A DNA stretch of 54,099 nucleotides from a virus: positions 1 through 54,099 of the IMG/VR virus record IMGVR_UViG_3300025102_000038, one strand, 5' to 3'. This document shows positions 1 to 54,099 of this stretch, piece by piece (the stretch's first letter is position 1; each line of letters opens with the position of its first letter). The notes beneath the pieces are model-generated. The model was not told where the DNA came from and did no database searches. It saw only the letters and a list, made by a program, of their open reading frames with translations. A program made the translations under genes and the position numbers.

Positions 1-24
1 AATGACAGTACACGGAGATTTAGC

Positions 25-1092
25 ATGAGCAAAGCAGCAGAATTAGCAAACCTTATAGGCAACATCAACGCAGGGGGTGGTGGAGTAAACAGGAATGTCA
101 TCATCAATGGTGCAATGAACGTGGCACAGAGAGGAACGTCAAGCACAGGATTGGGTGCTACAGATGGATATTATACTTGTGATAGGTGGCATCTTGATTT
201 TGCTAGCACAGCAGGACGTTTGACCATGACACAGGATAGCTCTGCACCAGAGGGTTTTGCTAATAGTTTAAAACTAGATTGTACTACAGCAGATACCTCT
301 ATTGCTTCAGGAGAGCAGACAACTTTGCAACATAGGATAGAAGGACAAAATCTACAGATGTTTGCAAAAGGTACATCTAGTGCAAAACCATATGCATTAA
401 GTTTTTATGTAAAAGGCAATGCCAGTGCTACTTACGTGGCTGAATTATTTGATTTAGATAATACTAGAGTAGTGTCAAAATCATTTAGTGTTACAACAGA
501 TTGGGCAAGAGTTGAACTAAGTTTTCCTACGGACACAACAGGAGCATTTGCTGATGACAATGGGCTTTCTCTGATGTTGAATATTTGGTTACACGCAGGT
601 TCTGATTTTACAAGTGGCACATTGGGTACAACTTGGAGTAGTAAGACAGACGCTAACAGAGCCGTAGGTGGAAGTAGTTTCTTTTCAAGCACAGACAACA
701 CCTTCTTCATCACAGGTGTTCAGTTAGAAGTAGGGCAGAACGCAACGAGCTTTGAGCATGAGCCTTTTGAGAGGACATTGACTAAGTGTCAGAGGTATCA
801 TGAAATATTAAGTGTTGTTGCATCAACAAATAGTATGTCTGGTCCTGTAGCAGTTGGGCAAGATATTGCAGGTAGAAAAACAATAGGACCATATTTTTAT
901 AAAACTGAAAAAAGAGCTGCTCCAACTATTGCTAATGTTTCTATAGGTATTGATACAGGAGATACAAATCATACTTTTGTGTTTTCTACAGGAACACGTT
1001 CAACAAGTGGTTCATCAACATCATCTACAAGCATAGGTGAAGCTGATGGACTTGAGAATGATTTTAATATAATAGTAGATGCAGAATTATAG
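25..1092 (+). CDS. Tail fibre / receptor-binding-type virion protein
   Basis: A 355-residue protein. Its N-terminal part has the pattern NVIINGAMNVAQRGTS followed by a beta-rich, Thr/Ser/Gly-rich domain (about residues 40-245) ending in GVQLEVGQNATSFEH. This pattern is common in fibre-associated, carbohydrate-binding-like domains of marine phages (recalled, not searched). The first residues (MSKAAELANLIGNI) match the usual N-terminus of such appendage proteins. The ATG has GGAG 8 nt upstream. The frame is open to the window edge, but the ribosome site supports this start. An upstream frame seems to end at 26-28 in an ATGA overlap, so another tail gene probably precedes it. Likely sits at the tail tip and contacts the host surface; the exact ligand is unknown. 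Confidence 0.6.
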   Translation: MSKAAELANLIGNINAGGGGVNRNVIINGAMNVAQRGTSSTGLGATDGYYTCDRWHLDFASTAGRLTMTQDSSAPEGFANSLKLDCTTADTSIASGEQTTLQHRIEGQNLQMFAKGTSSAKPYALSFYVKGNASATYVAELFDLDNTRVVSKSFSVTTDWARVELSFPTDTTGAFADDNGLSLMLNIWLHAGSDFTSGTLGTTWSSKTDANRAVGGSSFFSSTDNTFFITGVQLEVGQNATSFEHEPFERTLTKCQRYHEILSVVASTNSMSGPVAVGQDIAGRKTIGPYFYKTEKRAAPTIANVSIGIDTGDTNHTFVFSTGTRSTSGSSTSSTSIGEADGLENDFNIIVDAEL

Positions 1093-1100
1093 GAGTTAAA

Positions 1101-1274
1101 ATGATTGAAGAAGTTATAAAAGATTATGCAAAAGATGGCTCTACCGTAATTAATTATCAAGCAAAAATAAACGGAGCTTGGTATTCTGTACCACTAGACC
1201 CTGCTAACAGACAATACGCAGAGATAATGCAACAAGTAAAGGAAGGCACACTGACTATCAAGGACGCTGAGTAG
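1101..1274 (+). CDS. Small hypothetical protein, 57 aa
   Basis: A short ORF directly after the fibre gene, with AGGAG 5 nt before the ATG. It is acidic and reads MIEEVIKDYAKDG at the start, with WYSVPLDPANRQYAEI in the middle. That resembles short phage proteins encoded beside tail-fibre genes, but no function is assigned. Its TAG stop shares one base with the GTG start of the next gene (TAGTG), so the two are probably translationally coupled. Confidence 0.7.
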   Translation: MIEEVIKDYAKDGSTVINYQAKINGAWYSVPLDPANRQYAEIMQQVKEGTLTIKDAE

Positions 1275-1768
1275 TGTTTGACCCAATCACCATATCTGCT
1301 GCAGTCGCAACTGCAAGCACAGCCTTCAACGGAATCAAGAGGGCATTTGCAGCAGGACGAGACTTAGAAGCAATGTCGCAGGACTTGTCACGGTGGATGG
1401 GAGCAGTCAGTGATGTAGACAACGCACACAAGTCAGCCAAGAACCCATCAATGGTTCGTAAGATGTTTGGTGGTGGCAGTATAGAACAGGAAGCCATTGA
1501 AGCGTTTACTGCTAAAAAGAAGCTAGAAGAGCAACGCTATGAGCTAAAACAGTTTTTGATGTTTACCCACGGAAGTAAGTCATGGGACGATTTGCTTGCA
1601 ATGGAAGGGCAGATACGCAAGAGAAGACAGAAAGAAGTATATGACAAGCAAGTGTTCAGAGAAAAGGTTATAACATATGTCGCTGTGGCAGTGGTTCTGG
1701 TTGTTGGCTTTAGTATTCTGGGTACTGTTATATACGGTCTTATGGGGTTCGACAGAGGTTGGTGGTAA
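1274..1768 (+). CDS. C-terminally anchored membrane protein, unknown function
   Basis: 164 residues from a GTG start overlapping the previous stop. Residues 1-130 are soluble, mostly helical and charged, with a stretch rich in Lys/Glu/Gln/Arg (about 78-125). A single hydrophobic segment at about 134-157 (ITYVAVAVVLVVGFSILG) leaves a short tail. Such proteins recur near tail genes of marine podoviruses, but I cannot name the family. The membrane segment lies in the DNA that also encodes, in another frame, the hydrophobic N-terminus of the next gene. A lysis-related role is possible from that layout but unproven. Confidence 0.6.
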   Translation: MFDPITISAAVATASTAFNGIKRAFAAGRDLEAMSQDLSRWMGAVSDVDNAHKSAKNPSMVRKMFGGGSIEQEAIEAFTAKKKLEEQRYELKQFLMFTHGSKSWDDLLAMEGQIRKRRQKEVYDKQVFREKVITYVAVAVVLVVGFSILGTVIYGLMGFDRGWW

Positions 1769-2144
1769 CTGCGTAAGAAAAGATGGTGGTCAGTACACGT
1801 TTGAGTGGCTTTGTGCAGACAACAGTGGTATAATACACCTAGCACAATCTGACAACATTAAGAACTGCTACACCTGCTTTCTCAAAAGGTTCAGTGACTG
1901 GACATGGGAGCAGGAAATACGGAAAGGCAAACGTGAAGACCCAAAGCACATCACATGCCGTAGATACAAAAGAGTGCAAGCAAAGAACGGACAGCAGGTC
2001 TGTCTGTACAAAGGGGCAAACGATACATACACGCTAGTGGTAGAGGGGAACTGCCCAAATGAGTACCGTTGCAAGTATGACCCAAATGGTCAGCCACCTA
2101 ACATAGATAGTGTTTTAGATTCAATGAATAAGAGTTTTAAGTAA
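1677..2144 (+). CDS. Secreted or membrane-anchored Cys-rich protein overlapping its neighbour
   Basis: 155 residues. The first 25 residues (MSLWQWFWLLALVFWVLL...) form a signal-anchor-like hydrophobic segment. The rest is polar with eight cysteines (GNCV, WLCAD, NCYTC, ITC, QVC, GNC, YRC), fitting an oxidised periplasmic domain. AAAGG precedes the ATG by about 10 nt. It overlaps the previous gene by 92 nt in a different frame, and both frames encode a membrane segment there. The nested layout recalls Rz/Rz1 spanin pairs, but no lipobox is evident and the domain matches no spanin I know. A later start would lose the export signal. Confidence 0.6.
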   Translation: MSLWQWFWLLALVFWVLLYTVLWGSTEVGGNCVRKDGGQYTFEWLCADNSGIIHLAQSDNIKNCYTCFLKRFSDWTWEQEIRKGKREDPKHITCRRYKRVQAKNGQQVCLYKGANDTYTLVVEGNCPNEYRCKYDPNGQPPNIDSVLDSMNKSFK

Positions 2145-2145
2145 T

Positions 2146-2382
2146 ATGGAAATAGACCCAGTAATGTTTTGGAATTTAATTCTAACCCTTGTGATAGCAC
2201 CTGCTATATGGACATTTCGTAATGTAATGATTGAGTTGAAACGCATAGACATACTCCTGAATAAAACGAGAGAAGAGTATGCATCAAGAGCAGAGGTAAA
2301 GCAGGAGATGCATGGAGTGATGGAAGCATTACATAGACTAGAAGATAAACTAGATAGGGTATTAAGTAGAGAGAGCAAATGA
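2146..2382 (+). CDS. Small membrane protein with coiled coil (spanin- or holin-like)
   Basis: 78 residues: an N-terminal hydrophobic segment (about 7-27, FWNLILTLVIAPAIWTF) followed by a charged helix (30-78) with heptad-like Leu/Ile spacing (ELKRIDILLNK, VMEALHRLEDKLDRVL). Single TM plus coiled coil is the layout of inner-membrane spanins and of some phage accessory membrane proteins. It starts 1 nt after the Cys-rich exported protein ends and shares ATGA with the next gene. An inner/outer pair with the preceding exported protein is an inference from this order. Confidence 0.6.
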   Translation: MEIDPVMFWNLILTLVIAPAIWTFRNVMIELKRIDILLNKTREEYASRAEVKQEMHGVMEALHRLEDKLDRVLSRESK

Positions 2383-4250
2383 TTCAGTTTCAAGGATTTA
2401 AGCCATCAGGCATGGAAAAGATAGCCAATGCTATGGGATTTCAAGGCAACATAAAAGATTTTCAAAAGTTTTTAGAAGACAACCCTGATAGACAAACAGA
2501 GATGATGCGTTATCAAGATGCTGCTAAACAGATGGCAGAGGGTGGTTATATTAAAAAGATGCAGACAGGTGGATCTATAGGAGAGATAACATCTAAAAGA
2601 GTTACTGATCCTAAACTTCCTACACAAGCTGTTGTTGCTCCTGTTGGTGTACCTCAGTCACCCGATCAGCTTATAGATCCTACAGGTTCTCAGTTAGGAA
2701 CTACACCTATGGCAGGTGGGGTAGGAGCTACAACCACTACAGCTACAACTGCACCTCAAAAAGATATAACTAAGTTTGAAGCTGATACAAAATCAGATGA
2801 GGTTCAGGCTACAGCGAGTGCTATAACGGCATCACAGGTAGATCCTACAGATCCTAGAGCAAAAGTAAATGCAGCCGAAGCTACTAAATCAAGTGTATCT
2901 GATTTAAATGCAGCCCAAGGCACAGCTATAAAGCTAGAGAATCCTGTACAAAGACAGATACAAGATGGAGAGATTATATCTGAAGTAGCAAATGCAGAGA
3001 AAGCATCTAAGTTTACAGAACAGATACAAGCTGCAGAAGCTACCCCATCAACACAAGCTACCGTACAAGGACAGTTAGCTAATCTTACAGCTAACTTTGA
3101 TGCTACTAACCCACCTGCTTGGGCAGCAGGGGCTTTAAGAGGTGTGCAAGCTATGATGGCACAGCGAGGATTAGGTGCATCTAGCATGGCAGGACAAGCT
3201 CTTGTACAGGCAGCAATGGAATCAGCCCTGCCAATAGCACAGGCAGATGCTCAAACCATAGCATCGTTTGAAGCACAAAACTTATCTAACAGACAGCAAA
3301 GAGCAATGCTTGCTGCCCAACAACGTGCTACCTTTATGGGCATGGAGTTTGATCAAGGATTTCAAGCAAGAGTGCAGAATGCATCTCGTATTGCTGACAT
3401 AGCCAACATGAACTTTAATGCAGATCAACAGATAGCATTAGAGAATAGTCGTATGGCTAACACCATGAACCTCAACAATCTTACAAATAGACAAGCATTA
3501 GTCATGGCAGAAGCAAGTGCTTTGGCTAACTTAGATATGTCTAACTTAAATAATAGACAACAGGCAGCGGTAATGAATGCACAGTCATTCCTACAAAGAG
3601 ATATGGCTAACATGTCTAATAAACAACAGGTAGAAATGTTTAGAGGACAGCAGGTAATACAATCTTTGTTCACTGATCAGGCTGCAGAAAATGCAGCAAG
3701 ACAGTTTAATGCTACAAGTCAGAATCAAGTGGATCAGTTCTTTGCACAGCTATCTACACAGACATCACAGTTCAATGCATCACAAGCTAATGCACATGCA
3801 CAATTCAACGCAGGTGAATCTAATGCACTGTCTAAGTTTAACTCAGAAATGCAGAATCAACGTGATCAATTCAATGCAAAGAATAGACTTATAATAGATC
3901 AGAACAATGCACAGTGGAGGAGAGAGATAGCCACAGCCGATACTACAGCCTTAAATAGAGCTAACGAACTAAATGCTACTGCCTTGCTAAATATATCTAA
4001 TAGTGCCTATAATAATTTATGGCAGTATTATGGTGATATTATGGACATGGCTTGGGAAAGCACAGAGAACGAAAGAGAACGTGTTGTAAAGATGGCTATT
4101 GCACAGTTGAATGCTGACACAAACAGAGAACTAGGTGAGATGAAAAATGACTATGACTCATCCTTTGGTTTTGGTAGCCTAATTGGTACATTCTTGAGTG
4201 CAGGTAAAGATAGTGTCGTTGGATCTTTGTTTGGTCTAGGAGGAACATAA
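2379..4250 (+). CDS. Gln/Asn-rich internal virion protein candidate
   Basis: 623 residues. The N-terminus (GMEKIANAMGFQGNIKDFQKFLEDNP, then EGGYIKKMQTGGSIG) matches a head often seen on marine phage structural proteins. Residues 75-240 are Thr/Ala/Pro-rich and probably disordered. Residues 250-560 are helical repeats with recurrent NRQQ/NKQQ (LSNRQQRAM, LNNRQQAAV, MSNKQQVEM) followed by several QFNA units (ARQFNA, SQFNAS, AQFNAG, DQFNAK). The C-terminus is glycine-rich (FGFGSLIGTFLSAG). It lies in a block of ever larger virion-type genes ending with the 1336-residue protein, where ejection proteins are expected. It overlaps the upstream stop as ATGA. Confidence 0.55.
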   Translation: MIQFQGFKPSGMEKIANAMGFQGNIKDFQKFLEDNPDRQTEMMRYQDAAKQMAEGGYIKKMQTGGSIGEITSKRVTDPKLPTQAVVAPVGVPQSPDQLIDPTGSQLGTTPMAGGVGATTTTATTAPQKDITKFEADTKSDEVQATASAITASQVDPTDPRAKVNAAEATKSSVSDLNAAQGTAIKLENPVQRQIQDGEIISEVANAEKASKFTEQIQAAEATPSTQATVQGQLANLTANFDATNPPAWAAGALRGVQAMMAQRGLGASSMAGQALVQAAMESALPIAQADAQTIASFEAQNLSNRQQRAMLAAQQRATFMGMEFDQGFQARVQNASRIADIANMNFNADQQIALENSRMANTMNLNNLTNRQALVMAEASALANLDMSNLNNRQQAAVMNAQSFLQRDMANMSNKQQVEMFRGQQVIQSLFTDQAAENAARQFNATSQNQVDQFFAQLSTQTSQFNASQANAHAQFNAGESNALSKFNSEMQNQRDQFNAKNRLIIDQNNAQWRREIATADTTALNRANELNATALLNISNSAYNNLWQYYGDIMDMAWESTENERERVVKMAIAQLNADTNRELGEMKNDYDSSFGFGSLIGTFLSAGKDSVVGSLFGLGGT

Positions 4251-4251
4251 T

Positions 4252-4473
4252 ATGACTTATAACCCAACAAACCCTGTTGCTGATGCTATGCAAGGTGTTG
4301 AAGCAATGCTAAAAAGAAAACCTGTAAAAATGGAAACTAAAAGAACAGGTATGCTTTCTAAGAGAACCCCATCTATGCAAAATAATATGGACGAGGACAA
4401 GGCAACCATAGCCATGTATGTACAAACCATAAGAGATGTAATAGAAGAGAACAAAAACAATGAGAAAACCTGA
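4252..4473 (+). CDS. Small hypothetical protein, 73 aa
   Basis: Short Lys/Met-rich protein starting 1 nt after the preceding gene and overlapping the following one by 14 nt. It reads NPVADAMQGVEAMLKRKPVKM, then a Thr/Lys/Met stretch and an acidic helix. No domain recognised. It is tightly packed in a run of virion-type genes, so a small structural or assembly role is the simplest guess. Confidence 0.6.
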   Translation: MTYNPTNPVADAMQGVEAMLKRKPVKMETKRTGMLSKRTPSMQNNMDEDKATIAMYVQTIRDVIEENKNNEKT

Positions 4474-4966
4474 ACCACAAGTTGATGCCCCGATTCCCGG
4501 ACAAAGCTTAACTGCACCTCTGGGTGGTAGACCTTGGCAACAACCACCACAATACGATACCGTAGAAGAAGCACTAGAATACTACGTTCCAAAGATGACA
4601 GACAGAGGATTTGTAAAGAAGCTGTTGACCATCATGGAGCTTGGTATACCTTTGACTACTATTGCTAACTCAATACAAACTGCTTCTGTAATGGAAGGCA
4701 AGCACAGCATAGATATAGGAGTTCTTGCTGCCCCTATACTTGTAGAGCTAATGAAAAATATAGGTGAAGCAAACGAGGTAAGTTACGTAGTGGGTACAGG
4801 GCAAGATGACATGAAAGACAGAGCAAGTATAGCTTTAGCTAATAAGAAAGGTGACATAAATTTATCAGATGAACCTGTGGCTGATGTACCTGTAGAAAAA
4901 GTTGAAGAGGTAGAACCCGAAGAAGAATTAAAAGGATTGATGGCAAGAAGGAGTAACGCACAATGA
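4460..4966 (+). CDS. Conserved-looking virion-associated protein, 168 aa
   Basis: N-terminus is Pro-rich (PEPQVDAPIPGQSLTAPLGGRPW). The middle (about 30-120) is helical with hydrophobic patches (MELGIPLTTIANSIQTASVMEG, IDIGVLAAPILVELMKNIGEA) and the C-terminus is acidic (EKVEEVEPEEEL). Proteins with this architecture occur next to internal virion genes in marine podoviruses, often unnamed. Overlaps both neighbours (14 nt upstream, ATGA downstream). No enzymatic motif seen. Confidence 0.55.
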   Translation: MRKPEPQVDAPIPGQSLTAPLGGRPWQQPPQYDTVEEALEYYVPKMTDRGFVKKLLTIMELGIPLTTIANSIQTASVMEGKHSIDIGVLAAPILVELMKNIGEANEVSYVVGTGQDDMKDRASIALANKKGDINLSDEPVADVPVEKVEEVEPEEELKGLMARRSNAQ

Positions 4967-6309
4967 GTTTAGGTGGATTTGCAGGTGGTATGGCATCAGC
5001 TTTTCAGAAGGCTATTGATAGAGAGCAAGAAGAAAAGATGGAAGCAAAAAGAGAAAAGGCAGCACAGCTACGTCAGGCTGCATCTTTTGCTCACTCTGAA
5101 AAGCTATACACTCGTAGGCTTATGGACGATGAAAGAAAGAGCCTTAGAGAAACAGAGCAAGGACTAAAAGCATTATTTGGATCAGGTCCTGACTCTTTAC
5201 CTTATGTGCAAGCATGGATGGGAATGGGTGGTGCAGGTATAGAACAGTTAAAAGAATTAAAAGAATTTGCCAAAGAAAAAAGAGTGCCATTTAAATCTTA
5301 CTTAGATCTGAGCTATCCTATAAACGATGAGACAGGGGAGTTGTTTACTCAAGAAAATTATGGTGCTATAAATTTAAATAACACCATAGAAACAATGATA
5401 AAGAGAAGGGTTGGCGATGATCCAAACGCAGCATTTGTTCGACCACAAATAGGTGGTGTAATAAAAGATTATGAAAAAGACTATTCTATATATAATCTGT
5501 CCTATGATGAAGTTAACGTAGAAATAGCAAGAGTCATGGATAACATTTCATTAGCAGAACAAGATAATAGCCCTGCGTTAGAGCTTAATAAAGAATTAGA
5601 AAATCTTAGAGCTTGGAGAAAAACTATATTAAGGAATAAAAGAGATATGGCTATAAACCAAGAGACAGCAGGAGATTCTGCTTCTGCTAAGAATGTTGTA
5701 AGAAGAGATGTTAACTCTTTATTAGACTCAGCTATACCTGATTCTAATATGAAACTAGGACTTGAAGCAGGAACTTTTTTAACTATGGAGGGTGATAGAA
5801 ATAGATATATAGATGCCTTTAACAGAGTCATAACAGAAATGGGTGATCCACAGGGGGGTATATATAGCGTCTATAAAGAGGGACAAAGAGAAGGTGTTAG
5901 TGGTGTAACACTTTTTAATGCTGCTTTAATACAGATGAACACAGTCGTATCAAGAAAAAATAGTTTAATGGAGCAAATGATTTCAGAATCCAAAGCAATG
6001 GACATTACAGGAACAGATGCAATTAGAGTTATAACAAAAACTTATGATCCAGAAAATAAAGATATTCATAATGATAAAATTGGAAAAGTTATAGCGATTC
6101 AATATGATGCAGAAGCAACACCTACGTATAAAATATTAAAGGGTATTAATCCTGCAAAGGCAACGGATGAAGCTGCGGCTAGAGCCAAAGCCAAACAAAT
6201 ACATGGTGATAACTACACTGAAAAACAATGGATTGCAGAATATAATCCATACGGAATGTTTTTTTACAAACAAAGTTCTAGGTTTACCATAGATGGTCCG
6301 GGTAAATAG
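4963..6309 (+). CDS. Internal virion protein candidate, 448 aa
   Basis: Begins MSLGGFAGGMASAFQKAIDREQEEKMEAKREK: a glycine-rich start running into a long basic/acidic helix (20-70), typical of phage internal or ejection proteins. The remainder is helical with no recognised catalytic motif. Start overlaps the upstream stop (ATGA). Position between the 168-residue and the 1336-residue genes fits one member of a three- to four-component ejection set, by analogy with T7 gp14/15/16; there is no direct homology evidence. Confidence 0.5.
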   Translation: MSLGGFAGGMASAFQKAIDREQEEKMEAKREKAAQLRQAASFAHSEKLYTRRLMDDERKSLRETEQGLKALFGSGPDSLPYVQAWMGMGGAGIEQLKELKEFAKEKRVPFKSYLDLSYPINDETGELFTQENYGAINLNNTIETMIKRRVGDDPNAAFVRPQIGGVIKDYEKDYSIYNLSYDEVNVEIARVMDNISLAEQDNSPALELNKELENLRAWRKTILRNKRDMAINQETAGDSASAKNVVRRDVNSLLDSAIPDSNMKLGLEAGTFLTMEGDRNRYIDAFNRVITEMGDPQGGIYSVYKEGQREGVSGVTLFNAALIQMNTVVSRKNSLMEQMISESKAMDITGTDAIRVITKTYDPENKDIHNDKIGKVIAIQYDAEATPTYKILKGINPAKATDEAAARAKAKQIHGDNYTEKQWIAEYNPYGMFFYKQSSRFTIDGPGK

Positions 6310-6320
6310 GTATATAACAC

Positions 6321-9300
6321 ATGGATGAAGAAGATTTCAAAATGGATTACAACATAGGGGGTCTGGACACTAAAGAACAGACAGACACAAATACTAATGT
6401 TGTAGATGATGATGACGAAGACTTTAAAATGGATTACAATATGGGTGCTGATGAGGAAGCTCCCTCTAATCAGAACTCTAGTCACATCAAAGATACTTCC
6501 CAAAATAGCACAAATGAACATTTAACTGATAACGATCAAGTTCCTAATGTAGAGGTTGACGTAGATAAAAATCGTAGCCTGTTAGATTTAGGTGTTGATG
6601 GTGTAAAGTATACAGCCAAGTATGCACCACCAGATATGGCTAATTTTGCTACGTCACCAAGAGAGTGGTCATCTATACCAAAAGGCATGACCGCAGCTGC
6701 ATCAAATATCATGGAGTTTTTAGGAGATTTAGATCAGGCTAGTTATAAACTTTTTGGAGTGTGGACTTGGGGTGGTGATGGAGATAATAAATGGGAGTTT
6801 ACAGATGTATTGCCACAGTGGGTAGCTCCTTGGAGAACAGAAGAATTAAAAAAATATTACAAAGAGGAAAATAAAAGAGGTCACACATTTCATGCACTAG
6901 CTAATGCTTTTGATAAATCACAAGAAGTATTTCCAGAGGAGTACGAAACAGGAACTGCAGGGTTTACTTTTGAAGCATCTAGATTTTTAACAGGACTAAA
7001 AGGAATAGAAAAAACTTTTAAAATAACAAAAGCAAATAAGTTTTTTTCTAAAGACAGATTTAAAAATATGCTGTCTGGAGAAGCCTTAACAGGATATATT
7101 ATTTTTGGTAAAGACGATGAAGGTCTTGGAGATATGTTAAAACTTGCAGGACTTAATATACCTGAAGCTCTTACTCAGTCTGGTTGGGATGACACAAATG
7201 ATGAAGTATGGGTTAGAAGAGCATTAGGAGCAGTAGAAGGTATATTTACAGGAGCTTTACTAGACAGTGAATTGTATAAAGGCATTGGGAGTGTAGTAAA
7301 ATTAGTTAAAGGCAAAGAAAAAGCCATAAAAGAAAAAGTAAAAACTGGCACAATATCTGATGAAACTAACAAAGAGATAGACGATGCTATGGAAGAGATA
7401 GAAAGTATTGATGTAGAAAAAGGTGTTGAGCAAGCTAAAACTTGGAAGTTAAAAGATGACACTGTGTCACAAGCTAGAAAAAGAATAGAGAAGGCACAGA
7501 ATGCCACAGCAAACAGAACTAACATGCAAAGAATGAACAACGAGCAAGTTGTAAATAAGAACGTAGGCTACTACAATAATCTTGTCCGTGAGTTTGAGGA
7601 GAACCTATCCATAAATAAAAATAACGGTTTGAAAAGAGGGGACGATGGATTCTTCACAATCTCTAATATGGAGAACAATAAATTAGTAATAGACAAAGAT
7701 AAAATTACTAGACTAAGAAAACAAATTCTTACAGCTAAAGAAGAAAAACAAAAGTATTCACTTTCAGGACAGATAGCAGCCAGATCTACCATAGAAGGTT
7801 ATGAGATGGGTGAGGGTTCTATTGATTACATACTTGACCCTGATCAGATAGGTAACATTACAGCAGACGAACTAGATGCTCTGTCTACAAGGGTGTTAGA
7901 CACAGAAAATATAGAAGCTCTTACAACTGTGGCTGTTGAGTTAAAGAATGCCTATCCTAATAAATGGAAAAATAACCAGTCCGTTATGGAAAACATATTC
8001 CGTTTATCTACAATGAATGAATTGACTATAGCAAAAGACCATCCCTTATGGCAAGCTTTAGACAAGGCAGGTATGTCCTTTGAAGATTTTGTAACAGCAC
8101 ATCTAGGATCTGCATCAGAAGCAGGTAGAACTCTACAGAAATATTCCACTTTGTCAAAAAGACTAAAACCAAAAACACAAAAACAACGACAAGATAATAT
8201 GATAAAGAGACAGGGTTGGTTTGGTACATACTTTAGACGAGTAGAAAATATAAGACGAGGTCTTCTTGTATCACAGATAGCAACTGCTGCAAGAAACCTA
8301 GAGTCAGGGCTAATAAGATCTCCTGTAGAGTCTCTAAATAATATAATAGAAGTTGGGTTACAAGACATAGCACAAGGCAAGTTTTTTGCAAACAATAGAG
8401 TATTTCAAAGAACAACATGGCAAGACAGCTTTGCTAACCTACGGTACATATACTCTGACAGAGAGCTTGCAAAAGGCTTTACTGATATACTATTAAATCA
8501 ACCTGAGTTACAAAAGTTTAACAATCAAATGTTTAATACGATCAATGAGATACAGGTATCAACAGGTAGAGGATCAGGCACTGCTACAGACAAAGTTCTA
8601 TCTAAGATGGAAGACTTTACACTAGCCTTGAATGCACCTAACAGATGGCAAGACTTCTTGTTGAGAAGAGCAACATTCTTAGGAGAAGCCCGAAGACTGT
8701 TTAGACAGAAGATGGGTGTAGATTTAATTGAGGAGTTGGAGAACGGTAGATTAAAAGATCTGTTGCGTGATGCCAAGGATTTAAATAAGACACTAGATCA
8801 AGAAGATGGTGGGGTGTCAGCTATAGAATTATTTGCAGAAGCAACAGAGAGAGCTTTAGATCTAACTTATTCCTCTGCACCAGAAGTGCCACTAAATAAA
8901 TCCATAGCATCTTTTATTGTAAATAATAATCTTACTGTGTTTGTTCCTTTCCCACGGTTTATGTTCAAGAGTATGGAACTCATGGCTGAGAACTCTGCAG
9001 GTGCTTTGATAGTCCCTATCAGAAGAATGATACCTGAGTCTTTGGGTGGGCAAAAGGGTGGTCTTACTCAACGTGACTACAGAATGATATCTCGTAACTT
9101 AACAGGTGGCTCTGCTATAATGGCAGCAACCTATTTGCAGACTCAGAAAGAAGAGGGAGAGGATTATAAACTATTGAAGCTAGATGATGGCACTATGATA
9201 GATACTACTCCTCTGTTTCCATTACGACAGTTTATGTTCTTGGGTAAAATAGGCAGAGAGTTTTGGAGAGCTACATATGATGTAGGTGAAGGAGCTGCAG

Positions 9301-10331
9301 CAAAAGAAGCTTTCTTTGAAACATTCCCTCTAAGAGAAGCTCTTGAAACATTTGCAGGTTCTAATTTTAGAACTGGTGTAGCAGGTAATTTTGTAGATGA
9401 GTTTGCAAAACTACTTACAGAACAAGATGTAACACAGGGAGAAAGACTTACTGATGCAGGTGTGGCTGCTTTTTCAGAATACCTTGCATCTTGGGCAGTG
9501 CCTATGAACCAAGTTATAGATGCACAAAGAGCTTTAGAAGCTAGAGGTACAGTCTATAAAGAGACTTCTAAAGATCCTGAAATTTTAAATTTGGGTAGCA
9601 CTGCTTTAGAAGCATTTACAAAACCTTTTAGAAGACTAGACCCAACAGGTATATTAGTTAATGAAGAAGAGTTACCTGTAAAAGAAGATATATTCCAAGA
9701 GACAAAAGAACGTAAAGGATCTTTATACAAAGTTCTTACTGGTATAAATATGTATAGTGAAGAAAGTGATGTAGGTAAAAAACTTATATCTTTGGGTCTG
9801 ACCAAGTGGGATCTACAAAGTAAATCAAAGATACCTACAATAAAAAATTATGAGAACAAAATTATAAGAGAAAACTTAGATAAGGTACTGGCAGTAGCAG
9901 AAAGATATGCTGACATTGCAGGTAGAGAGTATGAAAGCAGAAGGGATGAGTTGTCCTCAGGATTCTTTGGGGGTATCAGCAAAAAGAAATTTGTAAACAT
10001 GCGAATAAAAGATCAAGTAATAAAGCAAGTAGATAGCCTAAGAGGAGATCCTAGAAATCTGTCTGTTATTGATGACAAGAGTAAAAGAATAGACTTGTTT
10101 TTACAGAGAGAGTATAGAAGGCTACCTACAAATGTAAAAACACAAGCCTATTATAAATTTAAAGGAAGGTATGACAGATTTCCGTTTGCCTTTACTAAAG
10201 ACTACTTTAGATCTCGATATCAAAACTATGATACATACACACAGGAGCAGAAGGATAGGGTGAAAGCTAGAGAAAAACAAAGAGATTTAAATAACCTAAC
10301 TGCCATTGGTAAATACATAGCAGGTCAATAA
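6321..10331 (+). CDS. Large internal virion / DNA-ejection protein candidate
   Basis: 1336 residues, the last gene of this rightward block. The N-terminus carries a duplicated unit: EEDFKMDYNIGG at about 3-14 and DEDFKMDYNMGA at about 32-43, inside a strongly acidic, probably disordered tail. From about 90 on it is mainly alpha-helical with long charged helices (310-480) and amphipathic segments near 860-910. No transglycosylase, protease or polymerase motif was found by eye. Size and position match the largest ejection protein of podoviruses (T7 gp16 is 1318 residues), but the similarity is of context only. Its stop overlaps the convergent gene by 7 nt. Confidence 0.55.
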   Translation: MDEEDFKMDYNIGGLDTKEQTDTNTNVVDDDDEDFKMDYNMGADEEAPSNQNSSHIKDTSQNSTNEHLTDNDQVPNVEVDVDKNRSLLDLGVDGVKYTAKYAPPDMANFATSPREWSSIPKGMTAAASNIMEFLGDLDQASYKLFGVWTWGGDGDNKWEFTDVLPQWVAPWRTEELKKYYKEENKRGHTFHALANAFDKSQEVFPEEYETGTAGFTFEASRFLTGLKGIEKTFKITKANKFFSKDRFKNMLSGEALTGYIIFGKDDEGLGDMLKLAGLNIPEALTQSGWDDTNDEVWVRRALGAVEGIFTGALLDSELYKGIGSVVKLVKGKEKAIKEKVKTGTISDETNKEIDDAMEEIESIDVEKGVEQAKTWKLKDDTVSQARKRIEKAQNATANRTNMQRMNNEQVVNKNVGYYNNLVREFEENLSINKNNGLKRGDDGFFTISNMENNKLVIDKDKITRLRKQILTAKEEKQKYSLSGQIAARSTIEGYEMGEGSIDYILDPDQIGNITADELDALSTRVLDTENIEALTTVAVELKNAYPNKWKNNQSVMENIFRLSTMNELTIAKDHPLWQALDKAGMSFEDFVTAHLGSASEAGRTLQKYSTLSKRLKPKTQKQRQDNMIKRQGWFGTYFRRVENIRRGLLVSQIATAARNLESGLIRSPVESLNNIIEVGLQDIAQGKFFANNRVFQRTTWQDSFANLRYIYSDRELAKGFTDILLNQPELQKFNNQMFNTINEIQVSTGRGSGTATDKVLSKMEDFTLALNAPNRWQDFLLRRATFLGEARRLFRQKMGVDLIEELENGRLKDLLRDAKDLNKTLDQEDGGVSAIELFAEATERALDLTYSSAPEVPLNKSIASFIVNNNLTVFVPFPRFMFKSMELMAENSAGALIVPIRRMIPESLGGQKGGLTQRDYRMISRNLTGGSAIMAATYLQTQKEEGEDYKLLKLDDGTMIDTTPLFPLRQFMFLGKIGREFWRATYDVGEGAAAKEAFFETFPLREALETFAGSNFRTGVAGNFVDEFAKLLTEQDVTQGERLTDAGVAAFSEYLASWAVPMNQVIDAQRALEARGTVYKETSKDPEILNLGSTALEAFTKPFRRLDPTGILVNEEELPVKEDIFQETKERKGSLYKVLTGINMYSEESDVGKKLISLGLTKWDLQSKSKIPTIKNYENKIIRENLDKVLAVAERYADIAGREYESRRDELSSGFFGGISKKKFVNMRIKDQVIKQVDSLRGDPRNLSVIDDKSKRIDLFLQREYRRLPTNVKTQAYYKFKGRYDRFPFAFTKDYFRSRYQNYDTYTQEQKDRVKAREKQRDLNNLTAIGKYIAGQ

Positions 10332-10480
10332 CGCTTCTTCATCTTCTCCATGTGATCATGCACTTGAGCCAGTAACTTCTTTAGCTCGTTGCAAACCTGC
10401 GTAAGAACCTTAATAGTATCATGGTCTTTGTTGATTTCTTTTCTGTCCATGAAAGCTTTTGCTTCTTTTTCTAATTCCAT
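10325..10480 (-). CDS. Small charged coiled-coil protein, 51 aa
   Basis: The longer frame runs upstream to 10594, but the ATG at 10480 has AGAGGTAG just before it and begins MELEKEAKAFMDRKEINKD, so this start is chosen. The protein is a single charged helix ending MEKMKKRY. It overlaps the C-terminal third of the Rmf-like gene in another frame and its stop overlaps the convergent virion gene. Last gene of the leftward operon; function unknown. Confidence 0.5.
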   Translation of the reverse strand: MELEKEAKAFMDRKEINKDHDTIKVLTQVCNELKKLLAQVHDHMEKMKKRY

Positions 10481-10673
10481 CTCTACCTCTATGTATATTA
10501 TCGTAATAGGCTGTGTTAAAGCCACGTTCCCACTCTCTATGTAGCATAGTGTCGGAACTATAGGGGTTGCGAATCTTTCCATAAACAAATGCATCGTAAC
10601 CTTTCATCCACTGTATCTTCAGTGGTGCATCATGTTTACCCAAACCTCTCTCTTTTCTAGATAAGTGTCTCAT
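10419..10673 (-). CDS. Ribosome modulation factor-like (Rmf/CrpP-type) protein
   Basis: 84 residues. Positions 24-58 read GYDAFVYGKIRNPYSSDTM then REWERGFNTAYYDN, matching the spacing of the RMF family: E. coli RMF has GYQAGIAGR, then CPY, then QWLGGWREA. Family members dimerise ribosomes into inactive 100S particles; some phage and plasmid relatives have been linked to other roles. AGGAG lies in the 3' end of the RNR gene 7 nt before the ATG. The basic tails on both sides are extensions relative to the 55-residue E. coli protein. What the phage does with it (host translation control, ribosome storage) is inference. Confidence 0.6.
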   Translation of the reverse strand: MRHLSRKERGLGKHDAPLKIQWMKGYDAFVYGKIRNPYSSDTMLHREWERGFNTAYYDNIHRGRDGIRKRSKSFHGQKRNQQRP

Positions 10674-10674
10674 A

Positions 10675-12561
10675 TTAAGCTCCTATGTCCACTATCTCAC
10701 AACTGTCACCTGAACAGGCAAAAGTCTGAGAAGAGTTAGTGTTATCCTCTTTCTCGTAATCCGTAAATTTATTCCAATCAATATGACTGAACTTACTGCT
10801 AAAATCATTGTATACAGCTTCTGTACAGTCCTGATATGGTGCTTGCTGATAAGTATGATCGGAGTGTGGTAAGAAAGAAACACCTGACATCTCGTCAAAG
10901 TGTTTGAATACAAACGCACCCACATCCATCCACTCTTCATCACGCACTGATACAGTCACAGAGGGTTTATGCTCACACCAATGTCGCTGATAGAGAAGCC
11001 ACATCTCTAGCTGTTGGATAGCTGTCATGTCATTTCTGACTACAGACTTCTTTGGTGACTTCATTGGGAAGCTGAATACTGTCTGTGTATCAGGCTTCAT
11101 GAAGTCAGCTTCACTTGGTATGCCACTATCTTTCATGAAGTTAGTAAGAGGATCTTTATTATCACCCCTAACGGTACGAATATAATAATCGCTATGACGA
11201 GGGTGGATACCACTGCTTGAGTCCACAAGCTGTGATACTGTGCCACTGGGTTTGACACAGGTGATTGCTGTGCTTTGTGGGATTCCAAAGATGGCTGACC
11301 ATTCTTTGTTTGTTTCAACGGCAATTTCCCTGAGTGATGTAAGTGTCTTTTCAAGTCCATGTTTCTTTCCATTCGTTAATTCATTATCCATAATACCTGT
11401 AAGGCTGACCCCTAGAAGTCTCTCCTCTTCAGTATTCTTCTGCCATATCTTTCGCAAGTATGGGAACTTAGTGAGTGTAGCCTGTGCTGTGCCAAGTATA
11501 GTAGCAAGCATAACCTTCTTCTTCAAATCTTCAAACTTATCTTTCTCTCGTATTACAACCTCTGTAAGATTGCAGAACTGGTAGGGTCTAAGTATGATTT
11601 CACTGCAAGGATTACAACCAAACTCATGATCGGCATCTCTCCTGCCAAACTTCTTTGCTTGTTCCTTTGCAGATATTCTATTAAATATACCACGCTCTCC
11701 TGACTTAGACTCTACAAGAGATGTCCACTCACGTAGGAATGTTTCTCCGTCAGGCTTGTCGGTATACACAACAGAGTTATTGGACAGAGCCATCTGTGGT
11801 GCAGTCTCCCACCACTTGCCTGACTTGGCATGTCTCATGCGTTGGTCTGAGAGGTTAGATAAACTAATCATGGCAGATCTACGTACACCACCAGACACAA
11901 CAACTTCCCCAACCTTACACATTAGATTATGGCAGTCGTAGCTTGACAGCTTCTTGCCTTCATTCTGTCTGAACAAAGCTACAGTAAAATTAAACAGATC
12001 AATGAGAGGGGCAGGTCCACTGGCTCTACCACCGAACACTTTGAGTCTAGCACCTGCAGGTCTTACCTTTGACATGTCCCATACAGGAACTTCCCCCATA
12101 TACAGGTGTCCTATCAGCTTACGTAATGCTCTTGCCCATCCTTCTTTACTATCTTGTACCTGTATGCATGTGTCCACATGATCTAACTTCTGTGGTATCT
12201 CTGGTAGCTGAGACACATACTGTCTTTCAACAGAGAACCCCACACCTGTACCACACAATAATATATACATAGCTTCATCAAAAGCTTTTGGGTCATCAAC
12301 AGGCAGATAGCTACAGTTATATCCTGCTGTGTTATCTCTCTCAAGTGCAGGACCTGCAGTCATCAAAGCTCTCATAGAGGGCATAACATCTAAATTCTTT
12401 ATAGCAGAAAAGATCTGCTGTTTAGGTAGATGTCCCTTGACTTTATCAGTGATATAATCCACATACCTTTGCACAGTCTCTTCCCATGTTTCTCTTCTGT
12501 TTTCTTCATCAATCCATCTAGCGTATCTAGATATTGCAATAAATTTTTGATAATCATTCAT
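10675..12561 (-). CDS. nrdJ: Adenosylcobalamin-dependent ribonucleotide reductase, class II monomeric
   Basis: 628 residues reducing ribonucleotides (triphosphates in the Lactobacillus-type enzymes) to deoxyribonucleotides with B12. Active-site residues can be placed against the L. leichmannii enzyme: C83 (AGYNCSY, partner C119), N317/C319/E321 in FGCNPCSEI (N406/thiyl C408/E410) and C330 in QFCNL, 11 residues on, exactly as C419. The C-terminal redox pair is in ACSGDSCE (spacing as C731/C736). GGVRRSAMI lies near 224-232. Somewhat shorter than the roughly 739-residue bacterial enzyme. Supplies dNTPs for phage replication in B12-using marine hosts. Downstream the Rmf-like gene's ribosome site lies in its 3' end. 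Confidence 0.93.
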   Translation of the reverse strand: MNDYQKFIAISRYARWIDEENRRETWEETVQRYVDYITDKVKGHLPKQQIFSAIKNLDVMPSMRALMTAGPALERDNTAGYNCSYLPVDDPKAFDEAMYILLCGTGVGFSVERQYVSQLPEIPQKLDHVDTCIQVQDSKEGWARALRKLIGHLYMGEVPVWDMSKVRPAGARLKVFGGRASGPAPLIDLFNFTVALFRQNEGKKLSSYDCHNLMCKVGEVVVSGGVRRSAMISLSNLSDQRMRHAKSGKWWETAPQMALSNNSVVYTDKPDGETFLREWTSLVESKSGERGIFNRISAKEQAKKFGRRDADHEFGCNPCSEIILRPYQFCNLTEVVIREKDKFEDLKKKVMLATILGTAQATLTKFPYLRKIWQKNTEEERLLGVSLTGIMDNELTNGKKHGLEKTLTSLREIAVETNKEWSAIFGIPQSTAITCVKPSGTVSQLVDSSSGIHPRHSDYYIRTVRGDNKDPLTNFMKDSGIPSEADFMKPDTQTVFSFPMKSPKKSVVRNDMTAIQQLEMWLLYQRHWCEHKPSVTVSVRDEEWMDVGAFVFKHFDEMSGVSFLPHSDHTYQQAPYQDCTEAVYNDFSSKFSHIDWNKFTDYEKEDNTNSSQTFACSGDSCEIVDIGA

Positions 12562-12562
12562 G

Positions 12563-12724
12563 TCAGTTCTCCATAGTTATTTTACAGTGTTTTATTTTCA
12601 ACCCATCAATATCGTAGATATACTCTTCTATTGCTTGTTGTAGTTCCTTAGTCACATCTCCATCAGCAGGTACAGGGTATTCTTCCTGATCAAGATCTAG
12701 GGTGAGGTATACTTTAACAACCAT
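12563..12724 (-). CDS. Small hypothetical protein, 53 aa
   Basis: Short ORF between the DUF3310 gene and RNR. It starts inside the end of the upstream gene (11-nt overlap) and stops 1 nt before the RNR start, so it fits the operon exactly. It reads MVVKVYLTLDLDQEEYPVPADG, then a helix (VTKELQQAIEEYIYDI) and a strand (GLKIKHCKIT), a small alpha/beta layout. No family recognised. Confidence 0.6.
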   Translation of the reverse strand: MVVKVYLTLDLDQEEYPVPADGDVTKELQQAIEEYIYDIDGLKIKHCKITMEN

Positions 12725-13013
12725 CACTAAAGTCACTCAGTCCCTCAAGCAAATCAAGTTGCCCTGAACCTTCTTTCTTCTTTATCTCAAGAAGTCTACT
12801 GAGATACCACTGTGCTTTCTCAAGATCTTGAACACCATCCTTATATCGGTATCTCCAAAGGTATTTAATAATATTACCCTGCAAATAATATTCATATCCT
12901 TCTCCTGTAGCTGACTGGATAGCTTCAATACACTCAACACCATACTTGTTGTAATGTGGTGGACTGTTTACCATATCTTTATCCTTACAATTATTCATTT
13001 CCCATTTTGCCAT
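12714..13013 (-). CDS. DUF3310-type small protein
   Basis: 99 residues. The segment VNSPPHYNKYGVECIEAIQ followed by YYLQGNIIKYLWRYRYKDGVQDLEKAQWYL is the classic DUF3310 signature (SaV-like, sometimes labelled nucleotide kinase without proof). Such genes are common beside DNA metabolism genes of tailed phages. An ATG 15 nt further upstream exists, but the ATG at 13013 has GGAG 9 nt before it and lies 1 nt after the preceding stop, so it is chosen. The helical YLWRY region likely forms the core; the function is unknown. Confidence 0.8.
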   Translation of the reverse strand: MAKWEMNNCKDKDMVNSPPHYNKYGVECIEAIQSATGEGYEYYLQGNIIKYLWRYRYKDGVQDLEKAQWYLSRLLEIKKKEGSGQLDLLEGLSDFSDGC

Positions 13014-13014
13014 A

Positions 13015-13410
13015 TCATGCACTCCCATTATATTTACGGACCATTGATCTAAAGTCTACCTTAATAACGTTGTCATGTCTAGACATAATTGGTACAGGGA
13101 CATAAGGTTTATCACTCAAAGAGCTTTGTCTTTTTCTTTGCTCTTCATGTATCTCATCTTCTACTATTTTAAATACACGCTTAGAAAAATCTACGTCACT
13201 TCTAACCAGATCAATACCTACGAGACACATACGAGCAAAGAACATTAGCTCATTGTAATCATCATCGGACAATGGATTAGCAGGAGAATCTATTACAGAT
13301 AAATGCACATCTCCTGTCCAGTTGCCGTTGGAATCAAGGCTTGGTTGCATCCGTATGATTACGTCTTGGTCCTTTATGTTCATATGTAAATCTTTAAAAT
13401 CATTTGTCAT
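13015..13410 (-). CDS. Hypothetical protein, 131 aa
   Basis: Soluble alpha/beta-looking protein with an N-terminal region rich in strand-forming residues (DQDVIIRMQPSLDSNGNWTG, DVHLSVIDS), a helix (DDDYNELMFFARMCLVGIDL) and a charged C-terminus. Starts within the end of the endonuclease I gene (11-nt overlap). I recognise no family; similar short proteins appear next to DUF3310 in marine phages. Probably part of the DNA-metabolism operon. Confidence 0.6.
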   Translation of the reverse strand: MTNDFKDLHMNIKDQDVIIRMQPSLDSNGNWTGDVHLSVIDSPANPLSDDDYNELMFFARMCLVGIDLVRSDVDFSKRVFKIVEDEIHEEQRKRQSSLSDKPYVPVPIMSRHDNVIKVDFRSMVRKYNGSA

Positions 13411-13870
13411 TAGTATAACTCCTTATAAATTTTGTACCAGAGAATTTTATTAACTCTGGGTGGTTGTTTTTTCCTTTCTCCTTTAGCCATGCTTCGGGAA
13501 TAATTCTGTCACTAAATAGAAATTTATTCTTGTCACACCACATAGCATATGAAGTCTTAGATCCTTTCTGTATCTTCCGTCTACTGCTTGTAAAAACAAA
13601 TCGTATGTCTAAACTAGGATGTTGCTTTTGTATACACACATGTTTGTATCTATCTGCAGGTGTAAATAATCCTTTCGTTTCTATTATAATACCATTAGGT
13701 AGTAAGAAATCAGGGGTGTATGTTCTATAGGCTAAGTCTTCCCACTCTATCTTGATACCCTCATAAATATATTTTATATTAAGAGAATCAAGAAAAGTAG
13801 AAAGACCTACCTCTAGACCACTACGATAGCCTAATCTTCGTGCTAGATTATATTTTCTACCACCGTACAC
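13400..13870 (-). CDS. T7 endonuclease I-like Holliday junction resolvase
   Basis: 156 residues from a GTG start. It aligns closely with T7 gp3: RSGLE with E20, YTPDFLLPNG with D54, IIETKGL with E64 and K66 (T7 E20, D55, E65, K67), then DRYKHVCIQKQHPSLDIRFVF and KGSKTSY. These are the metal-binding residues of a dimeric PD-(D/E)xK resolvase that cuts branched DNA during replication and packaging. The GTG overlaps the upstream TAG as TAGTG, and only this start puts the first catalytic Glu at position 20 as in T7. A longer frame to 13969 would double-code with the nuclease upstream. Confidence 0.9.
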   Translation of the reverse strand: MYGGRKYNLARRLGYRSGLEVGLSTFLDSLNIKYIYEGIKIEWEDLAYRTYTPDFLLPNGIIIETKGLFTPADRYKHVCIQKQHPSLDIRFVFTSSRRKIQKGSKTSYAMWCDKNKFLFSDRIIPEAWLKEKGKNNHPELIKFSGTKFIRSYTNDK

Positions 13871-14733
13871 TATGCTATTTTCTCCTTTGCTATCTCTATA
13901 TAGGAAACGATCTTCGGTTCTTTTGCCTGAGACATAATAGATGGTAGCTCCTGCAGATCTTTCCAACAAGAATATTTATATCTACAGAATGAGCATGTAG
14001 ATCCTAAGATCTTATTACCTGTTGGCTTACCTCTGAACGTTTCTTCTACTGGTTCAAAACATCTTTTAAACTCGTTACTCTCTATTACATCTAAATTATT
14101 AGATAGTTTATCTACCTCTTTTGTCAAATCTAAACCATCGGCAGGTACATATTTAAAGCTACCATTTGCTTTATTTATCACCCACCACCCACCTGCTCTT
14201 TTGTTAAGAGCTTGTGCATACCCTGCCAACTGTCCCACGTAACCAAATGGATCTTCCTTGGCAAGAGTATCAAATGATTCAAACTTATTTCTATATGACC
14301 AATCAGATGCAGATTTAATATCGTCAACAGCATCGTCTATAACTATGTCATATGTGCCTTCTACCTTAGAATCAATAGCTAATTCCATAGATACTTTCTT
14401 AGAATCCTCATAAGCAACACCTGCCTGTCTGAGCAAACCCTTAAACACAGACTCAACTATGTCCCCCAACATCATGTTCATAACAAAGTTATTGGGAAGA
14501 GGTAAAGCTTTTTCAGGTTGGTTCTTCTCAAACCATAGCTGACAGGTAGGTCTGCCTACGTTAGACATCCTAATCCTGAACTCTTTCCTGCTATTCTTAG
14601 AGCCAAACTGACGGTGTAAGGCTTCCTTTATGTCTTTGCATATCTTATTGATATTCTTGCTAGACATAATGGCTTCACCGTCAGTGGCTTTCTCCAAGAA
14701 TCGGTGCAGTTGTAGTTCTGCCCTATGCTTCAT
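13870..14733 (-). CDS. RecB/Cas4-like nuclease with four-cysteine (Fe-S type) signature
   Basis: 287 residues. The nuclease core shows GTYDIVI (D129), DDIKSAS (D138-x-K140) and GQLAGY (Q168...Y172), the order of RecB/Cas4-family PD-(D/E)xK exonucleases. C64 (RPTCQLW) together with C247, C250 and C256 (CSFCRYKYSC) gives the one-plus-three cysteine pattern that binds a 4Fe-4S cluster in Cas4 and AddB. The ATG at 14733 follows GAAGG and the upstream stop; an ATG at 14757 would overlap more. Sits between a candidate ssDNA-binding protein and the resolvase, so a role in recombination or end processing is likely. Confidence 0.8.
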   Translation of the reverse strand: MKHRAELQLHRFLEKATDGEAIMSSKNINKICKDIKEALHRQFGSKNSRKEFRIRMSNVGRPTCQLWFEKNQPEKALPLPNNFVMNMMLGDIVESVFKGLLRQAGVAYEDSKKVSMELAIDSKVEGTYDIVIDDAVDDIKSASDWSYRNKFESFDTLAKEDPFGYVGQLAGYAQALNKRAGGWWVINKANGSFKYVPADGLDLTKEVDKLSNNLDVIESNEFKRCFEPVEETFRGKPTGNKILGSTCSFCRYKYSCWKDLQELPSIMSQAKEPKIVSYIEIAKEKIA

Positions 14734-14734
14734 G

Positions 14735-15649
14735 CTACTGCACCTTCTCGCTGTCACTGGTTATATCAATAAAATTTTCAACAACAGCAGCATCCACTTC
14801 CTCGTGGGTATGTACATTCTCATCCCAAAGGTTGATTATGTACTGGTTGTAGTTTGTAACCCACGCTAGAAGGTTGGCGAATAGCTCTTGATCCTTGTCA
14901 GATGTTTCAATCTTACTGGTCAAGTCTAGCCTTGTGCTAGGAACATAGTAGCTGTTACCATTTGGCAACTTTCGTTCCTCTGATGAAGCAAACATGAGAT
15001 GATTTAAAGGATACCGTTTCATCTTGCCAAGCTTATCAAACACAGTACCCACTGTCTTGAAAGCTTCCTTGTTGTCAATCTCCCATATGAAAGGGACATG
15101 ACCTAGATCAGCATCAGTAACTGACCCACCTTCAACTCTCATGGCACGATCAAACTTAGCCAAACCAAACACTACACGCACACGCTTGATCTGTCTAATT
15201 AGATCTTTCTGCTTGTCAGGCAAGGCATCAAAATCCTTGACATAACCTGCAGGTTTACCACAGTTGTGACCACCATCGTTATCCTTGAGATCAATGTTAA
15301 GATTATCAGCCATGATAGTCTTGACATATCTGTTGGGTGTATCGTCATTACCCTTGATAAATCTCTTATACATAAAGCGTTGCATAAAAGGTCTGATCTC
15401 AATATCAGACTGGTAGTAGGTGGCATCATCAGGCACATCCAACTTGTAAGAACCACTAGGAACTTGCTCAACGTTTACTGACTTACCATTTATTTCTGTC
15501 GATCCCATGATAGGTGTGTGGTTCAACCGTAGCCTAGCTAACTGATTAGCAGACTTCTTCTCCACATCGGTGGATGCAGTTACAGTTGAAAGACCCATAG
15601 CTTTCGCCATCTCATCAAAGTTATTATTTATAGATACTACTTCATTCAT
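14735..15649 (-). CDS. Candidate single-stranded DNA-binding protein
   Basis: 304 residues; TAAGGAG precedes the ATG. The order PolA, this gene, exonuclease, endonuclease I is where T7-like phages place gp2.5. The body has many beta-forming stretches and aromatic/basic patches (FMQRFMYKRFIKG, VRVVFGLAKF, GYVKDFDALP) and the C-terminus is acidic (HTHEEVDAAVVENFIDITSDSEK). An acidic tail is typical of phage SSBs, but no OB-fold signature can be proven by eye. The alternative is an unrelated conserved replication accessory protein. A structure prediction showing an OB fold would settle it. Confidence 0.4.
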   Translation of the reverse strand: MNEVVSINNNFDEMAKAMGLSTVTASTDVEKKSANQLARLRLNHTPIMGSTEINGKSVNVEQVPSGSYKLDVPDDATYYQSDIEIRPFMQRFMYKRFIKGNDDTPNRYVKTIMADNLNIDLKDNDGGHNCGKPAGYVKDFDALPDKQKDLIRQIKRVRVVFGLAKFDRAMRVEGGSVTDADLGHVPFIWEIDNKEAFKTVGTVFDKLGKMKRYPLNHLMFASSEERKLPNGNSYYVPSTRLDLTSKIETSDKDQELFANLLAWVTNYNQYIINLWDENVHTHEEVDAAVVENFIDITSDSEKVQ

Positions 15650-15692
15650 ATATATTCTCCTTATAATTTAAAAAAGTGTTATAGTTATACCA

Positions 15693-17726
15693 TCATACAT
15701 CTTTAGTGTCAAGCCAGTTGTCACCTATTTTTGCATCTAATTTCAAAGGTACATTAAAGTCTATATCCCAACGTGTATCAATGATAGATTTCATTGAACT
15801 ATTAATACTATTTACTATGTTTAGAACATCATCCACTTCGTCAGGATGAACATCTATTACTATTGAATCATGCACAGTGTTCACTATGCAACTATTCATA
15901 TTCATGAGCATGTTATCAAAAGTCATGAGAATTAGTGGCACTATATCTGCTGTAGCAAATGCTTGCACAGGATAGTTCTTTATCTGAGTGAAGTGAGACA
16001 CAGTGCCATTGTTCTTTCTAGCGACATCAGGAAAAGCAAATGAACGACCAGACGGTATTCTTATACGACCTGTCTGTACGGCTTCATTGCCTAACTGCTT
16101 GTGCCAATCGGACACACCCTTGTACTTTCTACCAAACTGCTCGTAGTACATAGCTTCTGCTTCAGATCTGCCAAACCCTGTAGCACCATACAGAGGTGCA
16201 AAGGTGTGTGCCTTTGCTTCTTGCCTAGACGTAGGTTGCCCTGCGTTTGTGATGACCTGTGCTGTGTAGCTGTGGACATCAAAGCCTTCGCTTATCTCCT
16301 GCATTGCTACTTCGTCCTGTGATAAATAGGCAGCAGTTCTAAACTCTAGCTGTGCAAAGTCAGCTTCAAGTATCTTACCACCTTCCCATCGGGACACAAA
16401 GATCTTCTTTACAGGAAACGTACCACCTCTGGGCATGTTCTGCATGTTTGGATCTGCACCACTGAAGCGTCCTGTAGAGGTGCGATGTTGCAGTAGTCTA
16501 ACGTGTAGCTTACCGTCAGCTTTGGTGTAGGTAGATATACCCTCAACAAAACTAGAGAGATAGGTATCTAGAGCAGACAGTCTGCGAACATTCTTGAGGA
16601 ACAACTCTGCCTTGGTATTACCTGTACGCTTGGCATGATGTTCTAATATTTCTAAGTTTACTTTGTTTGTGCTGAAGCCGTTAGCACTGACCCACTTAGG
16701 ACTAGGTGGTGTAAAGCGTAACCCTGCCATCTGTGGTCTGTTCTTGTACACCCAACCTGATTCGTTACAGGTAGTACACTTGTTAGGTTTCTTGTAAGGT
16801 GTACCATCCTTTCTTACTTTGGTTATCTTACCCCGACCCTTACAAGTTGGACATGTGTTGGCTGTAACTTTATATACAACGTTTGAGTGCATATCAACTA
16901 GACCGTTGAACAATGACTTGTCCATGTATGGTTCAAAGTAATTAGCCCACATAGATTTGTCTTTTGGTTTACGGCTGTAGATAACCCACGACAACTGCTC
17001 TGGACTATTAAGATTGATAGGTCTGTCACCCATGAGATCACGAACCTGTTGGCTGAGATCATTCCATATACTCACCTTCTCCTTCTCAAACTCCTTGCGA
17101 ACCTCGTCTAGTTTCTTGGAGTCCACACTGAATCCACGTTGATATATCTTACACAAGCACACGGCAACCATGTTGGTATGTGTAACTGTATCCATAAGAT
17201 CAGCATCACCGTTGGTTAGCCTTTGATGTATCTTGTTTGATAGGTCATATGTAGCTCTGATATCGTGTAGCAGGTAGTCTGATAACTCTTGATGTGGGAT
17301 CTCAGATACAAGTATACCACGCTGAAAGTAACTCTTCATTGTATCCTGCTTTTTATTATCTAGATCGTATCGTTCAGCACATTGCTCCAAGGATAGTGGT
17401 TGCTTCTGTCCACGCTGTAGCACATACTCACCTAGCATAGTATCAAATACGACACCATCATACTTGAACCCCGACTCCCACAACCAAATCAAATCGTGAG
17501 CTACGTTATGACATACAAGCACAGTAGTTTTATCTAACTGCTCCTGCACCATAGCATGACCGTTAGGTGTAGGTGGGGCATATGCATGGTCAAACGTAAC
17601 TATTCTCTCCCAGTTATCTGTCTTCATGCCTACCATAACTAAACTATTCTCAGGCTCAAAGGGATCTAGGTGTAGCTTGTCATTACGCTTGATCACATTA
17701 TTTTCTATGTCTAATATTAATCTCAT
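15693..17726 (-). CDS. polA: Family A DNA polymerase with 3'-5' exonuclease and DnaJ-like zinc module
   Basis: 677 residues. Exonuclease: D6/E8 (LDIEN), HNVAHD (N74, D78), YLLHD (D155). An inserted double CxxC module at 290-324 (C292, C295, C317, C320; CPTCKGRG and CTTCNESG) resembles DnaJ zinc repeats, as described for phage HMO-2011. Polymerase: motif A ADFAQLEFR (D456), motif B RQEAKAHTFAPLYG (R501, K505, F509, Y513), motif C VHDS (D620). The Glu that usually follows the motif C Asp is Ser. F509 sits at the E. coli F762 position. The replicative polymerase of the phage; ATGA overlap with the upstream gene. Confidence 0.95.
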   Translation of the reverse strand: MRLILDIENNVIKRNDKLHLDPFEPENSLVMVGMKTDNWERIVTFDHAYAPPTPNGHAMVQEQLDKTTVLVCHNVAHDLIWLWESGFKYDGVVFDTMLGEYVLQRGQKQPLSLEQCAERYDLDNKKQDTMKSYFQRGILVSEIPHQELSDYLLHDIRATYDLSNKIHQRLTNGDADLMDTVTHTNMVAVCLCKIYQRGFSVDSKKLDEVRKEFEKEKVSIWNDLSQQVRDLMGDRPINLNSPEQLSWVIYSRKPKDKSMWANYFEPYMDKSLFNGLVDMHSNVVYKVTANTCPTCKGRGKITKVRKDGTPYKKPNKCTTCNESGWVYKNRPQMAGLRFTPPSPKWVSANGFSTNKVNLEILEHHAKRTGNTKAELFLKNVRRLSALDTYLSSFVEGISTYTKADGKLHVRLLQHRTSTGRFSGADPNMQNMPRGGTFPVKKIFVSRWEGGKILEADFAQLEFRTAAYLSQDEVAMQEISEGFDVHSYTAQVITNAGQPTSRQEAKAHTFAPLYGATGFGRSEAEAMYYEQFGRKYKGVSDWHKQLGNEAVQTGRIRIPSGRSFAFPDVARKNNGTVSHFTQIKNYPVQAFATADIVPLILMTFDNMLMNMNSCIVNTVHDSIVIDVHPDEVDDVLNIVNSINSSMKSIIDTRWDIDFNVPLKLDAKIGDNWLDTKDV

Positions 17727-18211
17727 ACGTTGTCCTTCAAACTTACTAACTCAGCTTCTCCGTATGGTATATGGAAAAAGTGTTCCTTCCTACCTACATT
17801 GCCAAGCCATATTTCTTTTATACATTCTTGCGTCATCTGATAGTCTTTTATTCTCCAAGCGAACTCACAGTCCCTCCTTATAACATAGAAGTTAAAGAAA
17901 GCATCCTTGTCGTTCATCTCTCTAAACTTATTTACGAGTTTTATTTTACGATGTGGTATACGTATCTCCTTCCATGTGGGATTCCAATCTCCAGTCCACT
18001 GGTTCTTCATCTCTACCTCAGAATAATACCTGTGTCCATTCTTTTCTGAACTTATATCAAAAGAGTAGTTCTCACCTGATGATATATTTACATGTCCATT
18101 ACGTTCTAAATAATCAATCACAATCTGTTTAGCCTTGCCATCGTTCTCCTTGTATGAGCTAGGCTGAAAGCGTCTATGAAACGCACCTTTTACTGGTTCT
18201 AATCTATTCAT
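17723..18211 (-). CDS. PD-(D/E)xK nuclease-like protein
   Basis: 162 residues, overlapping both helicase and polymerase genes by ATGA. The region NYSFDISSEKNGHRYYSEVEMKNQW has the strand-Asp-hairpin-ExK layout (FD, then EVEMK) of small PD-(D/E)xK enzymes. An upstream helix with Glu/Lys precedes it. No closer family recognised, so nuclease activity is inferred from the motif only. Its location between replicative helicase and polymerase suggests a replication or repair role. It could also be a fold relative that lost catalysis. Confidence 0.5.
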   Translation of the reverse strand: MNRLEPVKGAFHRRFQPSSYKENDGKAKQIVIDYLERNGHVNISSGENYSFDISSEKNGHRYYSEVEMKNQWTGDWNPTWKEIRIPHRKIKLVNKFREMNDKDAFFNFYVIRRDCEFAWRIKDYQMTQECIKEIWLGNVGRKEHFFHIPYGEAELVSLKDNV

Positions 18212-19431
18212 GCTGAGTACCTCGCTGTGTATGGGTCTAGCTCACAGACAATCTTGCCATGCCAACCAGACAGTTTGTTTTTTACAACGTTGATATGTCT
18301 CTGTGGGGATTGTTCTTCCTCACCTTCAACGTCAGGGTTCTTGGCTAGTAGTAGCATCAGATCTGCTTCTGCAGCTTTACCTGTTCTACTACCTTCCATC
18401 ATGGCTTGGTTGAGTACAACCTTGCCTTCTGCTTCAGCAGATAGCTGTGACATGTAAAATATGGCACAACCATACTGCTTGGCTATCATACGAGCATAGA
18501 TAGCATTTGCTTTCAGAGCTTCGTCTTGTCGAGCAAACCCTGCTGTCTTAGCAAACTTATCGCCCATATCTAGCACAACTATATCGGGTCTGTGTGACTT
18601 AGCCACACTCTCAACCCATGTCATATCACGACCAGTGCAATCAATCATCTCTATATTCTGACGCACTGTAGCATACTTCTCCTGTGTAAGCTGTGGATTC
18701 TTGACTATCTGTTCTTGTGTCATGCCTGTGCTTGCAGTTAAATATCTAATACCAACTCTATGTACTGCTTCCTCGTTACAGAGGATGACACACTTAGCAC
18801 CCTGCCTAGCAAAACCATTCTGTCCTGCTATCATGGATGCATGAAAAGATGTTTTACCTGTGTTAGGTCTAGCTCCAACCTCTATCAGGTGACCCTCGTT
18901 TACACCCTCAATCTTACGTGTAAGACTTGGTATATTGAATGTCCACCTTGCTTCCATAGCATTTTTAGCAAGCAATGTCTCCATAGATATATCTGCCCAC
19001 TCTACATTGAGTGTAGGTATGAAGTCATCGCCATACTGCTCTAACATATTACGTAGTGGCTCAAGACTTGACTTGCTACCATTGACGTAATCAAAACCTA
19101 AGTTAGCTATCTCTTCACCCACAACCTGCTGAAACAACTTGGATAACACCTCTTGTGCTACATCATTACCGAGTGGTTGTTCCTTCTTGATACGAACAAA
19201 GAAGTCACCGTATGCTTGCTTCTGTGCTGTGGTCATTGTTGGATTATTAGCCAAGAACAGTGCTTCAACCTCATCAGGTGTTACTGATCTATTGTACCGT
19301 TGCATGGCATAATCAATAGAGTTTTTGATCTTACGTAAATCCTTGCTAAATAACTTATCGGGACAACGTATACCTCTATGTTCATCATAGAAGTCTTTCT
19401 TCATTAGACTACGTATTAATGCTATTTCCAT
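18208..19431 (-). CDS. DnaB-like replicative DNA helicase
   Basis: 407 residues with a RecA-type core: Walker A GARPNTGKTS (186-195), the VILCNEE segment near 215-221, Walker B DIVVLDMGDK (283-292), a sensor-like FYMSQLS near 325, and the C-terminal VVKNKLSGWHGKIV typical of DnaB/gp4 helicases. The N-terminal 170 residues are helical as in DnaB. In T7 primase and helicase are fused; here they are separate genes with a 23-nt overlap (19409-19431), implying coupled synthesis. Unwinds the fork for PolA. Nearby AG-rich coding sequence offers a ribosome site, but none is outstanding. Confidence 0.9.
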   Translation of the reverse strand: MEIALIRSLMKKDFYDEHRGIRCPDKLFSKDLRKIKNSIDYAMQRYNRSVTPDEVEALFLANNPTMTTAQKQAYGDFFVRIKKEQPLGNDVAQEVLSKLFQQVVGEEIANLGFDYVNGSKSSLEPLRNMLEQYGDDFIPTLNVEWADISMETLLAKNAMEARWTFNIPSLTRKIEGVNEGHLIEVGARPNTGKTSFHASMIAGQNGFARQGAKCVILCNEEAVHRVGIRYLTASTGMTQEQIVKNPQLTQEKYATVRQNIEMIDCTGRDMTWVESVAKSHRPDIVVLDMGDKFAKTAGFARQDEALKANAIYARMIAKQYGCAIFYMSQLSAEAEGKVVLNQAMMEGSRTGKAAEADLMLLLAKNPDVEGEEEQSPQRHINVVKNKLSGWHGKIVCELDPYTARYSA

Positions 19432-20194
19432 TTATTTGTTCTCCTATTGCTGTTAGTTTTTCAATGTCGTTAGGACGTCTGTACTTCAGGTCATCGGTTA
19501 ATCGTAATACTCGTACATCATTTACAATACTTTTTAATTCTCTAAAAAATTCCATAGCTTTTGTTAGTGCATCGGGGTCTAAAGCTATAACTGCTGAAGA
19601 GAACTGTGACAAGTACCTCTTGTGTATATCAGACAGGGATGTGCCTAACACAGCAACCCCAACATACACATCACTGCCTACAACTACGGCACTGACACAG
19701 TCCTCAACAACTACAGCGACCTTACCACATCCAGATGTGAATGGCAAGCCACTATTCCCATATTTTTTCCATTTAGGTAAACTATTTCTCAAGCTCCTAC
19801 CTACAGCATCTACCACTATACCATCATGCACAATCGGAAACACAGCCCTGTTATCTTTTACATCGTGGTGTAGCCCCCACTCGTCAATGCCAAACCTAGA
19901 TGTAAACCCAGTAATCTCACGCTGCCCCTTGTATGGCACAATGTATTCAGGCATGGTAAACATTTCTTTATCTTTCTCTTTCTTGGAGAAGGCATTACGG
20001 ATATCCTTGATAGACATGTGTACAGGTTTAGATCCTGATATATTACACGATGCCTTGTAGCAGTTCCAAAGCAGTCTACCCATATTGTTCGTGGCAGTGA
20101 AGGTTTTGTATCCACCACACTCAGGACAGTTCATTCTTTTTGTTTCACCATTATCTATATTTATATCATTTATAATGTTATATATATTATACAT
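19409..20194 (-). CDS. DNA primase (zinc-finger plus TOPRIM)
   Basis: 261 residues. An N-terminal zinc ribbon has C23/C26 (CPECGG) and C45/C50 (CYKASC), as in T7 gp4 primase. The TOPRIM region shows VVVEDCVSA (E164) and ALDPDA (D206, D208). The ATG at 20194 has AAGGAG 8 nt upstream inside the end of the integrase gene; longer starts lack this. Length matches a stand-alone gp4 primase half. Works with the helicase encoded next; makes RNA primers for the lagging strand. Confidence 0.9.
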   Translation of the reverse strand: MYNIYNIINDINIDNGETKRMNCPECGGYKTFTATNNMGRLLWNCYKASCNISGSKPVHMSIKDIRNAFSKKEKDKEMFTMPEYIVPYKGQREITGFTSRFGIDEWGLHHDVKDNRAVFPIVHDGIVVDAVGRSLRNSLPKWKKYGNSGLPFTSGCGKVAVVVEDCVSAVVVGSDVYVGVAVLGTSLSDIHKRYLSQFSSAVIALDPDALTKAMEFFRELKSIVNDVRVLRLTDDLKYRRPNDIEKLTAIGEQINGNSINT

Positions 20195-21275
20195 TGTATT
20201 TACTCCTTGTATTGAGAGCGTTCTTAGCACTCTCGTATGTGTGTTTCATGTATGGCTTTACTGACTGCACGTTTGTATGTCCAGTTACAGACATAACTTG
20301 CCCCATCGGGACACCACTGTCAATCATTTCTGTTACACCTGTCCTTCTTAGATCCATAAGTCTGAGTTCATCGGGCAGTTCTATCTCTCTCATTATCCGT
20401 CTGCCTTTCTTAGATACACCCTCTAGTGTGTATGGATTATATTCTCCATTGACAGGTCTTACGTTAGGTGCTACATATTGTTGGAATCCATAGTCTTCGT
20501 TCTGTTGTAGTAGCATGTCATATAAACTATCTGTTATCGGTAGGTACACTTTAGATCTACGCTTTGATTGTTCTAGCGTCAGCTTGCCCTTGTCTAGGTC
20601 AAGGTTATCCCATCGTAGCATTCTCATGTCTCCGATTCTCTGACACCATTCGTATGCCATGTGTACTATCAGTCCAACACTTCTGTACTCAAAGTAGGCG
20701 TAAGCATAGTCAAGAAATTGACGCACCTGTTCTTTATCCCATACAACTCTGCGTGGCTTGGGTGACTTACGTCTTATATTAGAAAATGGATTGTGATTTC
20801 CATACTCCATCTCAGATGCGTAGTTATATATTCGTGATGCTGTACTGCAAATGTGGTTAGCAAAAACTACACCACGTTTTACCCACACCTCGTATGTCCT
20901 CTTTGCTAGTCTAGCTGAGACAGTATGCCACTTCTTATTACCCAAACTGTCACATAATATCTTAATAAAGTATATGTAATCAGCTTTAGTACTGTCTCGT
21001 AAGGCTTTGAAATCATTAGACAATAAGTAGTTGTCACATAATTGTGACAGAGTAGTAGATCTATTAACTGTTATCTCTGTAAATTTTTCTTTACGATAGT
21101 CATCAATTAAACTGTTTAGATAACGTGCAGTCTTCTTAGCTCCTGCCAGATCATAGCCTAACTCTCTACGAGACACAACTCCAATGTCAATAAGTTGACG
21201 AGGGGGATTGAACCTGTAAGACTTGATGCCTTTGGGTGTGTGTCTTTGCTGCATGTATCGTAGTAGTTTCGTCAT
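20187..21275 (-). CDS. int: Tyrosine recombinase / integrase
   Basis: 362 residues. N-terminal SAM-like core-binding region (about 70-165), then a catalytic domain with R213 (CQRIGDMR), K242 (SKVYLP), D308xxR311 (MDLRRTG), H333 (VTGHTN) and nucleophile Y342 nine residues later. Box II usually has His-x-x-Arg; here the first residue is Asp, a change seen in some active phage integrases. Such genes mark HMO-2011-type phages and several pelagiphages as potentially temperate. It overlaps the primase by 8 nt and the next upstream gene by ATGA, so it is expressed with replication genes. No repressor, excisionase or attachment core was identified. Confidence 0.93.
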   Translation of the reverse strand: MTKLLRYMQQRHTPKGIKSYRFNPPRQLIDIGVVSRRELGYDLAGAKKTARYLNSLIDDYRKEKFTEITVNRSTTLSQLCDNYLLSNDFKALRDSTKADYIYFIKILCDSLGNKKWHTVSARLAKRTYEVWVKRGVVFANHICSTASRIYNYASEMEYGNHNPFSNIRRKSPKPRRVVWDKEQVRQFLDYAYAYFEYRSVGLIVHMAYEWCQRIGDMRMLRWDNLDLDKGKLTLEQSKRRSKVYLPITDSLYDMLLQQNEDYGFQQYVAPNVRPVNGEYNPYTLEGVSKKGRRIMREIELPDELRLMDLRRTGVTEMIDSGVPMGQVMSVTGHTNVQSVKPYMKHTYESAKNALNTRSKYNV

Positions 21276-21574
21276 TCATTATCTCCTATTTTATAATATA
21301 ATTTGTTTCCCCCATGCTTCTTTATTATATTAGGGGTGCTTAGTTTCTTGAGGTGGTCAAGCCATTTATTCTTATGTATTTTCACCTTGATATTTCCACC
21401 ACCCTCCCATATCTGTACGGTGGATAGGTAGACCCACTTCCAACCTTTGTCCACTACCCATATACAACGACTGTCACCACCTAGCACTGGTGGTGCATAT
21501 CTAATATAATATTTAGTGGCATCATCCCATCGCTTACCTATGGGTCTACCATTTTTTCTTGGTGTTTTTATCAT
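21272..21574 (-). CDS. Hypothetical protein, 100 aa
   Basis: Basic protein with an Arg/Lys-rich start (MIKTPRKNGRPIGKRWDDATKYY), a Trp/Gly-rich middle (GGDSRCIWVVDKGWKWVYL) and a Lys-rich helix (KIHKNKWLDHLKKL). Possibly nucleic acid binding from composition only. Overlaps the hydrolase by 29 nt and the integrase by ATGA. No family recognised; it could be an integrase accessory protein but nothing proves it. Confidence 0.5.
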   Translation of the reverse strand: MIKTPRKNGRPIGKRWDDATKYYIRYAPPVLGGDSRCIWVVDKGWKWVYLSTVQIWEGGGNIKVKIHKNKWLDHLKKLSTPNIIKKHGGNKLYYKIGDNE

Positions 21575-22007
21575 GTTTCTTTTCCCACCTGTAAAATATA
21601 TGACTGTCTATCCTAGTTGTGCGAGTCTTTGTCTTTGCCCAAGAAGGACGGACATATGTAGCATGGTAGTGTGTAGCTCCCTCTGTTAGGTCAAGGCTAA
21701 TCTTTCCATGCAAAACGATTATAGCATTTTGTAGTGCAGATGACCATTCTTTAGTGTCCTTTCTTACGTCATCTTTTTGACCATCGCAGTACCAACTGAA
21801 GCTACAGCGATGGAGTATGGGTTTATTTGTACCCTTGTGAGTGATAGCTTGCTTTACTACTTCACATACTGTATCTGGGAATCTATTGTCATCTACCCTG
21901 TTCATTACCACTTGGGCAACTGCTAGTTGACCAATCGTGGACTGTGATCTAGCTTCGTGGTATATGTTGAATGCTAGACACATGAGTGCTGTTTCTAAGA
22001 TAGCCAT
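21546..22007 (-). CDS. SleB-type cell wall hydrolase (endolysin candidate)
   Basis: 153 residues matching the Hydrolase_2 (SleB) family: LAFNIYHEARSQ with the catalytic-type Glu at 18, QLAVAQVVMNRVDDNRFP, CSFSWYCDG and GATHYHATYVRPSWA. Cleaves peptidoglycan glycan strands in family members. ATG at 22007 chosen because the conserved domain begins at once. A longer frame to 22064 only reads through the tiny membrane gene. That membrane peptide overlaps its start by 13 nt, a holin/endolysin-like pair. The second peptidoglycan enzyme of the genome besides the M15 peptidase at 33000. Confidence 0.85.
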   Translation of the reverse strand: MAILETALMCLAFNIYHEARSQSTIGQLAVAQVVMNRVDDNRFPDTVCEVVKQAITHKGTNKPILHRCSFSWYCDGQKDDVRKDTKEWSSALQNAIIVLHGKISLDLTEGATHYHATYVRPSWAKTKTRTTRIDSHIFYRWEKKHDKNTKKKW

Positions 22008-22102
22008 GTGCCTACCAAAGAAAATACTATAGCTAATATAAATACAGTGATAGCGTAGCACCATGTTATGTATGCTACATCAGGTTCTTCATTCTTTTTC
22101 AT
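21995..22102 (-). CDS. 35-aa single-TM peptide (small holin-like)
   Basis: Short ORF with a strong ribosome site (AGGAG about 10 nt before ATG). A charged start (MKKNEEPD) is followed by one hydrophobic helix (about 12-31, TWCYAITVFILAIVFSLVG). It ends 13 nt inside the SleB hydrolase gene in another frame. Tiny membrane proteins next to endolysins often act as pinholins, antiholins or release factors. The function here is an inference from placement. Confidence 0.6.
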   Translation of the reverse strand: MKKNEEPDVAYITWCYAITVFILAIVFSLVGTWLS

Positions 22103-22141
22103 TTGTGTAATCTCCTATGTTAGATGTGATATTATATTTGC

Positions 22142-22636
22142 TCATGCAGCCATCCACTTAGGCATGGATCTGCCTTTAGTGTAACGTGCAAACTTGAGCT
22201 TGTCTGCCTTGTAGAACTCACGATATGCCTTGATAGGAAACTGCTCGTCAGTCTTGAGGTGGTCAAGCCCACTGAAACACTGTGGATGTGGTGTCTGCCA
22301 TCCTTCTGGTATCCTAAGTCTACCTTGCCACAAAGGTATTTGATGTTTACATGCACCATGAAATTTACCATACCTATGAGTGTACTCATGTAACATAGCA
22401 CTATATAATTGATATGCAAAAATATAGTTAGCTCTGGTCTGCATAGCCCACAATGTACAGGGATGTTTTTGATGCACAGGTTTGTACAATCCCTCTAGTT
22501 CTGCATACTCAGGATCATGATGCCATAACGCTGTGCATAACATTTGTGCTTCTTCAAGTGGCATCTTTACAATGTGCTGATCACACAGCGACTTTGCAAT
22601 GTCCTCTACGTTGAACTCTATAATAAATCTATTCAT
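22142..22636 (-). CDS. Conserved marine phage protein of unknown function, 164 aa
   Basis: Contains LCDQHIVKMPLEEAQMLCTALW, YKPVHQKHPCTLWAMQTRANYIFAYQL, HEYTHRYGKFHG and a C-terminal YREFYKADKLKFARY...PKW. This series of conserved His, Cys, Trp and Tyr motifs recurs in proteins of cyanophages and other marine myo- and podoviruses (recalled). The several His/Cys residues suggest metal or nucleic-acid binding, but no reaction is known. Overlaps the upstream membrane peptide gene by ATGA. Confidence 0.6.
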   Translation of the reverse strand: MNRFIIEFNVEDIAKSLCDQHIVKMPLEEAQMLCTALWHHDPEYAELEGLYKPVHQKHPCTLWAMQTRANYIFAYQLYSAMLHEYTHRYGKFHGACKHQIPLWQGRLRIPEGWQTPHPQCFSGLDHLKTDEQFPIKAYREFYKADKLKFARYTKGRSMPKWMAA

Positions 22637-22722
22637 ATAAATACTCCTATGGTTGTGTTAGTTATTAATGTTATAAGTATGACAAATGCTATTGTCAATA
22701 ATAATACTTGTCCTTCAGTCAT
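22633..22722 (-). CDS. 29-aa membrane peptide
   Basis: Tiny ORF with GGAGG 10 nt upstream of ATG, overlapping both neighbours (8 nt upstream, ATGA downstream). After MTEGQ the peptide is nearly all hydrophobic (VLLLTIAFVILITLI), one membrane helix. Tight coupling and the ribosome site argue that it is translated. Function unknown; a small regulatory or holin-type membrane peptide is possible. Confidence 0.5.
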   Translation of the reverse strand: MTEGQVLLLTIAFVILITLITNTTIGVFI

Positions 22723-22954
22723 CACAAAAGTTCCTCCAAAATTTACAGTTGTTAAATCGTTTACAGACACGCTCATGCTTTGCACTCTCCCAACACTCTG
22801 TCTGCCAAGGTGAGAAATACTTTCTAGCAAATCTCTCTGCCCAATCCTCTCCATCGTTTAACCATAAAGCAAGAATAGGTAAAGGTATAAGCAGTAGGAA
22901 CACAAAGAAGAAGGCAGTTCCAAAGCCTTTGTTATGATAAGGTTTGTTATCCAT
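22715..22954 (-). CDS. Membrane-anchored protein with Cys-containing tail, 79 aa
   Basis: The ATG at 22954 follows AGGTGG and overlaps the preceding stop by 8 nt; longer frames upstream look like shadow. It has an N-terminal hydrophobic segment (about 12-31, TAFFFVFLLLIPLPILALWL), then an outer part with Trp/Cys residues (ECWESAKHERVCKRF, NCKFWRNFC; four cysteines). Looks like a single-pass protein with an extracytoplasmic disulfide-bonded tail. No family recognised. Confidence 0.5.
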   Translation of the reverse strand: MDNKPYHNKGFGTAFFFVFLLLIPLPILALWLNDGEDWAERFARKYFSPWQTECWESAKHERVCKRFNNCKFWRNFCDD

Positions 22955-23135
22955 ACTGCACCACCTGTCCTGTGTTCCACTTGGCTGCTTCCTTCTGTGC
23001 GTCCTCATGAGTATCAAACAGTTTGATAGGACTCTTGTCATCCCACATAGCACCACAGCCTTGTTTAACGTAGGTCAAGCCTTCCTCTTCAAAAGGCTCA
23101 AACACTACTGCGTATTGTATAAGTTTTGTTGTCAT
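22947..23135 (-). CDS. Small hypothetical protein, 62 aa
   Basis: Has a strong ribosome site (AAGGAG 8 nt upstream) and shares ATGA with the methyltransferase. Reads MTTKLIQYAVVFEPFEEEG, then a segment ending THEDAQKEAAKWNTG. The layout of a strand, then DAQKEA helix resembles small soluble phage proteins that pair a beta hairpin with a helix. No function assigned. Confidence 0.6.
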   Translation of the reverse strand: MTTKLIQYAVVFEPFEEEGLTYVKQGCGAMWDDKSPIKLFDTHEDAQKEAAKWNTGQVVQYG

Positions 23136-24136
23136 GAATATACTCCTTCTAATATGTGCGAGATCACTGCACGAGTGAAGCCATTGCCGATCATCTTGTA
23201 GCGTTGGCTGTTTGATATAGGCTTGAGTTTGTGTACCCGAAACCCCATGTGTTTATCCTGCTCGACAAACTGTCCATACTCTGTCCATCCATCAGGCAAA
23301 GTCTGTAGACGCTCACATTCTAAAGGTGTTAATGCTCTCCAATGTAGCTCGTCTGTCTCTACCTTGGGCATTCGCCATCCACCTTGCATGGTAGTCAGGG
23401 TAGGACTCTTGCCTTGCCTAGAGTACACACGCTTGATGATGTCATAGCCTTTGAGGTCAGCTTCACCGACTTGCTTACAACCTTTGTGATTGAAGACTAC
23501 TTGTCTACGAGACTTCTCAAAGTACATCTTCATGCTACCACCTTTGAAGTAGTTGGCATCAATGCAGTAGGACTTGTCTCTATCTGCCATAGCACCATCT
23601 TCTAGCACATCATTGAGTACGATGCCCATGTCAGCTAACTCGTCATGTGGTGAGTTAGTTATGTAGACACGCTTTCTCTCCTGACCTGTCACCTTGCCAC
23701 TGTTGTGAGATCGCATCTGTGCATCTGGACGTATGGCACTGATACGCTTGTACCACTCATGCTTGGCTTTGGACTCGACATTCTCAAACAGATAGAACTC
23801 TGGGTTCAAACCTTCCAATGCATCATACATAACCTCAGACAAGTCACGACTATCTGAAGTGCCAAGCTGTTTACCTGCCACGCTGTAAGGCTGACAAGGG
23901 AAACCTGCGATCAGAAGAAAGACATCTCTGCCCAACAGTTCTCGCCAACCATTGGCATCGCCATGATGTATGGCATGAGGTATGTTATGTTTGGACACAG
24001 CACTAGCATACTTGTCTGTTTCGAATGTGTGATACTCGTAGTCACCATCAGGTGATACATCAATACCTGCATCAAGGCATGAGAGGTAGGCACTGTCTGT
24101 GCCACCACACAAACTAACTACTATCTTTTTCGTCAT
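23132..24136 (-). CDS. C5-cytosine DNA methyltransferase
   Basis: 334 residues with the ordered motifs of the family: motif IV GFPCQPYS with catalytic C81, motif VI FENVES (E118, N119, V120), motif VIII QERKRVYIT (Q152, R154, R156), motif IX-like RALTPLECERLQTLPDGWT and motif X RYKMIGNGFTRAVI. Motif I is degenerate (VVSLCGGTDSAYL). It transfers a methyl group from AdoMet to cytosine. No restriction endonuclease gene is beside it, so an orphan enzyme protecting phage DNA from host restriction, or regulating it, is likely. The ATG at 24136 has AAGGAG 7 nt upstream; a GTG at 24142 is less likely. Confidence 0.92.
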   Translation of the reverse strand: MTKKIVVSLCGGTDSAYLSCLDAGIDVSPDGDYEYHTFETDKYASAVSKHNIPHAIHHGDANGWRELLGRDVFLLIAGFPCQPYSVAGKQLGTSDSRDLSEVMYDALEGLNPEFYLFENVESKAKHEWYKRISAIRPDAQMRSHNSGKVTGQERKRVYITNSPHDELADMGIVLNDVLEDGAMADRDKSYCIDANYFKGGSMKMYFEKSRRQVVFNHKGCKQVGEADLKGYDIIKRVYSRQGKSPTLTTMQGGWRMPKVETDELHWRALTPLECERLQTLPDGWTEYGQFVEQDKHMGFRVHKLKPISNSQRYKMIGNGFTRAVISHILEGVYS

Positions 24137-24302
24137 TAGCACTCTCCTTTCTTAAATCGTTTATCATGTTTACCCACTTAGACATCTCTTGCTGATGCCT
24201 AAGTTGGGCTTCTTTCTCACGTTTGTCCTGCACAATCTGCGACTTCTTACGCAGGATGTGAGGATTGCGTGGCTTCCACGCTTTGATCTTCTTGTTAGCC
24301 AT
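24114..24302 (-). CDS. Small basic/charged helical protein, 62 aa
   Basis: MANKKIKAWKPRNPHILRKK forms a strongly basic N-terminus; residues 24-55 form a charged helix (QDKREKEAQLRHQQEMSKW). Overlaps the methyltransferase start by 23 nt. No family recognised; nucleic-acid or protein-binding accessory by composition only. Lies 1 nt downstream of the DUF932-type gene, so it is co-transcribed. Confidence 0.5.
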   Translation of the reverse strand: MANKKIKAWKPRNPHILRKKSQIVQDKREKEAQLRHQQEMSKWVNMINDLRKESANDEKDSS

Positions 24303-24303
24303 G

Positions 24304-25161
24304 TTAAGCCACTACCAACTGCTTGAAGGTAGGTGAGTCTACCCACTTGGCAACCTCTTGCTCTCGCTTGAACAGGGTGACTTCTCTGGTATCCTTACCA
24401 GTGTTCCTGATCTTGAAGTTGTTTCTCTCGTCACCATAGGTAGCGTAGTTGGTGAAAGCACTGTACAGTGAGAATACATTCTCACCCCTAGTATGAGACT
24501 CGTCTTTGTACAAGGAGAACATTTTCTCTGCCTTCTTCTCAGAAGGTATTATCTTGGACAAGATACTTGGCACATCAAGACTAGCAAGATTTATCTTGCC
24601 CCAAGTATTGAGCCTACCCATACGATCAGAGAAGTCTGTGTACCCATCGTATAGTCTCTTCTCCAGACCACCGATGGTAAAGTTAGAAGTGTTCTTACAC
24701 TTCGTCATGTCATACTCACCTGTGATCATACCATTGGTGCAGAAGAAGTCGATAGCACCAAAGTAAATCAGATTACCACATGTACCATCCACACCATGCA
24801 ACGCAATGATACGATAGCCTGTCTTGGTCTTGTGACCATTGTTGGTAACGATATCATAAGTCACATTAGGTAATGTGATATCCATTCGTAGCCAACCACC
24901 ACCATGAGCAGATCGGAAGGCTACAGTCATACCTTCTAGCTGTTCGGGTGTATGGTTGTCACGGACAACCTTGTAGACAGAAGAGCAGAATGCTCTGTGT
25001 CCTGCAGGGCTAAAGCCCTTGCCCATATGAGCAATGACATCGCCAGTCACAGGGTTGACCACAAACTTGTGACCTTCCATCCGTGACTTCTCGTACTGAG
25101 GTACGAAATCACAGATCTCTGGAAGTTGTTGGATTGTGTTAGGTGTAAAATCTAAAGCCAT
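24304..25161 (-). CDS. DUF932-type phage/plasmid protein
   Basis: 285 residues. The middle contains IDFFCTNGMITGEYDMTKCKNTSNF, the conserved C-N-G...K-T segment of the DUF932 family, preceded by the predicted beta-rich region with AFRSAHGGGW and ALHGVDGTCGN. The family is widespread in phages and plasmids with no defined activity, often near early or DNA-maintenance genes. AAAGGAG lies upstream of the ATG. The coding sequence is enriched in short perfect hairpins (for example 24459-24485, 24550-24565, 24584-24599), a milder version of what is seen at 28049-28804. Confidence 0.75.
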   Translation of the reverse strand: MALDFTPNTIQQLPEICDFVPQYEKSRMEGHKFVVNPVTGDVIAHMGKGFSPAGHRAFCSSVYKVVRDNHTPEQLEGMTVAFRSAHGGGWLRMDITLPNVTYDIVTNNGHKTKTGYRIIALHGVDGTCGNLIYFGAIDFFCTNGMITGEYDMTKCKNTSNFTIGGLEKRLYDGYTDFSDRMGRLNTWGKINLASLDVPSILSKIIPSEKKAEKMFSLYKDESHTRGENVFSLYSAFTNYATYGDERNNFKIRNTGKDTREVTLFKREQEVAKWVDSPTFKQLVVA

Positions 25162-25181
25162 AATTGACTCCTTTCTCTTGG

Positions 25182-25421
25182 TTAATGATAAGTTGGCATC
25201 TCAGGATGCTGTTCATAGACATAGCCTACGTCTGGCTCTGAGTCAAGTAGATACTCTTTTACAAAGAGAAACTCTACCTTGGCATCAGGATAGCAAGACC
25301 TAGTTACGTCCAATGCGTAGTTAATTGCAGATGAACTGTCCATAATGGTGGGGTACGAGTAAGACACTCGCACCACACCCTTCTGTTCATCTACGGATAC
25401 AAAGACCTCGTAGTGGATCAT
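25182..25421 (-). CDS. Hypothetical protein, 79 aa
   Basis: Small alpha/beta-looking acidic protein: strand (HYEVFVSVDEQ, VVRVSYSY), helix (SSSAINYALDVTRSC), strand (AKVEFLFVKEY). Starts 2 nt after the preceding gene ends, with GAAGG in that gene's end as ribosome site. No family recognised. Part of the leftward early block. Confidence 0.55.
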   Translation of the reverse strand: MIHYEVFVSVDEQKGVVRVSYSYPTIMDSSSAINYALDVTRSCYPDAKVEFLFVKEYLLDSEPDVGYVYEQHPEMPTYH

Positions 25422-25423
25422 TG

Positions 25424-25738
25424 TTAGGCTACCTTCTTCTGGATGAGGAAGGACTTGATTGGCACATATTGTGCCACTCTTCGCTTGCCCTTTCTATCGT
25501 AGGCATGGAAGCAAGAGTAACTCTTGCCAAAGTTCAAGCGAACCAAAGGTTCACCTGACTTGCCACCTTTACCCTTACGGATAAACCATCCTGTCTCTTG
25601 GACTTTGTCATTCCTGTAGATGACAGGCTTGTAGCCTTGTAGCTTCAGCTTGATTGCTGTAGCAATAATTTTGATGGCAGTGAAACCACCAGAGATTTTT
25701 GTGCCTTTTGGCAAGTTGTCAAAGTTAAATGTAAGCAT
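25424..25738 (-). CDS. Hypothetical basic protein, 104 aa
   Basis: Begins MLTFNFDNLPKGTKISGGF, then a helix (AIKIIATAIKLKLQG) and a basic strand-rich region (WFIRKGKGGKSGEPLVRLNFG, YDRKGKRRVAQYV). Basic composition suggests nucleic-acid binding but no motif is recognised. AAAGGAG precedes the ATG. First gene after the hairpin/promoter element at 25801-25847 and hairpin repeat copy 1. It contains internal perfect hairpins at 25460-25476 and 25511-25527. Confidence 0.55.
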   Translation of the reverse strand: MLTFNFDNLPKGTKISGGFTAIKIIATAIKLKLQGYKPVIYRNDKVQETGWFIRKGKGGKSGEPLVRLNFGKSYSCFHAYDRKGKRRVAQYVPIKSFLIQKKVA

Positions 25739-25764
25739 GGTAATGCTCCTTTCTGTGTTGTGTC

Positions 25765-25781
25765 TCCCAACAATGTCGGGA
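25765..25781 (-). repeat. 17-nt hairpin repeat, copy 1
   Basis: Plus-strand TCCCAACAATGTCGGGA in the gap before the gene at 25424-25738. Minus-strand RNA folds as UCCCGAC, 3-nt loop, GUUGGGA with a G-U pair. The plus-strand RNA would have an A-C mismatch. Confidence 0.85.
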
Positions 25782-25800
25782 AACGTTGGGTTTATGTACC

Positions 25801-25847
25801 ACAGTTATATAGTACTTTCACTAAAGTTCAAGTACTATATTAACTGT
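25801..25847 (-). promoter_or_regulatory. Conserved-loop hairpin A (possible promoter/operator or structured leader)
   Basis: Stem TATAGTACTT/AAGTACTATA (25808-25817 with 25830-25839) encloses the 12-nt loop TCACTAAAGTTC. An outer ACAGTT/AACTGT extends it, with a single bulged base, to a 17-bp stem. The loop is identical to that of the hairpin at 27800-27863 while stem bases differ in a compensated way. On the minus strand, TTGAAC (25826-25831) and TATAAC (25804-25809), 16 nt apart, also look like a sigma70 promoter for the gene ending at 25424. Both readings are possible. Confidence 0.6.
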
Positions 25848-26232
25848 ATACTCTAATGAGAGGTCTTCCCTCTCTTATCATGAGCTTGACCATCGTCATG
25901 TCATTGCCCACTGTCTCACCTGTATCTTCGTAGACAAAGGTGGTGTTCTTGTATGGATTGTACGTCACATTTCTCCACGTTTTACCTGAGTAGTAGTAAT
26001 CGTCCCACTCTTCAGCCGTAAACTTGTAGGGTCTATACCCTACAGCAAAGGCATGGACATTCTTCTTGCCCTCTTCAATGACACGCTTACGTCCCCCTTG
26101 TCTTACGACAAAGCTAGGGTTGGTAAGAAATACGTCATTGGTTCGGTCAATCACACGGTTAGTCTTGTAGTCCTGTAAGGAATACATACCCTTGTGAATA
26201 TTCCAATATGCTCTTACGAATTGATCATACAT
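25840..26232 (-). CDS. Hypothetical protein, 130 aa
   Basis: The ATG at 26232 follows a perfect GGAGGTGA ribosome site and overlaps the upstream gene by 8 nt. Tyr/Trp/Arg-rich sequence (MYDQFVRAYWNIHKGMYS, FTAEEWDDYYYSGKTWRNV) with a C-terminal MIREGRPLIRVYS. It may be a small beta-rich protein; no family recognised. Its stop codon touches the edge of hairpin A. An internal perfect hairpin is at 26026-26043. Confidence 0.55.
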   Translation of the reverse strand: MYDQFVRAYWNIHKGMYSLQDYKTNRVIDRTNDVFLTNPSFVVRQGGRKRVIEEGKKNVHAFAVGYRPYKFTAEEWDDYYYSGKTWRNVTYNPYKNTTFVYEDTGETVGNDMTMVKLMIREGRPLIRVYS

Positions 26233-26518
26233 AGTCACCTCCAAAAGTTATAGTTGTTTCTCTCAAGCTACTATAAGTAGCTCCTACTGGTACAATTACC
26301 TTGTGTCCTTCAGACCATAGGTGTTCACCTATAGACTTCCAAGCTTCTTCCAGATAATAGTCAAGATCTGTATAGAATATACAGAGAGGATACTGCTTAA
26401 CTTTGTTAAGCCTTGTTGTACCTTCATCATAGGCATAGATATCATATGCCCACTTCTTTGCTATATAGGACAAAGACCTACTATGATCAAGAGGTAATTC
26501 GTCTTGAAATACTATCAT
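26225..26518 (-). CDS. Hypothetical acidic protein, 97 aa
   Basis: Aromatic, acidic protein (YIAKKWAYDIYAYDEG, LCIFYTDLDYYLEEAWKSIGEHLW) ending in a beta-type tail. Two ATGs stand 3 nt apart; the second (26518) is 7 nt from GGAG, matching the spacing in the related cassette before 26823, so it is chosen. Unknown family. Confidence 0.5.
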   Translation of the reverse strand: MIVFQDELPLDHSRSLSYIAKKWAYDIYAYDEGTTRLNKVKQYPLCIFYTDLDYYLEEAWKSIGEHLWSEGHKVIVPVGATYSSLRETTITFGGDYV

Positions 26519-26522
26519 CATG

Positions 26523-26660
26523 CTACTCCTTTGCGTCTATGGAATCTTCAAGAACTTGTTTAAGTTCTAGTAGAACAGCTAAAGTAAACTCATCTCTGAT
26601 GAGATACTTTACCTCATGTATTTTATTTTTCTGCACAATAATTTTATCTTCATTGTCCAT
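26523..26660 (-). CDS. Small helical protein, 45 aa
   Basis: Short ORF between two AAAGGAGTAGCAT cassettes. It begins MDNEDKIIVQKNKIHEV and continues as a charged helix (EFTLAVLLELKQVLEDSID). Its TAG stop is part of the next gene's ribosome-site cassette. Probably real from this repeated layout; function unknown. Confidence 0.5.
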   Translation of the reverse strand: MDNEDKIIVQKNKIHEVKYLIRDEFTLAVLLELKQVLEDSIDAKE

Positions 26661-26664
26661 CATG

Positions 26665-26823
26665 CTACTCCTTTCTGCTTGAGTTTATTTCTATTTCAGT
26701 TAAAAGATACTCTTGTTCAGTTATATAAGAATAACTTTCAAGAAACTCTTCCTTCGATAGTTGATGAAAATCAACCATCTTTTCTGCATCATCAGAAAAA
26801 TCTTTGTATTCAACGTCAGTCAT
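26665..26823 (-). CDS. Small acidic protein, 52 aa
   Basis: ATG shares one base with the preceding TAA (TAATG) and has GGAG 7 nt before it. Sequence is acidic and helical (MTDVEYKDFSDDAEKMVD, LSKEEFLESYSYITEQEYLL). No family recognised. Such tiny acidic early proteins often bind host enzymes in other phages; that is only a guess here. Confidence 0.5.
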   Translation of the reverse strand: MTDVEYKDFSDDAEKMVDFHQLSKEEFLESYSYITEQEYLLTEIEINSSRKE

Positions 26824-26984
26824 TATGCTACTCCTTTCTGACGTAGTCTAAGTTTACGGACAAGCCTTCTCTCTCTAAGAGAGTTGTGCTTATCCCTTCT
26901 GTCATTCCCAACATTGTCGGGAAACACTTTCCTCTTCTTGGAAGAGGAAGCATTCTTTTGAAAGTTAATATTACTTTGTGTCAT
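26823..26984 (-). CDS. Small basic protein, 53 aa, containing an in-frame hairpin repeat
   Basis: Ribosome site CGGAG precedes the ATG; it overlaps the upstream gene by 14 nt and the next one by TAATG. Very basic (SSSKKRKVFPDNVGNDRR, RERRLVRKLRLRQKG), so it may bind nucleic acid. The residues PDNVGN are encoded by the 17-nt hairpin repeat at 26906-26922, read in the same frame as in the gene at 28049-28804. Confidence 0.5.
   Translation of the reverse strand: MTQSNINFQKNASSSKKRKVFPDNVGNDRRDKHNSLRERRLVRKLRLRQKGVA
26906..26922 (-). repeat. 17-nt hairpin repeat, copy 2 (inside a gene)
   Basis: Plus-strand TCCCAACATTGTCGGGA within the 53-residue basic gene, encoding part of FPDNVGND. Same stem and G-U pair as the other copies; the matching block with copy 4 extends to about 21 nt. 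Confidence 0.85.
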
Positions 26985-27732
26985 TTGCTATCTCCGATGC
27001 TTTAGCTTTTCTGTTACCATGTGCAGGGAAACCAATAATGGTTTCTCTGTGAGACATAGCACAGAGTTTACATTTAGCACAGTCCATATCGTCCCGATAT
27101 GTAGCAGGACAGACTGTGACCTTCTTCCCCTTCGGGGTCTTGATGTTCCACAGATCAACTCTTGATCTGTACTCATCATAAGTCTCTGACCAGACACCTT
27201 TCTTGACATGCTTTCTTTCGTAGAAAGATGGCATGACAGCAGTGACTGGAGCAGGTTTGTGTCCAAAGGACACAAGTTCTGCCAAGTCATCAGCATGAGA
27301 CATGCTGTTACCTGACAAGTTAATGACAAAGCTTGCTTGTTTGTTACAGACCATGACTATCAGTCTATTCATAGGATCTGACATGTCATGATGAGTATAA
27401 GTGAAGCCTTTCTTGCCACCAAGTCTACAAGCTTCTTCAAGCTTGAAGACCTTATCAGCATCAATCTCCCCATTCTTATGGGGAAGATCTCCTGCTTGAT
27501 TATGTCTCCACAAAGCTGTGGCTTTGTCCTGTACTGTCTGACAAAAGTCATCCCAGTCAAGACCAATGTCTGGAACTCTGTTCCAGTGTCCCTTCAAAGG
27601 GTAGCCATCTGCATAGCAACCCTTTCTTCTTAGAGGACAAGAGGTAGGACAAGAGTCCTCTTCAGTCGTACTGACTGAAATCTCACCAGTCTTGATATTC
27701 GATGACTTCAAAGTCAAGTGAACTTTACTCAT
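26971..27732 (-). CDS. Cys-rich phage protein (DUF7227-type)
   Basis: 253 residues. Signatures include GEISVSTTEEDSCPTSCPL, GCYADGYPLKGHW, LWRHNQAGDLP, FTYTHHDMSD, FVINLSGNSMSHADDLAEL, VTVCPATYRDDMDCAKCKLC and IIGFPAHG. I recall this series from a widespread phage family called DUF7227 (name from memory). Cysteines cluster near residues 28-39 and 208-222, and suggest a metal or Fe-S site; the activity is not known. The ribosome site GGAG lies in the loop of a TTAAAC/GTTTAA hairpin. The coding sequence has about ten perfect stems of 7 bp or more (e.g. 27085-27101, 27150-27170, 27257-27275, 27510-27527). Confidence 0.7.
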   Translation of the reverse strand: MSKVHLTLKSSNIKTGEISVSTTEEDSCPTSCPLRRKGCYADGYPLKGHWNRVPDIGLDWDDFCQTVQDKATALWRHNQAGDLPHKNGEIDADKVFKLEEACRLGGKKGFTYTHHDMSDPMNRLIVMVCNKQASFVINLSGNSMSHADDLAELVSFGHKPAPVTAVMPSFYERKHVKKGVWSETYDEYRSRVDLWNIKTPKGKKVTVCPATYRDDMDCAKCKLCAMSHRETIIGFPAHGNRKAKASEIANDTK

Positions 27733-27733
27733 T

Positions 27734-27748
27734 TTAAACTCCGTTTAA
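27734..27748 (-). promoter_or_regulatory. Ribosome site in a GGA hairpin loop
   Basis: Minus-strand TTAAAC GGA GTTTAA, ending 1 nt before the ATG of the Cys-rich gene. The Shine-Dalgarno core GGAG lies across the loop and first closing pair, so pairing of the stem could modulate initiation. Confidence 0.55.
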
Positions 27749-27754
27749 GTTGCT

Positions 27755-27771
27755 TCCCAACATTGTCGGGA
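27755..27771 (-). repeat. 17-nt hairpin repeat, copy 3
   Basis: Plus-strand TCCCAACATTGTCGGGA in the leader of the Cys-rich gene, between hairpin B and the ribosome site, the same relative order as copy 1 after hairpin A. Confidence 0.85.
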
Positions 27772-27799
27772 ATGGTTTCGGTTTGGTCGGCACTAAAGT

Positions 27800-27863
27800 C
27801 TATAACACTAATAGAAATATAACACCTTCACTAAAGTTCAGGTGTTATATTTCTGTGTTATAG
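27800..27863 (-). promoter_or_regulatory. Conserved-loop hairpin B
   Basis: Inner perfect 15-bp stem AGAAATATAACACCT/AGGTGTTATATTTCT (27813-27827 with 27840-27854) around the 12-nt loop TCACTAAAGTTC, then a 4-nt bulge and an outer 9-bp stem CTATAACAC/GTGTTATAG. The loop is identical to hairpin A, while stem pairs differ by compensated changes. A promoter reading is weaker here (CTGAAC, poor -10). It lies in the 316-nt gap 27733-28048, which also holds repeat copy 3, two ribosome-site hairpins, a 26-codon ORF and two terminator-like hairpins. Confidence 0.65.
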
Positions 27864-27886
27864 TCTAAGTCTCTTCGGCAATCAAG

Positions 27887-27967
27887 TCATAGTCTGAATC
27901 CCCCACTAAGCCAATAGCAATAAAAAAAGACTAGCATAAATGCTAGTATCAAAAGTAAACAAGTCAT
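27887..27967 (-). CDS. Possible 26-aa membrane peptide
   Basis: ATG 27967 preceded by CGGAG (8 nt), which sits in a GGA hairpin loop. After MTC the peptide is almost wholly hydrophobic (LLLILAFMLVFFYCYWL), ending SGGFRL. The same DNA contains a terminator-like hairpin with a T-run (27922-27947), so it may be non-coding instead. The ribosome site with its hairpin, like that of the next gene, favours translation. Confidence 0.4.
   Translation of the reverse strand: MTCLLLILAFMLVFFYCYWLSGGFRL
27922..27947 (-). terminator. Terminator-like hairpin (or part of the small ORF)
   Basis: Minus-strand ACTAGCA TTTA TGCTAGT followed by C and seven T. Looks like an intrinsic terminator for the leftward transcript, second after 27998-28034, but lies within the possible 26-codon ORF. 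Confidence 0.45.
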
Positions 27968-27969
27968 AG

Positions 27970-27986
27970 TTTAATCTCCGATTAAA
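27970..27986 (-). promoter_or_regulatory. Ribosome site in a GGA hairpin loop
   Basis: Minus-strand TTTAATC GGA GATTAAA, a 7-bp stem with the Shine-Dalgarno GGAG in the loop, 2 nt before the ATG at 27967. Same design as 27734-27748. Confidence 0.5.
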
Positions 27987-27997
27987 AGGGTTGAAAC

Positions 27998-28034
27998 AAA
28001 AAAAAGAGCATAGCACCTTAGTGCTATACTCTTT
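27998..28034 (-). terminator. Intrinsic terminator after the hairpin-rich gene
   Basis: Minus-strand stem AAAGAG-T-ATAGCAC, loop TAAG, GTGCTAT-G-CTCTTT, one internal mismatch, running into eight T (27998-28005). Just downstream of the stop of the gene ending at 28049. Confidence 0.75.
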
Positions 28035-28040
28035 AGGTGA

Positions 28041-28775
28041 AAGGTAGCTTACGCTACCTTCCTCTTCTTCTGAGAAACCTTTGGTTTCTCTTGTGAAGCA
28101 TGGTGCAACTCTATGAGTTGCAGTATAACCTCTTCGAGGTTAAGTTGCTTCTTAGAAGCAAGTTCAGCAGTGAACTGAGCCAAACCCTTGGGGTTTGTAG
28201 GGACTTTAACCTTGGTTAACTTCTTTACAGAAGTTACCTCATTCCCAACATTGTCGGGATTGACCTCAACCTTTGGTTGAGACTGAGAAGTCGTAGACTT
28301 CTTCTTGGAAGCCTTTGGCTTCTTCCTTGTTGAGAAGTCACCGACTTCTTCAACAAATGCTCTTTTCATCGCTGAAAGCGATGTAAAGCCAAGGGATTGT
28401 TTTCCACTAGTGAGAACTCTGTTCTCAAGCCAAGCAGTGATTTGATCATGGTTCTTATAGAACCATAATGTTTCACTTCTCCTCTGAGAAGTGAGTTTGT
28501 TCAGAGAACACTCTTCCAATCTCTGATTGGAGATCCTGCCGTATTTGCTTTCCAAGCAAAGCTCATCGATCAGCTTACCAGTTTGGTAAGCTAGTCCACC
28601 AGACTGAGTATCAGTCTTGTGAAGCTTGGAATGCTCTAACAGAAACTGAGCAGTTTCTGAAGCAATGACAGCTCCCCTAGCTTCAAAAGTACCACTGTAC
28701 TTTTGGAAAGCTTGAGGTTTCTTAGAAACCTTAGGAGCAACTTTAGTTGCTTTAGCAGAGTTGCTCTTTAGAGCA
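28041..28775 (-). repeat. Array of short perfect stem-loops inside a gene
   Basis: Twenty perfect stems of 7-9 bp with 3- or 4-nt loops can be read directly, e.g. 28041-28060 (AAGGTAGC/GCTACCTT), 28072-28090, 28104-28122, 28126-28142, 28145-28161, 28181-28197, 28218-28235, 28265-28281, 28286-28302, 28367-28383, 28411-28427, 28448-28466, 28473-28494 (TCACTTCTC/GAGAAGTGA), 28515-28531, 28544-28560, 28572-28592, 28601-28617, 28640-28659, 28684-28705 (CAAAAGTAC/GTACTTTTG) and 28715-28731. About eight weaker or bulged ones fill gaps. Stem sequences differ from one another, so this is not a direct-repeat or CRISPR array. Confidence 0.9.
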
Positions 28776-28804
28776 GTTACGAGTTTGGATTTTGTGTTTG
28801 GCAT
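28049..28804 (-). CDS. Lys/Ser-rich protein encoded by a hairpin-saturated gene
   Basis: 251 residues, first gene of the leftward early block; GGAGG precedes the ATG. Basic low-complexity ends (SNSAKATKVAPKVSKKPQAF; SQEKPKVSQKKRKVA) flank a more globular middle (about 38-150, e.g. ETAQFLLEHSKLHKTDT, GKLIDELCLESKYGRI, LWFYKNHDQITAWLENRV), then KKPKASKKKSTTSQ. No family recognised; nucleic-acid binding is suggested by charge. The coding sequence is extraordinary: some 28 short stem-loops lie almost end to end (see the array feature). PDNVGN is encoded by an in-frame copy of the 17-nt repeat. Confidence 0.7.
   Translation of the reverse strand: MPNTKSKLVTALKSNSAKATKVAPKVSKKPQAFQKYSGTFEARGAVIASETAQFLLEHSKLHKTDTQSGGLAYQTGKLIDELCLESKYGRISNQRLEECSLNKLTSQRRSETLWFYKNHDQITAWLENRVLTSGKQSLGFTSLSAMKRAFVEEVGDFSTRKKPKASKKKSTTSQSQPKVEVNPDNVGNEVTSVKKLTKVKVPTNPKGLAQFTAELASKKQLNLEEVILQLIELHHASQEKPKVSQKKRKVA
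28243..28259 (-). repeat. 17-nt hairpin repeat, copy 4 (inside a gene)
   Basis: Plus-strand TCCCAACATTGTCGGGA in the hairpin-saturated gene, encoding NPDNVGNE in the same frame as copy 2. Confidence 0.85.
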
Positions 28805-28820
28805 TTTGCCCTCCTTCTAT

Positions 28821-28865
28821 TAATTGGTTAACACATTTGTAAACAAATGTTGTGTTAACCAATTA
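28821..28865 (-). promoter_or_regulatory. Large leader hairpin before the hairpin-rich gene
   Basis: Perfect 15-bp arms TAATTGGTTAACACA (28821-28835) and TGTGTTAACCAATTA (28851-28865) with an inner short stem (TTTGT/ACAAA). It lies 16 nt upstream of the ATG at 28804, next to the ribosome site, in the 5' leader; role could be mRNA stability, translation control or an operator. Confidence 0.7.
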
Positions 28866-28878
28866 CTAGGGTTGCCGA

Positions 28879-28895
28879 TCCCAACAATGTCGGGA
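28879..28895 (-). repeat. 17-nt hairpin repeat, copy 5
   Basis: Plus-strand TCCCAACAATGTCGGGA, flanked by GATCC and GGATC that could extend the stem, upstream of the leader hairpin. Confidence 0.85.
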
Positions 28896-28901
28896 ATGGA
28901 T

Positions 28902-28925
28902 CATACCCCCTTGGGGTATGTTTTT
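28902..28925 (+). terminator. Terminator-like hairpin reading rightward
   Basis: CATACCCC CTT GGGGTATG followed by TTTTT on the plus strand. Could stop antisense transcription; there is no rightward gene before it, so it may instead be one more leader hairpin of the leftward transcript. Confidence 0.4.
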
Positions 28926-29227
28926 GGATGACCAAAGAATGACCATAGGCTTTAGCCTAAACCTAATTTTTTCAGAAATCTTGACCTCAATCGACTGATT
29001 GCCTATGGCAACTGATGTGATAACAGTTGCTTTTAAAAACAAACTCGTTTGTTTTCAAGGCGATGGGCATTCCAAGGTGCATTGCGATGCACAATTTGCG
29101 TTCACCACGCATCGGGATGCACGATTTTACCTGCATCGGGCATCGGGACGCATGGGGAAGGGGGGGTGCGTCAGATATATACATATATAAATACACAGAT
29201 TAGGAAAAATGAGTGTTAACCACTTTG

Positions 29228-29406
29228 GTACGGATATAGACAGGGGTGTCAAATAATTGGTATTGACTACTAAAAGCATACATGATATAATTATATAAAC
29301 TAGGATGACATATTAAGTGTTACATTAAAATGTTTATTCAATATAAATAAATAATCACTTACATGTAACATATTAAATGTATGTCTATATAGGGATTTAT
29401 CCGTAC
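29228..29406. repeat. Inverted repeat flanking the rightward promoter
   Basis: GTACGGATATAGACA at 29228-29242 recurs inverted at 29382-29406, where 10 extra bases split it between GTACGG and ATATAGACA. Between the arms lie AT-rich DNA and the promoter. Confidence 0.6.
29263..29291 (+). promoter_or_regulatory. Sigma70-type promoter for the rightward operon
   Basis: TTGACT (29263-29268), 17-nt spacer, TATAAT (29286-29291). The best promoter match noticed in the window, ahead of the rightward gene block starting at 29429. Confidence 0.7.
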
Positions 29407-29428
29407 TTTTTTAAATTAATGTTTGACA

Positions 29429-29638
29429 ATGGGAAAAAAATCCGTAAAACTATACACAGATAATGTAATTGAAGAGTTTTATTCTGCTGTGGCTAATAAC
29501 AACTTAAATAAATTACATATACCTCACAGTGATGTTTTCTACGTAAGAGCCGCAGTGGAAGCCCACTATGGCAGATCTTTTACTTTGAAAGAGGTAGAAG
29601 ACGCTATGATAGCTGAAGGTTGGTCAGACCATAAATAG
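29429..29638 (+). CDS. Small protein, 69 aa (first rightward gene)
   Basis: MGKKSVKLYTDNVIEEFYSAVANNN, ending FTLKEVEDAMIAEGWSDHK. Helical with a compact C-terminal helix-turn-helix-like layout (VFYVRAAVEAHYGRSFTLKEVEDAM), but no HTH can be claimed. An in-frame TTG 6 nt upstream is part of a TTGACA; the ATG at 29429 is preferred although its ribosome site is weak. Immediately followed by the Lys/Gly repeat gene. Confidence 0.6.
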   Translation: MGKKSVKLYTDNVIEEFYSAVANNNLNKLHIPHSDVFYVRAAVEAHYGRSFTLKEVEDAMIAEGWSDHK

Positions 29639-29648
29639 GAGCAAAACT

Positions 29649-29942
29649 ATGGTAATGAAAAAAGATAAAATGAAGAAAAAAGGCATGGCAGTGGGAGGAC
29701 TCAAAAAACCTGCAACAGGAGCTAAAGGACTAAAGAAGTTGCCTACACCTGTACGTAATAAAATGGGCTACATGAATAAAGGTGGCACAATGAAGAAGAA
29801 GGGTATGGCTCGTGGTGGAGCTATGAAGAAAAAAGGTTACGCAAAAGGTGGAGCAATGAAAAAGTACGGCACTATGTATAAAGCAGGTGGTGCTGTGGCA
29901 GGAAAAAAGTACGGAATGATTGACAAGAAGAAGAAGAAATAG
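29649..29942 (+). CDS. Lys/Gly/Met repeat protein, 97 aa
   Basis: Very basic low-complexity protein. Repeats of the type MKKKGMARGGA, MKKKGYAKGGA, MKKYGTMYKAGG recur from residue 48 on. AGGAG lies 8 nt before the ATG in the end of the preceding gene. Probably binds nucleic acid or is a virion-associated basic protein; the same K-G-G motif recurs in several virion genes of this genome. Confidence 0.7.
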   Translation: MVMKKDKMKKKGMAVGGLKKPATGAKGLKKLPTPVRNKMGYMNKGGTMKKKGMARGGAMKKKGYAKGGAMKKYGTMYKAGGAVAGKKYGMIDKKKKK

Positions 29943-29957
29943 TATAATTATGTCACT

Positions 29958-30668
29958 ATGGCATATTTACAAAGTAACATTCCGTATTTCAAAGCTTGGG
30001 TAAGACGAGAGTATACCTGTAACTTTGAAAAATATTATGGCGAGTTTTTACACTGCATGGTTATAGCTGTAACAACTATGCCAAATAGGTCACTCAGCTT
30101 TCAAGTTATATTTACTGGCTGTGAGACTGACGATACTGACGAACCAAATGTGCATGGTGGAGCTATGTGGGCTAGAATGCCTATCACAGCCCTAGTAGGA
30201 GACACTCCTGTAGAAGACTGGGCTGAAGAAATGCCACCCTACATAGCACAACCTTGGGATTGTATGTCCCATGATCATAGTGTGTATGTATTAGACAGAG
30301 CTACACCTGCACCGTGGATAGCAAAAGTGGATGGAGAGTTCTATCCTGCTAAATATTACTTTACTGTGGACTACACAAACAGTGAGATAGCTGATGATCC
30401 TGCACAACATAAGCAGTCACACGTACTAGAACTGATGGATGCAGGTAAATACACAGGAAACATTGTGGCATTACCTAATAATAGAGTCAGAGTGACACAT
30501 CCTGCATGGTTTGAAGCAGGAGAAGGACCACCTGACTTTAGACCCTCCCAAAGAATCTTTCATTCAAAGCAAGAAACGGAATATGTGTGGGATACTGGAA
30601 GAGTATTCAATAACTTATATGCAAAGGAAAAGAAAAATGGCAGCAACACCAAGAAAAAAAGTAAATAA
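29958..30668 (+). CDS. Conserved-looking marine phage protein, 236 aa
   Basis: Globular protein rich in Trp/Tyr/Pro: YFKAWVRREYTCNFEKYYGEF near the start, GGAMWARMPITALVGD, YIAQPWDCMSHDHSVYVLDR, VRVTHPAWFEAGEGPPDFRPSQ. Similar sequences are common in marine podo- and myophages (recalled), with no assigned role. The C-terminus overlaps the next gene by 32 nt and is Lys-rich. Not an obvious enzyme; a virion or early protein. Confidence 0.6.
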   Translation: MAYLQSNIPYFKAWVRREYTCNFEKYYGEFLHCMVIAVTTMPNRSLSFQVIFTGCETDDTDEPNVHGGAMWARMPITALVGDTPVEDWAEEMPPYIAQPWDCMSHDHSVYVLDRATPAPWIAKVDGEFYPAKYYFTVDYTNSEIADDPAQHKQSHVLELMDAGKYTGNIVALPNNRVRVTHPAWFEAGEGPPDFRPSQRIFHSKQETEYVWDTGRVFNNLYAKEKKNGSNTKKKSK

Positions 30669-30918
30669 AGTTATAAAAGGATTAAAAAAAGCTACAAAGT
30701 TACACTCGCAACAAGCTAAGTCTTTATCTACTTTAAAATTAAGTAAAGGTGGTAGCACTGTAAACAAAGCAGGTAACTATACCAAGCCCGGAATGAGAAA
30801 AAGAATGTTCTCAGCCATAAAAGCAGGGTCAAAGGGTGGTAATCCCGGACAGTGGTCTGCAAGAAAGGCACAATTACTAGCAGCACGCTACAAAAAAGGT
30901 GGTGGGGGCTATAAGTAA
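30637..30918 (+). CDS. Small basic protein with KAGSKGGNPGQWSARKAQLLA motif
   Basis: 93 residues from the ATG at 30637 (AAGGA upstream); the frame extends to 30511 but that part double-codes with the previous gene. The C-terminal half, KAGSKGGNPGQWSARKAQLL then ARYKKGGGGYK, is a motif shared by small basic proteins of marine phages and some giant viruses (DUF5872-like, from memory). Basic; probably binds DNA or RNA. The stop shares a base with the next ATG (TAATG). Confidence 0.6.
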   Translation: MAATPRKKVNKVIKGLKKATKLHSQQAKSLSTLKLSKGGSTVNKAGNYTKPGMRKRMFSAIKAGSKGGNPGQWSARKAQLLAARYKKGGGGYK

Positions 30919-31217
30919 TGGCTGACCCTAAGGTTGGCACAGGCAAAAAGCCTAAAGGAAGTGGTAGAAGACTCTACACGGATGAGAATCCTAAGGATAC
31001 AGTGAGTATCAAGTTTGCTACGGTAGAAGATGCAAAGAAAACTATTACAAAAGTTAAAAAGATTAACAAACCCTATGCGAGGAAGATACAAATCCTCACC
31101 GTTCTTGAACAACGAGCTAGGTTTGCAGGAAAAACTGAGCAAGCTGCCCTTGCAAAGAAGGCAAAAGAGCAACTAAGGAGACAACATGGCACTAGCAAAA
31201 AGTCAAAGAAGTCTTAA
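30918..31217 (+). CDS. Small basic protein, 99 aa
   Basis: Begins MADPKVGTGKKPKGSGRRLYTDENPKDT, then VSIKFATVEDAKKTITKVKKINKPYARKIQILTVLEQRA, ending Lys-rich. I recall this sequence type from a family of basic proteins in marine phages and algal/giant viruses; function unknown. TAATG overlap with the previous gene; a 32-nt overlap with the next one. Confidence 0.6.
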   Translation: MADPKVGTGKKPKGSGRRLYTDENPKDTVSIKFATVEDAKKTITKVKKINKPYARKIQILTVLEQRARFAGKTEQAALAKKAKEQLRRQHGTSKKSKKS

Positions 31218-31434
31218 ATCATGGACAAAGCAAAAGTGGAGAACAAAAAGTGGTAAGCCAAGTAAAAAAACTGGAGAGCGTTATTTACCAACAGCTGCAA
31301 TCAAAGCTCTATCACCCCAAGAGTACGCAGCGACAACTAGAGCTAAAAGAAAAGGCAAGGCAGCAGGCAAGCAATTCGTTAAACAGCCTAAAGGTATTGC
31401 TAAGAAAACGAGAAGTTATAGAAAGGTTACATAA
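31186..31434 (+). CDS. Small basic protein, 82 aa
   Basis: SLKSWTKQKWRTKSGKPSKKTGERYLPTAAIKALSPQEYAATTRAKRKGKAAGKQFVKQP: a recognisable basic protein of marine phages and large DNA viruses, with no known activity. AAGGAG lies 5-6 nt before ATG. The third basic protein in a row, suggesting a set of DNA- or RNA-binding factors. Confidence 0.6.
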   Translation: MALAKSQRSLKSWTKQKWRTKSGKPSKKTGERYLPTAAIKALSPQEYAATTRAKRKGKAAGKQFVKQPKGIAKKTRSYRKVT

Positions 31435-31451
31435 CATGGGGTACTTTGAGA

Positions 31452-31733
31452 ATGATAGCTGAAGCATGGTTTGCAGTGGCAGTAATGCTAGGAGTACACA
31501 ATAATGGTATGCAGGATATACTTATATTTAAGCAACCAGAACACGGACACTTTCATAGTGTAGAAGAATGTAAGACTTTTGTGCAAGAAAATCCTGCACC
31601 TCTAGTAAAAACAATATGGAAGTTCTATGGGCAAAGACCTGTAGAGAGAGTCATATGTGTAAATGAAGATGTTATTAATCAATTTATAGCACAGCAGAAT
31701 GAGATCCTTTTAGATAGAATACCAATATACTAA
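31452..31733 (+). CDS. Possibly secreted small protein, 94 aa
   Basis: The ATG at 31452 starts MIAEAWFAVAVMLGVHNNGM, a short signal-peptide-like hydrophobic stretch, then a soluble part with two cysteines (VEECKTF, VICVNED) that could form a disulfide. A TTG 6 nt upstream is an alternative start. No family recognised. TAATG coupling to the following zinc-ribbon-like gene. Confidence 0.55.
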   Translation: MIAEAWFAVAVMLGVHNNGMQDILIFKQPEHGHFHSVEECKTFVQENPAPLVKTIWKFYGQRPVERVICVNEDVINQFIAQQNEILLDRIPIY

Positions 31734-31870
31734 TGCTTTATGAACCTACCTGTGAGATCTGTGGCAGTCACATTGAAGACGATAGATGTGAAGTGTGTGA
31801 ACATACTGGTGATAATGGTGACTGGGTAAAGGAAGTTATAAAGGAAAAAGATGACTCCACAGACTCTTGA
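31733..31870 (+). CDS. Zinc-ribbon-like microprotein, 45 aa
   Basis: Four cysteines as two CxxC pairs (PTCEICGSH and DRCEVCEHTG), typical of a small zinc ribbon, then an acidic tail. Start overlaps the previous stop as TAATG; its end overlaps the next gene by 20 nt. A DNA-, RNA- or protein-binding adapter is possible. Confidence 0.65.
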   Translation: MLYEPTCEICGSHIEDDRCEVCEHTGDNGDWVKEVIKEKDDSTDS

Positions 31871-32078
31871 CAAATGGCGAATACTACCAAGACTAATGAT
31901 GCTTGTAATGACAGGTGTTTATATTCGTTGCATTGAGTGGGCATTGAGTCAGCCTGACTTGACTACGCAACAGGCAGGATTAGTATCCGTGATTACAGGA
32001 GCAATGACAGGAAGCTTTGCTATATGGATGGGAGCAGAGAAGTCAGAACCCAAGAGAATGGAGAGAGAAGAACGATGA
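31851..32078 (+). CDS. Two-TM small membrane protein (holin-like)
   Basis: 75 residues: hydrophobic segments at about 11-30 (LPRLMMLVMTGVYIRCIEW) and 42-60 (AGLVSVITGAMTGSFAIWMG), then a charged tail. This layout resembles small holins or accessory membrane proteins next to lysis genes; the 3TM holin follows 70 nt later. AAGGA lies 6 nt before the ATG. Ends as ATGA with the next ORF. Confidence 0.6.
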   Translation: MTPQTLDKWRILPRLMMLVMTGVYIRCIEWALSQPDLTTQQAGLVSVITGAMTGSFAIWMGAEKSEPKRMEREER

Positions 32079-32149
32079 GAAAGTATTTAAAAAGATTATG
32101 GTGTGCATTATTAAATAAGAAGTGTCATGACGATTGTGACTGCGTATAA
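32075..32149 (+). CDS. 24-aa Cys-containing microprotein
   Basis: Tiny ORF locked between two genes: ATGA overlap upstream and TAATG overlap downstream. Basic start MRKYLKRLWCALLNKKCHD, then an acidic Cys end (DCDCV); four cysteines in 24 residues. The double coupling is the main support for its being translated. Confidence 0.55.
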   Translation: MRKYLKRLWCALLNKKCHDDCDCV

Positions 32150-32508
32150 TGATAGGAACTATACTTAGCTCCGTATCTACTTTAGCGTCATCCTATATAG
32201 AGGGTAAGACAGCCATACAGAAGGCTGAAGCCACTATAAGGATGAAAGAAGCAACAGGTGAGATAGACTGGGACTTAGCTGCTATGAGGGCATCTCAAGG
32301 CTCGTGGAAAGACGAATGGCTGACTTTACTTTTCAGTATTCCTCTAGTACTGAGCTTCTGTGGTGAATGGGGTAGGGCAATAGTGGCAGACGGATTTACT
32401 GCTTTGGCAGGTATGCCACAGTGGTATCAGATAGCGTTAGGAGCTATCGTATCTGCAAGCTTTGCTACACGGTCTGCAGGTAAATTTTTTAATATGAGGA
32501 AAAAATAA
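32149..32508 (+). CDS. Three-TM holin-like protein
   Basis: 119 residues. Contains SWKDEWLTLLFSIPLVLSFCG and PQWYQIALGAIVSASFATRSAG, with a middle hydrophobic region (VADGFTALAGM), matching the 3TM GTA/phage holin pattern (tailed phage and gene-transfer-agent holins). Permeabilises the inner membrane for the peptidase encoded two genes on. Coupled by TAATG to both neighbours. Confidence 0.75.
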   Translation: MIGTILSSVSTLASSYIEGKTAIQKAEATIRMKEATGEIDWDLAAMRASQGSWKDEWLTLLFSIPLVLSFCGEWGRAIVADGFTALAGMPQWYQIALGAIVSASFATRSAGKFFNMRKK

Positions 32509-32999
32509 TGCCCAGATTAAAAGCTGCAGTTAAGGCTGCAATAACCCGAAAGAAAAATAAAGAAGCTAGAGAAGCCACAGAAAGAAAGAAGCAGGATCAG
32601 AAGCTTGAGACTAGAACAAAGATTAAAGAAGAGGAAACTGTAAGACGAGTTGATCCTGAAAAAGAACTAAAGTTTAGAATAGATGAAGTAGAGAATGAAA
32701 TACTAGATGTGCTAGGTTCAAACAAACGTGGCTCTGTTTCTCCCGAACAATACGGAAGTTACATGGACATGAACGAGGATCAACTTAGAGATCTGGTTAC
32801 TACACTGAAGAGTTTAAGAACTAGGCTACGTGATAAGAACTACAAGAGTGGTGCAGAGATAGGGGGCTTCTTAGAGGAGTTTGGAATTAAACGTGCTGAA
32901 GATGCTATGAAAGCAAAGTTTAATTTTAAGTTTAAGCGTGGGGGAAGTGTCAATGGCTTTCTTGCTCATACTATTAAAAAGAAAAAGGGAACTAGATAA
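32508..32999 (+). CDS. Charged coiled-coil protein with C-terminal KRGG motif
   Basis: 163 residues. Residues 8-70 are a long charged coiled coil (KAAITRKKNKEAREATERKK...); a helical region follows (QYGSYMDMNEDQLRDLVTTLK), then KFKRGGSVNGFLA at the C-terminus, part of the genome-wide K-G-G motif set. Directly before the M15 endolysin. No enzyme motif; virion or lysis-associated. Confidence 0.55.
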   Translation: MPRLKAAVKAAITRKKNKEAREATERKKQDQKLETRTKIKEEETVRRVDPEKELKFRIDEVENEILDVLGSNKRGSVSPEQYGSYMDMNEDQLRDLVTTLKSLRTRLRDKNYKSGAEIGGFLEEFGIKRAEDAMKAKFNFKFKRGGSVNGFLAHTIKKKKGTR

Positions 33000-33464
33000 A
33001 TGTATAAGTTATCAGGAAGAAGTTTAAATAAATTAGAAGGTGTGCATCCTACAATGGTAGATACAGTTAAACGTGCCATTGAACTGAGCAAAGTAGACTT
33101 TGGAGTGATTTATGGTGTTCGTTCCCTTGCAGAACAAAAGAAGTTGTATGAAGCAAAAAGATCACAGACCATGAAATCTAAACATCTTGTGCAGGAAGAT
33201 GGATACTCACACGCTGTCGATTTAATGGCTTATGATGGCAGTAATCCAAGTTGGGACATTGTAATGTATGATGATATAGCTGACGCAATGAAAGCTGCAG
33301 CGAAAGAAACTGGAGCTAGAATACGTTGGGGAGCAGCGTGGACAATAGATAATATAGCTGAGTGGGAAAGACCAATGCAAGATGCTATGAACAACTATAT
33401 TGATATAAGACGTAGATCTAATAGGACTCCATTTATTGATGGTCCTCATTTTGAGTTAAACTAA
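33000..33464 (+). CDS. M15-family peptidase (L-Ala-D-Glu endolysin)
   Basis: 154 residues. VIYGVRSLAEQKKLYEA, SKHLVQEDGYSHAVDLMAYDG and IDGPHFELN are the blocks of VanY/M15C peptidases. Zinc ligands are probably H62, D74 and H150 (SKH, HAVD, PHFEL), with D148 as candidate base. Cuts peptidoglycan cross-bridge peptides. Starts right after the preceding stop; holin two genes upstream completes a late lysis cassette. Confidence 0.88.
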   Translation: MYKLSGRSLNKLEGVHPTMVDTVKRAIELSKVDFGVIYGVRSLAEQKKLYEAKRSQTMKSKHLVQEDGYSHAVDLMAYDGSNPSWDIVMYDDIADAMKAAAKETGARIRWGAAWTIDNIAEWERPMQDAMNNYIDIRRRSNRTPFIDGPHFELN

Positions 33465-33769
33465 TGGCAGAACGTAAAAAATCTAAAGGCAGAAAAAAAG
33501 ATACCATGAAAGGTATGTCCCAGAAGAGTGGGGACAAGCGATCCACTAAGTCAGGTGCAGGTATGACTGCCAAAGGTGTGGCTAAATATAATAGACGCAC
33601 AGGTGGTAATTTAAAAACAGCAGTAACAGAAAAAGATCCAAAAGGTAAACGAGCAGCAAGAAGAAAATCCTATTGTGCTAGAAGTGCAGGACAAATGAAA
33701 AAATTTCCAAAGGCTGCGGCAAACCCAAATAGTAGATTACGACAAGCTAGAAGACGGTGGAGATGCTGA
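33464..33769 (+). CDS. Small basic protein (DUF6321-like)
   Basis: 101 residues, strongly basic. GAGMTAKGVAKYNRRTGGNLKTAVTEKDPKGKRAARRKSYCARSAGQM matches a family (DUF6321, name from memory) shared by marine phages and large DNA viruses. Unknown activity; likely nucleic-acid binding from charge. TAATG overlap with the endolysin gene and 1 nt before terminase small subunit. Confidence 0.6.
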   Translation: MAERKKSKGRKKDTMKGMSQKSGDKRSTKSGAGMTAKGVAKYNRRTGGNLKTAVTEKDPKGKRAARRKSYCARSAGQMKKFPKAAANPNSRLRQARRRWRC

Positions 33770-33770
33770 C

Positions 33771-34133
33771 ATGAGACAGCTTACAGAGAAACAACAAAAG
33801 TTTTTAGATGTGCTATTCGATGGTGCAAATGGAGATATAGGGGAAGCAATAAAGCTTGCAGGATATGCAAAGGGTGTTAGTCCCTCCCAAGTTACCACTG
33901 GATTAAAAGAAGAGATACTTGAAGCTACTCAGATGTATATGGCACGTAATGCTCCAAAGGCAGCGATGGCTGTTGTAAATGGTTTGTATGACCCAACAGA
34001 GCTAGGTATACGTGATAAGATGTCTGCAGCCAAAGAACTACTAGATAGAAGTGGTTTAATTAAAACTGAAAAAGTTCAGCTAGAAACATCAGGTGGTGTA
34101 ATGCTAATGCCACCTAAGAACAAAGAGGAGTAG
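33771..34133 (+). CDS. terS: Terminase small subunit
   Basis: 120 residues. LTEKQQKFLDVLF...GDIGEAIKLAGYAKGVSPSQVT is the usual N-terminal helix-turn-helix of small terminases, followed by a helical oligomerisation part (EILEATQMYMARNAPKAAMAVVNGLYD, IRDKMSAAKELLDRSGL). Recognises the packaging site and directs the large subunit. Three genes upstream of terL. Confidence 0.85.
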   Translation: MRQLTEKQQKFLDVLFDGANGDIGEAIKLAGYAKGVSPSQVTTGLKEEILEATQMYMARNAPKAAMAVVNGLYDPTELGIRDKMSAAKELLDRSGLIKTEKVQLETSGGVMLMPPKNKEE

Positions 34134-34137
34134 TTCA

Positions 34138-34806
34138 ATGGTATTTAAATTTTTAAAAGGGGTAAGTAAAAAGGGATCACAAAAGGGAATAAAGAAACTA
34201 TCAGGTGTAGGAGATCAGGCTAGATCAGATATAGCTAGAGGTCTATCAAAGATCAGTAAGTCTGATACGGAAGCTTTGTATAAAGCACAGTCAAAGATTA
34301 GAGGACTAGCAGCTGAAGCTAAGATGCAAGTAAAAGCATTTAGAAAAAAGAATCCAAACAATCCTCACGTTAAAACTATATATAGAATAAAACCAGAGAT
34401 AGAGCAGAGAGATAGAGGTAAAGCTACAATAGCCCCTACGACAACCACCAAGCTTCCAACCAAAACTACAACTAGTAAAACACGTAAGAAGAAGACTACA
34501 ACAACAACAAAAACTGCTATTAAAAAAGATATAGATGATTTAGCTAAAACAGGAACACCTACAAAGACTGTATACAATTTAGGAAAAACTGAAGGTAAAG
34601 TAACAGCAAAGCAAAAAGCAGCAATGAAAAAGTTTGCTGAGTTTAAGCCGACTAGTAGAGTGGGAACAGCAGAATATGACAGAGAGATAAACAAGGCAAG
34701 TGCTGAGTTAGCACGAGCTATGGGAAAGACCTCTGCCGCAGGTAAGAAGTACATACGAAAAAAGAGAAGAACAAGAAGAACAAAGAAAAAGGCAGATGGC
34801 AAATAG
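34138..34806 (+). CDS. Lys/Thr-rich basic protein, 222 aa
   Basis: Very basic throughout (start MVFKFLKGVSKKGSQKGIKK, end KYIRKKRRTRRTKKK). A Thr/Lys/Pro linker (about 95-125) joins a helical N-terminal part to a helical C-terminal part (KQKAAMKKFAEFKPTSRVGTAEYDREINKASAELARAM). Located between the two terminase subunits; DNA binding in packaging is plausible but unproven. Confidence 0.55.
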   Translation: MVFKFLKGVSKKGSQKGIKKLSGVGDQARSDIARGLSKISKSDTEALYKAQSKIRGLAAEAKMQVKAFRKKNPNNPHVKTIYRIKPEIEQRDRGKATIAPTTTTKLPTKTTTSKTRKKKTTTTTKTAIKKDIDDLAKTGTPTKTVYNLGKTEGKVTAKQKAAMKKFAEFKPTSRVGTAEYDREINKASAELARAMGKTSAAGKKYIRKKRRTRRTKKKADGK

Positions 34807-35221
34807 AGAACTAGGGAAATGGAAACTCCCTCAACCACTTGACCTACATGACGAAACAGAGTGGCTACCCATACCGAGAATAGCTAGAACAGTTCCGTTT
34901 GGATATGAGTTAGACTCAGCAGATGATAGTATGCTGTTGCCTATAAAACAAGAACTAGATTTATTACACAAAGCAAAATCTCTAGTTAAACAATACTCCT
35001 ACAGAGAAGTAGCACTATGGTTAACTAAAAATAGTGGCAGACATATATCTCATGTAGGATTAATGAAACGATTAAAGAATGAAAAAAGACGGAAGAACAA
35101 AGCTTTCAGCTTACGCAGATGGGCAGACTATGCCCAAAAAGCGATCCAAAAAGCCGAGCAAATCGAAGAAAGCAGAACAGGTGCAAGAAACGAAAGTAGT
35201 GGAGAGACAGCCCCTACCTGA
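34796..35221 (+). CDS. HTH-containing protein preceding terminase large subunit
   Basis: 141 residues. SYREVALWLTKNSGRHISHVGLMKRLKNEKRRK at 69-101 has a resolvase/recombinase-style helix-turn-helix look. The N-terminus (KWKLPQPLDLHDETEWLPIPRIARTVPFGYE) recurs before terminases in marine phages (recalled). Its C-terminal 31 codons overlap the start of terL in another frame. May be a packaging accessory or alternative DNA-recognition subunit. Confidence 0.6.
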   Translation: MANRELGKWKLPQPLDLHDETEWLPIPRIARTVPFGYELDSADDSMLLPIKQELDLLHKAKSLVKQYSYREVALWLTKNSGRHISHVGLMKRLKNEKRRKNKAFSLRRWADYAQKAIQKAEQIEESRTGARNESSGETAPT

Positions 35222-36647
35222 AGTACGTGAAAATTTTGCTGTGCAGGAAACACGTAATGTTGTGTTTAAACCAAACGAAGGACCACAAACAGAGTTCTTG
35301 GCAGCTAATGAAAGAGAAGTTTTATATGGTGGATCTGCAGGTGGCGGCAAGAGTTACGCTATGTTGGCAGATCCTTTGCGTTATATGGGACATCCTGAGT
35401 TCAGTGGCTTGCTCTTGCGTCACACCACTGAGGAACTACGAGAGCTTATATTTAAAAGCCAAGAACTGTACCCGAAAATCTGGAAGGGTATCAAGTGGTC
35501 AGAACGAAAGATGCAGTGGGTTGCTCCGTCAGGGGCAAGACTGTGGATGTCCTACCTTGATAGAGATGACGATGTCCTACGCTATCAAGGACTAGCTTTT
35601 AGTTGGATAGGATTTGACGAACTTACACAGTGGGCTACACCGTTTGCTTGGAACTATATGAGATCACGTTTACGATCTACATCATCTGACCTACCTGTAT
35701 ATATGAGAGCTACAACAAACCCCGGAGGTAGGGGACATCACTGGGTCAAGAAGATGTTCATAGACCCTGCACCATACAACAAGGAATTTAATGCAACAGA
35801 CATCGAAAGTGGAGAAGAACTTAAATATCCTGCAGGACACAGCAGAGCAGGACAGCCACTATTCAAACGTAGGTTTATACCTGCTAGACTTACAGATAAC
35901 CCTTATCTCTCATCTCAAGGAGATTATGAAGCAATGCTTCTATCCCTTCCTGAACAGCAAAGAAGACAACTACTGGAAGGCGATTGGGATATTAAAGAGG
36001 GAGCGGCATTCACCGAGTTTGATCGCAAGTTACATGTGGTTGAGCCTTTCCGTATACCTAGTAATTGGGTTAAGTTTCGGGCATGTGACTATGGGTATGG
36101 AAGTTATTCTGCCGTTGTCTGGTTTGCTGTTGCTCCGTCAGAACAGCTAATAGTATATAGAGAAATGTATGTATCAAAAGTGTTAGCAACAGATCTGGCT
36201 GACATGATATTAGATGTAGAAGCAGAGGATGGTAATATAAAGTATGGAGTGTTAGATAGCTCACTTTGGCACAAACGTGGAGATACAGGACCTAGCCTAG
36301 CAGAACAAATGATACTAAGAGGATGTAGGTTTAGACCATCAGATAGAAGTAGAGGAAGTAGAGTTGCAGGTAAAAATGAAATACATAGAAGATTACAGAC
36401 GGATGAATTTACAGAAGAGCCACGCTTGGTTTTTTTTAGCACATGTACTAACATCATTTCGCAACTTCCTGCTATTCCGATAGACAAGAAGAATCCCGAA
36501 GATGTGGACACACAATCTGAAGATCACTTGTATGACGCATTAAGATATGGTATAATGTCAAGACCTAAGTTCAGTATATTTGACTATGATCCTGCAAGTC
36601 GGCAAACGAACTCAATGCCCATAGCAGACGCAACATTTGGATATTAA
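35130..36647 (+). CDS. terL: Terminase large subunit
   Basis: 505 residues. ATPase: Walker A GGSAGGGKS (67-75), Walker B WIGFDE (159-164), coupling motif ATTNPGG (194-200). Nuclease: CDYGYGS (D320), VLDSSLW and DHLYDALRYG near the C-terminus. Packs DNA through the portal and cuts concatemers. The ATG at 35130 is preferred; an ATG at 35079 would add a charged 17-residue extension and increase the overlap with the HTH gene to 143 nt. Neither has a strong ribosome site. Confidence 0.95.
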   Translation: MPKKRSKKPSKSKKAEQVQETKVVERQPLPEVRENFAVQETRNVVFKPNEGPQTEFLAANEREVLYGGSAGGGKSYAMLADPLRYMGHPEFSGLLLRHTTEELRELIFKSQELYPKIWKGIKWSERKMQWVAPSGARLWMSYLDRDDDVLRYQGLAFSWIGFDELTQWATPFAWNYMRSRLRSTSSDLPVYMRATTNPGGRGHHWVKKMFIDPAPYNKEFNATDIESGEELKYPAGHSRAGQPLFKRRFIPARLTDNPYLSSQGDYEAMLLSLPEQQRRQLLEGDWDIKEGAAFTEFDRKLHVVEPFRIPSNWVKFRACDYGYGSYSAVVWFAVAPSEQLIVYREMYVSKVLATDLADMILDVEAEDGNIKYGVLDSSLWHKRGDTGPSLAEQMILRGCRFRPSDRSRGSRVAGKNEIHRRLQTDEFTEEPRLVFFSTCTNIISQLPAIPIDKKNPEDVDTQSEDHLYDALRYGIMSRPKFSIFDYDPASRQTNSMPIADATFGY

Positions 36648-36648
36648 T

Positions 36649-38805
36649 ATGGCAGAAGATGACAACAATGAAATAACGATGGATGATCAGGTTATATCTG
36701 TAGAAGATGTAGCATCTGATGAGCCTGACCCAACGCAAAGCACAAACATGATATCGTTTATTATGGATAGATATAAACGAGCAGATGATTACAGAGAGCA
36801 AGATGAGCAGAGATGGCTAAGAGCATACAGAAACTACAGAGGTTTGTATGGATCAGATGTACAGTTTACAGAAGCTGAGAAGTCACGAGTATTTATAAAG
36901 GTAACTAAAACTAAAACACTGGCAGCATACGGTCAGATAATAGATGTGTTGTTTGCTAATAATAAGTTTCCGTTGACTGTAGAGCCAACAGAATTACCTG
37001 AAGGTGTAGTGGCTGATGTAAGCTTTGATCCTGCAGAACCACCACAAGTTAGAAACGATGAGATGTCTAGCCCATATGGGTTCAAAGGAGATGGTAAAGA
37101 TTTACCTGCAGGTGCTACACGACAATCTTTGATGGATAATCTAGGTCCTCTTCAAGGTAAGTTTGATGATATAAATAATTTAAAAGAGGGTGTGGGCAAG
37201 ACACCTACTTCTGTTACGTTTAGTCCTGCTATGGTAGCAGCTAAAACTATGCAGAAAAAAATACATGATCAGTTAGAAGAGTCTAATGCAAACAAACATT
37301 TACGAAGCACAGCCTTTGAGATGGCTTTGTTTGGTACAGGTGTTATGAAAGGACCTTTCGCTGTAGATAAAGAATATCCAAACTGGGATGAAGAAGGTGA
37401 GTATTCACCTGTATTTAAAACAGTGCCACAAGTTTCACATGTGTCAGTCTGGAACTTCTTTCCTGATCCTGATGCAAACAATATGGATGAAGCACAGTAT
37501 GTTATAGAAAGACACAAGCTATCACGTACCCAGTTACGTGCATTGAAGAAACGTCCACACTTTAGAGAGCAGGTTATTGAAACAGCAATAGCACTAGGTG
37601 AAAACTATAATAAAGAATATTGGGAAGATGATCTATCTGATTATGCACCTGAACATGCTATAGATAGGTATGAAGTGTTAGAGTATTGGGGTACTGTAGA
37701 TATTGACATGTTAGTTACAGAGCAGGTAGAGATACCACCTGAACTACAAGACTATGATGAAATACAGTGTAATGTGTGGATATGTAATGGACAAGTATTA
37801 AGAATGGTACTTAATCCATTCAAACCTGCAAACATACCTTACATGGCAGCACCCTATGAGCTTAACCCATACAGCTTCTTTGGTGTAGGTATTGCAGAGA
37901 ACATGGATGATACACAAACATTAATGAATGGTTTTATGCGTATGGCTGTGGACAATGCTGTAATGTCAGGTAATCTGTTGATAGAGATAGATGAAACCAA
38001 TCTAGTTCCCGGACAAGACCTAAGTGTATATCCCGGAAAAATATTTCGAAGACAAGGTGGGGCACCCGGACAAGCCATCTTTGGTACAAAGTTTCCTAAC
38101 GTAGCAGGTGAGAACATGCAACTGTTTGATAAAGCACGAGTGCTTGCCGATGAAAGCACAGGGTTACCAAGCTTCTCACACGGACAAACTGGTGTGATGG
38201 GAGTAGGACGAACAGCATCAGGTATATCTATGTTAATGAACGCTGCCAGTGGTGGTATTAAGAATGTTATAAAGAATGTAGATGACTATCTTCTTAGACC
38301 ATTAGGAGAGGGACTATTTAGGTTTAACATGCAGTTCAACTACGACAAAGCTACTAAGGGCGATCTAGAAGTAAAAGCTCGTGGCACAGAAAGCTTGATG
38401 GCAAACGAAGTGCGTAGTCAAAGACTCATGCAGTTTATGCAGGTAGCATCTAGTCCTGCACTTGCACCTTTTGCAAAGTTTCAGTATGTAATACGAGAGA
38501 TAGCTAAGTCACTAGATTTAGATCCCGACAAAGTAACTAACAACATGGATGAAGCCACACTACAGGCAGAGATCATGAAAAAATTTCAGCAACCTCCTCA
38601 AGCACCTACACCTCCTGCAGGAGCAGATCCAAAAGATCCAACAGGAGCAGGTGGTGCAACAATAGGCACAGGTCAAGTGCCTATGCCACAGGAACAAGGA
38701 TTCTCAGGAAATGAACAACAACAACCAAAACAACCCACAAATCAACCTATACAGCAAGCTGAAGCCACTGGTCAACAACAAGGACCACTGGGACAGCTTC
38801 AGTGA
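36649..38805 (+). CDS. Portal protein
   Basis: 718 residues directly after terL. The sequence has typical portal features: FIMDRYKRADDYREQDEQRWLRAYRNYRGLYG, SVWNFFPDPDANNMDEAQYVIERHKLSRTQLRALKK, PYMAAPYELNPYSFFGVGIAENMDDTQTLMNGFMRMAVDN and a Gly/Ala/Met membrane-like loop (GRTASGISMLMNAASGGIKNV). The C-terminus is Pro/Gln-rich and disordered. Larger than the T7 portal (536). Forms the dodecameric ring at the head vertex. ATG at 36649 chosen right after the terL stop; one 12 nt upstream also exists. Confidence 0.9.
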   Translation: MAEDDNNEITMDDQVISVEDVASDEPDPTQSTNMISFIMDRYKRADDYREQDEQRWLRAYRNYRGLYGSDVQFTEAEKSRVFIKVTKTKTLAAYGQIIDVLFANNKFPLTVEPTELPEGVVADVSFDPAEPPQVRNDEMSSPYGFKGDGKDLPAGATRQSLMDNLGPLQGKFDDINNLKEGVGKTPTSVTFSPAMVAAKTMQKKIHDQLEESNANKHLRSTAFEMALFGTGVMKGPFAVDKEYPNWDEEGEYSPVFKTVPQVSHVSVWNFFPDPDANNMDEAQYVIERHKLSRTQLRALKKRPHFREQVIETAIALGENYNKEYWEDDLSDYAPEHAIDRYEVLEYWGTVDIDMLVTEQVEIPPELQDYDEIQCNVWICNGQVLRMVLNPFKPANIPYMAAPYELNPYSFFGVGIAENMDDTQTLMNGFMRMAVDNAVMSGNLLIEIDETNLVPGQDLSVYPGKIFRRQGGAPGQAIFGTKFPNVAGENMQLFDKARVLADESTGLPSFSHGQTGVMGVGRTASGISMLMNAASGGIKNVIKNVDDYLLRPLGEGLFRFNMQFNYDKATKGDLEVKARGTESLMANEVRSQRLMQFMQVASSPALAPFAKFQYVIREIAKSLDLDPDKVTNNMDEATLQAEIMKKFQQPPQAPTPPAGADPKDPTGAGGATIGTGQVPMPQEQGFSGNEQQQPKQPTNQPIQQAEATGQQQGPLGQLQ

Positions 38806-38956
38806 TTATATAGGGTTCTTGATAGTACAGAATCACGCTATTATGGAGCAGACAAACGACTTAGTCACACTTCATAGATCACAAGGTGCTATCGCTATGC
38901 TAAGACGATTACGACAACTAAGGGATCATGTAAACTCCAATGGGTCTACTAAGTAA
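38711..38956 (+). CDS. Small head-associated protein overlapping the portal gene
   Basis: 81 residues. KDHWDSFSDYIGFLIVQNHAIMEQTNDLVTLHRSQGAIAMLRRLRQLRDHVN resembles the small helical proteins that follow portals in many marine phages. Its first 31 codons overlap the Gln/Asn-rich end of the portal in another frame (N-terminus MNNNNQNNPQ), so low complexity appears in both frames. AGGAA is near the ATG. Role unknown. Confidence 0.6.
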   Translation: MNNNNQNNPQINLYSKLKPLVNNKDHWDSFSDYIGFLIVQNHAIMEQTNDLVTLHRSQGAIAMLRRLRQLRDHVNSNGSTK

Positions 38957-41900
38957 AGCTGTAAAACAGGGATTAATAGACAATCCCCAAATCATTACTA
39001 AGAAACAGGATGAAGTTGCTAAAGAAGCAAAGGATAGGGCTGACTTAAATGCAAACGATCCTAACACAAATCCTGATGTGTATGATGAGCAGATGGCAGA
39101 TCCTAATGTGTCTAAGATCACAGTGCCTGAAGATCCCACTCCTATTCTTGGAAGTATGTATGGAGACTTAGTGCAAACATTTGAGTCCATGCCCTTTTAC
39201 GGAAAAGAGACAATATCAGGAGCAAACTTTGTAGAACAGTTAAATTATTATGTAAAAAATATTCAAGGCAGAAATATACCATTGTATAAATTTATGGAGA
39301 AGCGAGGAGCTTTTAAAAAATTTAGAGACAATCCCAAAAAACAATTTACAAAAAAAGAAATATTAGATTCTTTAAAAGACTTTTCTTCTTTTGAATTTAG
39401 AATAAGAGTGGATAAAGATACATTATACCGACCTCAACAAAGACTACCTATTGATGAGAGTGCAGGAGATTATAAAAAAGTAGGTTATGCTGAAGTAACT
39501 TTACATGCTCCCATAGATAATACTGTACCTTCAATACAAAAATTTGCAGACAAACACTTTAAGGGAAATACTATAGGACACACTAGATCTTCTTTTGTGT
39601 ATAACAATAAAACTAAAGAGTCGGCTGTTATGCCTGAAGAGGTACAAGGAGATCTTTTTCAAAACATTGGAAAAACAGTAGATGTTACAAGAGATAGATT
39701 AACTAACATACCTACATATGATAATTTTCAAGAGACAACTTTGGTTGGTAATCAAACAATGAGTTTAGTAGGTATTAGAGCAGATACTACACTAACTAGA
39801 TCTGAATCCCCTAGTTGGTTTGCTACTTCATTTATAGCACCTACTCGATCTTATAACAACCTAAAAGAAAATTTAAGGCTTGAATATTTTCTTATGGAAG
39901 ATAATGCAATGCTACTTAATAGGATAAAAGAAGGTAGAGTTCCACTAAATGAAGAAGTTGCTAATGCCATAGGAAGAGATAAAGGTATAATGAACATTGG
40001 CTCTCCAGATGCAACAAGCAGGATGGATGAAAACAAAAGTAGATTTATATCACAATTATTTGCTAAAGGTTTTTCACCAAAACAAATTAGAGAAAGGCTA
40101 GAAAAATATTTTTCTAAATCTAGTTCTGAACTAAAAGGTGAAAGTTTAACTGAAAGACAGATACAATCATTTTTAAGAAAAGAGAAACAAAATAAAATAG
40201 ACCATTATAAAGAAGTATTTAATAAAAATTTTATTGGTATTGGAGAGGAAGCTCAAGATATTAGTGGTGGCACTATAACTGCATTTAGTGAGTTACCTAG
40301 ATTAGGTGCATTAATAGATAAATTAGAAAAAAATTATGCAACAGGTTCGGCTGAAAGACAACCTTTTTTTACATTGCGATATATGCAAAGTTCTCTTTAT
40401 GAAACTCTAAGAAATTTAGAACTTGGAGAATCATTTGACGATATAACGGATTTTTCTCAATTTAAAAGTTACGAAAAACTAAGAAAGTTAAATGCACAAA
40501 AATTAAAAGATATTCAAAACACTATGCCTAGAACAATGGTATCTGGTTATGACTATAGAAATCCTAGTGCGATACCTGTATTTATGCAACGTTTTGCTGC
40601 TCATGGTTTTAACATGACAGAGAGAACAGATATGATTAATAGTATTCTTTCTAAATATAATTTAAATTATTTTAGAGGTGCAAATATAAGAAAGGGTCAT
40701 CAAGACGGACAGGTAAATGATGGTGAGAGAGATAGATTTTTAACTGATGGTTCTACTAATTATGCAGGGCAAATAAAATATCCTGATGGTTCTATTAAAA
40801 CTTATATGAATGCCAATGAAAGATTTTTAAGATATTTTGATGAAATAAATGAAGATAGACAAATAGGAGCTTCTACTTGGTCTGACCACCATCCTGAATA
40901 TCAAGAGCATTTAATTCAAGAAGAATTTAAGTTACCTGATTTTGAAGATGCATATCCAAACATATCACAACCTTTACCTTACAATTTTGAAGACACTAAA
41001 AAAAGAATGAAAAAAATTGTTGACGATTTAAATGAACAATACAAAGCTATAAATGAAGCCAGACAAGAGTTTAGCAAAAATTATATGAAAGCTTTTGAAG
41101 AGGATAATTTACATAATATACCAGTAGATCCTTTTGGAGATGCAGGTCCTTTTTCTTATACCCGACTCACAAATGTTACTATGTGGAGAGAGACTAAAAA
41201 TAAAGCAGTAGTAGGAAAAGATGCAGGTGACTATGGACGTTACTATGATGATACAATTAGTCCTCCACAAAAAGAAGTTATATCTACTGACTATGAACAA
41301 AATTTTATAGATAATCAAAATGCTGTTACACAGGAACGAGATGCTTACAATAGAAAAGAAGATGAAATTACAGATTTAGAAAATGATCCACGATTGAATG
41401 ACCCATCTGGTGATGATGGTCTTTCTGAACAACTAGACGAGTTATACAATGATCTATCCGATATAGCACTAGATATAGATAAGGCAGAAGAAAGAATGTT
41501 AAGAGATTTAACAGCAAAAAATATAGGCAATTTTGCTACACTCTTTGACCCTTTTGAACATGTATTTGATCCGAAACAAATAAATGAACTAAAGTTAATT
41601 GACTTTGATGAAATAGTAGATGACTATGGAACAGAAAAAGATCCTAGATTTGGTGCAAGCTTTGTTGCTCATGTAATGCGTGAAGTTACAAAACAAGATT
41701 ATTTAAATGGTTTAAATGATTTTGGTTATACTGTGTTTAGTGAGCTAGATATGAATAGATTAAAAAATACTCTTAGTAGTGTCGAAGCCAGAAAAACTTC
41801 TATGGAATCATATCAAAGATTAGAGGATCTGTCATATAACCCATTAAAGAAAGATGACTATATTACAAAAGGTTTAAACAGGGTTGTAGAAAAAGATGAT

Positions 41901-43718
41901 TTACCTATAGCAGACAAGTTAGACTTTTTGTACAAAATGGTTATTGGGCAAATGATGCTTGCTAAAAAATTAAAAACAAACAAAGTAATCATACCAAATG
42001 CTTCTGAGTTAATTAATTTAAGAGAAAAGCCTACCCCCGAACAAATGGTAAAATTAGGAAGATTTAAGGCTAATAGTAGAGAGTTTAAAAAGGCTGAAAA
42101 AGAGTATGATGAATTAAGGCACACAAGAGCAGATGGTACAAAGTATAGTGATAGACAAAAAAGAAAAGGTAAAGATGATCTCTATAATAAATCAAGAGTA
42201 TTAATGATGGATCTATTAAAGAAAAGATTTGGGGATGATGTAAAAATATATGAGATAAAACAAACTTTTAACAATCCTCCTAGAGAAGTACCTGCAACAG
42301 TTATAGAGTTTAACTTTGACTTTGATCCTGAAAAACAAATGATAAAAATGAAAGAGGGTGGGCTTGTACAGATAGACAATATGCGAGAGTCAATGAATTT
42401 GTTTACAGACCCAAAAGCATTTGGTGATGATGAGTATAGACAAAATGCTATACGAGAAGCTTTGGAAGCAGGTGTAATATCATTTAACTTTAACGAAGGG
42501 GGAGTAACTGATCCTGCACCTAAACCACCGATGATAGATTATATAACACAACAAGACTATAAAGAAAGAGCAGGAGAACTGTTTGAGAAAGATGACTTAT
42601 ATAGAAAGTATCCCAGTTCTTTTTATGCATATAGAAAACAGACGTTTGACTTTCCAGATTCTGCAGAGCAACCTGAGTTTGAAAAGGCTAGTCCAATGCT
42701 AGGTAGCTTAGAGTTTGAAGCTGATGTTATTCCCAAGTTTAGAACTACAGCTTTAGGCAGGCTAGGGTTCTATAGTGCAAGTGATGGCACAGGAATGTCT
42801 GATCCAAAGGTAGAAAAGGTAGACGAAGCTTTTCAAGGATCACAAGGATCATTTCGTCCATCAAATATGACCATAGCATTAACAAATGATCCCGAAGAGG
42901 GAGATAGAATACGAGCTTATAGAAGAATAGTATCAGAAAAAGATCCACTAAGAATACCACCATCCTCGCTTCCTCATCCTGAGTTAGAGAGAATGTACAC
43001 TTTAAATGCAGAAAATCCTACACCTGAACATGAATCTATTCATAGAGCAATATTAATATTACAAAACTATTATGCAAATGATAGAGACTATGTTGTTAAG
43101 AAGTATGGTGAAGAAACAGGTAATGTTTTATTTGATTTATTAAATCCTTCTAGAGATAATAATTATTTTCAACTATCTAATGAAGTATTAACTGAACAAA
43201 ATGATGCCATAAGATCAGGTGCTAAGTTTGATTCTGAAACGTATTTACGAAGAACACTTGGTGAGAGAGATGTAGATTTAAGAAACTATAAAGCAAAATA
43301 TAAAGACATGTTTAACGAAAAAGACTCATTAGCAAACAATATAGATCGCATTGTTAGAGCAGGGGGAGAAGAACCTAGACATATACTAAATAGAATAAGA
43401 GGTAGTTCTAGAGAAGGACATGCAGACATTGTATTGAGTATATTTGATAGAATAACAAAGCAGTTACCTAACTTAGAAGAGTTAGCCAAAGAAAGATTGT
43501 ATGACAGAAATCCTAAAGGTGGACCTACCTTTGATGCAAGAGGAATAGCAAAGGGAAGTTTAGACAAAGGGTTTTATGATAACTTAAAAGTAGACAGAGC
43601 ATCTGGAGAGGAGACAAAAAACTTTCTGCAGAGACAACTACAAAAATTTAGAGATCGAAGAAATTTGAAATCTAATATTAGAGCAAGTGAATCAATGGAC
43701 TTAGGTGGAAGGTTTTAA
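38940..43718 (+). CDS. Very large polyvalent-type virion protein, 1592 aa
   Basis: The longest gene of the window. Residues about 180-240 (VGYAEVTLHAP, TIGHTRSSFVYNNKTKESAVMPEEVQGDLFQNIGK) and about 990-1135 (DFLYKMVIGQMMLAKKLKTNKVIIPNAS, REVPATVIEFNFDFD) resemble the barely characterised domain in large polyvalent proteins of phages with HxR and EEIQSDWHQ-like blocks; here EEVQGD. MKEGGLVQIDN and FNEGGVTDP follow. Long charged helices dominate the rest. Located between portal and scaffold genes; probably enters the cell with the DNA or assists assembly. I claim no catalytic activity. Confidence 0.5.
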   Translation: MGLLSKAVKQGLIDNPQIITKKQDEVAKEAKDRADLNANDPNTNPDVYDEQMADPNVSKITVPEDPTPILGSMYGDLVQTFESMPFYGKETISGANFVEQLNYYVKNIQGRNIPLYKFMEKRGAFKKFRDNPKKQFTKKEILDSLKDFSSFEFRIRVDKDTLYRPQQRLPIDESAGDYKKVGYAEVTLHAPIDNTVPSIQKFADKHFKGNTIGHTRSSFVYNNKTKESAVMPEEVQGDLFQNIGKTVDVTRDRLTNIPTYDNFQETTLVGNQTMSLVGIRADTTLTRSESPSWFATSFIAPTRSYNNLKENLRLEYFLMEDNAMLLNRIKEGRVPLNEEVANAIGRDKGIMNIGSPDATSRMDENKSRFISQLFAKGFSPKQIRERLEKYFSKSSSELKGESLTERQIQSFLRKEKQNKIDHYKEVFNKNFIGIGEEAQDISGGTITAFSELPRLGALIDKLEKNYATGSAERQPFFTLRYMQSSLYETLRNLELGESFDDITDFSQFKSYEKLRKLNAQKLKDIQNTMPRTMVSGYDYRNPSAIPVFMQRFAAHGFNMTERTDMINSILSKYNLNYFRGANIRKGHQDGQVNDGERDRFLTDGSTNYAGQIKYPDGSIKTYMNANERFLRYFDEINEDRQIGASTWSDHHPEYQEHLIQEEFKLPDFEDAYPNISQPLPYNFEDTKKRMKKIVDDLNEQYKAINEARQEFSKNYMKAFEEDNLHNIPVDPFGDAGPFSYTRLTNVTMWRETKNKAVVGKDAGDYGRYYDDTISPPQKEVISTDYEQNFIDNQNAVTQERDAYNRKEDEITDLENDPRLNDPSGDDGLSEQLDELYNDLSDIALDIDKAEERMLRDLTAKNIGNFATLFDPFEHVFDPKQINELKLIDFDEIVDDYGTEKDPRFGASFVAHVMREVTKQDYLNGLNDFGYTVFSELDMNRLKNTLSSVEARKTSMESYQRLEDLSYNPLKKDDYITKGLNRVVEKDDLPIADKLDFLYKMVIGQMMLAKKLKTNKVIIPNASELINLREKPTPEQMVKLGRFKANSREFKKAEKEYDELRHTRADGTKYSDRQKRKGKDDLYNKSRVLMMDLLKKRFGDDVKIYEIKQTFNNPPREVPATVIEFNFDFDPEKQMIKMKEGGLVQIDNMRESMNLFTDPKAFGDDEYRQNAIREALEAGVISFNFNEGGVTDPAPKPPMIDYITQQDYKERAGELFEKDDLYRKYPSSFYAYRKQTFDFPDSAEQPEFEKASPMLGSLEFEADVIPKFRTTALGRLGFYSASDGTGMSDPKVEKVDEAFQGSQGSFRPSNMTIALTNDPEEGDRIRAYRRIVSEKDPLRIPPSSLPHPELERMYTLNAENPTPEHESIHRAILILQNYYANDRDYVVKKYGEETGNVLFDLLNPSRDNNYFQLSNEVLTEQNDAIRSGAKFDSETYLRRTLGERDVDLRNYKAKYKDMFNEKDSLANNIDRIVRAGGEEPRHILNRIRGSSREGHADIVLSIFDRITKQLPNLEELAKERLYDRNPKGGPTFDARGIAKGSLDKGFYDNLKVDRASGEETKNFLQRQLQKFRDRRNLKSNIRASESMDLGGRF

Positions 43719-43720
43719 TC

Positions 43721-45745
43721 ATGGAACAGCAACAAATGAACTTATTTGAAGATGGTGGACTACGTGATCAGGGTGGTGGTAAAGATCCTGTATCAGGTAA
43801 CAATGTGCCTGTTGGCTCACTAGAAAAAGAAGTACGAGATGATATACCTGCAATGTTAAGCGAAGGAGAGTTTATTTTTCCTGCTGACGTAGTGCGTTAT
43901 TGGGGATTAGATTTGTTAATGCAGATGCGTCAAGAAGCAAAGCAGGGGCTGAAAAAGATGGATGATATGGGACAGATGGGTAACAGCGAAGAAGCTACAC
44001 TTCCTGATGACATGCCGTTTAACATGGACGATATAGAAACAGGAGATGAACCTTCTTTTAAGTTTAACGTTGGTGGTCTGGCAGCTGATCCACGATTTGC
44101 AACACAAAATGTAAACGTTCCTACATACACAGAAGAAGACAAGAAGAACATGGAAACGGCTGTGCTAAGTGGTATATTCGGTGACATAACCATGAAGCGA
44201 TATGTCAATGCAGATGGTAAAGTTATATACATACCGTTTATTGGAGACAAACCACAAGCACCTGTTCCTGAAGGATATAGCTTAGATGAGTCACCAGTTG
44301 TCTCATCTCCATCTACAACACAAGCTACTACAGATAGTGGAGGTGGTGGTAGCACATACGACCCTGCTCTCTCCCCTCTTGACAGGGCATTGCAACAACC
44401 AGACATGCCAAAGGTAAAGTCTGTTGATATAAATAAAATGTCTCCTGAAGAGCTAGTGGCATATTATGAATCGTTTACTAGCCCGATGGCTAGGTTTGCA
44501 TCTGTGGGTGCAGGGCTACTCTTTGGTCCTCTTATAGGTGCAGGATTAGCTTTAGCTCAACAATGGAGCATTAGAAACGGACCTAATAGTTTTGTAAACA
44601 CAGAGAAAAAACTTGCAGAGTTAATATCTACAGGTAAGCTAAAAGATGCAGGACTAATGAAAAGAATAACAAATGCTAGAAAACTTGCTAAAGAAAATGG
44701 TGTAGGACCTGTAAGTTTATTATCTAAGATAGGCGAAAAATTAGGCTTGTCAGAAGGACCAGATTCTGATATACTATCAAAAGATTTAGCTAATGCTATT
44801 AAGAATGGTGTATTACCTAAAAATGCAGCAGAAATTCTTAATCAAAAAGACGTAATAGACCAAGCTTTTAAAGAGATAGATCCGAAAACTCTTCCTCAGT
44901 CTGGTACATTTGGTACAAAAGTTCAGCCTTCTAATATTGATAGAGGTGATTTTGAAACAATAGGCACTAGTCCTACTAATTTTAATTATGGTGCTGTACC
45001 TGAGTTTGGTGAAGGACAACGTGTACAACCTGCTACAGTTGACTCTGATGCAGATTATTTAGAAGCGAGTGGTGCAGGGACTGCCACCACACTTCCTACT
45101 GAGAGGGCAAAGGTAAAACCAGTAAAATCAGTGTCGGCTACATCATATGATCCTAATAAAGATCCATTTGTTTTACCATCGACTCAATTTGTTCCTGACT
45201 ACGGTTTTGATCCTAAAGATCAAAGGCGAGCTAGGGAAGAACGAATGAGAGATAGGAGAACACTGGGAGATAAATTCTTTGGACCTAAACTTGAGGAAAA
45301 ATTTGGAGTAGCACAAAGTGACAAGATAGATTATACTCCTGCCTACGTTCCAACTTATGATCCTGATGATAAAAGAAGAACTGCAGCAGATTTTTATGAT
45401 CTTCCACAGCAACAGGATGACGATAGAGATGATGGTGGACCATCTTCTGATCCACAAACTTATGGTTCTCCGTTTGATAATACTGGACAAACTACAACAC
45501 CTAGAACTGATACATATGCAGATTTAACAGGTAGTCCTTTTGGAGATAGAGGTAGATCTCAAGCACCACAAACAGTAGGAACTGGTGGTGGTTCAGGACA
45601 AAGATTTGGTCCTACTGGTGGATTCTATGTAGGTGGTGTACCCACTAAACCTATGAAGCCACAGAGACTAAAGAAAGGTGGTTTAGCTAAATCTAAAGTT
45701 AAACCAAAAAGAATGAAGAAGGGTGGACTGGCTTCTAAAAAATAA
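43721..45745 (+). CDS. Virion structural protein with KKGG C-terminus
   Basis: 674 residues, starting 3 nt after the giant gene. DIPAMLSEGEFIFPADVVRYWGLDLLMQMRQEAKQGLKKMDDMGQMG is a motif typical of marine phage head or internal proteins. After a Ser/Thr/Pro linker come two hydrophobic stretches (GAGLLFGPLIGAGLALAQQW) and a disordered, Pro/Asp-rich half. The last 25 residues repeat KKGGLA (PQRLKKGGLAKSKVKPK, RMKKGGLASKK). No enzyme motif. Possibly ejected or portal-associated. Confidence 0.55.
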   Translation: MEQQQMNLFEDGGLRDQGGGKDPVSGNNVPVGSLEKEVRDDIPAMLSEGEFIFPADVVRYWGLDLLMQMRQEAKQGLKKMDDMGQMGNSEEATLPDDMPFNMDDIETGDEPSFKFNVGGLAADPRFATQNVNVPTYTEEDKKNMETAVLSGIFGDITMKRYVNADGKVIYIPFIGDKPQAPVPEGYSLDESPVVSSPSTTQATTDSGGGGSTYDPALSPLDRALQQPDMPKVKSVDINKMSPEELVAYYESFTSPMARFASVGAGLLFGPLIGAGLALAQQWSIRNGPNSFVNTEKKLAELISTGKLKDAGLMKRITNARKLAKENGVGPVSLLSKIGEKLGLSEGPDSDILSKDLANAIKNGVLPKNAAEILNQKDVIDQAFKEIDPKTLPQSGTFGTKVQPSNIDRGDFETIGTSPTNFNYGAVPEFGEGQRVQPATVDSDADYLEASGAGTATTLPTERAKVKPVKSVSATSYDPNKDPFVLPSTQFVPDYGFDPKDQRRAREERMRDRRTLGDKFFGPKLEEKFGVAQSDKIDYTPAYVPTYDPDDKRRTAADFYDLPQQQDDDRDDGGPSSDPQTYGSPFDNTGQTTTPRTDTYADLTGSPFGDRGRSQAPQTVGTGGGSGQRFGPTGGFYVGGVPTKPMKPQRLKKGGLAKSKVKPKRMKKGGLASKK

Positions 45746-45817
45746 GTTCACAATATGTTGGCTACCTAACTCCCCACTAACATGGCATACAGTTAGCCCT
45801 AACGAAAGGTAAGTAAA

Positions 45818-46687
45818 ATGGCAGAAGCAAAAGTAATGGTGAAAGATGCAACACCAAAAAAAGTAATGTCTTTAGCATCTCGTAAGTATTCACGAGATGA
45901 CAAAATACAAAAAGACGAAGAGGAATTAAATCAGTTAATCGCAGAGCAAAAAGGTGAAGTAACAGAAGAGGTACAAGCAGAAGCTGAACCTACATCTGCA
46001 GAGGAGAGAACTTTTAAGAAACGCTATGGTGATCTTAGAAGACACTCACAACAAAAGGAAGCTGATCTGCAGGAGCAGATAAACAGTTTAAAAACACAGC
46101 TTGATGAAGTTACTAAAAAAGAAATCAGGCTACCAAAGTCAGACGAGGACTTAGAAGCATGGGCAACTAAACATCCTGATGTAGCAGCAATAGTTGAGAC
46201 TATAGCCATCAAGAAATCTAAAGAGCAATCTAAAGATCTTGAGGACAGGATTAAAAAAATAAACGAAATGCAAGAATCTGCTACTAAAGAGAAAGCAGAG
46301 GTAGAGCTACTAAAAATACATCCTGACTTTATAGAGATACGTGAAGACGATGAGTTTCATAACTGGGCTGAAGATCAACCTAAGTGGGTACAGCAAGCTC
46401 TTTATGAAAATGATGATGACGCAAAGTCTGCAGCTCGTGCTATAGACTTATACAAAGCTGATAAGGGTATTACTAAAAAGAAAGCAAGCACATCAAAGGA
46501 CGCTGCATTTGCTACAAATACCAAAGCATCACGGTCTAAACCTCAGACAAATGATCAGTCATCATATCTGAGGGAATCACAAGTACAAAAGATGTCAGCA
46601 CAAGAGTACGAGAAACGACAAGAGGAGATTATGGAAGCAATACAGACAGGTAAGTTTGTATATGATGTTTCTGGATCTGCACGATAA
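45818..46687 (+). CDS. Scaffolding / head-assembly protein
   Basis: 289 residues, acidic and coiled-coil rich: about 30-105 (EEELNQLIAEQKGEVTEEVQAEAEP, KEADLQEQINSLKTQLDEV) and about 135-160. Immediately upstream of the coat gene, as scaffolds usually are. The C-terminus (MSAQEYEKRQEEIMEAIQTGKFVYDVSG) is the probable coat-binding part. A 72-nt gap ahead and AAGG support the ATG. Confidence 0.8.
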   Translation: MAEAKVMVKDATPKKVMSLASRKYSRDDKIQKDEEELNQLIAEQKGEVTEEVQAEAEPTSAEERTFKKRYGDLRRHSQQKEADLQEQINSLKTQLDEVTKKEIRLPKSDEDLEAWATKHPDVAAIVETIAIKKSKEQSKDLEDRIKKINEMQESATKEKAEVELLKIHPDFIEIREDDEFHNWAEDQPKWVQQALYENDDDAKSAARAIDLYKADKGITKKKASTSKDAAFATNTKASRSKPQTNDQSSYLRESQVQKMSAQEYEKRQEEIMEAIQTGKFVYDVSGSAR

Positions 46688-46692
46688 AAAAG

Positions 46693-46720
46693 TTGACATT
46701 TAAAAATTTATACATATAAC
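46693..46720 (+). promoter_or_regulatory. Promoter ahead of the coat protein gene
   Basis: TTGACA (46693-46698), 16-nt spacer, TATAAC (46715-46720), in the 231-nt gap 46688-46918. A second TATAAT lies at 46725. Would give extra transcription of the abundant coat protein. Confidence 0.6.
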
Positions 46721-46918
46721 TATGTATAATACGTAAATACATACACATAGCCCCTTTATGGACACCTAAAGTATGTATTTTTATCACAAACGACAATGCG
46801 ATGAGACTTACCTAGTTTGTCTAGCCCAGTGTGTACAACTGCACCTAGAATTAAATTAGCCCCTATATCAGTAATTGTAATTTGTATCTGTGACCTTGAA
46901 AAGTAAGGAGGAACAACT

Positions 46919-47986
46919 ATGGCTTTTCAAACTGCTGCAGGGCATACCAGTTTACCTAATGGTAACTTTAGTCCTGTCATATATTCCAAACAGGTACAGC
47001 TTGCTTTCCGTAAGTCATCTGTTGTGGAAGGGATCACAAACTCTGATTATTTTGGTGAGATTAGTCAGATGGGTGATACCGTTAAAATTATCAAAGAGCC
47101 AGAGATTACTGTAAAAGAGTATGCTCGTGGCACACAAATCACACCTCAGGACTTGGACGATGAGGACTTCTCTCTTACCGTTGACAAAGCAAACTATTTT
47201 GCATTTAAAGTTGACGATATTGAGGAAGCTCACTCACATGTTAACTTCCAATCTTTAGCTTCCGATAGAGCAGCTTATAGACTTTCAGATCAGTACGATC
47301 AGGAAGTTCTAGGCTATCTAGCAGGTTTCAAGCAGTCTGCATTGAACACTGTAGCAGGAACAGCCAACACTACCGTTAACGGTACAAAGGCTGTATCAAC
47401 TGCAGGTTCTAACGAACTACTTGGTTCTATGCTAGTTGATGCCGCTGACTTTAACGGTGGTTCAGCAAACAACTCTATTGTTGTTCAGCCAAGAGGACAG
47501 GGTGACGGTGTTAATACAACAGCTGCTCACGCTACACCTTTAGCTGTCATCAACAGAATGTCAAGAAAACTTGACCAACAGTTTGTTGACAAAGAGGGAA
47601 GATGGCTTGTAATCGACCCAGTCTTTGCTGAATTGCTAAAAGACGAAGATTCCAGAATTATGAATGGTGACTTTGTTTCTTCAAAGGACGAACTCAAAAA
47701 TGGAATGATCTTTGGCAACTTGCATGGCTTTAAAGTGTACATGTCTAACAACCTACCTGCGAAGGGTAATGGTCCTACAGGAGCAACTGCTACTGGATCA
47801 TCACACTACGGAGTTCTTGTTGCAGGACATGGTTCAGCAGTAGCCACTGCAGAGCAAATCAACAAAACAGAGACATATCGTGACCCTGACAGCTTTGCTG
47901 ACATTGTTAGAGGTATGCATCTCTATGGACGTAAAATATTACGACCTGAAGCACTTACTCGTGCTTTTTATGTATCTAAATTCTAA
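46919..47986 (+). CDS. Major capsid protein
   Basis: 355 residues after the scaffold gene, with a near-perfect ribosome site (AAGGAGG). MAFQTAAGHTSLPNGNFSPVIYSKQVQLAFRKSSVVEGITNSDYFGEI and the following strand region, DDIEEAHSHVNF and a C-terminal YGRKILRPEALTRAFY are typical of podovirus coat proteins of marine phages. HK97-type fold expected. Forms the icosahedral shell. Confidence 0.88.
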   Translation: MAFQTAAGHTSLPNGNFSPVIYSKQVQLAFRKSSVVEGITNSDYFGEISQMGDTVKIIKEPEITVKEYARGTQITPQDLDDEDFSLTVDKANYFAFKVDDIEEAHSHVNFQSLASDRAAYRLSDQYDQEVLGYLAGFKQSALNTVAGTANTTVNGTKAVSTAGSNELLGSMLVDAADFNGGSANNSIVVQPRGQGDGVNTTAAHATPLAVINRMSRKLDQQFVDKEGRWLVIDPVFAELLKDEDSRIMNGDFVSSKDELKNGMIFGNLHGFKVYMSNNLPAKGNGPTGATATGSSHYGVLVAGHGSAVATAEQINKTETYRDPDSFADIVRGMHLYGRKILRPEALTRAFYVSKF

Positions 47987-47999
47987 GGAGTATTGAACT

Positions 48000-48530
48000 A
48001 TGGCTACTTTTGACATGACCTCAAAAGCTACTGCAGGAGTTAGTTCAGACTCTATAGTAGCTCTACAAGCAAACCGAAATGGAACTGCTATGAGAATGGT
48101 TGAGGGTATCTTGGATATTTCTAAGATAACTGACTATTCTTGTACTGATGGGGACATCTTTCAATTACTTGAAATCCCTGCAGGTGTGCTAGTTCTATTT
48201 GCAGGAGCAGAAGTGCTTACTGCTTTTGATGGTACATCACCAACTGTGGATATTGACTTTGCCGCAGGTGATGACATCATCGATGGTGGTGATGTATCTT
48301 CAACAGGCTTTCTTGCAGAAGGTTCGAATGGACAAGCTAACGATGTTACTACAGGTGCTGCATCACTATTCACACAGTTTCAGTCTTCAACTGACACTAT
48401 CGATGTGAAACTAATTGCAGGATCTGCAGATGTTACTGTTGGTAAAATACGAGTGTATGCTTGTGTTATCGACTGTAATGGTGAGCATAAGCAGTTAGCA
48501 GACGAAGTTGATAGGGATCAACTCGCCTAA
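48000..48530 (+). CDS. Capsid-associated protein (decoration or head protein)
   Basis: 176 residues, acidic and beta-rich (VLVLFAGAEVLTAFDG, IDFAAGDDIIDGGDVSS, TIDVKLIAGSADVTVGKIRVYACVID). Right after the coat gene with AAGGAG upstream. Followed by an intrinsic terminator. Likely a head decoration or stabilising protein by position, not proven. Confidence 0.6.
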   Translation: MATFDMTSKATAGVSSDSIVALQANRNGTAMRMVEGILDISKITDYSCTDGDIFQLLEIPAGVLVLFAGAEVLTAFDGTSPTVDIDFAAGDDIIDGGDVSSTGFLAEGSNGQANDVTTGAASLFTQFQSSTDTIDVKLIAGSADVTVGKIRVYACVIDCNGEHKQLADEVDRDQLA

Positions 48531-48543
48531 ATTAAAACTTAGG

Positions 48544-48577
48544 GGGCAGGTGTAACAGGATTGACCTGCCCTCTATT
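48544..48577 (+). terminator. Intrinsic terminator after the coat operon
   Basis: GGGCAGGT (48544-48551) pairs with ACCTGCCC (48564-48571) around a 12-nt loop, followed by TCTATTTTA. Likely partial termination so that head genes are made in excess over tail genes. Confidence 0.7.
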
Positions 48578-48596
48578 TTAACATAAAGGAATACTA

Positions 48597-48995
48597 ATGG
48601 CAGATACAGTCACATCACAAACAATACTTAACACACCTTATAGATTAGTTATGAAATTCACTAACGTAAGTGATGGTACAGGAGAAAGTGCCGTTAAGAA
48701 AGTAGATGTAAGCACATTCACTGCAGGTGAAAAAGGTGCTACATGCACTGGTGCAACAATAGATAAAATACATTTTGTAAATGATGGAATGAAAGTACAA
48801 ATATTTTGGGACGCTTCATCAAATGTAGAAGCATACAAACTATTAGACACTGAAGGATATTATGACTTCTCACATTTTGGTGGATTACAAAACAATGCAG
48901 GTTCAGGTAAAACAGGCGATATATTATTTACAACTGTTGGACATGCTAACACGGAAACATATAACATCATACTAGATATGACAAAACAATCCTAA
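48597..48995 (+). CDS. Small virion structural protein, 132 aa
   Basis: Beta-rich small protein: TPYRLVMKFTNVSDGTGESAVKKVDVSTF, IDKIHFVNDGMKVQIFWDASSNVEAYKLLDTEGYYDFSHFGGLQN. I recall similar small structural proteins near the coat genes of marine phages. Ribosome site AAAGGA precedes it. Probably head decoration or head-tail interface. Confidence 0.6.
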   Translation: MADTVTSQTILNTPYRLVMKFTNVSDGTGESAVKKVDVSTFTAGEKGATCTGATIDKIHFVNDGMKVQIFWDASSNVEAYKLLDTEGYYDFSHFGGLQNNAGSGKTGDILFTTVGHANTETYNIILDMTKQS

Positions 48996-49004
48996 GAGGA
49001 TAAA

Positions 49005-49943
49005 ATGTCTGGTACATATCTAACACTTACAAACAATACACTAGCAAGACTAAATGAAGTACAGCTAACTTCTTCTAACTTTAGTAATGCTAGAGGTATA
49101 CAGGTGCAAGCACAAAACGCTGTAAATGAATCTATACGATATATAAATCAAAAAGAGTTTTCGTATCCATTTAATCATTCAACAGAAACTAAAACGTTAA
49201 CAGCAGGTACAGTTAGATATAGTCTGCCAACATCAACTAAACATGTGGATTACAATACGTTTAGATTAATAAAAGATGATGACTTGAGTACAAGTGGTGG
49301 TAAATTAGGTATATTACAATACAATGATTATGTTAATAATTATATAACACAAGAAGATCAAATAGTTACCACAACATTAAGTCAAACTCACACAGATTCT
49401 GTGACCACACTAACAGTGGCAAGCACAACAGGATTCGACAGTGCAGGTACTGTGCATGTCGGAAATGAAATAATGACCTACACTGCTGTAGGTTCTTCAA
49501 CAACCCTTACAGGTGTCACACGAGCAACAAGTGGCACAACAGCATCTGCCCATGCCAGTGGAGTGCAAGTGGCACAGTTTGAAGAAGGAGGAGTTCCTAG
49601 ACATGTGGTTAGATCTCCAGACAACGGTTATCTTTTATACCCTTTTCCTACTAAGTCTTATTCTGTAAAATTTGACTATTATACTTTCCCAACAGATTTA
49701 TCAGCACACGATGACACAACAAGTATACCTGCACGTTTTGATGCAGTTATAATAGATGGAGCTACAGCTTTTGTATATCAGTACAGGGGTGAAACAGCAC
49801 AGTATCAGTTAAACTTTGCAAGATACGAACAGGGTATCAAGAATATGCAAACCTTATTAGTAAACAAGTTTGAGTATATACGTTCAACATTTATACCAAG
49901 AACACCAACAAACGTATTGGATTTAAACCCAAGAGTATTATAG
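49005..49943 (+). CDS. Tail tubular protein A / head-tail adaptor
   Basis: 312 residues. LTLTNNTLARLNEVQLTSSNF...QAQNAVNESIRYINQKEF is the usual start of T7 gp11-like adaptors, and the C-terminus PARFDAVIIDGATAFVYQYRGETAQYQLNFARYEQGI is the matching end. Between them, residues about 125-190 (VTTLTVASTTGFDSAGTVHVGNEIMTYTAVG...) form an inserted beta domain of a type found in tail proteins. Connects the portal to the nozzle. Confidence 0.82.
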   Translation: MSGTYLTLTNNTLARLNEVQLTSSNFSNARGIQVQAQNAVNESIRYINQKEFSYPFNHSTETKTLTAGTVRYSLPTSTKHVDYNTFRLIKDDDLSTSGGKLGILQYNDYVNNYITQEDQIVTTTLSQTHTDSVTTLTVASTTGFDSAGTVHVGNEIMTYTAVGSSTTLTGVTRATSGTTASAHASGVQVAQFEEGGVPRHVVRSPDNGYLLYPFPTKSYSVKFDYYTFPTDLSAHDDTTSIPARFDAVIIDGATAFVYQYRGETAQYQLNFARYEQGIKNMQTLLVNKFEYIRSTFIPRTPTNVLDLNPRVL

Positions 49944-49944
49944 T

Positions 49945-51474
49945 ATGCCTGATCTATCACAAGTACAGCCTACAGCATTTAACTGTCAAGGTGGATTAGT
50001 TTTAAATCGTTCTACATTTATGATGCAACCCGGAGAAGCATTAGAACTACAAAACTTTGAGCCTGACATTGAAGGTGGTTACAGAAGAATAAATGGTTTT
50101 AGTAAATACGTAAGTGCTGTTGTACCTCAAACAAGTTCTTCTAGTGAAAAAGTTTTGATGGTAGCAACATTCGGTGATCTAGTAGTTGCAGCCAGAGGTG
50201 AAAAGATATTTAGTGCTACAGCAGGTGGTTCTAGTTGGACAGAAAGAGATACTGGTAGAACAAGTGCAGGGACATATGCTTTTGAAAGATATAACTTTGA
50301 TGGTAATGACAAGCTTATAGTAGTAGACGGAGCAAATGCTCCTACATTCTTTAACTCAGCAATGTCAGCAACAGATGTAAGCAATAGTGATGTAGCAGGT
50401 TCTAAGTTTGTGACAGCATTTAGAAGTCACATGTTTTATGCAGGAAAATCTACAACACCTCAGACCTTAATATTTAGTCAGCCTTTTGATGAAGATGCTT
50501 TTAGTAGTGGCAGTGGTGCAGGAAGTATAAAAGTAGATGATGTTATAACAGGTCTAAAAGTTTTCCGTGATAATTTATTTATCTTTTGTGAAAACAGAAT
50601 ATTTAAACTGAGTGGCAGTAGTTCTAGTGACTTTGCCATATCTGCCGTTACCAGAGATATTGGTTGTATAAACGGCAATACAATACAGGAATTTGCAGGT
50701 GACTTAATATTCTTAGGACCTGATGGTTTAAGAACAGTTGCAGGTACAGCAAGAATTGGTGACGTTGAACTTGGCACGATTAGCTCTAATGTGCAGTCTA
50801 TATTTGATGATAACTTATCAAGTGCATCTGAGTTTCAAAGTGTTGTTATACCAGATAGAACTCAGTATAGAATATTTTTTACAAAAGATAGTGTGGCACA
50901 GAATAGCACAAAAGGTATAGCTTGTGTTCTAAAAGGACAGACATTTGAGTTTTCAGAACTAAGAGGTATAAGACCTGCATCTACAGATAGTTTTGTAAAG
51001 TCAGGTGATGTTATAGTTTTACATGGTGATTATTCTAATGGTTATGTATACAGACAAGAATCAGGTAATACCTTTGATGGTACAGCTATATTAGCAAAGT
51101 ACAGAAGTCCTGACATGACGTTTGGTGACGCAGGTATACGAAAGCACATGCAACGTGTGGTAGTAAACTTTAAGCCTGAGTCATCTATAGATGCAGATTT
51201 ATTTTTACGATATGACTATGAATCTAAAGACTCAGCACGACCTACAGCCTATGAGTTAGATTCACAAGATATTGCAGCCATATATGGTACAACAACATAC
51301 GGCACATCATCCTCTGTTGTGGGTACATATGGTGGTGCATCACAGCCACTGTTTAGACAGTCCGTAGAAGGTTCAGGGTTTGCAGTAGCACTAAGAGTAA
51401 ATGACGGTGGAGAAACAGCACCGTATTCACTAAAAGGTTTTCAGTTAGAATATCAAGTAGGAGCAAGAAGGTAA
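49945..51474 (+). CDS. Tail tubular protein B / nozzle
   Basis: 509 residues, beta-rich with repeated propeller-like segments: MQPGEALELQNFEPDIEGGYRRINGFSKY at the start, then KVLMVATFGDLVVAARGEKIFSA, VTAFRSHMFYAGKSTTPQTLIFSQPF, DVITGLKVFRDNLFIFCENRIFKLSG, CINGNTIQEFAGDLIFLGPDGLRTVAG. This is the pattern of T7 gp12-like nozzles. Last tail-tube gene, before the fibre; ends 1 nt before it. Confidence 0.82.
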   Translation: MPDLSQVQPTAFNCQGGLVLNRSTFMMQPGEALELQNFEPDIEGGYRRINGFSKYVSAVVPQTSSSSEKVLMVATFGDLVVAARGEKIFSATAGGSSWTERDTGRTSAGTYAFERYNFDGNDKLIVVDGANAPTFFNSAMSATDVSNSDVAGSKFVTAFRSHMFYAGKSTTPQTLIFSQPFDEDAFSSGSGAGSIKVDDVITGLKVFRDNLFIFCENRIFKLSGSSSSDFAISAVTRDIGCINGNTIQEFAGDLIFLGPDGLRTVAGTARIGDVELGTISSNVQSIFDDNLSSASEFQSVVIPDRTQYRIFFTKDSVAQNSTKGIACVLKGQTFEFSELRGIRPASTDSFVKSGDVIVLHGDYSNGYVYRQESGNTFDGTAILAKYRSPDMTFGDAGIRKHMQRVVVNFKPESSIDADLFLRYDYESKDSARPTAYELDSQDIAAIYGTTTYGTSSSVVGTYGGASQPLFRQSVEGSGFAVALRVNDGGETAPYSLKGFQLEYQVGARR

Positions 51475-53835
51475 ATGGGAGCAACATATACAAGACAGTC
51501 TTCATACTCTGACGGTGATGTTATCACGGCAGCCCACACTAATGACGAGTTCAATCAGTTATTAGCTGCCTTTGCATCATCATCAGGACACACACATGAC
51601 GGCACATCTGCTGAAGGTGGTCCTATTACAAAGCTACTAGGTAACACACTTACCTTTGGTGCAGGGACAGCAGGAACAGATATAACAGTAACCTTTGACG
51701 GTGAGACATCAGACGGTGTACTCAAGTGGATGGAAGATGAGGACTATTTTGAGTTCTCTGATGACATACTTGTAGCGTCTACAGAGAAGCTACAGTTCCG
51801 TGACACAGCTATATACATCAACTCTAGCACAGACGGACAGCTTGACATTGTAGCTGACACAGAAGTACAGATTGCAGCCACAACTATAGATATGAATGGT
51901 AATGCTGATGTATCAGGAACACTTACATATGGTAGTTTGTCAGATGGTGCAATAACAATCACAGCGTTTGTAGACGAAGATAACATGGCTTCTAATAGTG
52001 CTACTCTCGTACCAACACAACAATCTGTAAAAGCATACGTAGATACACAGCTAACAGCAGAGGATTTAGACTTTCAAGCTGATAGTGGTGGCGCATTAAG
52101 TATTGACTTGGACAGTGAGACACTCACATTTACAGGTGGCACAGGCATTGATACAAGTGGAAGTGGTAATGCTGTTACTTTTGCAATAGACTCTACTGTA
52201 GCCACACTTGCAGGTACACAAACATTTACAAACAAAACACTAACCTCACCAAAGATAAATGAGAACGTAGCACTAACAGCCACAGCTACTGAGTTAAATT
52301 TACTAGATGGTGTATCAGGATTAGTACAAGCTGACTTTACAAAACTAGCTGCTGTTGATTCAACTGCTACAGAGCTTAATATAGTTGACGGTAATACATC
52401 TATAGGAACAACTACCGTATCTGATGGGCATGGTATTGTAATGAATCATGGTGGCACTATGGCACAAACCACAGTGCAAACTTTAGCTGCCTACCTTGAT
52501 GATGAAATAACAGCTATGCCTAACCTTGTTACAACTGCAGCTACAACTGTTGGTGCATTGAACTCAGGTAGCATTACTTCTGGCTTTGGCACAATAGACA
52601 CAGGCTCATCTACAATAACAACCACAGGGCTTATTACAGGTGGCTCACTTGACATTGATGACGTTCTTATAAACGGTACAACTATTGGTCATACAGATGA
52701 CACGGATTTAATTACTCTTTCAAATGGTGTTGTAACCGTAGCAGGGGAGGTTGATGCAGTAACATTAGACGTTAGTGGCAATATAGATGTTGACGGAACA
52801 GCTAATTTAGATAATACAGATATAGATGGCACATTAGTTGTAGACGGTTCTAACATATCATTAGACAGTACATCTACTTTAAACATAGATAACTCTAATA
52901 CATCCAACGGTATAACAATAGGTACAGCTACATCTGGTGTGCCAGTATCTATTGGTCACACAACATCTGAAACTACAGTAAACGACAACCTGACTGTTAC
53001 AGGTGACTTAACTGTATCAGGGACAACAACTACAGTAAACTCAACCACTGTAAATCTAAACGACCACAACATCGTGTTAGACACTGGTAATACTACCTCT
53101 GCTGTTATAAACGGTGCAGGTATAACAATAGAAGGTGGTAGTGGCGATGATGCAACATTTACCTATAACACTACAGGACCACAGTTTGAATTAAAGTTAG
53201 GTTCTAGCTTTGAAGATTTACAGACAGCTAAACTTACAGCTACTGAATTAGATATATCAGGTGACGTAGATGTTGATGGCACACTAGAAGCTGATGCTAT
53301 AACAGTCAACGGTACAGCTTTAGGAACAGTGATTGCAGGTACTACAGTTACAAATGCAACTACTGCAGCCGTTGCAACAACTGTAACCATTAGTGACAAT
53401 GAAAACACAGATGAAGATAACGCTATCATATTCACAGCAGGTGGTGATGTAGACGGTGGTAACATTGGATTAGAATCAGATGGAGATTTAACTTACAATC
53501 CAAGCACAGGAAGGTTGACAGCAACACAATTATCTGGTACACTGCAGACTGCGGCACAAGCAAATGTAACATCATTAGGAACGCTGACTACCCTTACAGT
53601 GGATAATGTTATAATCAATGGGTCAACCATTGGACACACAGGCGATACAGACTTAATGACAGTCGCTAGTGGTGTACTCACCGTAGCAGGTGAAGTCGAT
53701 GCTACAAGTTTAGATATAAGTGGAGATGCCGACATTGACGGTACACTTGAAGCAGACGCAATTACTGTAAACGGCACAGCCTTAAACACAGTTATAGCTA
53801 ACGAAGCCACGGCACTAAGCATAGCCTTAGGCTGA
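51475..53835 (+). CDS. Repetitive tail fibre protein, 786 aa
   Basis: N-terminus MGATYTRQSSYSDGDVITAAHTNDEFNQLLAAF binds virion in related fibres. The body is almost wholly beta, Thr/Asp/Gly-rich, with tandem imperfect repeats such as DISGDVDVDGTLEADAITV. One unit of about 60 residues (INGTTIGHTDDTDL to EVDAVTLDVSG near 400; INGSTIGHTGDTDL to EVDATSLDISG near 715) recurs. Expected to form a long trimeric shaft. Start ATG follows the nozzle stop. No C-terminal chaperone or receptor-domain motif was seen. Confidence 0.85.
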   Translation: MGATYTRQSSYSDGDVITAAHTNDEFNQLLAAFASSSGHTHDGTSAEGGPITKLLGNTLTFGAGTAGTDITVTFDGETSDGVLKWMEDEDYFEFSDDILVASTEKLQFRDTAIYINSSTDGQLDIVADTEVQIAATTIDMNGNADVSGTLTYGSLSDGAITITAFVDEDNMASNSATLVPTQQSVKAYVDTQLTAEDLDFQADSGGALSIDLDSETLTFTGGTGIDTSGSGNAVTFAIDSTVATLAGTQTFTNKTLTSPKINENVALTATATELNLLDGVSGLVQADFTKLAAVDSTATELNIVDGNTSIGTTTVSDGHGIVMNHGGTMAQTTVQTLAAYLDDEITAMPNLVTTAATTVGALNSGSITSGFGTIDTGSSTITTTGLITGGSLDIDDVLINGTTIGHTDDTDLITLSNGVVTVAGEVDAVTLDVSGNIDVDGTANLDNTDIDGTLVVDGSNISLDSTSTLNIDNSNTSNGITIGTATSGVPVSIGHTTSETTVNDNLTVTGDLTVSGTTTTVNSTTVNLNDHNIVLDTGNTTSAVINGAGITIEGGSGDDATFTYNTTGPQFELKLGSSFEDLQTAKLTATELDISGDVDVDGTLEADAITVNGTALGTVIAGTTVTNATTAAVATTVTISDNENTDEDNAIIFTAGGDVDGGNIGLESDGDLTYNPSTGRLTATQLSGTLQTAAQANVTSLGTLTTLTVDNVIINGSTIGHTGDTDLMTVASGVLTVAGEVDATSLDISGDADIDGTLEADAITVNGTALNTVIANEATALSIALG

Positions 53836-53849
53836 TATAGGAGAGAAAC

Positions 53850-54099
53850 ATGGCAAATACATTTAAAGTGGTGACAAAGGCAGGAGTAACGTCAGCAGAT
53901 GTTATATACACTGTAGCAGGTAGTACAACAACCGTTATACTAGGTCTGATACTAGGTAATACAACAACAAGCCAAGTTACATCTACCGTCACACTCAGTT
54001 CAGACACAAGTAGTAGAGCAGGAGCAAACAACGAAGCTAACCAAAACGTAGAGTTAGTAACCAATGCTCCCATACCTGCAGGTTCATCACTAGAACTTC
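53850..54099 (+). CDS. Tail-associated protein, incomplete at the window end
   Basis: 83 codons with no stop: MANTFKVVTKAGVTSADVIYTVAG, TVILGLILGN, VTLSSDTSSRAG, ELVTNAPIPAGSSLE. This short beta-rich protein type is common after fibres in marine phages (normally somewhat longer, from memory). AGGAG precedes the ATG. The end of the reading frame is missing; joining directly to base 1 would add one residue and stop, which seems too early. Confidence 0.6.
   Translation, partial: MANTFKVVTKAGVTSADVIYTVAGSTTTVILGLILGNTTTSQVTSTVTLSSDTSSRAGANNEANQNVELVTNAPIPAGSSLEL

Follow-up and report, generated by a model that had tools for sequence, protein, structure and literature searches.

What does it mean that the ribosome-binding sites (RBSs) of two neighboring early genes in a marine phage are each displayed in the GGA loop of a small hairpin, and is this an arrangement that other genes and other phages share? 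The stretch of DNA analyzed here (hereafter the window, 54,099 bases) comes from an HMO-2011-type marine phage, as it carries the replication gene set common to HMO-2011 and the CRP phages. Compared with the proteins of Puniceispirillum phage HMO-2011 and of the Roseobacter phages CRP-1 and CRP-345, its DNA polymerase shows 63-66% identity, its helicase 69-73% and its RNR 62-69%. From about 29 kb the replication genes are read leftward, and the structural genes are encoded in the opposite direction. Two large ORFs in the window (38940-43718 and 6321-10331, 1592 and 1336 aa) retrieved no Pfam or PHROG match. The two hairpins lie at the head of the leftward early operon, where we annotated the following features.

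28049-28804, minus strand: first early gene, of the gp01 family; CRP-1 and CRP-345 have its homologue as their first gene (by homologue comparison)
27998-28034, minus strand: terminator-like hairpin and T-tract after gp01, just upstream of the hairpin at 27970 (clade-specific)
27970-27986, minus strand: RBS hairpin TTTAATC-GGA-GATTAAA, 7 bp with a GGA triloop, of the 26-codon ORF (from sequence and relatives)
27887-27967, minus strand: 26-codon ORF encoding a hydrophobic peptide (from sequence)
27800-27863, minus strand: long imperfect hairpin between the 26-codon ORF and the DUF7227 RBS (from sequence and relatives)
27734-27748, minus strand: RBS hairpin TTAAAC-GGA-GTTTAA, 6 bp with a GGA triloop, of the DUF7227 gene (from sequence and relatives)
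26971-27732, minus strand: Cys-rich DUF7227 (PF23872) gene, 253 aa, behind an RBS hairpin (per Pfam)
26990-26998, minus strand: weak third instance, ATC-GGA-GAT with 3 contiguous pairs, before gene 26823-26984 (from sequence)
28800-28810, minus strand: GGCA-AAA-TGCC over the gp01 start codon, 4 bp, with the Shine-Dalgarno (SD) sequence AAGGAGG outside the stem (from sequence)

Both GGA-loop hairpins are real and are built exactly as the first-pass annotation had described them. The hairpin at 27734-27748 is followed by AATG, the start of 26971-27732, and that at 27970-27986 by CTATG, the start of the 26-codon ORF. The 27970 hairpin is identical in 8 of 8 close relatives, and at the place of the 26-codon ORF relatives have another short ORF. 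The 27734 hairpin is kept in relatives L014 and L011 despite replacement of the downstream gene, and in L011 it reads TTAAC-GGA-GTTAA, a matched deletion having occurred in both arms. The long imperfect hairpin at 27800-27863 likewise shows a two-sided change, from T-A to A-T, in relatives. A similar CGGAG setting had been claimed before the gene at 26823; it is present but weak, with 3 pairs, and its homologue in L014 is a better match (TAAAC-GGA-GTTTTA, 4 pairs). The stem over the gp01 start codon, which had been grouped with the others, we do not judge to be the same device, because it has only 4 bp and leaves its SD sequence outside. The terminator-like hairpin after gp01 was rejected as a conserved feature, since it is confined to the window clade (0 of the 68 loci outside it).

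To ask how widely the element occurs, we examined 71 related early loci of the gp01 family for C-GGA-G triloop hairpins with a stem of at least 5 in distinct contexts. All but one of the 40 such triloops lie 9-13 nt before an ORF-opening ATG (SD function by itself would keep GGAG invariant, and the C was fixed by the search pattern), and the antisense strand holds 3 C-GGA-G triloop hairpins of any placement. The hairpins comprise 29 different stem and spacer sequences in 32 loci; the contigs are related and hairpin counts are not independent events, so that it is safer to count distinct stems and unrelated downstream genes. By the latter measure, the 48 ORFs found behind stems of at least 4 fall into 20 families, which include DUF7227-like proteins, short hydrophobic peptides and a gp01 homologue (in L114). 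Pairing was then assessed in 69 contexts taken regardless of pairing, with shuffles as the reference. Watson-Crick pairs occur at stem positions 2-5 in 55, 59, 57 and 43 of the 69, compared with shuffle means of 30, 41, 36 and 26, and A-T and T-A pairs are both common, so the RBS hairpin undergoes compensatory pairing changes on the transcribed strand. In these same stems there are 19 cases of G.U against 4 of the mirror combination, A.C; G.U is thus tolerated far more than A.C, which indicates that the sense strand is the strand that folds. The proposal that the hairpins might be a shared translation-control device is upheld to this extent: many phages of the HMO-2011 type carry the same C-GGA-G geometry, a conserved hairpin that holds the SD sequence at a functional distance from the start codon, and they do so ahead of about 20 unrelated ORF families. 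Lack of conservation, which would count against such a device, was checked for and is not what we found, since the geometry recurs with covarying stems across phages.

The element is also restricted in position. CGGAG SD sequences with a stem of at least 4 number 37 of 48 at the head of the early operon, 1 of 8 further downstream and 0 of 21 on late strands (early head versus late, p=5e-10). At the early head, GGAG is most often preceded by C (48/82), and it is the CGGAG sites that are found in hairpins with a stem of at least 5: 30 of 48 (62%), versus 2 of 20 for AGGAG (10%), 2 of 13 for TGGAG and 25% of random positions, for which reason the excess is not only a local hairpin background. Chance or base composition was rejected as the source of the hairpins on the basis of shuffles, codon shuffling, and the antisense and late-strand comparisons. 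At the level of sequence, then, the recurrence of the element, its position, its sense-strand bias, covariation and G.U tolerance, its restriction to the early head and its use by unrelated genes are demonstrated.

The comparison with random positions matters, as the RBS hairpins at 27734 and 27970 are themselves members of a dense array of hairpins, to which the following features belong.

24300-29100, minus strand: hairpin array, densest at 26.8-29.1 kb (from shuffles, folding and relatives)
28243-28259, minus strand: hairpin TCCCGACAWTGTTGGGA, one of five copies, with a G.U pair that forms only on the sense strand (from sequence)

Between 26.8 and 29.16 kb there are 44 perfect hairpins, whereas twenty dinucleotide shuffles contained 1-8, and the local folding z-score reaches -7.1 at 28 kb. 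Most array hairpins lie within genes. Under synonymous codon shuffling, the gp01 gene has 23 internal hairpins versus 3.3 expected (maximum 7), the DUF7227 gene 12 versus 1.5, and gene 24304-25161 10 versus 1.7, and the polymerase, helicase, RNR and terminase genes showed no hairpin excess in the same analysis. Across about 70 gp01-bearing contigs, the density rises from about 1 hairpin per 500 bp to 7.2 at gp01 and comes back down over about 1.5-2 kb, and the position of the array is conserved across HMO-2011-type phages (L005-L016, L040-L145). The gp01 genes of eight close relatives contain several two-sided changes. In L011 an additional 21 nt are inserted in frame, and this insertion is itself a hairpin. 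The other TCCCGACAWTGTTGGGA copies (25765, 26906, 27755 and 28879) share one orientation and occupy coding and non-coding positions, the sequence being read in frame as PDNVGN in two genes; several copies per contig occur only in the window clade. The array may act at either the RNA or the DNA level: the sense strand folds little more strongly than the antisense strand (pooled p 0.006), and in the alignment of the divergent group B, A.C cells (106) outnumber G.U cells (78). The hairpin-saturated early coding region is possibly a larger finding than the RBS hairpins.

The RBS hairpins could accordingly be read as a by-product, in which a region-wide process turns the operon head into hairpins and the SD sequences are simply caught up in it. 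Such a process might be selection favoring structure in the early mRNA, or a templated form of mutation by which palindromes are made and mended; template switching is able both to generate RNA hairpins and to preserve them, with paired changes (PMC8794818). That the array and the RBS hairpins occupy the same region is in keeping with this reading, as is the gain by L011 of a whole hairpin in a single insertion. Nevertheless, we consider it rather improbable. CGGAG sites lie above the local background and AGGAG sites below it, and G.U prevails over A.C. In addition, stem columns in gp01 are less variable than others among the eight close relatives (24/371 versus 68/390), which points to selection.

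We therefore turn to what the hairpin might do. Action at translation initiation is suggested by the GGAG-to-ATG spacing, which is that of an SD sequence, and we propose that the element is a structured ribosome-binding site acting in messenger RNA. In this model the GGA of the SD sequence GGAG would form the triloop, and the last G would pair with the preceding C, the C-G pair topping an A/U stem of 4-7 bp that lies 6-9 nt before the AUG. The hairpin would set translation initiation jointly for these early genes, most likely by serving as an operator: a phage or host factor, either an RNA-binding repressor or an endoribonuclease with a RegB-like preference for GGAG, may recognize the C-GGA-G triloop and switch the early genes together, and where the factor is missing the weak stem would open and the ribosome bind. 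We give this reading, a structured RBS that is probably the operator for a candidate factor in joint early-gene control, a probability of roughly one half.

Another possibility is that no factor is involved and that the small hairpin presents the SD sequence passively, keeping it exposed and insulated within a structured early mRNA. The RBS hairpins do stand where the mRNA is most structured, per the folding z-score at 28 kb and the density profile, they have the optimal SD spacing, and ribosomes could open so weak a stem. The RBS hairpins are predicted to be only marginally stable (-1 to -5 kcal/mol at 20 C), and folding within 110 nt of context gives the closing pair a mean probability of only 0.28, so that neither a simple thermodynamic lock nor a reliable presenter of the SD sequence is predicted. 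Indeed, the predicted probability of being unpaired is lower for the GGA of the hairpins than at ordinary AGGAG sites (0.44 versus 0.54), and far lower for the fourth G (0.10 versus 0.41). A larger loop freeing the whole GGAG would do better, yet AGGAG sites are rarely in hairpins. The folding prediction thus modestly favors recognition by a factor over passive insulation, which we regard as a possible but weaker contender.

For the operator reading, the closest functional precedent is found in the sites of T4 RegB, which likewise use GGAG as the SD sequence of early phage genes. RegB cuts GGAG in early-gene SD sequences, and for efficient cleavage without its cofactor S1 it is reported to need the GGA unpaired and the fourth G constrained (PMC3014915). 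The predicted hairpins have this very geometry at early-gene SD sequences. The natural T4 sites differ in being unstructured with an A-rich 3' flank (GGAGRAYARAA). Small hairpins at or over a ribosome-binding site are also the mark of the T4 gp43 and gp32 operators and of MS2-type hairpins; these, however, each serve one gene and a known autoregulator, whereas here there are about 20 unrelated families and we found no regulator. SD-sequestering RNA thermometers (ROSE, fourU) resemble the element in having a weak A/U-rich SD hairpin that is more stable in the cold, but here the GGA is in the loop rather than melted from a stem, there is no fourU or ROSE motif, and there is no Rfam match. Rfam yielded nothing over the gathering score in 24000-29500, with two sub-threshold and irrelevant matches.

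Two further systems share the look of the hairpin. A GGA in a hairpin loop overlapping the SD sequence is the hallmark of sites of the CsrA/Rsm type, and a host CsrA binding the loop GGA could repress translation. CsrA-type sites call for an ANGGAN loop with A two bases before the GGA, but the present triloop is closed by C-G and the base in question is A in only about half of the 69 contexts (T in 25). To our knowledge, CsrA is not known from SAR116, roseobacters or SAR11, and the loop sequence makes this explanation very unlikely. The promoters of the N4 virion RNA polymerase, hairpins in single-stranded DNA, come close in geometry, with a 5-7 bp stem and a 3-nt loop that in N4 P2 is C-GGA-G. 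N4 promoter hairpins stand on the template strand, but the GGA here is on the sense strand and is tied to start codons at SD spacing. No RNA polymerase was recognized with Pfam or PHROGs among the proteins of the window, large ORFs included. An N4-like promoter was rejected on strand (39 of 40 sense at SD spacing, 3 antisense) and on start-codon linkage, and we attach almost no weight to it.

Efforts to identify a trans-acting factor among the window proteins using Pfam and PHROGs found none. The RegB family (PF10715) and phage RNA polymerase (PF00940) had no match in the window, and these are weak negatives because no control genome matched either. The gp01 protein was considered as a required partner and is not obligatory, since HMO-2011 has the hairpins and no gp01; an AlphaFold model of gp01 (pLDDT 62) retrieved no convincing PDB match, and no gp01 relative was found in the genome contigs searched. 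An 84-aa protein (10419-10673, minus strand) matches the ribosome modulation factor RMF below threshold (E 1.4e-4), with weak or no homologue support; as a partner it was rejected, lying below the Pfam cut-off and being unsupported by homologues. The genes 24304-25161, 25182-25421 and 25840-26244, the last a Phage_L5_gp82 family protein, are common to HMO-2011, CRP-1 and CRP-345, and no homologue of them was found within the initial 20 kb of CRP-2, CRP-603, CRP-207, CRP-3 or HTVC033P. On account of this distribution we put the three genes forward as candidates for the factor.

Most of the multi-hairpin contigs that we examined are HMO-2011-type, with L169 having the highest number of hairpin RBSs in one contig, six. 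Exact matches to two versions of the element were counted in 62 and at least 119 IMG/VR stretches, respectively, both figures being ascertained by pattern. Among isolates, HMO-2011 has two RBS hairpins (positions 85 and 458) and CRP-1 one strong copy (position 647), and only stems of 1-2 were seen in the parts examined of CRP-2, CRP-603, CRP-207 and CRP-3. For the HMO-2011 gene annotated at 433-1182 (L019), position 469 is the start that the hairpin and the homologue alignments favor over 433.

Structured SD sequences are already known; a loop-displayed element used by many genes in an abundant phage group is without a description that we could find, and searches of the open-access PMC literature found no account of these hairpins. 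Phages of the HMO-2011 type have been described as a dominant and widely distributed group in the ocean (PMC9038755). We found no account of early-gene timing in these phages in open-access PMC papers. An RNA element common to about 20 unrelated early genes offers a handle on that timing in the cultured HMO-2011 and CRP-1, and its conservation predicts a factor that recognizes RNA and suggests shared control of early protein production. The hairpin-filled coding sequences make a strong case of structure selected inside the genes of a DNA phage, which is seldom considered in phage annotation. More tentatively, the RBS hairpins and the hairpin-filled early coding sequences may be parts of one RNA-level program, in which the head of the early transcript would be a chain of small hairpins, its genes would share a loop-displayed SD sequence, and a phage factor would translate, protect or destroy the messages together.

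Additional observations were made in the course of this work. A rarer second class of hairpin, AAG-GAA-CTT with the SD sequence AAGGAA, occurs before ATG in L118, L122, L125, L142, L144 and L093. In the window, the divergent intergenic region at 29050-29160 contains a cluster of GCATC/GATGC palindromic repeats adjoining G/C runs, which could be origin or operator sites. Finally, in the structural gene region at 46001-49000 (plus strand), the sense-strand folding z-scores are mildly elevated (-1.8 to -3.1).
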